From: Chloroflexota bacterium
GTDB lineage: Bacteria > Chloroflexota > Anaerolineae > JAAEKA01
Reading direction: 5' to 3'
NCBI GenBank assembly: GCA_034717495.1
Contig: JAYELL010000001.1
Coordinates: 29,875-66,648, forward strand
DNA: 36,774 bases
Position 1 is the first letter of the stretch. Each line of letters starts with the position of its first letter. Shown here piece after piece: positions 1-36,774 of this stretch. The notes under the pieces were generated by a model. It saw only the letters and a list, made by a program, of their open reading frames with translations, did not search any database and was not told the DNA's origin. The position numbers were made by a program, and so were the translations under genes.

Positions 1-220
1 CGACCGGCTCCATGCCAGAAACCAGGACGGCGCAGGCCGTCCACTGGCCGTAGGCCCACAGAGCCGGACTTTATTTGGTGCTGCCTCTGCTTCTCGCCGA
101 GTAAACTCGGACTTTTCAGGTGCTTCGCCCCAGCGGTCGACCTGCGTCGACCGGCTCCATGCCAGAAACCAGGACGGCGCAGGCCGTCCACTGGCCGTAG
201 GCCCACAGAGCCGGACTTTA
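1..220. repeat. 73-bp direct repeat pair (1-73 and 148-220)
   Basis: Two copies of a 73-bp sequence, apparently identical by eye, lie at 1-73 and 148-220, separated by 74 bp. Each contains a small palindrome, GGACGG / CCGTCC with a 6-nt loop. Between the copies, CCGAG-TAAA-CTCGG (97-110) can form a short hairpin followed by ACTTTT, which could be a weak terminator for something left of the window. No coding sequence is supported in 1-512. The function is unknown, and the pattern looks like an intergenic repeat family. Confidence 0.75.
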
Positions 221-278
221 GTCGGCTCAGTATACCGCAGAATCGGAAGGATGTCAGGCCCTATGGCGGTCTCTCAGC

Positions 279-413
279 AATTCTCAATATGACGAAACAG
301 GGCGATGGAGTCGAGGCTTCAGGCGGTTCGTCAGCTGTTCTTACGCAGGACAAACGCGGCTAACCCAAAAAGGGGGCTGCGCACAGCCTCGACTCTTCTG
401 CATATTGAGAATT
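279..413. repeat. Nested inverted repeat upstream of the LacI promoter
   Basis: The outer arms are AATTCTCAATATG (279-291) and CATATTGAGAATT (401-413), a perfect 13-bp inverted repeat. Nested inside are GAGTCGAGGCT (308-318) and AGCCTCGACTC (385-395), a perfect 11-bp inverted repeat. The element spans 135 bp, has no credible gene in it, and ends 21 bp before the -35 box of the repressor promoter. It could be a small non-autonomous mobile element or a structured regulatory element. Nothing in the sequence decides between these. Confidence 0.65.
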
Positions 414-434
414 CCCCCTTTTGCAAAAAATGGC

Positions 435-463
435 TTGACAAGGATATGCAAATCTGTTATTAT
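435..463 (+). promoter_or_regulatory. Sigma-70-type promoter of the repressor/operon
   Basis: TTGACA (435-440) and TATTAT (458-463) are separated by exactly 17 bp. This is close to the sigma-70 consensus. Transcription would start near 470, inside the adjoining operator, leaving a leader of about 40 nt before the GTG start at 513. The position rules out the upstream in-frame ATG at 405 as the start of the repressor. Confidence 0.85.
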
Positions 464-465
464 GG

Positions 466-481
466 TTGGGAACGTTCCCAA
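466..481. promoter_or_regulatory. LacI-family operator, perfect 16-bp palindrome
   Basis: TTGGGAACGTTCCCAA is a perfect palindrome with the central CG typical of LacI/GalR-family operators. It starts 3 bp after the -10 box and covers the predicted transcription start, so a bound repressor would block initiation. Its position before the lacI-type gene suggests autoregulation, and regulation of the downstream cluster if it is co-transcribed. I noticed no second exact copy elsewhere in the window. Confidence 0.8.
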
Positions 482-512
482 TCTCCACGTAGCACCCTGG
501 AAAAAGCGCAAC

Positions 513-1580
513 GTGAAATCAAGACCCACCATCATCGATGTAGCTGAAAGAGCCGGCGTCTCCAAGAGCACCGTCTCGCGAGTCGTTGCGGATGATGGTC
601 AGGGGGTGAGCGACAGGGCCAGGGAGCGGGTGCAAAAAGCAATCGAAGAGCTGGGCTACGTGCCTAATGCGGTGGCCAGCAGCCTGCGCACGGCCCGCAC
701 CAACATCATCATGTTGACCATTCCAGACATCGCCAATCCCTTCTGGCCCGATCTGGCCCGTGGCGTGCAGGATGTGATGGATGAGGAGGGTTACGCGGTC
801 GTATTTGCCAACAGCGACTGGGACGGCCAACGGGAGGCCACATTCCTGCAGATGGCCGGTCGCAATCGCCTGGATGGTATTCTGATCAACCCCATTCAGG
901 TCAGCAACGAGGAACTTAAGGCGACCGGCATTCCCACGGTCGTGATCAGTTCCAGTGAACGATATCCTGACTTCGATGCCGTAGGCTCAGATAGCTTTGG
1001 CGCCGCTCAGCAGGCCCTCGCACACCTGACAGTCCTGGGGCATCGCCGCATCGGCCTGATCAGGGGGCGGCGCGTTCACCGGCTGCAGCATTCACGACTG
1101 GCCGGTTACCTGCACTATCTTCACGAGCATGGGTTGCCCATAGATGAAAACCTGATCGTCGAGGTTACTTTTGACGAGACAGGGGGCTTTCAGGCCATGG
1201 AACAGTTGCTGGCGTTACCCTGTCCACCCACAGCTGTCTTCGCCTCCAATGATCTCCTGGCCATCGGTGCCCTCCATGCAGCCCACGCAGCCGGTTTGCA
1301 GGTTCCAAGGGACCTATCCATCGTCGGTCTCGATGGTATCTTCGCTGCCTCTACCACCATCCCACCGTTGACTACCGTCGCCAAGCCCAAAGAAGTGATC
1401 GGCCGGCGAGCGGCTTGCCTGCTTCTGGAGCGAATTCGCCGCCTGGCGCCCTCGACGCCGAGGCGGGAAATCGTCGCCTGTCATCTTCAAGAGCGGGGGT
1501 CCACCGCCCTGCCAGGGGCCAGAAGATCCGATCAGGGCGGTCTGTCGTCTGTCACTCGATCGCTCAGGCAGGTAAGGTGA
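513..1580 (+). CDS. LacI-family transcriptional repressor
   Basis: A DNA-binding transcription factor of about 355 residues, the usual LacI/GalR length. The N-terminal helix-turn-helix reads TIIDVAERAGVSKSTVSRVV (residues about 6-25). It is followed by the hinge-helix region (PNAVASSLRT) and a periplasmic-binding-protein-like effector domain beginning around NIIMLTIPDIANPFW. I chose GTG at 513 because the protein then starts just before the HTH, as family members do, and because the promoter and operator lie at 435-481. An ATG at 405 in the same frame lies upstream of the promoter. The gene precedes an ARH enzyme by 33 bp and probably heads the whole catabolic cluster. The effector is presumably a small sugar or nucleoside derived from the imported substrate; that part is inference. 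Confidence 0.92.
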   Translation: MKSRPTIIDVAERAGVSKSTVSRVVADDGQGVSDRARERVQKAIEELGYVPNAVASSLRTARTNIIMLTIPDIANPFWPDLARGVQDVMDEEGYAVVFANSDWDGQREATFLQMAGRNRLDGILINPIQVSNEELKATGIPTVVISSSERYPDFDAVGSDSFGAAQQALAHLTVLGHRRIGLIRGRRVHRLQHSRLAGYLHYLHEHGLPIDENLIVEVTFDETGGFQAMEQLLALPCPPTAVFASNDLLAIGALHAAHAAGLQVPRDLSIVGLDGIFAASTTIPPLTTVAKPKEVIGRRAACLLLERIRRLAPSTPRREIVACHLQERGSTALPGARRSDQGGLSSVTRSLRQVR

Positions 1581-1613
1581 CGGAAACACTGAACTGGCGA
1601 AAGGATCCATCAG

Positions 1614-2597
1614 ATGATCGCACGTGCAACCTTGGCGCGCAACCGGAGTCTATGCGAGGACAAAGCCCTGGGCTGTATGCTGGGCCTGGCGGCTGGCGAT
1701 GCCCTGGGCGACATCGGCCGCGACGATTCCTACCGCCAGCGCTATGGCATCATCACCAACCTGTATGCCGGTGCCAAAAGCACCGACGACACCGAGTTCG
1801 CCCTGCTCACGGCCCGCACCCTCATCGACAATGACGGCAACCTGACCACCGACGCGCTGCTGCGATCCTGGCAGCGTTATATCCTGGATCAGGGTGGCGT
1901 CTACGAACGGGGTGGAAAACCGCTGTACGGCGCGGTCGAGAACCTCAAGCGGGGTATGCGGCCTCCCCTCTCCGGCATCGACAATGTGGCCAACAACGAC
2001 GACGGTGCGGCTATGCGCATCGCCCCCATCGGTATCGTGTGCGCGGGAGAACCTGAACGGGCTGCTGCCCTGGCCGAGATTGAGGCGCAAATCAGCCATC
2101 ACGCCGACGGCATTTGGGCTGCCCAGGCGGTGGCCGCCAGCGTCGCTGTTGCGATGGTCGATGGCAGCACCGATGAGATCATCGAGGCCGGTTTGAAGCA
2201 GATTCCAACGGATAGCTGGCTGGGGCGAGCCATGGGCCGCGCCATGGCCATCTGCGACCAGGAAGGCACCATCGAGGACGCCTGGGAACGCCTGCATATC
2301 GACCTGTGGACACCATCCCATTCGACCAGTGCCGAGGCGATTCCCCAGATATATGCCCTGTTTCGGCTGACCGACGGCGATTTCCGCCGCAGCATGTTCT
2401 GGGGTGGAAATTTCGGACGCGATGCCGATACCATCTGTGCAGTGCTCGGCGCAATCAACGGCGCGAAAGGAGGGTTGTCAGTCATTCCGGAGACTTGGAT
2501 AAAGAAAGTTCAACGGGCGGCGGGAGTCTGTCTTAGATTTGCTGCCCACGAGGATATCCCGACCTTGGCCAGGCAACTGGCCGCTTTCATTCGGTGA
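1614..2597 (+). CDS. ADP-ribosylglycohydrolase (ARH/DraG) family enzyme
   Basis: A single-domain ARH-fold protein (PF03747) of 327 residues. ARH enzymes hydrolyse N- or O-glycosidic bonds of ADP-ribose using a binuclear metal site. The motifs are all present: the N-terminal GCMLGLAAGDALGD (20-33), the first metal motif STDDTE (56-61), NDDGAAMRIAPIG (128-140), the ADGIWAAQAVAAS helix (164-176) and the second metal motif GRDADT (268-273). No signal peptide is visible, so it should be cytoplasmic. It starts 33 bp after the repressor and ends 62 bp before the sugar-binding protein. Family membership is clear. The substrate is not known: enzymes of this family encoded beside transporters and nucleoside hydrolases may act on small ribosides rather than on ADP-ribosylated protein. 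Confidence 0.88.
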   Translation: MIARATLARNRSLCEDKALGCMLGLAAGDALGDIGRDDSYRQRYGIITNLYAGAKSTDDTEFALLTARTLIDNDGNLTTDALLRSWQRYILDQGGVYERGGKPLYGAVENLKRGMRPPLSGIDNVANNDDGAAMRIAPIGIVCAGEPERAAALAEIEAQISHHADGIWAAQAVAASVAVAMVDGSTDEIIEAGLKQIPTDSWLGRAMGRAMAICDQEGTIEDAWERLHIDLWTPSHSTSAEAIPQIYALFRLTDGDFRRSMFWGGNFGRDADTICAVLGAINGAKGGLSVIPETWIKKVQRAAGVCLRFAAHEDIPTLARQLAAFIR

Positions 2598-2659
2598 TTG
2601 TTGAGAACCGAAACAAGGTTTGTTCACACATTTTCGAGATCCATCAAGGAGGATGAAAG

Positions 2660-4033
2660 ATGAAGAATTTGCACGCTTCCCGTCATTTCGCTTTCGGCCT
2701 GATGCTTCTGGCTATCGTCAGCATGGCTATGGTCGCCTGTGTTGCCCCGGCAGCACCTGCCCCCGCACCTGCAGAGAAACCTGCGGCTGCTGAACCTTCC
2801 GCAGAGGAACCCGTTACGGAAGAGGCCGTAACCATCGAGTGGTGGACCGTGTCCTCGGAGGAGTATTCCGAGGAAGCCCAACAGGGCATGATCGACCAGT
2901 TTGAGGCAGAACATCCCAACATCAAGGTCGACATGACCATTCTGCCCGACAGCGCTTTCTCCGAGAAGATGACTACCGCCCTTGGCGCCGGTGAAGGGGT
3001 GCCCGACGTGGCCTTTTTCTGGGACAACAACTGGTTCCCCGAGGCCCTGGAACTGACGCCCTTCATCGAGGCTGACCCCGACTTCAGCACCGATATCTAC
3101 TTCCCCGGCTTCTTCAAGACCCGCGCCACGTGGGGCGACAAGATCGTGGGCCTACCCCTGGGCGTTGGCGCCAACTTTGTGATGTATAACAAGGATGTTT
3201 TCGACGAGGCCGGTGTGGCCTATCCCAGCGAGGACTGGACCCCCGACGATTTCATCGAAATCGCAACCCAGTTGACCGATACCGACGTGAAACGCTGGGG
3301 TGGCGACCGGCCGCGCGGCCCCTACCGCGCCGTCTACTTCAACTACGGCGCTCGCCCTTACAGCGATGACAGCACTACCGTGGAAGGCTATCTGAACGGC
3401 CCTGAGTCGCTGGCAGCCTACACCTGGCTGTGGGATCTGATAAACAGCGGATCGACCCCCACCCCAGCCGATATCGAGGTTCTGGGCACGGAAGGCACCG
3501 GCCCGGTGGACCTTTTCCTGGCCGGGCGGCTCGCTATGGCGACCCTCAATCAGGGCCACATGCTCAATGCCGTGGAGGCTGACGCTAACTTCGGCATCGT
3601 GCCCGAACCTTTCCTGGCGGACAAGGAGAGTTACGTCCATGGCTGGGCGCTGACCTCCTCCATCTGGAAAGACACCGAACACCCAGATGAAGCGTGGCAA
3701 TTCCTCAGCTACTGGGTTGGCCCTGAGGGACAGAAATACCTGATGGAGAACGGCAACCTCTTCCCCTCAATCCCCTCCGTGCTTGAGCAGTATGAGCACG
3801 CGGACGAGGAGTACGCCCAGGCGTTCTTCAAGGTACTCGAGCAGGAGCAGGACGCCGAGTGGCTCATGGAACACCCCTGCTATCGAGGCGCGGTGCAGCG
3901 AGCAGTCGGCGACGTGTGGGACAAGATCATGTTCGGCACCATGGAACGCGACCAGATCCAGGCCGAGTTGGATGCGCTTGTGCCCGCCGCTCAGCAGGCT
4001 CTCGACGACTGTGTCCCGCGCCTGGGTGGTTGA
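2660..4033 (+). CDS. ABC transporter extracellular solute-binding lipoprotein (family 1)
   Basis: A secreted lipoprotein of 457 residues that delivers substrate to the two permeases downstream. The signal peptide ends in the lipobox MVAC with Cys27. An Ala/Pro/Glu-rich linker follows (28-53), then a family-1 sugar-binding fold starting at TIEWWTVSSEEYSEEAQQG. C-terminal segments such as WQFLSYWVGPEGQKYL fit the family. A strong ribosome site, AAGGAGGATGAAAG, precedes the ATG. Two inverted repeats lie between its stop and the next gene. Family-1 proteins usually bind oligosaccharides or glycosides, but the ligand here cannot be read from the sequence. Neighbouring ARH and nucleoside hydrolase genes suggest a ribosyl compound. 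Confidence 0.9.
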   Translation: MKNLHASRHFAFGLMLLAIVSMAMVACVAPAAPAPAPAEKPAAAEPSAEEPVTEEAVTIEWWTVSSEEYSEEAQQGMIDQFEAEHPNIKVDMTILPDSAFSEKMTTALGAGEGVPDVAFFWDNNWFPEALELTPFIEADPDFSTDIYFPGFFKTRATWGDKIVGLPLGVGANFVMYNKDVFDEAGVAYPSEDWTPDDFIEIATQLTDTDVKRWGGDRPRGPYRAVYFNYGARPYSDDSTTVEGYLNGPESLAAYTWLWDLINSGSTPTPADIEVLGTEGTGPVDLFLAGRLAMATLNQGHMLNAVEADANFGIVPEPFLADKESYVHGWALTSSIWKDTEHPDEAWQFLSYWVGPEGQKYLMENGNLFPSIPSVLEQYEHADEEYAQAFFKVLEQEQDAEWLMEHPCYRGAVQRAVGDVWDKIMFGTMERDQIQAELDALVPAAQQALDDCVPRLGG

Positions 4034-4047
4034 TTCCGACATCTGAG

Positions 4048-4117
4048 TCCACCTGATTACCTGGTGGAGCTACGCAGTCGATCTTCCGGTAGGGACGGGC
4101 CATCCTGTTCCTACCGG
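4048..4117 (+). promoter_or_regulatory. Two inverted repeats after the binding-protein gene
   Basis: TCCACC / GGTGGA (4048-4053, 4063-4068) and CCGGTAGG / CCTACCGG (4086-4093, 4110-4117) are perfect inverted repeats in the 144-bp binding protein-permease gap. Neither has a T-tract, so they are not typical intrinsic terminators. Hairpins at this point commonly stabilise the binding-protein mRNA relative to the permease mRNA. That role is inferred from location. Confidence 0.5.
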
Positions 4118-4210
4118 CGGAAATCCTAATCGAAGTGCGAAATTCCTCACCCGAAAGGGAGAGATCGACGCAATTGGTTGTTGTTCCCTGTTCCGATGGG
4201 AGATCACGGT

Positions 4211-5128
4211 ATGGCAAGTTGGCGTGAAATGTCCCCCAGAGCCAAACGCGAAGCCATCGACGGATACATCAGTATCTCGCCCTGGCTCATCGGGTTCCTG
4301 CTCTTTACTCTGGGGCCGATCCTCGCATCCGTATACTTCAGCTTCACCCAGTGGACCATCACCCGTCCGCCTGAGTGGGTGGGATTGGATAACTACGTGC
4401 GTATGTTCACCAGGGACCCTCTGTTCTGGACTGCACTCAAGGTGACGTTCACTTTCGTGATTCTGACCTTGCCGCTGCAGATTATTCTGGGCCTGGCACT
4501 TTCGCTGATGCTCAACCTCAAAGTGCGGGGCATGAATCTTTACAGAACGATCTTTTACATACCGGCCGTGATTTCGGGCGTGGCCGTATCTCTGATGTTC
4601 ATCTGGCTGCTCCAGCCCGATACGGGAGTCATCAACACCCTTCTGGAGGGCATCGGCATCCAGGGGCCCAACTGGTTTTGGGATCCCAACTGGGCACTGC
4701 CCTCGGTTGCCCTGATGAGCCTGTGGGCGGTCGGAGGCGGCGCGGTGATCTATCTGGCCGGCCTGCAGAACATCCCTCCTCACCTGTACGAGGCCGCTGA
4801 GATCGACGGCGCCAACACCTGGTACCGCTTCTGGCGCATCACGTTGCCTCTGTTGACACCAACGCTGTTCTTCCAACTCATCGTCACGATGATTGGAGCC
4901 TTCAAGGTCTTCACTGAGGCCTTCGTTATCACGAAAGGTGGTCCCCTGAAAGCCACCTACTTCTACCTCTTTTACTTTTACGAGGAAGCCTTTCAGAATT
5001 TCAACATGGGCTATGCCTCAGCGCTGGCAATATTACTGATGTTGATCATTTTGCTTGCCACTGTCCTGGTCAATTTCACCTCAAATCGCTGGGTTTATTA
5101 CGAATCAGATGGTGAGGGGGCAGCATGA
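4211..5128 (+). CDS. ABC transporter permease, CUT1 family (MalF-like)
   Basis: An inner-membrane permease of about 305 residues. It has several hydrophobic segments, beginning PWLIGFLLFTLGPILASVYF, and the cytoplasmic EAA loop YEAAEIDGANTWYRFWRITL that docks with the ATPase. I chose ATG 4211 because GGGAG lies 8 bp upstream (4198-4202). A start at 4178 would add 11 residues without a good ribosome site. It overlaps the next permease by four bases (ATGA), so the two are translationally coupled. No ATPase gene lies in the cluster, so a shared MsmK-type ATPase encoded elsewhere is likely, as in many CUT1 systems. Confidence 0.92.
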   Translation: MASWREMSPRAKREAIDGYISISPWLIGFLLFTLGPILASVYFSFTQWTITRPPEWVGLDNYVRMFTRDPLFWTALKVTFTFVILTLPLQIILGLALSLMLNLKVRGMNLYRTIFYIPAVISGVAVSLMFIWLLQPDTGVINTLLEGIGIQGPNWFWDPNWALPSVALMSLWAVGGGAVIYLAGLQNIPPHLYEAAEIDGANTWYRFWRITLPLLTPTLFFQLIVTMIGAFKVFTEAFVITKGGPLKATYFYLFYFYEEAFQNFNMGYASALAILLMLIILLATVLVNFTSNRWVYYESDGEGAA

Positions 5129-6027
5129 CACAGTCTACCGTGGCCGACACATCCCAGGCCCAGACACCATCCAACATCAAACAACCGTTGCTCTCGCGCC
5201 GGGCACGTCACTGGTTGGGGCATGGCGCGGCCTACATCTTCATGACCGCCCTGGCGCTGGTCTTCATGATTCCCATTCTCTGGATGCTTTCCACCTCCCT
5301 GAAAGCACGTTGGGAGGTCTTCGCCTGGCCGCCCCAGTGGATTCCGGAAACTATCCACTGGGAAAACTACGTCGAGGCCTTCACTCGTTATCCCATGGGC
5401 CGTTTCATGCTCAACTCCACCATCCTGGTCGCAGCCACCATTGTGGGCGAGTTATTTGCCGTGCCCCTGGTCGCTTACGGGTTTGCTCGCCTGCGTTTTC
5501 CAGGAAAAAATGTGCTCTTCCTGATCATGCTGGGCACCATGATGATTCCGGGACACATCAAACTGATTCCCCTTTTCACCATCTACCACCGCCTGGGCTG
5601 GATCGACACCTACCTGCCCCTGATCGTTCCCGCCTTTTTTGGCAGTCCCTTCTTCATCTTCTTGATGGTTCAATACATGAAAACCATCCCACGTGATCTG
5701 GATGATGCAGCCCGCATCGACGGCGCAGGCACCTGGGGCATACTCTACCGCGTGTTATTGCCATTATGTGTACCGCCCCTGACCATCGTCGTCGTTTTCA
5801 CCTTTTTGTGGACCTGGAATGAGTTCCTGCATCCCCTCATCTTCCTCAACAGTTTTGAGCTTTTTCCTGTCCAGGTCGGCCTGGCCCTGTTCAAGGGGCG
5901 TTACAGCGTGGAATGGAATCTGTTCATGGCCGCCACGCTAATCTCAATCATCCCGATTCTGATCCTCTATTTCTTCAGCCAGAAACAACTGATCGGTGGC
6001 ATTGCCTCGGTGGGACTGAAAGGATAG
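5125..6027 (+). CDS. ABC transporter permease, CUT1 family (MalG-like)
   Basis: The second inner-membrane permease, 300 residues. The first transmembrane segment follows an N-terminal tail (GAAYIFMTALALVFMIPILW). A MalG-type sequence WMLSTSLKARWEVFAWPPQW follows. The EAA loop is LDDAARIDGAGTWGILYRVL. The C-terminus KQLIGGIASVGLKG is typical of MalG-type permeases. The start overlaps the preceding stop (ATGA). With the binding protein at 2660 and the permease at 4211 it forms the importer. The nucleoside hydrolase gene starts 5 bp after its stop, linking transport directly to an intracellular hydrolase. Confidence 0.93.
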   Translation: MTQSTVADTSQAQTPSNIKQPLLSRRARHWLGHGAAYIFMTALALVFMIPILWMLSTSLKARWEVFAWPPQWIPETIHWENYVEAFTRYPMGRFMLNSTILVAATIVGELFAVPLVAYGFARLRFPGKNVLFLIMLGTMMIPGHIKLIPLFTIYHRLGWIDTYLPLIVPAFFGSPFFIFLMVQYMKTIPRDLDDAARIDGAGTWGILYRVLLPLCVPPLTIVVVFTFLWTWNEFLHPLIFLNSFELFPVQVGLALFKGRYSVEWNLFMAATLISIIPILILYFFSQKQLIGGIASVGLKG

Positions 6028-6032
6028 GTACT

Positions 6033-6929
6033 ATGGCCGCACGGCCGATCATTCTGGACACGGACGTCGGCACCGATGTAGACGACGCCTTCGCTATTGC
6101 CCTGGCCGCCCGGTCACCCGAGCTCAAGCTGGAAGCCGTGACGACGGTCTTTGGCCATGTAACACGGCGCGCTCGCATGGCCCGCAAGCTGCTCGATCTG
6201 TTGGACCAGTCTGCTGTTCCGGTGGCAAGGGGCATGGAGAGCCCGATCACGCCCGGTAAGGAGGTCTATTGGGGTGGTTGGGAAGGGGAGGGTTTTCTTT
6301 CCACGGGGGACGAGTCCCTGCCTCTCGATCCCCGCAACGGTGTAGATCTCATTTGCGACTTGCTCGAAACAGCGGCCGAACCTATCACGCTGGTTGCCAT
6401 TGGTCCTCTCACCAACATTGCCACCGTGATCCTTCTCAGGCCAGATCTGCTGCCTGCTATTGACGAGATCATCTGTATGGCAGGCACCATCGTGCCCGGG
6501 CAAGAGGAGTGGAACGTCCAGTGCGATCCGGAGGCGGCTCGGATCGTATTCCAGTCGGGACTGCCGATTACGCTGGGTACCCGATTCATTGTCAACCAGC
6601 CCCGGCTGACTCAGCTTCACCGCCAGCGACTGGCCGCCCGCTGCGATGACCCGGCAGTACACGCGCTTGTGGCCATGCTGGACGTGTTCCTGGACAGGAA
6701 GCAGCGCGACTCCACACCCATGTACGATCCTGTAACGTTGAGTATGGCGTTTACCGAAAAGTTTGTTCAGACTCAAGCCATGGCCGTTGCCGTTCAACTC
6801 GAGGACGGCGTACTGCACCTGACACCGCAGCCATCTGGCGAGCCGAACATGCACATCTCGGTCGGCGTGCAACCGGAACTGTTCGTCGACGCCTTGGTTG
6901 ATCGCCTCCTTGGCCAACATGAACAGTGA
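6033..6929 (+). CDS. Nucleoside hydrolase (inosine/uridine-preferring family)
   Basis: A cytoplasmic N-ribohydrolase-type enzyme of about 298 residues (PF01156), the usual family size. The calcium-binding N-terminal motif DTDVGTDVDD occupies residues 9-18. ITLVAIGPLTNIATVI and the conserved EWNVQCDPEAA segment follow, and MYDPVTL supplies the late conserved Asp. Family members cleave the N-glycosidic bond of nucleosides to ribose and base. I chose ATG 6033 because AAAGGA lies just upstream and the motif starts nine residues in. A longer frame from 5913 would run back through the permease gene. Its position between the importer and three ARH-type enzymes suggests the imported compound is a nucleoside or related riboside. 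Exact specificity cannot be predicted. Confidence 0.9.
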   Translation: MAARPIILDTDVGTDVDDAFAIALAARSPELKLEAVTTVFGHVTRRARMARKLLDLLDQSAVPVARGMESPITPGKEVYWGGWEGEGFLSTGDESLPLDPRNGVDLICDLLETAAEPITLVAIGPLTNIATVILLRPDLLPAIDEIICMAGTIVPGQEEWNVQCDPEAARIVFQSGLPITLGTRFIVNQPRLTQLHRQRLAARCDDPAVHALVAMLDVFLDRKQRDSTPMYDPVTLSMAFTEKFVQTQAMAVAVQLEDGVLHLTPQPSGEPNMHISVGVQPELFVDALVDRLLGQHEQ

Positions 6930-8001
6930 CCCTTTCTTTCTGGCACAGGACATATTTCCCGGCCTGTCTACTCATCCCTCGTGCCACGCCCCAACCATTA
7001 TCGCTCTGCCTGACGACAGTTTGCTGGTAGCGTTTTATGCCGGCAGTCTGGAGAAGGCGTACGACGTCGCTATCTTGACCTCTCGATATCACCCGGCATC
7101 TCGGACCTGGTCATTGCCCCGGGTGGTCGTGGATCTGCCATGCAGGTCATTGGGCAATCCTGTGCTTTTCCTGAACCCGGCGGGCGTTCTGCATCTCTTC
7201 TATCTCGTTATGCAGGGAGACAGATGGTTCCAGTGCTCTATCCACCAGGTTACCTCGACCGATTTCGGGACCGCCTGGCGTTCAGACACCATGTTCCGCG
7301 AGGAAACAGGCTGGACAACGCGCAACAATCTGCTCCTGCTATCGAACGGCAGCATACTCTTTCCGCTCAGCGACAACGTACGGGGTGGGGCGATCTGTTT
7401 GTTGTCCGGCGACGGCGGACATAACTGGCAGGAGGGGGAGATGATCGCCTCCTCCCCCAAGAATGAGCAGCCGGCCGTCGTGCAACTCTCCGACAATAGT
7501 CTCTTGGCCTACATGCGCACGGGCGGAAAGGGAGGCCTCTGCTGGCAATCCCGCTCTTTTGACCTGGGACAATCGTGGGCGCCGGCCGAGCCAGGACCAT
7601 TCAAGAATCCAAACTCGGCTATGGCCATGATCCGGCTCACCGGCGGCAGCCTGGTTGCAGTTTACAACGACTCGGACGATCACCGCTTTCGCACGCCACT
7701 CAATGTGGCCCTGTCGGTCGATGAAGGGCGCACCTGGCCCTGCGTCCGGTCGCTGGAAACTGGCAATGGCCGATTCAACTATCTGGGGATATCGGTCGAT
7801 GGACAGGAGAGCGTCGAGTTCTCTTATCCGGCGATCACGCAGAACAGCGAGGGCCTGATCCATATCGTCTACACCAACTGCCGCAGGAACATCAGGCATG
7901 TGATGTGCAACGAGGCCTGGCTGCAGGATAGCTATCTGTCCAGGCGCATGGAGGGGCCGCGTGCCCCGGCGCCTGGCGAGCGTGGAGGTCAGGGAGACTG
8001 A
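6919..8001 (+). CDS. Intracellular BNR/Asp-box (sialidase-like) propeller protein
   Basis: A protein of about 360 residues related to the BNR_2 sialidase-like family. Four Asp boxes with the S-x-D-x-G-x-x-W pattern are visible: STDFGTAW (113-120), SGDGGHNW (163-170), SFDLGQSW (213-220) and SVDEGRTW (266-273). This indicates a six-bladed beta-propeller. The late segment VEFSYPAITQNSEGLIHIVY resembles the sialidase-family active-site region. There is no signal peptide, which is unusual for a sialidase and suggests a cytoplasmic role on an imported glycoside. The preferred ATG at 6919 overlaps the nucleoside hydrolase stop; an ATG at 6898 is also possible. The stop lies one base before the next ATG. 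The true substrate is unknown, and sialic acid specificity is not implied. Confidence 0.82.
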   Translation: MNSDPFFLAQDIFPGLSTHPSCHAPTIIALPDDSLLVAFYAGSLEKAYDVAILTSRYHPASRTWSLPRVVVDLPCRSLGNPVLFLNPAGVLHLFYLVMQGDRWFQCSIHQVTSTDFGTAWRSDTMFREETGWTTRNNLLLLSNGSILFPLSDNVRGGAICLLSGDGGHNWQEGEMIASSPKNEQPAVVQLSDNSLLAYMRTGGKGGLCWQSRSFDLGQSWAPAEPGPFKNPNSAMAMIRLTGGSLVAVYNDSDDHRFRTPLNVALSVDEGRTWPCVRSLETGNGRFNYLGISVDGQESVEFSYPAITQNSEGLIHIVYTNCRRNIRHVMCNEAWLQDSYLSRRMEGPRAPAPGERGGQGD

Positions 8002-8002
8002 T

Positions 8003-10210
8003 ATGACGACTATCCGGGAAACGAACGTTTCGTCCGAAACTTTGCGAAGCCGTGCCCGGGGCTGCCTGTTGGGCGCAGCCATCGGTGATACCATGGGCGC
8101 GCCCTGTGAGGGGCTCAGCGCCGAGGAGATCAGCGCCCGCTACGGCGTGTTGACCGGCTTCGTCAGCGACCGGGCATCAGGCACCGACGACACCGACTTT
8201 ACCCTCTTCAACGCTCACATCCTGCTGACCTACGGCGTCGACGTTAGCCTGGCCCAGGTGGAGGCCGAGTGGCGGGATAAGTTGCTGGCGCCCGGCAGGG
8301 CCTACCGGCCCGGTGGCTTTAGCGATGTTATCTCCACCCGTAACCTGGCTGCCGGCCTGCACGCGCCCCAGTCTGGCCAGTTCGGGCACCAGATGTGGAG
8401 CGACGGCGTGGCCATGGCCATCGGCGCTGCCGGAATCATTAGCCCCGGCAAACCCCACCAGGCCGCTCATCTGGCCCGCGTGCTGGGCAGCATCTCCAAC
8501 GCGCGAGACGGCATCTACACTGCCCAGGCCGTGGCCGCGGCCATCAGCGTGGCCATGATAGGCGCATCGCCTGCGGAGATGATGGCCACGGCCATCCAGC
8601 ACGTGCCCGTCGACTCGTGGATTTTTCGAACCCTGCAAGAGGCTCGGGAGATCGGCTCCAGATGCGATGACCTGGAGCAGGCCTTGCCCGCCATCGCTGA
8701 TGCCTTGATCGTTCCCTGGTGGACCTGGGCCGACCTGGCGACGGAAGCCGTACCGCTGGCCTTCGCCGTTTTTCTGGCCACCGATGGTATCTATCAACGC
8801 GCTGTTCCGGCCGGAATTCGCCTCGGTCGCGACGCCGATACCATCGGCGCCATCGTGGGCAGCCTGGCTGGTGCTTATGGTGGCATCGATGCCATTCCAG
8901 CCCCCTGGCAGGCCCGGGTGCAGGAGTCCACCGGCTACTGCATCGGCTACGTCGCCGGGCGCGATATCGGCGATATCGCTGACGAGTTGGCGCAGGCCGC
9001 CGGGCGTTTGTCTTCCGACGAAGAGCCGGTACCAGGCAGGGACTCCCCGATCGAAAAAAACAGGGTTGAGTTGCCCGATTCCGGATTGCCTCCATCCCAA
9101 TTTCCTTCTGTCAGCGAGTCGCCTTCTTCTCACGTTACTTCGCTGAAAACTGCCACGTCAAGCCGGCGGATCAGCCAGGATCGTGTGGCCGGCGCGTTGC
9201 TGGGCCTGGCCTACGGCGACGCCATCGGCTTCCCGGCCATGTTTCATCGCTTCCAGGACCAACGCATGCCGCGCAAGCGCCACAACTTTCTGTGGCGCAC
9301 CAACCAGGAACTCGATGAAAGGCGAATTCTGCGCTTGATGCTGCCTTTTACCCACCGCGTCGAGCCGCAGACCCTGGAGCCCTGCCCCACTGACGACACC
9401 GAGTTCGCCTTGCTGACTCTGGAGGCCCTGCTGGCAGCCGGGTCAGAGCCAAACCAGGATTCCTTCGTCGCGGCCTGGACCGGCAGAGTTTTGCCCGTGG
9501 CGGACCAGGTCATCAGCGGTTTTTCAGAGCGTTCAGCTATTGAGAATTTCCAGAGCGGTTTGCTGCCACCGGCCACGGGCAATGACAATCCACTGCACTA
9601 TGCCGATGCCGCTGTACCCCGGGCCGTTCCCATCGGACTGTTCTGCGCGGGCGATCCCGGCCGGGCTGCAGCCCTGGCCAGGCTGGATGCACAGATCACA
9701 AACGCCGAAGACGGCATCTACGCGGCCCAGGCTATGGCGAGTGCAATCGCGCTTCTGTCAGCCGGTGAATCGCTCACCCTGGCGCTGATCCAGGCTCGGG
9801 CTCAATTGCCGGCCGGCTCCTGGATCGCCCGCGGCGATGCGATCGCTCGCAACTGTCTGGCCGAGAGCACGACACCCGAAGACCTGGCCCTATTGCTGAG
9901 CCGGCGCCTGATCAACACAGTCTACTCCTATGGCAACGCGGCACCGGAGACCTTTCCCGCCGCCCTGGCCATCGTGGAAGCCTGCCAGGGCGACCTGCGG
10001 CTGGGCTGCCTGGTGGCAAACAGTATTCCCAAGGCTGCCGATTCCTTACCCGCTATGGTCGGCGCTCTGTGCGGTGCGCATCAAGGCAGCAGCGTCATCA
10101 GCCCGCACTGGCAGGCTGCCCTGGTCGAGTGCCGGGGTATCTGTTTGCCCTTCCTCCGGGGTGTGCGCCTGGATGAGCATGCCGCCGCCCTGTTTGAACG
10201 AATCGCATAG
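8003..10210 (+). CDS. Tandem ADP-ribosylglycohydrolase fusion (two ARH domains)
   Basis: A 735-residue protein with two complete ARH-fold domains joined by a Ser/Pro-rich linker (about 335-388). Domain 1 (about 14-332) has GCLLGAAIGDTMGAP, TDDTD (61-65) and GRDADT (275-280). Domain 2 (about 389-735) has GALLGLAYGDAIGFPA and PTDDTE (462-467). Where GRDADT should be, it reads PKAADS (676-681), so the first Asp is Ala and the Thr is Ser. Domain 2 may therefore bind only one metal or be regulatory. I chose ATG 8003 because GGGAG lies just upstream, and the start sits one base after the previous stop. No signal peptide is present. Fusion of two ARH domains suggests coordinated hydrolysis or an internal pseudoenzyme. 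Substrate unknown. Confidence 0.87.
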   Translation: MTTIRETNVSSETLRSRARGCLLGAAIGDTMGAPCEGLSAEEISARYGVLTGFVSDRASGTDDTDFTLFNAHILLTYGVDVSLAQVEAEWRDKLLAPGRAYRPGGFSDVISTRNLAAGLHAPQSGQFGHQMWSDGVAMAIGAAGIISPGKPHQAAHLARVLGSISNARDGIYTAQAVAAAISVAMIGASPAEMMATAIQHVPVDSWIFRTLQEAREIGSRCDDLEQALPAIADALIVPWWTWADLATEAVPLAFAVFLATDGIYQRAVPAGIRLGRDADTIGAIVGSLAGAYGGIDAIPAPWQARVQESTGYCIGYVAGRDIGDIADELAQAAGRLSSDEEPVPGRDSPIEKNRVELPDSGLPPSQFPSVSESPSSHVTSLKTATSSRRISQDRVAGALLGLAYGDAIGFPAMFHRFQDQRMPRKRHNFLWRTNQELDERRILRLMLPFTHRVEPQTLEPCPTDDTEFALLTLEALLAAGSEPNQDSFVAAWTGRVLPVADQVISGFSERSAIENFQSGLLPPATGNDNPLHYADAAVPRAVPIGLFCAGDPGRAAALARLDAQITNAEDGIYAAQAMASAIALLSAGESLTLALIQARAQLPAGSWIARGDAIARNCLAESTTPEDLALLLSRRLINTVYSYGNAAPETFPAALAIVEACQGDLRLGCLVANSIPKAADSLPAMVGALCGAHQGSSVISPHWQAALVECRGICLPFLRGVRLDEHAAALFERIA

Positions 10211-10225
10211 CAACCGCTATTTTCG

Positions 10226-10269
10226 GGCCGGTCTTTGCGAAGCACCCCAGAGCGCCAGCGGAGTGGGCC
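10226..10269 (+). repeat. 44-bp dispersed repeat, copy 1
   Basis: The 44 bp beginning GGCCGGTCTTTGCGAAGCAC recur with only a few differences at 27141-27184. This copy sits in the 95-bp gap between two ARH genes, inside an otherwise tightly packed operon. It has no reading-frame role. A good ribosome site (AGGAGAAGGAAA) follows before the ATG at 10306. Confidence 0.75.
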
Positions 10270-10305
10270 TGACCGCTCTCGCATCGCTCGTTCAGGAGAA
10301 GGAAA

Positions 10306-12435
10306 ATGATAACAATTTCCCAACGCCCACTGCCCATCGACTATGAAGAACGCGTCTATGCCGGCTGGCTGGGCAAGTGCATCGGCGTTCGTTTCGGCGC
10401 GCCCCTCGAAGGCTGGACCTACCAGGAGATTCGCGATAATCTCGGTGAACTGGACGATTATCTGCCATTGCCACCGGGCAAGGTCTTCAAACCTGATGAT
10501 GACACAGCGTTTCCCATGATTCTCGTGCGGGCATTGCAGGACTACGGGCCAGCGGTCAGTGCCGAACAGCTTGGCGAGACGATGCTGAACTATCTTGGTG
10601 ACCAACGAGGAACACTGTGGTGGGGTGGCTACGGTGTCTCTACGGAACATACGGCCTACCTGAACCTGGCCGCAGATATCCCGGCCCCTCTTTCCGGTTC
10701 GATCGCCCTCAATGGCGCCGCGCTGGCCGAACAGATCGGTGGCCAGATATTCAGCGACATCTGGGGCCTGGTGGTGCCCGATAATCCAGAACTCGCGGCC
10801 GGGTATGCTGCCCGCGCTGCCAGCATCAGCCACGATGGCAACGCCGTCTACGGTGGCAGGTTCATCGCTGGCCTGGTGAGCGCAGCTTTCAGCCAGGTTG
10901 ATCCGCAGCATTTGATCGAGATCGGCCTTGGCCTGATCCCCGCTGACAGCGAATATTCCCGCGTTGTACGGGCCGTCCTTGATTTCCATGCCGGACAGCC
11001 CGACGACTGGCACGCGGCCTATCGTTTCATCAACGACAACTTCGGTTATGACCGTTACCCTGGCGTTGTGCATATCATCCCAAACACCGGCGTTGTCATC
11101 ATGGCTCTGCTATATGGCCAGGGCGATTTCTCTCGCACGATTCAGATCGCCAACATGGGGGGGTGGGACACCGACTGCAACGTTGGAAACGTGGGCGCCA
11201 TCACCGGTGTGGCTGTAGGATTGCAGGGAATTTCTCCCAAATGGCGCGAGCCGATGAACGACGAACTGGTAACGGCCAGCCTGATCGGGACCCGTAACCT
11301 GCTGGACATCCCGGCTTGTGCCGATCTTTTCTGCGCGCTGGGCCGCCAGATCGCCGGCGAATCTGCTCGGCCTGGCCGGCCACGCTATCACTTCAGCTAT
11401 CCTGGCTCGACACAGGGATTTCACCAGTGCAGCGGCAGTCGGGGAAAGATCATCTCGCTGCGCCAGATTGGGACTCGCGAATCGAATCCCAGGGCACGGA
11501 CCGCGGACGGCCCATTTGACCAACCAGAGGGTGCCCTGCAGTTGACCGTGCGTAAGCTCAACAAGAAGAGCGAGGTGCGCTTTTTCGTCAAAACCTCCCT
11601 TCGTCCCGACGAGCTGAGCGCCAACTATTACGGGGCGAGCTTCTCGCCCAAGATCTATCCTGGACAGCAACTGCGGGCCCGGCTATTCCTGCCACCCGAT
11701 GCCCCCGAACAGCTTCAGGCCAGTCTGTTCGCCTGGGATGACAACCACAGCGAGACCCATCAGAGCAAGGGACACCCCTTGCAACCTGGCCGTTGGCACG
11801 ACCTGCGCTTTCAGATTCCAGCCCTGCACAACGCCTGTCTTTCCGAGGTGGGAGTCCTGCTGCGCAACCTGGGCCAGCCCTGGAGCGGCTCGCTCAGCCT
11901 GGGTAGCCTGGATTGGGATGGCTCCCCTTCTTTCAGCAATGACTTTGGCCTGGAGCGCCCTGAATATGATGCCATCAGCCAGTGGACCTTCCTGCGGGGC
12001 TTCTGGCGGCTGGACGAAGGTGGTTATCATGGCAGCGGTGTTGGCGTGAACGAAACCTACACCGGCGATATCCAATGGCAGGACTATTCGCTGTCCGTGC
12101 GGCTGACCCCGCTGAAAGGCGATCATCACAACATCAACGTGCGTGTGTCGGGTGCGCTGCGATCCTATGCTGCCGGCCTGGCGCCCGATGGCAAAGTGGT
12201 ACTTTACAGGAACGACAGGGGATACCGGCAGGTGTCTGGCGCCGCTTTTCCCTGGCAACATGGATGCAGCACTCTTCTGACACTGGCAGCGAGGGACAAT
12301 GGCTTGATCGTCAGCGTCGATGGCCAGGAAAAGATATTCTGGACTGATGATGACCAACCCTATCGTTGTGGCCAGATCGGCCTTTCCAATTTTGCTGGCT
12401 GTCGAACCTGTTATGAATTCGTCGAAATCAGTTAA
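10306..12435 (+). CDS. ADP-ribosylglycohydrolase-family protein with C-terminal beta-sandwich extension
   Basis: A 709-residue protein. The N-terminal ARH domain (about 10-350) starts YEERVYAGWLGKCIGVRFGAP. Its metal motifs are PDDDTAF (63-69) and GGWDTDCNVGNVGAITG (285-301). This WDTDC form marks a different ARH clade from the GRDADT enzymes upstream. After about residue 355 comes a beta-rich region of roughly 350 residues. Its last part (about 555-709), ending IFWTDDDQPYRCGQIGLSNF, resembles LamG or 3-keto-disaccharide-hydrolase-like jelly rolls, suggesting glycan or glycoside binding. The preceding part (about 400-550) may be a second beta-sandwich. No signal peptide is visible. The start has the strong ribosome site AGGAGAAGGAAA. 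The gene overlaps the next by 23 bp. The domain assignment beyond ARH is tentative. Confidence 0.85.
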   Translation: MITISQRPLPIDYEERVYAGWLGKCIGVRFGAPLEGWTYQEIRDNLGELDDYLPLPPGKVFKPDDDTAFPMILVRALQDYGPAVSAEQLGETMLNYLGDQRGTLWWGGYGVSTEHTAYLNLAADIPAPLSGSIALNGAALAEQIGGQIFSDIWGLVVPDNPELAAGYAARAASISHDGNAVYGGRFIAGLVSAAFSQVDPQHLIEIGLGLIPADSEYSRVVRAVLDFHAGQPDDWHAAYRFINDNFGYDRYPGVVHIIPNTGVVIMALLYGQGDFSRTIQIANMGGWDTDCNVGNVGAITGVAVGLQGISPKWREPMNDELVTASLIGTRNLLDIPACADLFCALGRQIAGESARPGRPRYHFSYPGSTQGFHQCSGSRGKIISLRQIGTRESNPRARTADGPFDQPEGALQLTVRKLNKKSEVRFFVKTSLRPDELSANYYGASFSPKIYPGQQLRARLFLPPDAPEQLQASLFAWDDNHSETHQSKGHPLQPGRWHDLRFQIPALHNACLSEVGVLLRNLGQPWSGSLSLGSLDWDGSPSFSNDFGLERPEYDAISQWTFLRGFWRLDEGGYHGSGVGVNETYTGDIQWQDYSLSVRLTPLKGDHHNINVRVSGALRSYAAGLAPDGKVVLYRNDRGYRQVSGAAFPWQHGCSTLLTLAARDNGLIVSVDGQEKIFWTDDDQPYRCGQIGLSNFAGCRTCYEFVEIS

Positions 12436-13879
12436 CACAAAACGCCTCGATCCCTTTTTCAACCCACGTCGAATCGCGATCGTCGGCGCGTCTGAACGGG
12501 GAATGTACCCGGCCGGGGTGTTGCGCAACCTGTTGGACGGTGGCTACGGAGGCGACATCTACCCTGTTAATCCCGGGCGGGAAACTGTGTTTGGCATTCC
12601 ATGCTATTCCGACCTCAGCCAAACGCCCGAGCCCGCCGAACTGGCGATTCTGGTTGTCCCGCGATATGCCGTGTTGCCTACCCTGCGCCAGTGCCTTGTC
12701 GTCGGCGTGCCGGCGGCCTTGATCATCAGTGCTGGATTCGCCGAAGCGGACGAAGAGGGTCGCCGGTTGCAGGCTGAGATGGCCCGCCTTCTCAAAGCTT
12801 CGGACAACGCCCTTGCCGTCATTGGTCCCAACTGTGCCGGTTTGGCCAACATCCCCGGCCGGGTCATTGCCACCCGTTTGCCTGCCCCGCCAAAGCCAGG
12901 ACCCATCTCTTTCATCTCCCAGAGCGGCGCACTGATGATGGCACTCTACGGCCTCTTTGCCGACCGCCACCTTGGCCTAAGTTATCTGTTGTCGCTGGGC
13001 AATCAGGTAGATGTTTCCCTGTCCGATAGCCTGGCCTACGTTTCGGGCGATCGGGAAACCACAGCCATTGGCGCATTTATCGAAGGGGTGCGCGACGGTC
13101 GTGCCTTTGTCGACAGTGCTCGACAGGCTTTGCTGGCAGGCAAGCCGCTGGTTGTGGTCAAGGTTGGCCGCACAGAGATCGGCCAACAAGCGGCGCTGAC
13201 TCACACTGCCGCGCTTACCGGTTCGGATCGGGTCTTCGACGCCTTGGGCCATCAGTTTGGCATTGTGCGCGTGGATGACGTTGGTGAGTTGGTAGATACG
13301 TTGCAGATCATGGCCGCCGTCGGGTCGAAGCTGTCTGGTCGTGGTCACGTCGCCCTGGTCACGCAGTCAGGCGGCCTGGGTTCGCTAACAGCTGACCTGT
13401 GCCAGCTGGCAGGGTTGAAGCTACCGCCGTTGAGCGATCATCTGGAGAGACAATTGCGTTGTCTCCCGCATATCCTTGACTTCGGCGCGCTGGGCAACCC
13501 CGCGGATGTGCGAGGCGCAGCCGTGATTGGCCCTGCTACCGGCCAGACCCTGGCGCCCTTCCTGGCTGACCCCGACACTGACGTCGTCTTGCTGCTTTTG
13601 GCAAAATCAGCGGTACGCGAGCAAGATGCCGCCACGGCAAGCGCGATTATCGCTGCTGCCCGCCAGAGCGAAAAGCCGCTGATTGTTGTCTGGGTGGGAC
13701 AGCGACGGTCATCCGGGGCAATGGATTGGCCCGAGGGCCACCGCTTGCTGGTAGAGGCAGGTATTTCGCTTTTCGAACAGCCAGGCAACGCGGTCCGGGC
13801 ATTGGCCCGTACGATGGCATATTGGCGTTTCCGAAGCCGTTGGCTGGCTGATCCCGAGGTGCCCGATGTCTACCGCTGA
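12413..13879 (+). CDS. NDP-forming acyl-CoA synthetase, alpha subunit (CoA-binding and ligase domains)
   Basis: An acetate-CoA-ligase (ADP-forming)-type alpha subunit of about 488 residues. Residues about 11-140 form the CoA-binding Rossmann domain (FNPRRIAIVGASERGMYPAG, then IGPNCAG). The ligase domain follows, with FISQSG (167-172) and ALTHTAALTGSD (261-272). His264 corresponds by position to the phosphorylated His of the family. The ATG at 12413 starts just before the usual N-terminus and overlaps the ARH gene by 23 bp. No strong ribosome site is seen, so translational coupling is likely. The partner ATP-grasp subunit overlaps by 14 bp downstream. Together they would convert a carboxylate, CoA and ATP to acyl-CoA, ADP and phosphate. 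The acid is unknown, and the adjoining citryl-CoA lyase suggests a citrate-like one. Confidence 0.88.
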   Translation: MNSSKSVNTKRLDPFFNPRRIAIVGASERGMYPAGVLRNLLDGGYGGDIYPVNPGRETVFGIPCYSDLSQTPEPAELAILVVPRYAVLPTLRQCLVVGVPAALIISAGFAEADEEGRRLQAEMARLLKASDNALAVIGPNCAGLANIPGRVIATRLPAPPKPGPISFISQSGALMMALYGLFADRHLGLSYLLSLGNQVDVSLSDSLAYVSGDRETTAIGAFIEGVRDGRAFVDSARQALLAGKPLVVVKVGRTEIGQQAALTHTAALTGSDRVFDALGHQFGIVRVDDVGELVDTLQIMAAVGSKLSGRGHVALVTQSGGLGSLTADLCQLAGLKLPPLSDHLERQLRCLPHILDFGALGNPADVRGAAVIGPATGQTLAPFLADPDTDVVLLLLAKSAVREQDAATASAIIAAARQSEKPLIVVWVGQRRSSGAMDWPEGHRLLVEAGISLFEQPGNAVRALARTMAYWRFRSRWLADPEVPDVYR

Positions 13880-14528
13880 TCGACTATTGTCATATCAGGC
13901 GACCGCAGCGATCCTGGATGCCCACCAGATTCCGCTGGCACCGGCTCGGGTGGTGTCAACACCATCCGAGGCCGCGGATGCGGCGATCGATCTGGGCCTC
14001 CCGGTCGCACTCAAAGCGCTTTCGTCGGATCTAACCCACAAGTCGGATGCCGGTCTGGTTTATCTTGATCTACAAACGCCCGGGGCAGTGGAGTCCGCCG
14101 GGCGTACGCTGGCAGACAAGACGAGTGGGGTTCAGTTGGAGGGATTGTTGGTGCAGACGATGGTTGCCGGAGGGGTCGAGGTGATCGCTGGCCTCAGCCG
14201 GGATCCCCAGTTCAGTCTGGTCATCATGTTGGGTGCAGGCGGTGTGCTGGTGGAACTACTGGATGACATTGTCCTGCGCCTGCCGCCGCTGACGTCACAA
14301 CAGGCCGGGCAAATGATCCGGGAGATCCGAGTGTGGCACTTGCTGTCGGGATATCGGGGTCAGCCCGCTGCCGATATACCCGCCCTGGCGCAATTGATCG
14401 TAAACCTCTCCGACATGGCTATTCGGCAGGCCGACCGGCTTGTCAGTCTCGACCTGAACCCCGTGATCGTTCTGCCCCAGGGTGGTGGGGTGCAGGTGGT
14501 TGATGCGCGAATGCTTGTACGGGAATGA
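13866..14528 (+). CDS. NDP-forming acyl-CoA synthetase, beta subunit (ATP-grasp)
   Basis: An ATP-grasp_5-type beta subunit of 220 residues, the usual size for the separate subunit. It has GLPVALKALSSDLTHKSDAG (about 44-63), with His58 matching the beta-subunit relay His. It also has the glycine-rich LGAGGVLVELLDD and the late LDLNPVIV. It takes the phosphoryl group from ATP and passes it to the alpha subunit. The gene overlaps the alpha subunit by 14 bp and is followed at once by the citryl-CoA lyase. The three form one translationally coupled block. Confidence 0.88.
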   Translation: MSTADRLLSYQATAAILDAHQIPLAPARVVSTPSEAADAAIDLGLPVALKALSSDLTHKSDAGLVYLDLQTPGAVESAGRTLADKTSGVQLEGLLVQTMVAGGVEVIAGLSRDPQFSLVIMLGAGGVLVELLDDIVLRLPPLTSQQAGQMIREIRVWHLLSGYRGQPAADIPALAQLIVNLSDMAIRQADRLVSLDLNPVIVLPQGGGVQVVDARMLVRE

Positions 14529-14554
14529 TGCATGGCATGGAAGGAAGGCAGGCA

Positions 14555-15337
14555 ATGGCTCCAGTTCAAACGTCGATCTCCCAGGTGTTTCCCGATCGCA
14601 TTCTGATACGCGGCTATAGTCTGGCCGATCTGATTGGGGTCTATGGATTTGGCGACGTGGTCTATCTACTCCTTGTTGGCGAACTGCCGACGGGCCATGA
14701 AGGAGGATTGATTGATGCCATTTTGGTGGCCTGTGTTGAACATAATATCAACGCGCCGTCCACCCATACGGCTCGTGTTGTCGCCAATACAGGGACATCC
14801 CTGCAGTCGGCTGTTGCGGCGGGCATCAGCGCCATTGGCGAGCATCATGGCGGTGCCGGGGAGGCCTGTGCACGTATCCTGCAGGAAGCTCTCCTGACCG
14901 ATCCGACCGCGGAGCTTGATGTGTTGGCAGGGCGAATCGTGGCGGACGCGCGACACGATGGTCGCCGTTTGCCCGGCTTCGGGCATCGATTCCACGATCC
15001 CGATCCGCGAGCCGAGAGGTTGTTGGGGCTGGCCGATCAGTGGTCACTTAGCGGCCGCCATGTCAGCCTGGCTCGGGCCATCGAAGGCGCGCTGCGCAGC
15101 GCCACCGGTCGTTCGTTGCCCATCAATGTGGATGGCGCGCTGGCCGCGCTGATCTCGGATCTCGGTATCGACTGGCGCCATGGCAAGTCGCTATTCCTTA
15201 TCGGGCGCAGCGCCGGTTTGGTCGCTCATGCCTACGAGGAGACAGGTACTGGAAAGCCATTTCAGTTTGCGGAGAGGGTTGATGTGTCGTATATTGGTCC
15301 TGGCGAAAGATCGGTGCCAGCACATCCCGGGGATTAG
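14555..15337 (+). CDS. Citryl-CoA lyase (small citrate-synthase-fold protein)
   Basis: A citrate-synthase-superfamily protein of about 260 residues. This matches free-standing citryl-CoA lyases and is far shorter than a full citrate synthase. The three catalytic elements are visible: EHHGGAGEA (96-104) for the first His, LPGFGHRFHDPDPRAERL (139-156) for the second His and the Arg, and PINVDGALAAL (189-199) for the Asp. It would cleave citryl-CoA, or a related 3-hydroxy-3-carboxyacyl-CoA, to acetyl-CoA and an oxo acid. I prefer ATG 14555 because AAGGAAGG lies just upstream. An ATG at 14525 overlapping the preceding stop is possible. With the two upstream subunits it would make an ATP-citrate-lyase-like activity from three genes. 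This is the last gene of the cluster. Confidence 0.85.
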   Translation: MAPVQTSISQVFPDRILIRGYSLADLIGVYGFGDVVYLLLVGELPTGHEGGLIDAILVACVEHNINAPSTHTARVVANTGTSLQSAVAAGISAIGEHHGGAGEACARILQEALLTDPTAELDVLAGRIVADARHDGRRLPGFGHRFHDPDPRAERLLGLADQWSLSGRHVSLARAIEGALRSATGRSLPINVDGALAALISDLGIDWRHGKSLFLIGRSAGLVAHAYEETGTGKPFQFAERVDVSYIGPGERSVPAHPGD

Positions 15338-15568
15338 AGCATTGGTGCTACCCTTTCCATCGCTTTCGACACACAATCCCGTGTCAGGGCGTCCCAAAGG
15401 TTATCTTGTGCCATTGCCCATTTTCCCCATTCGTGGTTGACCGGTTACATTGCATCATGCAAACTCCATCGTCAACACGCACCCACCATTCCCACGATCC
15501 TATTCGTGCATTCGTGGTCCCATTCGTGGACGGCCTGCGTCAGGAAGGTGACAGCGTGACACTTTTTT

Positions 15569-15755
15569 CCCACCCCCCGGCCTCGTGCGCTGTTCCTTCC
15601 GCTTCGCTCCGGAGTCCTACGGAAGCGAGAGCGATAGGCTTCCCAATCTGGGAGGGGGGGGAGCCCGAGAAGAAATGCCATCCGGCTCCCCTCCCCGAAC
15701 CGGGGTGCCCTTCGCTGTTGCTCTGGGGGCTGCGCACGGGCTGGGGGAGGGGTCA
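15569..15755. repeat. Mosaic intergenic repeat, copy 1 (gap 15338-15876)
   Basis: Both ends of this element match the reverse complement of 30577-30733: the left end CCCACCCCCCGGCC and the right end GCGCACGGGCTGGGGGAG. An inner block containing CTTCCGCTTCGCTCCGGAGT is in the same orientation in both places and sits near opposite ends. The element is thus a rearranged mosaic. The rest of the 539-bp gap holds short ATTCGTGG-type repeats (about 15425-15530) and the promoter of the next gene. I see no credible gene in it. Confidence 0.7.
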
Positions 15756-15809
15756 TGCCTGGACTCATGGCGGAGCTTCTTGGAAGCCCCAACCCTCTGT
15801 CACCGTCGG

Positions 15810-15838
15810 TTGACAGGCTGATCCGGGTGATGTAGACT
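15810..15838 (+). promoter_or_regulatory. Promoter of the propeller lipoprotein gene
   Basis: TTGACA (15810-15815) and TAGACT (15833-15838) are separated by 17 bp, a near-consensus sigma-70 arrangement. The ATG at 15877 follows after about 38 bp, with AAGGAAGG as ribosome site. The gene is therefore transcribed independently of the ARH cluster. Confidence 0.75.
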
Positions 15839-15876
15839 GGAAATCCTAAACTTGAACCCCAAAAAGGAAGGTTGTC

Positions 15877-17211
15877 ATGAACCACAAATCTATCACGTTG
15901 ATTGTTTTTGCTCTCATCGCCATGCTCACCCTCGGCGCCTGTCAGTCGGAGCCGGATGCAGAGCCGGATATCACGGAATCCATTGACCTGATCGGAGACA
16001 ACCCGCCGGTCAAGGTGTTGACCCAGCGTCCGGTGAACGAAGTGGTCGGGGAAAAAGATGTGCTGCTACCGGCCCTCTCTCCCGACGGTTCGGCCATCGC
16101 CTGGGTCAAGTCAACCGGCAAGCGTCAGAAAACCCGGGTCACCGAAGTCTGTATCTACACATTCGCCGACGCCAGAAACGCCTGTTCTCAGAAGCCCGAC
16201 GCCTATTCGAGCTATCCTGCCCAACTGGTCTGGTCACCGGATAGCGCCCACATTGCCTTCTCTGAGAATCCCCTGCAACTGGGCGATGAAAGCGACATCT
16301 GGATGTTCAGCGTGGCAGATGGATCGTTTGTCAACCTGACCGACGATGGCCTGGAAGGCTTTTGGCGCGATCCGGAGGCTGGCAGCTATTTCCTGGACTA
16401 TCTGCCCATGTGGAATCAGGAGGACGGCCTGATCTACTTCTGGCGCAGCCTGCCTGTTTCCTTCCAGGAGGTTACCCTGCAATTGATGCGAATCTCCCCT
16501 GAAGGGGGTGAGCCCGAGTTGGTAGCCGATGTGAGCGATGAACTCATGGGCCAGTTGATCTGGTGGGACTACGAGTTTTTCTACATGGACGGGCCGTGGG
16601 CCGTCTCGCCCGACGGTAGCAGGGCAGCTTTGCTGGTCGGGGCCATGGATACGCTGTCGGGCTCACCCTTGAACGGCCTGTGGACCATTGATCTGGCTGA
16701 TCCATCGGGTGGACCACAACAGGTTCTCACGACCGATCAAATGCAGGTTGCTCTGCCGCCCTGGCAAGAGGTCCCCGCCAGGCCCATCGCTCTTTCCTGG
16801 TCCGCCGACAGTAGCCAGGTGGTGGTCCTCGCTCAAAGCCAGGACCTGAAGAACCAGATCAACCTGTTTTATGTTGTCGAGGTTCCCGATGGCACTGCTA
16901 TACCAGTCTATGACTTCAGCGGGGTCACCACACGGGAGGGTATGTTTGCCACATCTCAACCAATGGAATTGCCGCCCCTCTATTATTCGGCCTGGACTGC
17001 AGGATTGTCGCCGGCCGGTGATAAGTTGCTGATGTACACTGACTTCGCGGCCGCATCGGGCATCCTGTCAGCTTCTCTGGCCGATGCTGGAGATCTGCCA
17101 GCTGTGGTCTATGCCAGCGACGACACCACCAGCTATGTGGTGACGCGTACCAGCCGCAGCAGTGACGGCAAAGTGATCCTGAACGGCAGTCTCTATACCG
17201 TTGAAGAATGA
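15877..17211 (+). CDS. Lipoprotein with TolB/WD40-like beta-propeller repeats
   Basis: A 444-residue exported lipoprotein. The signal peptide ends in LTLGAC with Cys22, followed by an acidic linker. Propeller repeats of the PD40 type recur: LSPDGSAIAWVKS, VWSPDSAHIAFSE, VSPDGSRAALLVG, SWSADSSQVVVLAQ and GLSPAGDKLLMYTD. Such proteins sit on the outer face of the cell membrane and usually mediate binding or scaffolding. Nothing indicates an enzyme. It has its own promoter and a ribosome site AAGGAAGG. The next gene begins about 70 bp downstream. The specific function is unknown. Confidence 0.8.
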   Translation: MNHKSITLIVFALIAMLTLGACQSEPDAEPDITESIDLIGDNPPVKVLTQRPVNEVVGEKDVLLPALSPDGSAIAWVKSTGKRQKTRVTEVCIYTFADARNACSQKPDAYSSYPAQLVWSPDSAHIAFSENPLQLGDESDIWMFSVADGSFVNLTDDGLEGFWRDPEAGSYFLDYLPMWNQEDGLIYFWRSLPVSFQEVTLQLMRISPEGGEPELVADVSDELMGQLIWWDYEFFYMDGPWAVSPDGSRAALLVGAMDTLSGSPLNGLWTIDLADPSGGPQQVLTTDQMQVALPPWQEVPARPIALSWSADSSQVVVLAQSQDLKNQINLFYVVEVPDGTAIPVYDFSGVTTREGMFATSQPMELPPLYYSAWTAGLSPAGDKLLMYTDFAAASGILSASLADAGDLPAVVYASDDTTSYVVTRTSRSSDGKVILNGSLYTVEE

Positions 17212-17281
17212 TCGCTCCTTGCCGATTTCTGTGACCCTGGTTGAGGAATTGCCTTTCATATTAGGAAGGAGGAATCGACCC

Positions 17282-17713
17282 ATGCCTACCCGACGACCAA
17301 TGGATCATATTGGGAAGAATAAATTCAAAATCGAGATTAACGGTGTAACCGTCGCGGCCTTTACCGCCGTCGAGGGAATCGAAGCGCGTACCGCAGTGAT
17401 TACCTATGTGGACGGCAACGACATGATTGTGCGAAAACGTCCTGGCCGAACGACCTATTCCAACATCATCTTCAAGCGGGGCTACGTCAACACCGATGAA
17501 TTGTGGCAGTGGTACAAGGCAGTGATGGATGGGCAGGCCGAAAGAAGATCTGGTTCGATCATCGTATTGGATGAGGCTGGTGACGAGATCTTCCGGTACA
17601 ACTTCTTTGAGGCCTGGCCTTGCCGCTGGAAGAGCCTGGAGCTCGATGCTGCGGCGCCCGGTGCCCTGATAGAGGAACTCGAGGTCGTGGTTGAGAAGAT
17701 CGAGCGCGGCTAG
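17282..17713 (+). CDS. Phage-type tail tube protein (gp19/contractile-injection family)
   Basis: A protein of about 143 residues resembling the T4 gp19-like tail-tube family (PF06841), also found as the inner tube of extracellular contractile injection systems. Family-like features are the FKIEINGVTVAAFTAVEGIE opening (about 15-34), the strand KRPGRTTYSNIIFKRGYV, the WQWYKAVMDG helix and the closing RWKSLELDAA region with an EELEVVVEKIE C-terminus. I chose ATG 17282 because AGGAAGGAGG lies about 9 bp upstream. No sheath, baseplate, spike or AAA+ gene is present in the window, so it is an orphan copy. The gene after it may be a partner. It could be a remnant of a larger cluster or a repurposed tube protein. 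Confidence 0.75.
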   Translation: MPTRRPMDHIGKNKFKIEINGVTVAAFTAVEGIEARTAVITYVDGNDMIVRKRPGRTTYSNIIFKRGYVNTDELWQWYKAVMDGQAERRSGSIIVLDEAGDEIFRYNFFEAWPCRWKSLELDAAAPGALIEELEVVVEKIERG

Positions 17714-17725
17714 GATTGAATTGGC

Positions 17726-18268
17726 ATGAACATGATCCAGCTTGCTAAACAGCTTCGAGCGTCCCTGGAGCGGGTGTTTGGCTCAGCTGCTCTGGTTCGC
17801 CTTGGTCCACCCCAGGTTGACGAAATCCCGGATCGGCGGGCAGTGGTGTTCGTCATCCCGATTGGCTATCGGGACTTCGGCGGCGTTACGGCCGATGGGG
17901 CTCGAATAACCCGGCGTCCGGCTGCTCTGGATTCACCGGCCGAAGGTTTTGCCGAAGAGCGTCCTGGCCGGCTGGTAGTGGAGATACGCTGCCTTGCCGC
18001 GGATTACCAACAGATGCACAAGCTCTGTAGCGCCATAGGGGTTCAGGTACTGCGCGTACTGGAGTCGACCCGGACCGTAACCTTGTCACAAGCTCCCGAC
18101 GATGCCGGTTACCTGCGCTTCGCCGATTTCCAGGCCAGTCTCTATGAGCAGGCTTTCAGCAGCGAACCGCTGGAACGACGTCAGCCCCATTCGGCGAGGC
18201 TGGTCTTTCACCTGGACGGGTTTCTGCACGTTCAGATGAAAGACCCTAACTTGACATACCACACTTGA
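17726..18268 (+). CDS. Hypothetical protein paired with the tail-tube gene
   Basis: A 180-residue protein I do not recognise with confidence. It begins with a short amphipathic helix (IQLAKQLRASLERVFG), then RLGPPQVDEIPDRRAVVFVI, a charged middle, LVVEIRCLAADYQQMHKL, and a helix with IGVQVLRVLES. This layout recalls small tail-completion or DUF4255-like proteins of contractile systems, but no diagnostic motif supports that. It starts 12 bp after the tail-tube gene, so the two are probably co-transcribed. The ribosome site is weak. Confidence 0.55.
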   Translation: MNMIQLAKQLRASLERVFGSAALVRLGPPQVDEIPDRRAVVFVIPIGYRDFGGVTADGARITRRPAALDSPAEGFAEERPGRLVVEIRCLAADYQQMHKLCSAIGVQVLRVLESTRTVTLSQAPDDAGYLRFADFQASLYEQAFSSEPLERRQPHSARLVFHLDGFLHVQMKDPNLTYHT

Positions 18269-18318
18269 TGGGATTTCGTTATCGTTGTCTCCGGACAGAA
18301 AGTGGGCACTCCGCTCTG

Positions 18319-18810
18319 TTAGCCGCCGATCCACTTGACCAGGAAATGTTGGGCAATGGATGTGGCAGCAGGAAGGCACACGGACAGGAGCAGCGCCCGC
18401 ATCATTCCGGTATTGTAGGGCCAGGTTCTTGCACCCTTTAATCGCTTTTCGTAGGCCGACCATAGATTCAACTCGGTGGCAGCGGCCTCGAAATCCCGAT
18501 TTTGCGCGCCCTCCTCACCGGCCGGCAACGATCTGAACAGGCCGATGATCTTGCGGTCGACTGTTTTCAATTCCTCTTTTTTCGTCTTTGCCAGCACCCT
18601 GTGCGTATCACGCATGCCCAGGAAGAACACCAGCACCGCCACGACAGCGAGGACGGCGTAGACAGCCAGCGCGCGCAGATCGACACCGCCAGCCAGCGGG
18701 TTGCTGAAGAGGACGCTGATGATGCTACCCCCAACAAAGGCCAGTGCCATGACCAGGCTGTAGCGGGCAATCGGTTCAAAGGGACTCAGGTCGAAGATAT
18801 CGATCTTCAT
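18319..18810 (-). CDS. Hypothetical membrane protein
   Basis: A protein of about 163 residues, starting MKIDIFDLSPFEPIARY. Two adjacent hydrophobic segments are visible (SLVMALAFVGGSIISVLF and LAVYAVLAVVAVLVFFLG). A charged region follows, and a C-terminal hydrophobic stretch includes MMRALLLSVCLPAATSIA. I do not recognise the family. ATG at 18810 is preferred over a TTG at 18849. The start overlaps by about 35 nt an upstream frame on the same strand that has lost its beginning, so the pair was probably once an operon. Confidence 0.5.
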   Translation of the reverse strand: MKIDIFDLSPFEPIARYSLVMALAFVGGSIISVLFSNPLAGGVDLRALAVYAVLAVVAVLVFFLGMRDTHRVLAKTKKEELKTVDRKIIGLFRSLPAGEEGAQNRDFEAAATELNLWSAYEKRLKGARTWPYNTGMMRALLLSVCLPAATSIAQHFLVKWIGG

Positions 18811-18985
18811 CGGAAGTTGATGCAGTGTCGATTTTGGCGATGAACCCAAATATTGCCCCGCCGACGAAGGCCAGTAACTCCGCGCGGTCGTCTATTTCGG
18901 AGGCTTCCTGGACCACCTGGCTGAACTCTTCGTCGTCGACCAGGACAATTTGCTGAAAGGCATCTACAGCAGACGAGTTGTCTCC
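18776..18985 (-). pseudogene. 5'-truncated minus-strand gene remnant
   Basis: An open frame on the minus strand has coding-like character. Examples are QQIVLVDDEEFSQVVQEASE and IDDRAELLAFVGGAIFGFIA. It has no start codon of its own before the in-frame TAG at 18986-18988. It ends in TGA at 18776-18778, overlapping the start of the membrane-protein gene. It looks like the C-terminal end of a gene whose front was lost at about 18970-18990, the same place where the acetyltransferase remnant begins on the other strand. Function unknown. Confidence 0.35.
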
Positions 18986-19343
18986 CTACGGAAGGCTGGC
19001 AAAGATGCCCGACAGCTTTGTTCTGCTGATCGGAGTTGACCATCAAAAGAGCACGATGTTTCACTACGTGGAAGAGATGGTCGGGGTCGAATACCATATG
19101 CAGCCGGGCTTTGCCCGGGCACGGATCATCGTCAACGGTGAGCAGACGTTCCGCCACGTCATGCTTCACCGGTACGGTACGCCACGCGATTTCAACCGAA
19201 TGGAGCCGTTGTTTTTGGAGCAGGGGATCCAGCGAGACACCAGTATCGGCAACACAGCCGTTCGTCTCGTAAATGTTGCAGGCATGGTCCGAACAACGAC
19301 CCGCGCCCTTTCCGCGGATACTGGTGTGCTCTGTGCGCGCTGA
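18957..19343 (+). pseudogene. Aminoglycoside 3-N-acetyltransferase, C-terminal remnant
   Basis: The readable frame carries about 125 residues that resemble the C-terminal part of AAC(3)/YokD-family antibiotic N-acetyltransferases. SPYGRLAKM is followed by VLLIGVDHQKSTMFHYVEE, which matches the family's conserved LLIGV...NTS.H..E element, and later DFNRMEPLFLEQG and a VG/IGN-type segment. Full members are about 260-280 residues, so the N-terminal half is missing. A TGA at 18954-18956 closes the frame upstream, and the only initiators are a TTG at 18978 or the internal ATG. The fragment is very probably non-functional. It abuts a truncated gene on the opposite strand, consistent with a deletion or recombination junction. 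Confidence 0.65.
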
Positions 19344-21695
19344 TTAGCGCTGTGGTATCCCGGTATACGGGTCCAGGTCCCCATATCGATACCAGAGACC
19401 GTCCACGACCATCCCTGCTTTATCGATTAGAACCGCTGCATCGGGATAAATGTTGTCCCAGATCTCGCCGTAATCGTGGTGGAAATTCAGGCCACACCAT
19501 TCCGGGTGGTCTTGGTTGGTGAACACCCGGCAGGATTGGCCTGGCTCGAGCACGAAATCCAGAGGGAAGTGGAATATCTGGCCGTCGTCATTGCCCCGCC
19601 GGTCGCTTTCCAGGCGCCAACCGGTCAGGTCGCGCGACGTGCCACCCAGATTCGATATCTCGACCCACTCATTCGGTTCGTTTTTCCCCTTGCTTCCGAT
19701 CTTTCGGATCGCCGTGATACGAATCTCGTTTCTGGGCACCTGCTCAAAATCGGAGCTCGGTTGGGCAGCGCTGGCCTGGGTCTCTTCCTCCGGTGCAGCA
19801 ACCGGCAGGTCCTCTGGCGGGTCTTCCAACGCATCGGCGGCGATCCACTCGCCACTTTCAAGTTGATACCATTGGCCATCCTCTGAGGTGGCCACCAGGT
19901 TCAACTCCTGGCCCTCGGCCACGCTGCCTGCGGTGTCACTATCCTGGCCGGGGCGGGCTCTCAGTTCGGCAGCGAAATTGGCAACCGCTGCGGCCAGGGC
20001 TTCAAGCCGCGGACGGACACCGTCAGCTTGTGTTTCCTCAGCCGGTTCTTCCTCCTCTGTTGTGGAAGGTTCGTCAGCAGTGGTCTCTTCCTCGGTTGCA
20101 GCAACCGGCAGGTCCTCTGGCGGGTCTTCCAATGCCTCGGCTGCGATCCACTCGCCACTTTGCGCCTGGAACCAGTTGCCATCCTCAGATCTGGCGACCA
20201 GAATCAGTTCCCTGCCCTTGGCCATGATGCCTGTCACGGCAGCATCCCAATCGGGATTCGCCTTTAATTCCGTTGCCAGGTTTGTCACAGCCGATGTCAC
20301 CTGGCCGAGGGTTGGGCGGAAGTCGCCTGGTTCTTGCTCGCCCGCCTCGGTCAATTCCTCCGAAGAAGCAACGGGTAAATCGGCCGGCGGGTCTTCCAAT
20401 GCATCGGCGGCGATCCATCCGCCACTTTCAAGTTGATACCATTGGCCATCCTCTGAGGTAGCCACCAGGTTCAACTCCTGGCCCTCGGCCACGCTGCCTG
20501 CGGTGTCACTATCCTGGCCAGGGCCTGCTCTCAGTTCGGCCGCGAAGTTGGCAACCGCTGCGGCCAGGGCTTCAAGCCGCGGACGGACACCGTCAGCTTG
20601 TGTTTCCTCAGCCGGTTCTTCGTCCTCTGTTGTGGAAGGTTCGTCAGCGGTGGTCTCTTCCTCCGGTAGAGCAACCGGCAGGTCAGCCGGCGGGTCTTCC
20701 AATGCATCGGCTGCGATCCATCCGCCACTTTCAAGTTGATACCATTGGCCATCCTCGGAGGTGGCCACCAGGTTCAACTCCTGGCCCTCGGCCACGCTGC
20801 CTGCGGTGTCACTATCCTGGCCAGGGCCTGCTCTCAGTTCGGCAGCGAAGTTGGCAACCGCTGCGGCCAGGGCTTCAAGCCGCGGACGGACACCGTCAGC
20901 TTGTGTTTCCTCAGCCGGTTCTTCGTCCTCTGTTGTGGAAGGTTCGTCAGCAGTGGTCTCTTCCTCGGTTGCAGCAACCGGCAGGTCGGCCGGCGGGTCT
21001 TCCAATGCATCGGCTGCGATCCATCCGCCACTTTCAAGTTGATACCATTGGCCATCCTCGGAGGTGGCCACCAGGTTCAACTCCTGGCCCTCGGCCACGC
21101 TGCCTGTGGTGTCGCTATCCTGGCCAGGGCCGGCTCTCAGTTCGGCAGCGAAGTTGGCGATAGCTGGCGCCGTTGCTGCGCTGGGTTCGACGGAATCGTC
21201 GGGCTGCGCCTCGACCGCCGTTTCATCCACCTGAGGTGCAGTTGGTTCATCTGAATCGGCCTCAGCAACAGCTTCCTCTACCGGCAGTTCAGCCGGTGGC
21301 TCGGCCACTGCGTCGGCAGCGATCCATTCGCCGGTGTGCAGCTTGTGCCATTGGCCATCCTCTGAGGTAGCCACCAGGTTCAACTTCTGGCCCTCGGTCA
21401 CGCTGCCAACAGGATGAGAGTCCTGTCCCGGACCGGAGTGTAATTCGCTTTGCGAAGCAACGATAGAAACCACTACAGCCTCATCGGGCGATAGTGAGTC
21501 GGTCTGTTCCAGAGAATCCAGGCCTGATGCCAACTCGGCGATCAGCGGGGGCGGTTCTGAAGAAGAGAGCAGCGCAATCGGGAGGATGACGGCAGCGATG
21601 ATGATGAGCAAAGATATGAACGCGAATGCAACCCTGTCGAGGGTCCTCGCCTCGCGAAATATCTCGATGAACCAGTCTGGAAGGTATTGTTCCAT
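19344..21695 (-). CDS. Membrane-anchored protein with six SH3-like repeats and a lamin-tail domain
   Basis: A 783-residue protein. A short cytoplasmic N-terminus is followed by one transmembrane segment (about 22-43, AFAFISLLIIIAAVILPIAL), so the bulk should lie outside the membrane. Six bacterial-SH3-type repeats follow, each with the pattern ELRAGPGQDSDTAGSVAEGQ ... GQWYQLESGGWIAADAL. Acidic Glu/Thr linkers separate them. The last 140 or so residues form a lamin-tail domain (NEIRITAIRKIG, EWVEISNLGG, LTGWRLESD, FVLEPGQSCRVFTN). The repeats are encoded by near-identical units about 303 bp (101 codons) apart. The protein is probably an envelope-binding or scaffold factor. Repeat number may vary between strains. 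Confidence 0.85.
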   Translation of the reverse strand: MEQYLPDWFIEIFREARTLDRVAFAFISLLIIIAAVILPIALLSSSEPPPLIAELASGLDSLEQTDSLSPDEAVVVSIVASQSELHSGPGQDSHPVGSVTEGQKLNLVATSEDGQWHKLHTGEWIAADAVAEPPAELPVEEAVAEADSDEPTAPQVDETAVEAQPDDSVEPSAATAPAIANFAAELRAGPGQDSDTTGSVAEGQELNLVATSEDGQWYQLESGGWIAADALEDPPADLPVAATEEETTADEPSTTEDEEPAEETQADGVRPRLEALAAAVANFAAELRAGPGQDSDTAGSVAEGQELNLVATSEDGQWYQLESGGWIAADALEDPPADLPVALPEEETTADEPSTTEDEEPAEETQADGVRPRLEALAAAVANFAAELRAGPGQDSDTAGSVAEGQELNLVATSEDGQWYQLESGGWIAADALEDPPADLPVASSEELTEAGEQEPGDFRPTLGQVTSAVTNLATELKANPDWDAAVTGIMAKGRELILVARSEDGNWFQAQSGEWIAAEALEDPPEDLPVAATEEETTADEPSTTEEEEPAEETQADGVRPRLEALAAAVANFAAELRARPGQDSDTAGSVAEGQELNLVATSEDGQWYQLESGEWIAADALEDPPEDLPVAAPEEETQASAAQPSSDFEQVPRNEIRITAIRKIGSKGKNEPNEWVEISNLGGTSRDLTGWRLESDRRGNDDGQIFHFPLDFVLEPGQSCRVFTNQDHPEWCGLNFHHDYGEIWDNIYPDAAVLIDKAGMVVDGLWYRYGDLDPYTGIPQR
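19798..21420 (-). repeat. Intragenic tandem repeat, period about 303 bp
   Basis: The marker GCAACCGGCAGGTC or a close variant recurs at 19798, 20101, 20368, 20671 and 20974, and a diverged form lies near 21277. Spacings are 303, 267, 303, 303 and about 303 bp. The units starting 20671 and 20974 are nearly identical. The 267-bp unit (about 20101-20367) encodes the most divergent SH3 repeat. The period is a multiple of three, so expansion or contraction keeps the frame. Recent duplication is likely, and short-read assemblies may miscount the copies. Confidence 0.85.
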
Positions 21696-21741
21696 AGGAA
21701 GCAGCCTCTCGTGCTAAACGAATCTCAAGGAGTCTCTTTCC

Positions 21742-21770
21742 ATGATACCATCAGATCGTCGACCGCGCAA
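21742..21770 (-). promoter_or_regulatory. Putative promoter of the SH3/lamin-tail gene
   Basis: On the minus strand, TTGCGC (21770-21765) and TATCAT (21747-21742) are 17 bp apart. The start codon at 21695 lies about 46 bp further on. The -35 box is imperfect but the geometry is right. Confidence 0.5.
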
Positions 21771-21867
21771 TGCCAGATCGAAGGAGATAGTGTATCGAAT
21801 TCGATGGGAATCAGTGGTCAGAGGTTGTAAGGCAGGGATTATCTGCTCGCGCGGGTAGTAAGCGGCT

Positions 21868-21915
21868 GGATTCCCGCAGTCATCCTCGCGGACGCGGGAA
21901 CCGCGGGAATGACGG
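21868..21915. repeat. Palindromic extragenic element
   Basis: ATTCCCGC (21870-21877) and GCGGGAAT (21903-21910) form an inverted repeat around a GC-rich centre. The sequence resembles the widespread intergenic GTCATTCCCGCG...GCGGGAATGAC-type palindromes. It lies in the non-coding stretch 21696-22182 that also holds the 21942-22036 repeat. I see no gene in that stretch. Confidence 0.6.
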
Positions 21916-21941
21916 TTACGAGGCGACGTCACTCCCGAAAA

Positions 21942-22036
21942 CGCTAGCAAGCGTGCCGGCCTGGCACGCCACGGCAGCAGCCGATGCGAGAGCTAGCAGG
22001 CGTACCGTGACGCTAGCAAGCGGTGCGAGAGCTAGG
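21942..22036 (-). repeat. CTAGCTCxCGCACCG repeat family, copy A (inverted)
   Basis: Read on the minus strand, this segment contains CCTAGCTCTCGCACCGCTTG, GTCACGGTACGCCTGCTAGC and GCTGCCGTGGCGTGCC. The same modules occur on the plus strand at 23547-23627 and 27059-27142. Subunits of the form GCTCxCGCACCG recur inside each copy. Copies A and B flank the minus-strand gene at 22183 and the CBS gene in opposite orientation. Confidence 0.7.
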
Positions 22037-22182
22037 TAAGGCCACCGAGAGGTGTGAGGTAGTTCGATACGCAACTTCGAAGGAAGATACAACTTGAGGT
22101 GCCGGACGCGCCGGGAGCAGGCTGCCGGGAAGCTTGCATCGCTGGCGGCTCCCTCATTCCGGCCGCCCGGCACCTGGTTTCC

Positions 22183-22548
22183 CTAATCCTGGGTAAGATC
22201 CAGCTCGGCGAAGCAGACGATGGAATCGTCTTCATAGGTCACCAGGATGGAGTCCAGATCGCCCATCTTGTTGATGAGATTCTTTCCATTGACGTCCGGG
22301 AGAGCGGAAAGCAGATCCAGTACCGCGGCGACGGGTACCCCAACGGAAGATGGCACGCTCGACGGCATTCTGATCGCGGAAAGTCCACCTGTCTTCACGG
22401 TGTCGCTGTACACATCGCTTCTACCCGGTTCCAGCAGCAGCGTGAGCCTGGCTTCTGTTAGCTCAACGTCTTTGGAAAAGTTTTCGATATTCGGATCTTG
22501 GAGGAAGTCAAAGGTCCACGATGTAATTTCGTTGATGCCATCACCCAC
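22183..22548 (-). CDS. Small hypothetical protein, possibly frameshifted at its 5' end
   Basis: A 121-residue frame from a GTG at 22548, with coding-like sequence such as EITSWTFDFLQDPNIENF and VELTEARLTLLLEPG. The same frame stays open upstream to a TGA, reading GTLRLEAKNQDSVPNGDFEI without any usual start codon. Just beyond, a different frame has a ribosome site AGGAGGTG and an ATG at 22658 (MIIEFEPPVERC). The real gene may therefore run 22658-22183 with a one-base frameshift near 22625-22640, either natural or an assembly error. I do not recognise the family. The strand-like alternation suggests a small beta-sandwich binding protein. Confidence 0.45.
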   Translation of the reverse strand: MGDGINEITSWTFDFLQDPNIENFSKDVELTEARLTLLLEPGRSDVYSDTVKTGGLSAIRMPSSVPSSVGVPVAAVLDLLSALPDVNGKNLINKMGDLDSILVTYEDDSIVCFAELDLTQD

Positions 22549-22785
22549 CGACTGCGCCTCGGATTTTCTCGTGATCTCGAAATCCCCATTCGGAACTGAG
22601 TCTTGGTTTTTTGCTTCAAGGCGCAGCGTTCCACAGGCGGTTCAAACTCAATAATCATCACCTCCTCAAGCGAACCCGACCGCTGGACTTCCAGGCCTAT
22701 CCTGGACAAACGATTGTCGACTCTGCTTACTATAGCATAGTGGGTCTACAAAATGTCCACACGCGAAAAACCGCTCATCGAGCCA

Positions 22786-22814
22786 TTGACCCCCGTTGGG
22801 CGCGGTGGTATACT
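22786..22814 (+). promoter_or_regulatory. Promoter of the CBS-ACT gene
   Basis: TTGACC (22786-22791) and TATACT (22809-22814) are separated by 17 bp, close to consensus. The ATG at 22878 follows after about 60 bp, with CGGAGG as its ribosome site. Confidence 0.75.
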
Positions 22815-22877
22815 CAGCTATGCCCGCGAGCGTTCTGACCAGGAACCCGGCTTTTCGATGCAATCGGAGGATATCCC

Positions 22878-23525
22878 ATGTTTGTACGTGACCGCATGAA
22901 CGCGAATCCAGTAACGGTGACCCGCGATCTCCCCTTTCAGGAAGCCCTGCAACTCATGCGCGAGAACAAGGTTCGACGACTTCCAGTGGTGGATAAGAAG
23001 GGAAGACTCGTCGGAATCGTGTCTGAGCGCGATCTGTTGTATGCCTCCCCGTCCCCCGCATCTTCTCTGAGTGTTTGGGAACTGCAATATCTGTTATCGA
23101 AGATCGATGTTGGAGAACTCATGACCAAAAACGTCGTTTCGGTCTCCCCGAACACACCTATCGAAGACGCGGCGCGCTTGATGGTCGACAACAGGATCGG
23201 TGGCCTGCCCGTGATCGACGACAGCCGGCAGGTGGTCGGTGTGATCACCGAGACCGATATCTTCAAGACCTTCGTGGAAATGTTCGGCGGCGGCGAGTCT
23301 GGTGTGCGCCTGGCCCTCAAAGTGCCGGAAAGGAAGGGCGTATTGGCAGCATTGTCGCAGGCCATACTCGATCTGGGTGGAAATATCGTCTCTGTTGGGT
23401 CCTTCGGCTACCAGACGCCCGGGGAACGGGAACTTGTGGTCAAAGTTCAGGGAGTGAGCCAGGCCGAGCTGGTGGATACACTCGAATCGCTTGGCGATCA
23501 TGTAGTGGATGCCAGGGAAGTCTGA
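22878..23525 (+). CDS. CBS-domain pair with C-terminal ACT domain (AcuB-like)
   Basis: A 215-residue cytoplasmic regulatory protein. CBS1 (about 1-60) contains VRDRMNANPVTVTRDLPFQE and VRRLPVVDKKGRLVGIVSERD. CBS2 (about 76-132) contains VGELMTKNVVSVSPNTPIED and GLPVIDDSRQVVGVITETD. A C-terminal ACT-like domain (about 143-213) starts RLALKVPERKGVLAALSQAI. This CBS-CBS-ACT layout is that of AcuB-type proteins. CBS pairs bind adenosyl nucleotides and ACT domains bind small metabolites, so it is probably an energy- or metabolite-sensing regulator of an unknown partner. It is monocistronic, with its own promoter at 22786-22814. No acetoin genes are nearby, so I do not give a symbol. Confidence 0.88.
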   Translation: MFVRDRMNANPVTVTRDLPFQEALQLMRENKVRRLPVVDKKGRLVGIVSERDLLYASPSPASSLSVWELQYLLSKIDVGELMTKNVVSVSPNTPIEDAARLMVDNRIGGLPVIDDSRQVVGVITETDIFKTFVEMFGGGESGVRLALKVPERKGVLAALSQAILDLGGNIVSVGSFGYQTPGERELVVKVQGVSQAELVDTLESLGDHVVDAREV

Positions 23526-23546
23526 TTTCCCCAGTCGCTCGATCTC

Positions 23547-23627
23547 CTAGCTAGCTCACGCACCGTCTAGCTCTCGCACCGCCTGCTACCTCACGGTACG
23601 CCTGCTGGCGTGGCGTGCTGACGTGGC
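23547..23627 (+). repeat. CTAGCTCxCGCACCG repeat family, copy B
   Basis: Starts CTAGCTAGCTCACGCACCGT and ends GGCGTGCTGACGTGGC, immediately after the CBS gene. It matches 27059-27142 directly and 21942-22036 in reverse complement. Confidence 0.7.
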
Positions 23628-23849
23628 AATCTCAGAGTCTCTCCAAAAAACCATCTTCTCAGCCGTGTATGAGACTGCCGCGTCGATCTCGCTCGCTAAA
23701 GTGATTCCTGAAAGAGACCAGGAGTTTGCCAGCATCATCACCGCTCGTGTGGCCACCTTCAGACCCCTGGTTTCAAAGTGGTATCACTTTAGTACCGTCG
23801 GGCGTAAACGACCATTGCCCAATTATCGCCACCTTGACCAGCTTCGCTT
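23628..23849. other. Non-coding stretch with a short palindrome
   Basis: No gene is convincing here. AAAGTG-GTAT-CACTTT (23775-23790) is a perfect hairpin without a T-tract. With copy B it fills the 324-bp gap between the convergent CBS and antiporter genes. Confidence 0.45.
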
Positions 23850-25145
23850 CTATTGGGCGTGATTCCTGGCGGGCGGATGGGCACGCAACCGGGGTTCTTG
23901 ACGGTGAGCCATTTCAGCCGTCCCGGGCTTTGCTGCGTCGAATTTTCGCATGGTATCTCCGTAGCGCTTCGACAGCGGTGCTGCAGTGATTCCATGGGCG
24001 AAAACGCTGAGAAAAACGGTCAACAGGGCTGCACTGAAAATGAGATCTGATCCAGCGACCACTTTAGATTCAAGCACGGTGAAAACGTAGATTATGGATG
24101 CCGTACCGCGCGGGCCAAACCAACCCAGGAACAATGTCGTTGCTGGTCGTACTGTGGTGCCTCGCAGACTGATGGCCACCGGTACCATGCGAATCAACGT
24201 CAGACTGATTATGGCATAGATGACCACAGCACCATCGACTTGATCCAGTGCCTGGGGCAACAACACCGCGCCGAACAGGACAAAGGTCAACAGGATCAAG
24301 ACCTGTACCTCGACCTCGACGAACTCGACAATGTCCTCAGCCGCATCGTCTCGTATTTTCAGGTTACCAGCCGTGATTCCCAGACAAAATGCCGCGATGA
24401 ATCCGCTGCCTCCAATGAGTTCAGCCAGTGCATAAGCCAGTAGAATGACTGCCACGCTTGCCGCTTTGCGAAACGCACGCGACATCCACTTGCTTCTATT
24501 ACCCCACGCGATGAAATGGAATCCCAGGTAACCGACAACGACGCCGGCGATAAGACCGAGAACCATCTGTCTGACTGCAAACATTATCCAGTCAAGTGGT
24601 CCTGAAAAGGTATTACTGGCCACCGCCAACGCGATCGCAAGGAACAGAAAGGGCATGGCGATGCCATCGTTCAGGCCGCTTTCGATGTTCAGTGCCTGGC
24701 GGATTCTCACCGGGACCTTCGGATTGCTCACGACGGCCAGGCCCAAACTTGCGTCGGTCGGAGCCAGGGAAATGGCCAGAATCGCTGCGGTCCAGATATT
24801 CAGTCTTGGGAACATGACAAGCGCCACCACGGTCCCCAGCAACATTGTCAGGGGTAATCCGATGCCCAGCAAGCGGGCTGGAAGCTCATGCTCCCGCAAG
24901 AGCCGCTTTGCACTGATACGGGAGGCGTCGGAGGCCAGCACGATTACCAGCGTGAGTTCAGCAACAAGATGGATCAACTCACTGTCGCTGGCAGGCGTCA
25001 CCAATCCCAGGCCTTTGCTGCCGATCAGCAAGCCCAGTGTGACATACACCATCGGCAGGGTGATGATTGTACCCTGAATCCGTCGGGAGATGGCCGCGGA
25101 AACAAGAAGGGAAAGCAGGATCGCCGCAAAACCGATCGTGTCCAT
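23850..25145 (-). CDS. Na+/H+ (cation:proton) antiporter, CPA1 type
   Basis: An integral membrane exchanger of 431 residues with about a dozen hydrophobic segments. The ion-binding motifs of the CPA1 group are present: APTDASLG (128-135) and the ESGLNDG motif (155-161), where Asn159-Asp160 supply the proton- and cation-binding pair. A conserved GWFGPRGTASIIYV segment lies near residue 350. The C-terminus is a short hydrophilic tail. It exchanges external protons for cytoplasmic Na+ or K+. The ATG at 25145 has AAGGA about 8 bp upstream. It is separated by 275 bp from the DUF1269 gene upstream on the same strand. Confidence 0.9.
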   Translation of the reverse strand: MDTIGFAAILLSLLVSAAISRRIQGTIITLPMVYVTLGLLIGSKGLGLVTPASDSELIHLVAELTLVIVLASDASRISAKRLLREHELPARLLGIGLPLTMLLGTVVALVMFPRLNIWTAAILAISLAPTDASLGLAVVSNPKVPVRIRQALNIESGLNDGIAMPFLFLAIALAVASNTFSGPLDWIMFAVRQMVLGLIAGVVVGYLGFHFIAWGNRSKWMSRAFRKAASVAVILLAYALAELIGGSGFIAAFCLGITAGNLKIRDDAAEDIVEFVEVEVQVLILLTFVLFGAVLLPQALDQVDGAVVIYAIISLTLIRMVPVAISLRGTTVRPATTLFLGWFGPRGTASIIYVFTVLESKVVAGSDLIFSAALLTVFLSVFAHGITAAPLSKRYGDTMRKFDAAKPGTAEMAHRQEPRLRAHPPARNHAQ

Positions 25146-25420
25146 GTGCTGGTCCTTACGAGATCAACTTCACCCTGGAAGAATTTGCTCAAGCGGAGAG
25201 AATTGGGCGGGAAGAGTTTGGTGCGCAGCTATATGGGACGTTTTCAGCGAATTCACAACTATCGATTGACCATATCCCATTTGAGCAGGTGCCGCCAGCG
25301 GAACATCTCGACGTATTCACACGTCGAGACACTTCGCTGGCGATAGTTGGTGGTGTGAATCCTTCGTCAAACCCGATCAATGTGACATATGACAATGGAC
25401 CACTGACAATTGCCAATCAG
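25146..25420. other. Gap with an extended hairpin and possible gene remnant
   Basis: An outer CGCCAGCG / CGCTGGCG pair (25293-25300, 25335-25342) encloses TCTCGACGT / ACGTCGAGA (25306-25314, 25321-25329) around a 6-nt loop, with 5-nt internal loops. There is no T-tract. On the plus strand, about 75 codons before and across it read like coding sequence (for example EINFTLEEFAQAERIGREEF at about 25162), but the only start for that frame lies inside the antiporter gene. It may be a decayed gene fragment. Confidence 0.45.
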
Positions 25421-25912
25421 CTAGTCCTTGGGCTTTTCCAGTGTATCGCGCAGCTGGTCCTCAGTCTCTTGATCAAGGGTTGTCTGGTAGATATGCCCTT
25501 CGTAGTTGCGAAGCACACCCAGCGCATAGTTGGGGTCGGCGTCCCGTACGATAATGAACAGGGCCGAAGTGCCCGGAGTAAGCTGATCGCTTACCTCCTT
25601 GACGAAACTCTTGCTGATGCCCTTATCCAGAGACGCGCCGATCAACCCGCCGCCGAGGACACCGAGCACGATGCCGCCGATGGGGAAGAAGATGCCTGCC
25701 AGGAGCAAGCCCAGAAGACCGCCGCCGACGGCTCCGATTTTTACGCCACGGTCCATCTGGTTTTTGACATGGACCTTACCTTCTTCGTCCTTGACGACGA
25801 CTGCAGAGTCGTCAAGACTCATGCGGCCGGCATGTTCCCCTTTGCGAATGGACTCGCGAACCTGTGCAGCCTCATCCGCGTCGTCGAAAGTCATTACAAT
25901 CAAGTCTGACAT
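25421..25912 (-). CDS. DUF1269-type membrane-associated protein
   Basis: A 163-residue protein. Its N-terminus, MSDLIVMTFDDADEAAQVRE, and the following SLDDSAVVVKDEEGKVHVK match the DUF1269 family. A glycine-rich hydrophobic hairpin (about 59-95, including GAVGGGLLGLLLAGIFFPIG) is typical. The C-terminal half contains LTPGTSALFIIVRDADP. The role of the family is not established; members are small membrane-associated proteins, often linked to stress. The ribosome site CAGGAGGG stands just before the ATG. A hairpin-forming CCAGGG / CCCTGG pair lies upstream, at 25937-25953. Confidence 0.82.
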   Translation of the reverse strand: MSDLIVMTFDDADEAAQVRESIRKGEHAGRMSLDDSAVVVKDEEGKVHVKNQMDRGVKIGAVGGGLLGLLLAGIFFPIGGIVLGVLGGGLIGASLDKGISKSFVKEVSDQLTPGTSALFIIVRDADPNYALGVLRNYEGHIYQTTLDQETEDQLRDTLEKPKD

Positions 25913-25963
25913 GGTTACCCTCCTGGGCGGTTATTTCCAGGGATGGCCCCTGGGCTAAAAAAA

Positions 25964-26800
25964 CTATTGCCGTGTATCGTAGACAAAGGTGACGACTTGC
26001 TTGTTTTCGCCATCTCGGAATTCCAGACGAGCGCCCTGCAAATCGAAGGTGGCGGCGAGTTCCAGCGCAGCAAGGTAGTCGCTTTCCTGGTCCATGACTC
26101 CGCTTGGGTCCGAGCACGCCTTTTTTGTCGTCGCGGCCGGCGCAACCTTGATGGTTTCACCTTCAACCCGGTAAGTGCCTGTGTAGTCGTTGCAACCACC
26201 AAATCCGGTCAGGGAGTCATCGGTGCCAAAAGCGGCCGTGATGACCGAGCCTTCGATCACAGTTACCATGCCACCCTTGCTGTTGAGGTAGCCGGTCGCT
26301 CGCCATGCCGTGTCGGATACAGTGGTGGGCGCGGCGACCAGGGTTGCCAGCTCATTGCTAGCTTCATCACGCAGGATCAGGACCCCGTCCACGATTTCGT
26401 AGACGGCTGCCGTTTCCAGGGCAGACACAAAAGCCAACTCTTGCTGGGTCAATGCTGCCGGGCAGAAGATCGCATTGATGGTCGGAGGAGCGATATTGAT
26501 CGTATCGCCGGTGGCGGAATAGGTTGTGGAATAGGTGTTGCAGGTGGCGACACCCTGCACGATGTTGTCGCCGAAGTTTGCCGTGGCAGGAGCGATTGGC
26601 AGGGCGTCTTGCCCTTCGATGGTGTGCAGGATCCAGCTGGTAGCAGCCAGCGGTGATGCAGAGTCTGCTGCCGCATCATTATCATCATCACCCGCCGCTG
26701 GTTCCGTTGCGGGTGCCGCACACGACAGGATCACGGTCAGAAATAACGTGCCCACAATAAGCAGACTCAGCGTGCGGGAAATGGATCGAAAGGCATTCAT
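25964..26800 (-). CDS. Lipoprotein with two META (HslJ-like) domains
   Basis: An exported lipoprotein of about 278 residues from ATG 26800. The signal peptide ends in VILSCAAP, giving the lipidated Cys. An acidic linker (GDDDNDAAAD) follows. Two META domains are visible. The first has TSWILHTIEGQ, GVATCNTYSTTY and the FCPAALTQQELAFVSALE segment. The second has TAWRATGYLN, GFGGCNDYTGTY and MDQESDYLAALE. META domains occur in HslJ-like stress or resistance lipoproteins, and their molecular role is poorly known. An in-frame ATG at 26830 would add 10 residues before the signal peptide and is less likely. Confidence 0.85.
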   Translation of the reverse strand: MNAFRSISRTLSLLIVGTLFLTVILSCAAPATEPAAGDDDNDAAADSASPLAATSWILHTIEGQDALPIAPATANFGDNIVQGVATCNTYSTTYSATGDTINIAPPTINAIFCPAALTQQELAFVSALETAAVYEIVDGVLILRDEASNELATLVAAPTTVSDTAWRATGYLNSKGGMVTVIEGSVITAAFGTDDSLTGFGGCNDYTGTYRVEGETIKVAPAATTKKACSDPSGVMDQESDYLAALELAATFDLQGARLEFRDGENKQVVTFVYDTRQ

Positions 26801-26890
26801 GGTTTCCAGGTTCTCCTGCCGGCATGGCATGTCATCATATCTGCGGTAAGTATACCACTCAGGCCGTCAAAGGAAAAGAAGCGGGCTAAA

Positions 26891-26925
26891 TGTCAATTGT
26901 CAATTGTCAGTGGTCAATGGTCAAT
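26891..26925. repeat. 7-bp microsatellite
   Basis: Five consecutive heptamers, TGTCAAT, TGTCAAT, TGTCAGT, GGTCAAT and GGTCAAT. They lie in the gene-free stretch 26801-27238, which otherwise contains only the two repeats below. Confidence 0.7.
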
Positions 26926-27058
26926 TGTGGCCCCTCGCCGATGCGAATGCCCACCTTCCGGCGAGGCATCCCTTTGGGAACGGGGGCAGTTCAGCCGGTG
27001 CATCGGCTAACTTGTCTACTGTCCTGAAAATTGCTACTCGCTTTACCTCACGGATCGG

Positions 27059-27142
27059 CTAGCTAGCTCACGCACCGTCTGCTGACGTCACGCACCGCTT
27101 GCTGCCTCTCGGCACGCCTGCTGGCGTAGCGTGCTGCCGTGG
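27059..27142 (+). repeat. CTAGCTCxCGCACCG repeat family, copy C
   Basis: Starts CTAGCTAGCTCACGCACCGT and ends GTAGCGTGCTGCCGTGGC, matching copy B at 23547-23627. It is directly followed by copy 2 of the 44-bp repeat. Confidence 0.7.
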
Positions 27143-27184
27143 CCGGTCTTTGCGAAGCACCCCGCAGCGCCAGCGAAGTGGGCC
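27141..27184 (+). repeat. 44-bp dispersed repeat, copy 2
   Basis: Matches 10226-10269 with a few substitutions, starting GGCCGGTCTTTGCGAAGCAC. It abuts copy C of the larger repeat family, so the two may move or be copied together. Confidence 0.75.
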
Positions 27185-27238
27185 AGACTGTGCCAGCCTT
27201 CATTTTCATCGTTGCTGGTGCTCCAACGATCATGCTGA

Positions 27239-27450
27239 CTTGTCTACTTGTTTCCTTGTCTACTTGTTTCCTTGTCTACTTGTCTACTTGTTTCCTTGTC
27301 TACTTGTCTACCTGTTTCCTTGTCTACTTGTCTACTGGTGTCCTCGTGTCCTCGTGTCCTTGTTTCCTTGTCTACTTGTTTCCTTGTCTACTTGTTTCCT
27401 TGTCTACTTGTTTCCTTGTCTACTTGTCTACCTGTTTCCTCATCTACTTC
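27239..27450. repeat. Octamer tandem repeat (CTTGTCTA / CTTGTTTC)
   Basis: About 26 consecutive 8-bp units, mainly CTTGTCTA and CTTGTTTC in irregular alternation, with a few variants (CCTGTTTC, CTCGTGTC, CTGGTGTC). It overlaps the 3' end of the methyltransferase gene on the minus strand and supplies its last 20 or so codons and its stop. The period is not a multiple of three, so changes in copy number alter the C-terminus. Confidence 0.9.
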
Positions 27451-28620
27451 CCCACTTCCCCTCTCCAGACCATAATGCCTGATCACGCTGCGCACCCGCT
27501 CCAGCGCCAGCTGCGGGTCCGCCATGCGTGATGAAAAGCGTTTCTGCAGCCTGCGTGAAATTTCCTCAACGGCTGTCTCGCCATCCATTTGCTGCAGAAT
27601 GAAGAGATCAATCGTAGCGTTTTCGTTCAACGCGGGGCTCAGGTTCTTCAAGCCCGGCTTCTTTACGACGATTTGTCCGTTCAGGGTCGTGTGTTGGTCG
27701 CTTGACAGGACTCTTTTTTCCCCGTTGCTTCGTCTGATCCGATTGACCTGCCAGTGCCAGTGGGCCGAGTTGGCACTGGTGTGAATCGCCAGTTCCAACT
27801 GGTCGCCAGCGGAAACTTTGCACGGTTCCTCCAGCGGCAGAAAAGCGTGGCCCCAACTGGGCGCTCTGTCCGGCGGTCGATTGGAGAGTATCAGACCTGG
27901 GACCAACTCGGCGCTGAACCAGCATCCCAACCCATGCACCCAACCATCCCGGTTTACCGAAGCAATGCTCGCACCGCCCGCCCTGTCACCATCTCTCGTG
28001 CTATCGTTCAACACGACATGGTCCAGGGTAACCGGTTTGCTTAGAAACGATGCGGGAGGCAGGTAGGTGAAGACCATCTGATTGGCGGCCAAGCGCCGGG
28101 CGGGTCCGAAATCGTAGCCATAAAGATCGTCCGACCAGTCGGCCACCGAGTCATAGGCAGCCTTGCTTTGCATGGGTACGGCGATCAGGTCGACGGCGTA
28201 GGGAATGATTTTTCCGTCGGGCGAGAGCAAACGCTTTCTGGCGTCATTCACCCAACCGATGATGCCTTCGTCGAAGCCGGCGTTGCCGATGGTTTCCGTA
28301 ATCAGGACGTCTGCCGCTTCTGGTAGCTCGATGTGAGTGGACCAATCGTTGAGAAAGGTCACGAGATCCTGGCAGCCGTTGTGCCGGCAGAGCGCACGTG
28401 CCAGTTCGATGACCGACCCTTGCTCTACCGCATAGACATGACGGGCGCCCGCCAGGCAGGCGAAGTAGGCCAGTATGCCGGTACCACTGCCGATATCCAG
28501 CACCACGTCACCTGGCTTTACGACCTCAAGTATCGCCCGATAGTAGGCATCCATGCGTTCCCTGTCGTCGAGCATGGAACGATGGAATTCAAGGGTGTCG
28601 ACAGAACTCAAGTCGTACAT
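27388..28620 (-). CDS. PRMT-like SAM-dependent methyltransferase with PqqD-like C-terminal domain
   Basis: A 410-residue protein. SAM motif I is VLDIGSGTGILAYFACLAGA (40-59). The PRMT double-E loop is ETIGNAGFDE, with Glu109 and Glu118 nine residues apart as in true arginine methyltransferases. AHWHWQV (286-292) corresponds to the THW loop. The beta-barrel half spans about 140-320. Residues about 332-385 (IDLFILQQMDGETAVEEISR, then LALERVRSVI) look like a PqqD-type peptide-recognition domain. It probably methylates Arg in a protein or peptide. It starts 6 nt after the SulP stop and is co-transcribed with it. The last 20 or so residues, rich in Lys/Glu/Gln/Arg, are encoded by the octamer repeat and are probably not functional. 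Confidence 0.8.
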   Translation of the reverse strand: MYDLSSVDTLEFHRSMLDDRERMDAYYRAILEVVKPGDVVLDIGSGTGILAYFACLAGARHVYAVEQGSVIELARALCRHNGCQDLVTFLNDWSTHIELPEAADVLITETIGNAGFDEGIIGWVNDARKRLLSPDGKIIPYAVDLIAVPMQSKAAYDSVADWSDDLYGYDFGPARRLAANQMVFTYLPPASFLSKPVTLDHVVLNDSTRDGDRAGGASIASVNRDGWVHGLGCWFSAELVPGLILSNRPPDRAPSWGHAFLPLEEPCKVSAGDQLELAIHTSANSAHWHWQVNRIRRSNGEKRVLSSDQHTTLNGQIVVKKPGLKNLSPALNENATIDLFILQQMDGETAVEEISRRLQKRFSSRMADPQLALERVRSVIRHYGLERGSGEVDEETGRQVDKETSRQGNK

Positions 28621-28626
28621 TTTGGA

Positions 28627-30378
28627 TCACAGTTCGCCGGTCACCGACGTGTTTTCATCTACGCGCTCCGGCTCGGCCAGAAACGCGTCGACACCATCCT
28701 GTATTGTTATGTAGAAGTGTTGTGGTTCGACCGCTTCCTCGATACCGGCCCGGCGCATGATGTCCATGACATGGGTCTTGACGTGCGCGAAACGTAGATC
28801 CACACCCACACGCTCGAACTCTTCTTCCAATTCCTTGATCGTAATCACCGCCGTGGCGTCGATGTCGTTGATCGACTCGGCGTCCACCAATATCACCCTG
28901 GGCGAGGGCTCGGTCACTTCCACCCCCATGCGCAACTCGTCGGCGAACTCAGGGGCGTTGGCAAAGAACAATGAACCGTCGAAACGGGCAATCAACAGGC
29001 CCGGATAGGTTTCTCCCTCGGGGAAGTTCTCCAGGGCGCGGTAAGCGACTTCGCCAGGCACCTTGCCAAGAACGGACGTGGTCCTTTTCTTGGATCCAAT
29101 AAGCAGGCCGAGCAAACCCAGGAAGACGGCCAGAAGAAGGCCCTGGAGAATACCCAGGGCAAGCACGCCCAACGTGGCCACCAGGGCCGTCCAGAAGTCT
29201 AAAGGGGTGACCTTGCGGTACTTCCAGACCGGCCTATAACTGATCAGGTGCAAGACCGCGTGGATGACGATAGCAGCCAATGTAGCCTCGGGCAGGTAGT
29301 AAAACAGGGGCGTCAGAAAGGCAGCGGTGATCAGCACGGCGATGCCTGCGATGATCGACACCATCTGGGTCGTGGCACCCGCATCTACCGATGCAGCCGT
29401 CTTGGAGAGGCTGCCGTCCACCACAAAGCCGCCGCTGAAGCCGGAACCGGCGTTCGATGCGCCGAGAGCAATCAATTCTTGATCCGCTTGAACCTTGTAG
29501 TTGAACCTGGTTGCATAGGTGCGGGCTACCGCGATTGACTCGGAAAAGGCCACCAGGGCGATGGCCGCTGCTCCTGGCAGCAGGGCAAGAATCTCGTTCA
29601 GCGGGATTGCCCCGGGCAGGCCAAATGGTGGCAGGCCGGCCGGGATCTCGCCCACGATATGAATGCCGTAGGATTCCAGGTCCAGCAGCCCGGAGGCCAG
29701 GATGGCCAGCACCATGACCGTCAGGGCCGCGGGGATCTTGGGCGTGTAGCGGTGCATGAGGAATAGGGCCGCCAGGCTGATCATCCCCACGATAAAGGTC
29801 GGCCCGTGCGTTTGACCGAGATTGCCGATGAAGGCCAGCAGTTCCGGAACAAAGTTCGGATGCTCCGGTATGAAGCCCAGCAGCTTATCCAACTGGCCCA
29901 CGGCTACGGTGATGGCAACGCCTACTATGAAGCCGTCCAACACCGGGCGGGAGAGGAAGTCGGCCAGCACGCCCAGCCGCAACAGACCGCCGATCACCAG
30001 CAGAATGCCGGTCAGGATGGCCAGGGCAACAGTGAGGCTGATGAACTCAGGGCTGCCCACCGCGGCGAAACCGACTACGACGCTCAGGGAGAGTGCTGCC
30101 ACGGTGGAACTGGGTCCAACGTTCAGGTGTCTCGATGTGCCGAAGATGGCGTAGCCGAGCAGGGCCAGCGGGGCGGCATAGAGTCCGGTTTCGGGCGGCA
30201 TGCCGGCGATGCCGGCGTAGGCCATGGCTTCAGGCACCAGCAGTGCCCACACTGTCAGGGCGGCGATGACGTCCACTCTCAAATAAGATGCCTGATACTT
30301 GGGCAGCCATTGGAGAATGGGAAAAAACGATTTCAGGCTGCGCCTGGACTTCTGGCGCGTGAGGGTGGTTGCGCTCAC
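28627..30378 (-). CDS. SulP-family anion transporter with STAS domain
   Basis: A 583-residue inner-membrane transporter. The SulP signature region is clear: LLVPEAMAYAGIAGMPPETG, GLYAAPLALLGYAIFGTSRH and LNVGPSSTVAALSLS. Many hydrophobic segments follow. The C-terminal STAS domain (about 440-560) contains LIARFDGSLFFANAPEFADE and VILVDAESINDIDATAV. SulP proteins import sulfate, bicarbonate or dicarboxylates, and the substrate cannot be told from sequence. The start is a GTG at 30378 with AAGGAG about 6 bp upstream. The methyltransferase gene follows after 6 nt. The STAS domain is probably regulatory. Confidence 0.92.
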   Translation of the reverse strand: MSATTLTRQKSRRSLKSFFPILQWLPKYQASYLRVDVIAALTVWALLVPEAMAYAGIAGMPPETGLYAAPLALLGYAIFGTSRHLNVGPSSTVAALSLSVVVGFAAVGSPEFISLTVALAILTGILLVIGGLLRLGVLADFLSRPVLDGFIVGVAITVAVGQLDKLLGFIPEHPNFVPELLAFIGNLGQTHGPTFIVGMISLAALFLMHRYTPKIPAALTVMVLAILASGLLDLESYGIHIVGEIPAGLPPFGLPGAIPLNEILALLPGAAAIALVAFSESIAVARTYATRFNYKVQADQELIALGASNAGSGFSGGFVVDGSLSKTAASVDAGATTQMVSIIAGIAVLITAAFLTPLFYYLPEATLAAIVIHAVLHLISYRPVWKYRKVTPLDFWTALVATLGVLALGILQGLLLAVFLGLLGLLIGSKKRTTSVLGKVPGEVAYRALENFPEGETYPGLLIARFDGSLFFANAPEFADELRMGVEVTEPSPRVILVDAESINDIDATAVITIKELEEEFERVGVDLRFAHVKTHVMDIMRRAGIEEAVEPQHFYITIQDGVDAFLAEPERVDENTSVTGEL

Positions 30379-30434
30379 AATATCTCCTTGTCATACTCAT
30401 CTGGCAACTGGAGTTACGCAGGTAACAATATGCT

Positions 30435-30505
30435 CAGAAGACAGCAGACGACGGACGGCAGACCGCTAACTATTGGTTGTTACCGGCGGTCCGCGGTCTG
30501 CCGTC
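30435..30505. repeat. Inverted pair of GCGGTCTGCCGTC repeats
   Basis: GACGGCAGACCGC (30454-30466) and GCGGTCTGCCGTC (30493-30505) are a perfect 13-bp inverted repeat with a 26-bp loop. The left arm and its flank (30435-30466), read on the minus strand, closely match a unit of the 35-bp tandem array at 33218-33596. They are therefore two diverged copies of the same family, facing each other. Confidence 0.7.
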
Positions 30506-30576
30506 ATCGGTCAGAAGCCAGCAGGTGTTCAATTATAGCATGAAACGATTCAATCCTGAAATGCTTGTTCCGATTT

Positions 30577-30733
30577 TGACCGCTCCCCCAGCCCGTGCGC
30601 GGCTCCTTCCGCTTCGCTCCGGAGTCCTGCGGAAACGACAGCGAAGGGCTCCCCGAACCGGGGAGGGAAGTTGGTATGACGCTACTTCGCAGGCATCTCC
30701 CCCTCCCAGTTTGGGAGGGGGCCGGGGGGTGGG
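30577..30733. repeat. Mosaic intergenic repeat, copy 2
   Basis: The counterpart of 15569-15755, lying in the opposite orientation by its ends (CGCTCCCCCAGCCCGTGCGC at left, GCCGGGGGGTGGG at right). The inner CTTCCGCTTCGCTCCGGAGT block is on the same strand as in copy 1. With the repeats at 30435-30505 it occupies the first half of the 871-bp gap 30379-31249. I see no gene in that gap. Confidence 0.7.
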
Positions 30734-30805
30734 TTATCCGACCTTGCCCCTTATTGGCGCCTCAAACGCGGCATTTCTGTGATACGTGGCACATACGCGC
30801 ACGGT

Positions 30806-30834
30806 TTGACGAACTGCCATGTTGCGGTTATAAT
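30806..30834 (+). promoter_or_regulatory. Promoter of the peptide-transporter operon
   Basis: TTGACG (30806-30811) and TATAAT (30829-30834) are separated by 17 bp, almost perfect consensus. Transcription should start near 30841. The first gene begins at 31250, so the leader would be about 400 nt long. Confidence 0.8.
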
Positions 30835-30850
30835 CGAGACCGATCGTGTA

Positions 30851-30943
30851 GGTTTCAGGAGCGGTGTGATTTTTTGAGTAGGTACCCCGACCTATAGCGC
30901 CATCAACGAACCCAACGCTTGCTCTGCGTCACGACCTGAAACC
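30851..30943 (+). promoter_or_regulatory. Candidate structured 5' leader element
   Basis: GGTTTCAGG (30851-30859), about 10 nt after the predicted transcription start, pairs perfectly with CCTGAAACC (30935-30943). Inside lie TAGGT-ACCCCG-ACCTA and ACGC-TTGCTCT-GCGT, giving a possible three-way junction. I recognise no known riboswitch consensus. It could be an undescribed leader RNA, a small RNA or chance pairing. Confidence 0.35.
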
Positions 30944-31172
30944 ACAGGCCAGAGATCGTCGAACGCTGCTATTTTGACCCATAGGCCACGCCAGAAGCGC
31001 TCTGGATTCGCCCTTCACCTCAGGAATTCCGCCTCTGCCGGCTTATCCGCGTTCGCTTTCACAGTCGTAGCCTTTACAGGCTATCTTCGCACATGTCGAA
31101 AAGGAGGTGGTGTTCTCCCGAAAAGCCTGGCCCCCTGTCGATAAGCATCGGATTTTGATGCCCATCGAACAG

Positions 31173-31207
31173 CTCAACGGCGACGTTGAGTTGCTTTCCG
31201 TTTTTTT
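31173..31207 (+). terminator. Possible leader attenuator hairpin
   Basis: CTCAACG-GCGA-CGTTGAG (31173-31190) is a 7-bp stem closed by a GNRA tetraloop. A run of seven T lies at 31201-31207, 10 nt beyond the stem. The offset makes it a poor classical terminator, but its place 43 nt before the binding-protein gene fits attenuation or partial termination. Confidence 0.35.
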
Positions 31208-31249
31208 CCACTCACTTTCCAAACCTGCACCTACGAAGGAGTAGAAGTC

Positions 31250-33085
31250 ATGCGAACCTGGAAACCCCGGATTTACCTTCTGATTGCCGCCATGATGATC
31301 TTTGGCCTGGTAATCACATCTTGTGCCGTTCCTGCAGCCCCTGCAGTCCCTGCAGCCCCTGCAGAGGAAGCCGCCCCTGCAGAGGAAGTCGCTGAGCCTG
31401 AGGTCAGCGAGCGCGCCAGGACCCTCATCATGGACATCGACGGTGGCCGCGCTGCCGATCCTGAACTTTGGAATGCTTTTACGCCTGGCGCCCGCCTCGA
31501 CGCAGGTTACCACCAGACGATTCTGGAGCCCCTGTTCATCCTCAACTACCAGACAGGTGAGATCGAGCCCTGGCTGGGCACTGAATTCACCTCCAACGAC
31601 ACCTTTGACGTGTGGACGTTGAAGATCCGGGAAGGCGTCAAGTGGAGTGACGGTGAGGACTTCAACGCCGACGACGTCGTATTCACCATCAACATGATGT
31701 TGGACAACATCGAACTGCAGCGAGCAGCCGCTATGGCGGACTGGGTGACCAGCGTCGAGAAGATCGATGATCTTACCGTCCAGTTCAACCTGAGCAGAGC
31801 CAACCCCCGCTTCCAGTTGGACAACTTCTCGGTGCGTATCTGGGGCGGCCCCAACATCGTGCCCGAGCACATCTGGAAGGATGTCGATCCCCTGACCTTC
31901 AAATTCTACGACCCGGACAAGGGTTGGCCGGTCGGCACTGGCCCCTACACTCTGGGCAGTGTGGGCCCGACCGAGTTCGTCTACGAGCGCGACGACAACT
32001 GGTGGGGCGCCGAAACAGGCTGGAAGGAACTGCCCGCGCCCGAAACCGTCGTCTGGACCTGGGCCGGCCCCGAGGAGACCCGCGCCGCTCTGATGGCGGA
32101 AGCCGAACTGGACAGCCTGATGGACATCACCCTGGGCGCCCTGCTGGCGCTGCAGGAGGCCAACCCCAACGTCATCACCTGGTTCGACGAAATGCCCATG
32201 GCCTGGGTACCCGATCCCTGCTCCCGCACCTTCTACATGAACCACACCGTGGAGCCCTGGGACGATCCAGAGATGCGCTGGGCGATCAACTATGCCATCG
32301 ACCGCGACCAGATCGTAGAAATCTCCTACGAGGGCACTACCCTCAAGTCGCGTCACTTCTTCCCAGCCTATCCACCCCTGGATGCCTTGGTAGATAAAGC
32401 CATCGCTGCCGGCGCCTGGGATCTGGACCAGCTTTGGGACTACAACCCTGAGAAGGCCAAGGAGATCATCGAATCCAAGGGCTACGTGATGAACGAGAGC
32501 AGTGGCTACTATGAGAAGGACGGCGAGGAGCTTGGTCTGGACATCTCCACCCACGAGGCCTTCATCGAGAAGCAGCGCATTGCCCAGGTGCTGGTCGAGC
32601 AGTTCCAGGCCATCGGCATCAACGCCGTCCAGCGCAACGAGGCCGGCGGCACCTGGACGGACAACCGGCAATTAGGCACCTTTGACGTACAGATGAACTG
32701 GCATATGTGTGCGTCGGTCAACGAGCCCTGGGCATCCAGCGATACGGTCAACGTCAAATGGCTGAAGCCTGTGGGCGAACGCTCGGAACGGAATGAAGTA
32801 CGCTGGTCTGGCGAAAAGGCTGAGGCTTACGGCGCCATCATCGACGAGATGGGTGTTTTGCCGCTGGGCGACCCCAAGATCGAGGAGCTCTTCGTCGAGG
32901 CTTCCAGGATTTTCTTCGAGGAACTGCCGGTGATTCCCATCACCCAGGCCAAGAAGATCATCCCCTTCGATACCACCTACTGGAGCGGATGGCCCACCTT
33001 CGAGAACGACTACATCCATCCGCCTACCTGGTGGCAGCATACCCACGTCATCATCCACAACCTGGAGCCCACCGGCGCCCAGTAA
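31250..33085 (+). CDS. Peptide/dipeptide ABC transporter substrate-binding lipoprotein (family 5)
   Basis: A 611-residue exported lipoprotein. The signal peptide ends in VITSC with Cys25. An Ala/Pro/Glu linker (26-53) then leads into a family-5 binding fold. Typical segments are [50 protein letters not shown] and [20 protein letters not shown]. It binds oligopeptides or similar solutes (some members bind oligosaccharides or nickel) and feeds the permeases at 33618 and 34635. The ribosome site AAGGAG precedes the ATG. A long leader with a strong promoter lies upstream. The stop is followed by a hairpin and the 35-bp tandem array, which separate it from the permeases by more than 500 bp. Confidence 0.92.
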
Positions 33086-33122
33086 ACGTGGAGACGCGTG
33101 AGTAAGATCGTTTGAGTGGTGT

Positions 33123-33158
33123 CATGGGCGTTGGCGTTTTTTCCACGTCGCGCCCATG
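33123..33158 (+). promoter_or_regulatory. Inverted repeat after the peptide-binding gene
   Basis: CATGGGCG (33123-33130) and CGCCCATG (33151-33158) are perfect complements around a 20-nt loop. It lies 37 bp after the binding-protein stop. The location resembles the inverted repeats at 4048-4117 and suggests mRNA stabilisation or partial termination. Confidence 0.5.
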
Positions 33159-33217
33159 ATGCTGCCGCTGACTGAGGACCACCGACCGCCGACCGAAGAC
33201 CGCCGCCTTCTGGAAGC

Positions 33218-33596
33218 GGTCTTCTGGAAGCCGTCCGCCGTCTGTCGTCTGCGGTCTTCTGGAAGCCGTCCGCCGTCTGCCGTCCGCGGTCTTCTGGAAG
33301 CCGTCCGCCGTCTGCCGTCTGCGGTCTTCTGGAAGCCGTCTGCCGTCTGTCGTCTGCGGTCTTCTGGAAGCCGTCCGCCGTCTGCCGTCTGCGGTCTTCT
33401 GGAAGCCGTCTGCTGTCTGTCGTCTGCGGTCTTCTGGAAGCCGTCCGCCGTCTGCCGTCCGCAGTCTTCTGGAAGCCGTCTGCTGTCTGTCGTCTGCGGT
33501 CTTCTGGAAGCCGTCCGCCGACCGAAGACCGCGGTCTTCTGGAAGCGGTCTGCCGTCTGTCGTCTGCGGTCTTCTGGAAGCCGTCTTCTGACCACC
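33218..33596. repeat. 35-bp tandem repeat array (10 units plus a partial)
   Basis: Ten consecutive 35-bp units start GGTCTTCTGGAAGC (one has AGTCTTCTGG) and end in a variable TCTGC/CCGC tail, followed by a partial unit. Units differ at a few positions. The first part of each unit is nearly constant and the tail contains GTCTG/GTCCG variants. There are no spacers, so it is not CRISPR. It fills most of the 532-bp gap between the binding protein and the permease, inside what should be one operon. Plus-strand frames stay open through it only because the period is not divisible by three and the unit lacks stop codons. Confidence 0.92.
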
Positions 33597-33617
33597 GAAT
33601 CACAAGAGGACAACCCT

Positions 33618-34628
33618 ATGGGTGGCATGTCGTTACCGTATATTCTAAAGCGCCTCGGTATGTGGTTCATTACCATCTGGCTGGGCGCCACCATCATCTT
33701 TTTTGTGCCCCGGCTGGCGCCCGGCGATCCGGTGGCAGCCATGGTCAGCCGTCTGAGCGCCCAGGCTGGTTTTGTGGAAGGTTCGGCCCAGATGATCGAG
33801 GCCTGGCGTGTGCGTTTTGGCCTGGATGAGCCGCTACTCATCCAGTACTTCAACTATCTGAAAAATCTGGCCACCTTTGACATGGGATACTCCCTGGCCT
33901 CCTTTCCCAGCCGCGTCAATGACATGGTGGCCGATGCCCTGCCCTGGACTATCGGTCTGCTCACCATCGCCACCTTGATTTCCTTTGTCCTCGGCAACAT
34001 CATCGGTGCCCTCATGGCCTGGCGCAGAACGCCCAGTGCGGTTCGTTCGTTGCTACCCGTGAGCCTGACATTTACTTCCATTCCTTTCTTTATGTTTGGT
34101 ATTCTTCTGATCTACATATTTGCCTTTGGCCTGGGCTGGTTCCCCCCCTCCGGGGGCTATGGGCGGGGGGTTGAGGTCGGCTTTAACTGGGAGTTTATCA
34201 AGAGCGTCATCTATCACGGGACCTTGCCAGTTATTGCCATCGTGGTCACCTCCATGGGCTTCTGGGCCCTGGGCATGAGAGGCATGATGATCACCAACGA
34301 TGGCGAGGACTACATGATCCTGGCCGAGGCCAAGGGGTTGAAACCGCGGCGGGTCTTCTGGCGCTACGGCATGAGAAACTCGATCCTGCCCCAGATCACC
34401 GCTCTGGCCCTCAGTCTGGGCCTGATCGCCGGCGGCTCCACCCTGGTGGAGTACATTTTTGCCTATCCGGGCGTGGGCTACCTGCTCTATCTGGGCATCG
34501 TCAACAACGACTATAGCCTGATCCAGGGCATTGTCTTTATCATGATCGTGGGCACGGCCACTGCTGTGCTGATCCTGGACCTGTTGCTGCCCATGGTCGA
34601 TCCTCGCATTACCTACCAGAGAGGCTAA
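33618..34628 (+). CDS. Peptide ABC transporter permease (DppB/OppB-like)
   Basis: An inner-membrane permease of about 336 residues. The N-terminus YILKRLGMWFITIWLGATII followed by RLAPGDPVAAMV is characteristic of DppB-type proteins. Late conserved elements are EAKGLKPRRVFWRYGMRNSI, the coupling loop, and GGSTLVEYIFAYPGVGYLLY. I chose ATG 33618 because AGAGGA lies just upstream. The open frame reaching back to 33156 is made of the 35-bp repeat and is not protein-like. It forms the channel with the next permease, which starts 6 bp after its stop. Confidence 0.9.
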   Translation: MGGMSLPYILKRLGMWFITIWLGATIIFFVPRLAPGDPVAAMVSRLSAQAGFVEGSAQMIEAWRVRFGLDEPLLIQYFNYLKNLATFDMGYSLASFPSRVNDMVADALPWTIGLLTIATLISFVLGNIIGALMAWRRTPSAVRSLLPVSLTFTSIPFFMFGILLIYIFAFGLGWFPPSGGYGRGVEVGFNWEFIKSVIYHGTLPVIAIVVTSMGFWALGMRGMMITNDGEDYMILAEAKGLKPRRVFWRYGMRNSILPQITALALSLGLIAGGSTLVEYIFAYPGVGYLLYLGIVNNDYSLIQGIVFIMIVGTATAVLILDLLLPMVDPRITYQRG

Positions 34629-34634
34629 CGATTC

Positions 34635-35689
<1,055 letters not shown>

Positions 35690-35693
<4 letters not shown>

Positions 35694-36774
35694 CCGTCGA
35701 CTGGCAGACGGGAGAGCTTCAAGAGACCACCAACGGTACAGACAGCTCCAACGTGATTCTCGATATCAAGGATCTCCGTGTCCATTACGCAACGCCCACC
35801 GGGGATGTGATCGCGGTCAACGGGATCAGTTTTAAGATCTACGAGCGGGAAACGATCGCTTTGGTGGGCGAGTCGGGCTGCGGAAAGACGACCACCGCCA
35901 TGGGCATTCTGCGATTGGTGCAACCTCCTGGCCGTATCGTAGGTGGCCAGGTGATCCTGGAGGGCACCGACCTGGTCCCGCTCGACGACAAGCAGTTGCG
36001 CGATATCCGCTGGCACAAGGTTTCCCTGATCCCCCAGGGGGCCATGAACTCGCTGAATCCCATCATGCGTGTCAGGGATCAGATCGGCGACGCCATCGAG
36101 ACGCATGAAGGCAGGCAGCCGAAACAGGCCTTGAAGGAACGAATCCTGGAACTGTTGAATTTGGTCGGCCTGCCCGGACGGGTCTACGACATGTATCCCC
36201 ACGAGCTGAGTGGCGGCATGAAACAGCGGGTTTGCATTGCCATGGCCATCGCCCTGAACCCGACCCTGGTGATCGCCGATGAGTTCACCAGCGCTCTCGA
36301 CGTGGTGGTGCAGCGGGTTGTGGCCCAGACCATGATGGACGTCAAGGAACAGATGGGGGTTTCCATGATCCTGATCGGCCACGACATGGGGCTCGTTGCC
36401 CAGCTGGTGGATCGTGTGGTCGTCATGTATGCCGGCAATATCGTGGAAATCGCGCCGGTCCAGGCAACTTTTGCCGAACCGCTGCATCCCTATACCCAAT
36501 TGCTGATCGAGTCCATTCCCTCCATCAAGGAGCGCAAACCCCTCAAGGTGACCGAGGGATTGACCCATGATCTGCGCGATCCACCGCCTGGATGCATTTT
36601 CCAGTTTCGTTGCCCCTTCGTCATGGATATCTGCCGCGAGGACGCGCCTCTTCTACAGGAACTGAAGCCGCGGCACGAGGTCGCCTGCCACCTGTACGAA
36701 GAGACGGCAACAGGTTTTATCAATATCGCCACCCGGAGCAGTTTTGATGTCCCAACCCCTTCTGGAAATTCGTA
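35690..36774 (+). CDS. Peptide ABC transporter ATP-binding protein (OppD/DppD-like), 3' end beyond window
   Basis: At least 361 codons are open to the window edge. The Walker A motif is GESGCGKTT (60-68), the Q-loop contains LIPQGAMNSLNP, the ABC signature is LSGGM (173-177), Walker B ends in ADE (196-198) and the switch His is in LIGHDMG. Walker B reads ADEFTSALD rather than the usual ADEPTxALD, a minor substitution. The C-terminal oligopeptide-transporter extension has a Cys cluster (Cys302, 308, 315, 333), as in DppD-type proteins. It hydrolyses ATP for the permeases at 33618 and 34635. The true stop is probably only a few codons past the edge. The ATG overlaps the permease stop. Confidence 0.92.
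36747..36774 (+). CDS. OppF/DppF-like ATP-binding protein, first codons only
   Basis: An ATG at 36747 in a different frame from OppD reads MSQPLLEIR up to the window edge. This is a typical start of OppF/DppF-type ATPases. GGAG lies 9 bp upstream (36734-36737). It overlaps the end of the OppD-like gene. Only nine codons are visible, so the call rests mainly on operon order. Confidence 0.5.

Follow-up and report, generated by a model that had tools for sequence, protein, structure and literature searches.

Gene organization of the locus

The window, a stretch of 36,774 nucleotides, originated from an uncultured Chloroflexota bacterium belonging to the class Anaerolineae. From position 405 to 15337, every gene was encoded on the + strand, in the order of LacI-family regulator, ADP-ribosylglycohydrolase-family protein 1 (ADPRH1), solute-binding protein, two permeases, nucleoside-hydrolase-family protein, BNR-repeat protein, ADPRH2, ADPRH3, synthetase alpha subunit (alpha), synthetase beta subunit (beta), and lyase:

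405..1580, +, LacI-family regulator, start codon uncertain (Pfam LacI and Peripla_BP_3); opens the conserved cluster in relatives
1614..2597, +, ADPRH1 (Pfam ADP_ribosyl_GH, 8.6e-47); conserved gene no. 2 of the cluster
2660..4033, +, extracellular solute-binding protein of a sugar-type ABC transporter (Pfam SBP_bac_1, 4.7e-29); solved relatives mostly sugar-binding
4178..5128, +, ABC transporter permease 1 (Pfam BPD_transp_1)
5125..6027, +, ABC transporter permease 2 (Pfam BPD_transp_1)
5913..6929, +, nucleoside-hydrolase-family protein, true start probably at about 6033 (Pfam IU_nuc_hydro, 6.7e-53); solved relatives are ribonucleoside hydrolases
6898..8001, +, BNR-repeat, sialidase-like protein (Pfam BNR_2, 1.3e-56)
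7961..10210, +, ADPRH2, double ADP-ribosylglycohydrolase-family protein (Pfam ADP_ribosyl_GH, 2.8e-83, two stretches)
10306..12435, +, ADPRH3, ADP-ribosylglycohydrolase-family protein with a long C-terminal part (Pfam ADP_ribosyl_GH, 3e-53); marker for cluster tracing
12413..13879, +, NDP-forming acyl-CoA synthetase alpha (Pfam; solved relatives 2csu, 4xyl, and 8wzu); candidate phospho-His264 at 13202-13204
13866..14528, +, ATP-grasp beta subunit of the synthetase (Pfam; 4xyl chain B, 2.1e-40); His58 at 14037-14039
14525..15337, +, citryl-CoA-lyase-family protein of citrate-synthase fold (Pfam, NCBIfam, 6hxp, model); H108/H154/D203 and Gln247-Phe248

The initial annotation had placed a three-gene module of overlapping or directly adjoining genes at 12413-15337. 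All three genes were found there on the + strand, with overlaps of 14 nt between alpha and beta and 4 nt (ATGA) between beta and lyase; ADPRH3 and alpha overlapped by 23 nt. This set of alpha, beta, and lyase genes is far beyond chance. A scan for promoter and terminator consensus sequences gave matches no more numerous than in shuffled sequences. For ADPRH3, no solved relative was detected at an E-value of 0.01, and its AlphaFold model, built from a four-row alignment, had a pLDDT of 42.9, too poor to describe the fold of the C-terminal part.

Genes from 15877 onward were unrelated to the operon. The region 15877-18268 encoded a TolB-like protein and a tail-tube protein of the T4 gp19 type (contractile-injection-system-like families) as well as an unassigned 180-aa protein, and is possibly the edge of another locus. 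In addition, a 121-aa frame at 18978-19340 matched only the last part (profile positions 124-231) of the aminoglycoside 3-N-acetyltransferase family and looks like a gene remnant.

Synthetase subunits

The alpha subunit, read from the ATG at 12413, contained Succ_CoA_lig (Pfam, 1.8e-51) and CoA_binding_2 domains, and the beta subunit contained an ATP-grasp_5 domain (3.6e-62). The solved relatives of the two subunits were NDP-forming acetyl-, 3-hydroxypropionyl-, and 4-hydroxybutyryl-CoA synthetases. The best NCBIfam match of alpha was AcCoA-syn-alpha (3.8e-107), yet below the cut-off of that model, and alpha scored 358.7 bits against the equivalog for acetate--CoA ligase (ADP-forming), TIGR02717, whose cut-off is 567.15. 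Both subunits scored below the cut-offs of every characterised acyl-CoA ligase family in NCBIfam. A second acyl-CoA synthetase, encoded elsewhere in the same genome, was only 38% identical to alpha.

Two histidines had been singled out in the initial annotation: His264 as the likely catalytic residue of alpha, and His58 in beta, described there as a separate ATP-grasp subunit. Both were present, within the motifs THTAALTG and THKSD, respectively, and were invariant in all nine sequences compared. With these two conserved histidines, the CoA-binding and Succ_CoA_lig domains in alpha, and ATP-grasp_5 in beta, the pair belongs to the NDP-forming acyl-CoA synthetase (ACD) superfamily. The acetate-CoA-ligase arrangement ascribed to the synthetase was likewise borne out by Pfam, NCBIfam, and the solved relatives.

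Lyase family, fold, and active site

The lyase was 270 aa long from the first ATG and 260 aa from the ATG at 14555, and contained a C-terminal citrate synthase domain (Pfam Citrate_synt, 1.7e-41). It scored 251.6 bits against the NCBIfam citryl-CoA lyase family PRK06224 (PRK06224.1-3; NF004866), above the cut-off of 245, and its nearest solved relative was the citryl-CoA lyase of Hydrogenobacter (6hxp, 9.6e-55). A structural model (pLDDT 86.2), built from an alignment of the window protein and its relatives, matched 6hxp best (Z 26.4, 228 residues, 42% identity), and the ATP-citrate lyase modules trailed with Z of about 22. The three catalytic elements expected of a citrate-synthase-fold protein were recognised as an H108/H154/D203 triad, alongside H73, R162, and R228 as substrate residues. 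The possibility that the lyase is a non-catalytic paralogue was rejected, as the triad was intact in each clade member covering it (L059 ends before the Asp).

In the citrate synthase of Metallosphaera, Arg351 of the other subunit forms a salt bridge with the distal carboxylate of citrate (PMC6386500). When the sequence alignment from the search of solved relatives was continued without gaps, Gln247 of the window lyase fell opposite this Arg351. In the structural alignment of the lyase model, Phe248 was opposite residue 1085 of human ATP-citrate lyase (ACLY), which we take to be the equivalent distal-carboxylate Arg. By sequence and model alignment, Gln247/Phe248 stand where the distal-carboxylate Arg is expected in a Hydrogenobacter-type lyase. 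Within the clade of the window lyase, the position aligned with Arg351 held Q six times, K twice, and G and R once each, and was followed by Phe in every member. The lyases linked to CcsB and those of AclB type had Arg or Lys-Arg at this place. Because Gln/Phe replace the Arg, a citrate analogue such as citramalate is a possible substrate; it is also possible that citrate is held differently or that the other citryl-CoA isomer is used.

Phylogeny and distribution of the lyase

In a tree of 61 rows, the window lyase was placed within a Chloroflexota clade of 11 rows (support 98/98), whereas another clade (99/94) held 6hxp together with the lyases linked to CcsA/CcsB in the same class; the proteobacterial lyases linked to CoA-transferases were also apart from the window clade. 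In the comparison with characterised citryl-CoA lyases called for in the initial annotation, the nearest solved relative was the Hydrogenobacter enzyme, but the window lyase stood in a clade of its own, whose activating enzymes are of other kinds.

In a class-wide search, full-length members of the window clade scored at least 374 bits and nothing else exceeded 293, with a truncated member (L009/L059) at 273.5 bits. Across 400 genomes of the phylum, no clade lyase was found besides that of the window, the sole other match being a class member that scored more weakly and was of the other type. Hydrogenobacter-type sets of CcsA, CcsB, and lyase were present in the same class (L063, L080, and L084). 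The citryl-CoA-lyase family was also widespread on plasmids (173 records; e.g., L050-L055, Proteobacteria and Rhodococcus), often adjoining CaiB-type CoA-transferases and TTT, TRAP, or other transporters.

Exchange of the module in the conserved gene cluster

The cluster core (LacI, ADPRH1, ABC transporter, and ADPRH3) was traced through relatives with ADPRH3 as the marker. About 23 Anaerolineae genomes or loci carried this LacI/ADPRH/ABC/ADPRH cluster with a module in the slot occupied by the three genes in the window, and the content of the slot varied. A split synthetase with the lyase was found in the window, L057, and L038; L128 and L137 had the split genes with a contig edge right after beta, and L058 was a fragment. 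A fused alpha-beta protein accompanied the lyase in L059, L098, L099, and L100. In L035 and L097, the lyase was paired with a CaiB-type (class III) CoA-transferase, confirmed as such by family search. An AclA/AclB-like ATP-citrate-lyase pair, whose AclB-like member is a CoA-ligase/lyase fusion, filled the slot in L116, L117, L118, and L120 with L121, and CitD-CitE plus CitF did so in seven related genomes (L119, L122, L126, L131, L150, L151, and L152). Family searches of these slot genes identified CitF (438 bits), CitE and CitD domains, and AclB with a Citrate_synt domain, and AclA of L116 had a Citrate_bind domain scoring 29.2 against the Pfam cut-off of 26.8. In the cluster most like that of the window, a sulfatase-family gene lay between ADPRH3 and the fused synthetase (L099:7720-9276).

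On the ADPRH3 tree, the slot type had changed at least six times. Of the 396 class genomes, 9 of the 27 with a close ADPRH3 carried the clade lyase, as did 1 of the 369 without (p 7e-11); for CitF, the counts were 8 of the 27 and 8 of the 369 (p 1e-6), in tests that ignore relatedness. These genomes held 15 full CitF genes, seven of them inside the cluster. No such module was carried by any of the 12 distant-ADPRH3 loci examined. L127 was a complete cluster without such a module, and in G243 the synthetase and lyase were on different contigs.

Since different citrate-splitting systems share one slot, the best explanation is that citrate or a close analogue is what the pathway produces. Cleavage of such a compound is the common denominator of the slot types and makes citrate or a close analogue the best-supported substrate from comparative genomics; this argument is independent of any single annotation. 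The earlier suggestion, that citrate or a citrate-like acid is activated and then cleaved by the module, is likewise supported by the Acl-like or CitD-CitE/CitF genes in the same slot.

Proposed function

We consider it likely that the three genes constitute an ATP-citrate-lyase-like module of new composition, acting on an acid freed from an imported sugar-like compound. Most likely, the module couples CoA to citrate, or to an acid much like it, and splits the product; it would probably work like ATP-citrate lyase while standing outside that family and outside the Hydrogenobacter-type lyase clade. What can be read from the sequences themselves is the identity of the genes, their intact catalytic residues and overlaps, the conservation of the cluster, and the interchange of four kinds of citrate-splitting system in the slot.

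The substrate, direction, chemistry, and source of the acid we infer as follows. The acid would be set free in the cell from the imported sugar-like compound by the upstream ADP-ribosylglycohydrolase- and nucleoside-hydrolase-family enzymes. ATP would phosphorylate the alpha/beta synthetase at His58 in beta and His264 in alpha, and the synthetase would form the acyl phosphate of citrate, or of a closely similar hydroxy-tricarboxylic acid, and pass the acyl group to CoA, giving a citryl-CoA-type thioester. The lyase would then cleave this thioester by retro-Claisen chemistry, yielding acetyl-CoA together with oxaloacetate or the corresponding 2-oxo acid.

A rather unlikely alternative is that the module acts on a citrate analogue without the distal carboxylate, such as citramalate, which would be split to acetyl-CoA and pyruvate. 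Gln247/Phe248 in place of the distal-carboxylate Arg of citrate synthase and ACLY, together with the retained central-carboxylate residues R162 and R228, would suit such a substrate, and the CitD-CitE/CitF homologues, which include citramalate lyase, could also use it. However, K or R occurs at position 247 in L072, L099, and L100 of the same clade, the Arg is retained in clusters with the ATP-citrate-lyase-like pair, and AclA of L116 has a citrate-binding domain above the Pfam cut-off. The synthetase might instead be an ordinary ADP-forming acetyl/acyl-CoA synthetase producing ATP from acyl-CoA, with the lyase acting on a different compound as a mere neighbour. The best named family of alpha is indeed the acetate--CoA ligase alpha subunit, and the solved relatives carry the names of acetyl-, 3-hydroxypropionate, and 4-hydroxybutyrate CoA ligases; yet all scores are under the cut-offs of those families, the genes overlap, relatives fill the slot with other citrate-splitting systems, and the genome has a separate, distant paralogue, which makes such a coincidence very improbable.

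A role in central metabolism, in which the module would replace ATP-citrate lyase in the reductive TCA (rTCA) cycle or supply acetyl-CoA from the cell's own citrate, also had to be weighed, as the nearest solved lyase is that of Hydrogenobacter and Hydrogenobacter-type sets exist in the same class. Nevertheless, the lyases of those sets fall in a clade that excludes the window lyase, the module closes an operon that has a LacI regulator and a transporter of sugar type, and the search of the own genome for another citrate synthase recovered one, in tandem form. As an ordinary citrate synthase is encoded in the genome, the module is not expected to be a central-carbon replacement, and the rTCA role, extremely unlikely in our view, was rejected on clade, operon context, and this citrate synthase. 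The only CcsA-like match in the genome was 36% identical and is probably a succinyl-CoA synthetase. The tandem citrate synthase gene (L103:3609-6248, contig 18) was an 880-aa frame fusing two complete citrate synthase domains, the second with Asn in place of the catalytic Asp of the first (NVNFYTG versus NVDFYSG).

With cleavage of citrate or a close analogue as the preferred reading, the cluster points to an undescribed route for the breakdown of something containing citrate. Ribokinase (352 bits against a cut-off of 300) was encoded directly 3' of the lyase in L038, L035, and L095 and was also found in L122, L126, and L136, and esterases were found in L059, L118, L119, L121, L124, L125, and L150. 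Because a LacI regulator, a sugar-type ABC transporter, and ribosyl-hydrolase families occur together with ribokinase or esterases in sister clusters, a reasonable guess, offered as a hint, is that the imported compound might be a pentose-citrate conjugate (glycoside or ester). Tentatively, the operon may represent a catabolic route, so far undescribed, by which Anaerolineae use a conjugate that links citrate (or a close analogue) to a pentose, for example ribose. The ADPRH and nucleoside-hydrolase families, with esterases in some relatives, would free the acid and the sugar, ribokinase would take the sugar, and a citrate-cleaving system recruited by each lineage would split the acid, the window version being a new ATP-citrate lyase of the NDP-forming acetyl-CoA-synthetase type. 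In genome G236, genes for MmgE/PrpD and PrpF, which typically go with tricarboxylic acid chemistry, were convergent to ADPRH3 (L125:1898-3220 and 8104-9441). Literature searches returned no fitting compound or paper for an ADPRH/nucleoside-hydrolase/ribokinase cluster, and nothing relevant on catabolic pairs of citryl-CoA-lyase-family proteins and CoA-transferases, including the function or substrate of the proteobacterial and plasmid pairs.

A citrate-splitting enzyme with a ligase of the ADP-forming acetyl-CoA-synthetase type would be a further architecture for this reaction, which is central both to lipid synthesis and to the reductive TCA cycle. That unrelated citrate-splitting systems have been swapped repeatedly within one conserved operon also offers a rare, testable clue to what the mostly uncharacterised ADP-ribosylglycohydrolase-family proteins of environmental bacteria do, and likewise to a substrate of uncultured Chloroflexota.

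Comparison with the closest known systems

As in the CcsA/CcsB and citryl-CoA lyase system of Hydrogenobacter thermophilus, synthetase and lyase were separate in the window, and the lyases shared 42% identity over the 228 aligned residues, the fold, and the triad. In contrast, the window synthetase was of the NDP-forming acetyl-CoA synthetase type (Succ_CoA_lig/CoA_binding_2 in alpha and ATP-grasp_5 in beta), not of the succinyl-CoA-synthetase type, the lyase belonged to another clade with the distal-carboxylate Arg replaced, and the genes were in a catabolic-looking operon rather than among rTCA genes. ATP-citrate lyase (ACLY; AclA/AclB) likewise combines an acyl-CoA synthetase with a lyase of citrate-synthase fold, and Acl-like pairs held the same operon slot in L116-L118 and L120/L121, but the window genes were unfused and their synthetase was from another family. 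In a Pfam search, the ACLY-type citrate-binding domain (PF16114) was absent from alpha and beta.

The proteins of classical citrate lyase, CitD-CitE/CitF, occupied the same slot in the seven related genomes, although they are unrelated enzymes (acyl carrier protein, TIM-barrel lyase, and CoA-transferase alpha). Archaeal ADP-forming acetyl-CoA synthetase (ACD; e.g., PDB 4xyl) shared the alpha/beta architecture and both phospho-transfer histidines with the window synthetase, whereas ACD has no lyase partner and the window subunits were below all cut-offs of characterised families. Known substrates of ACD are simple or hydroxy monocarboxylic acids. Further, the proteobacterial pairs of CaiB-type CoA-transferase and citryl-CoA-lyase-family protein resembled the window module in acid activation, in the lyase family, and in their catabolic-looking clusters. 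Their activator, however, is a CoA-transferase, and their lyases were in other clades, with Lys (KGPMPP) at the distal site, or Arg in L050, where the window lyase has Gln.
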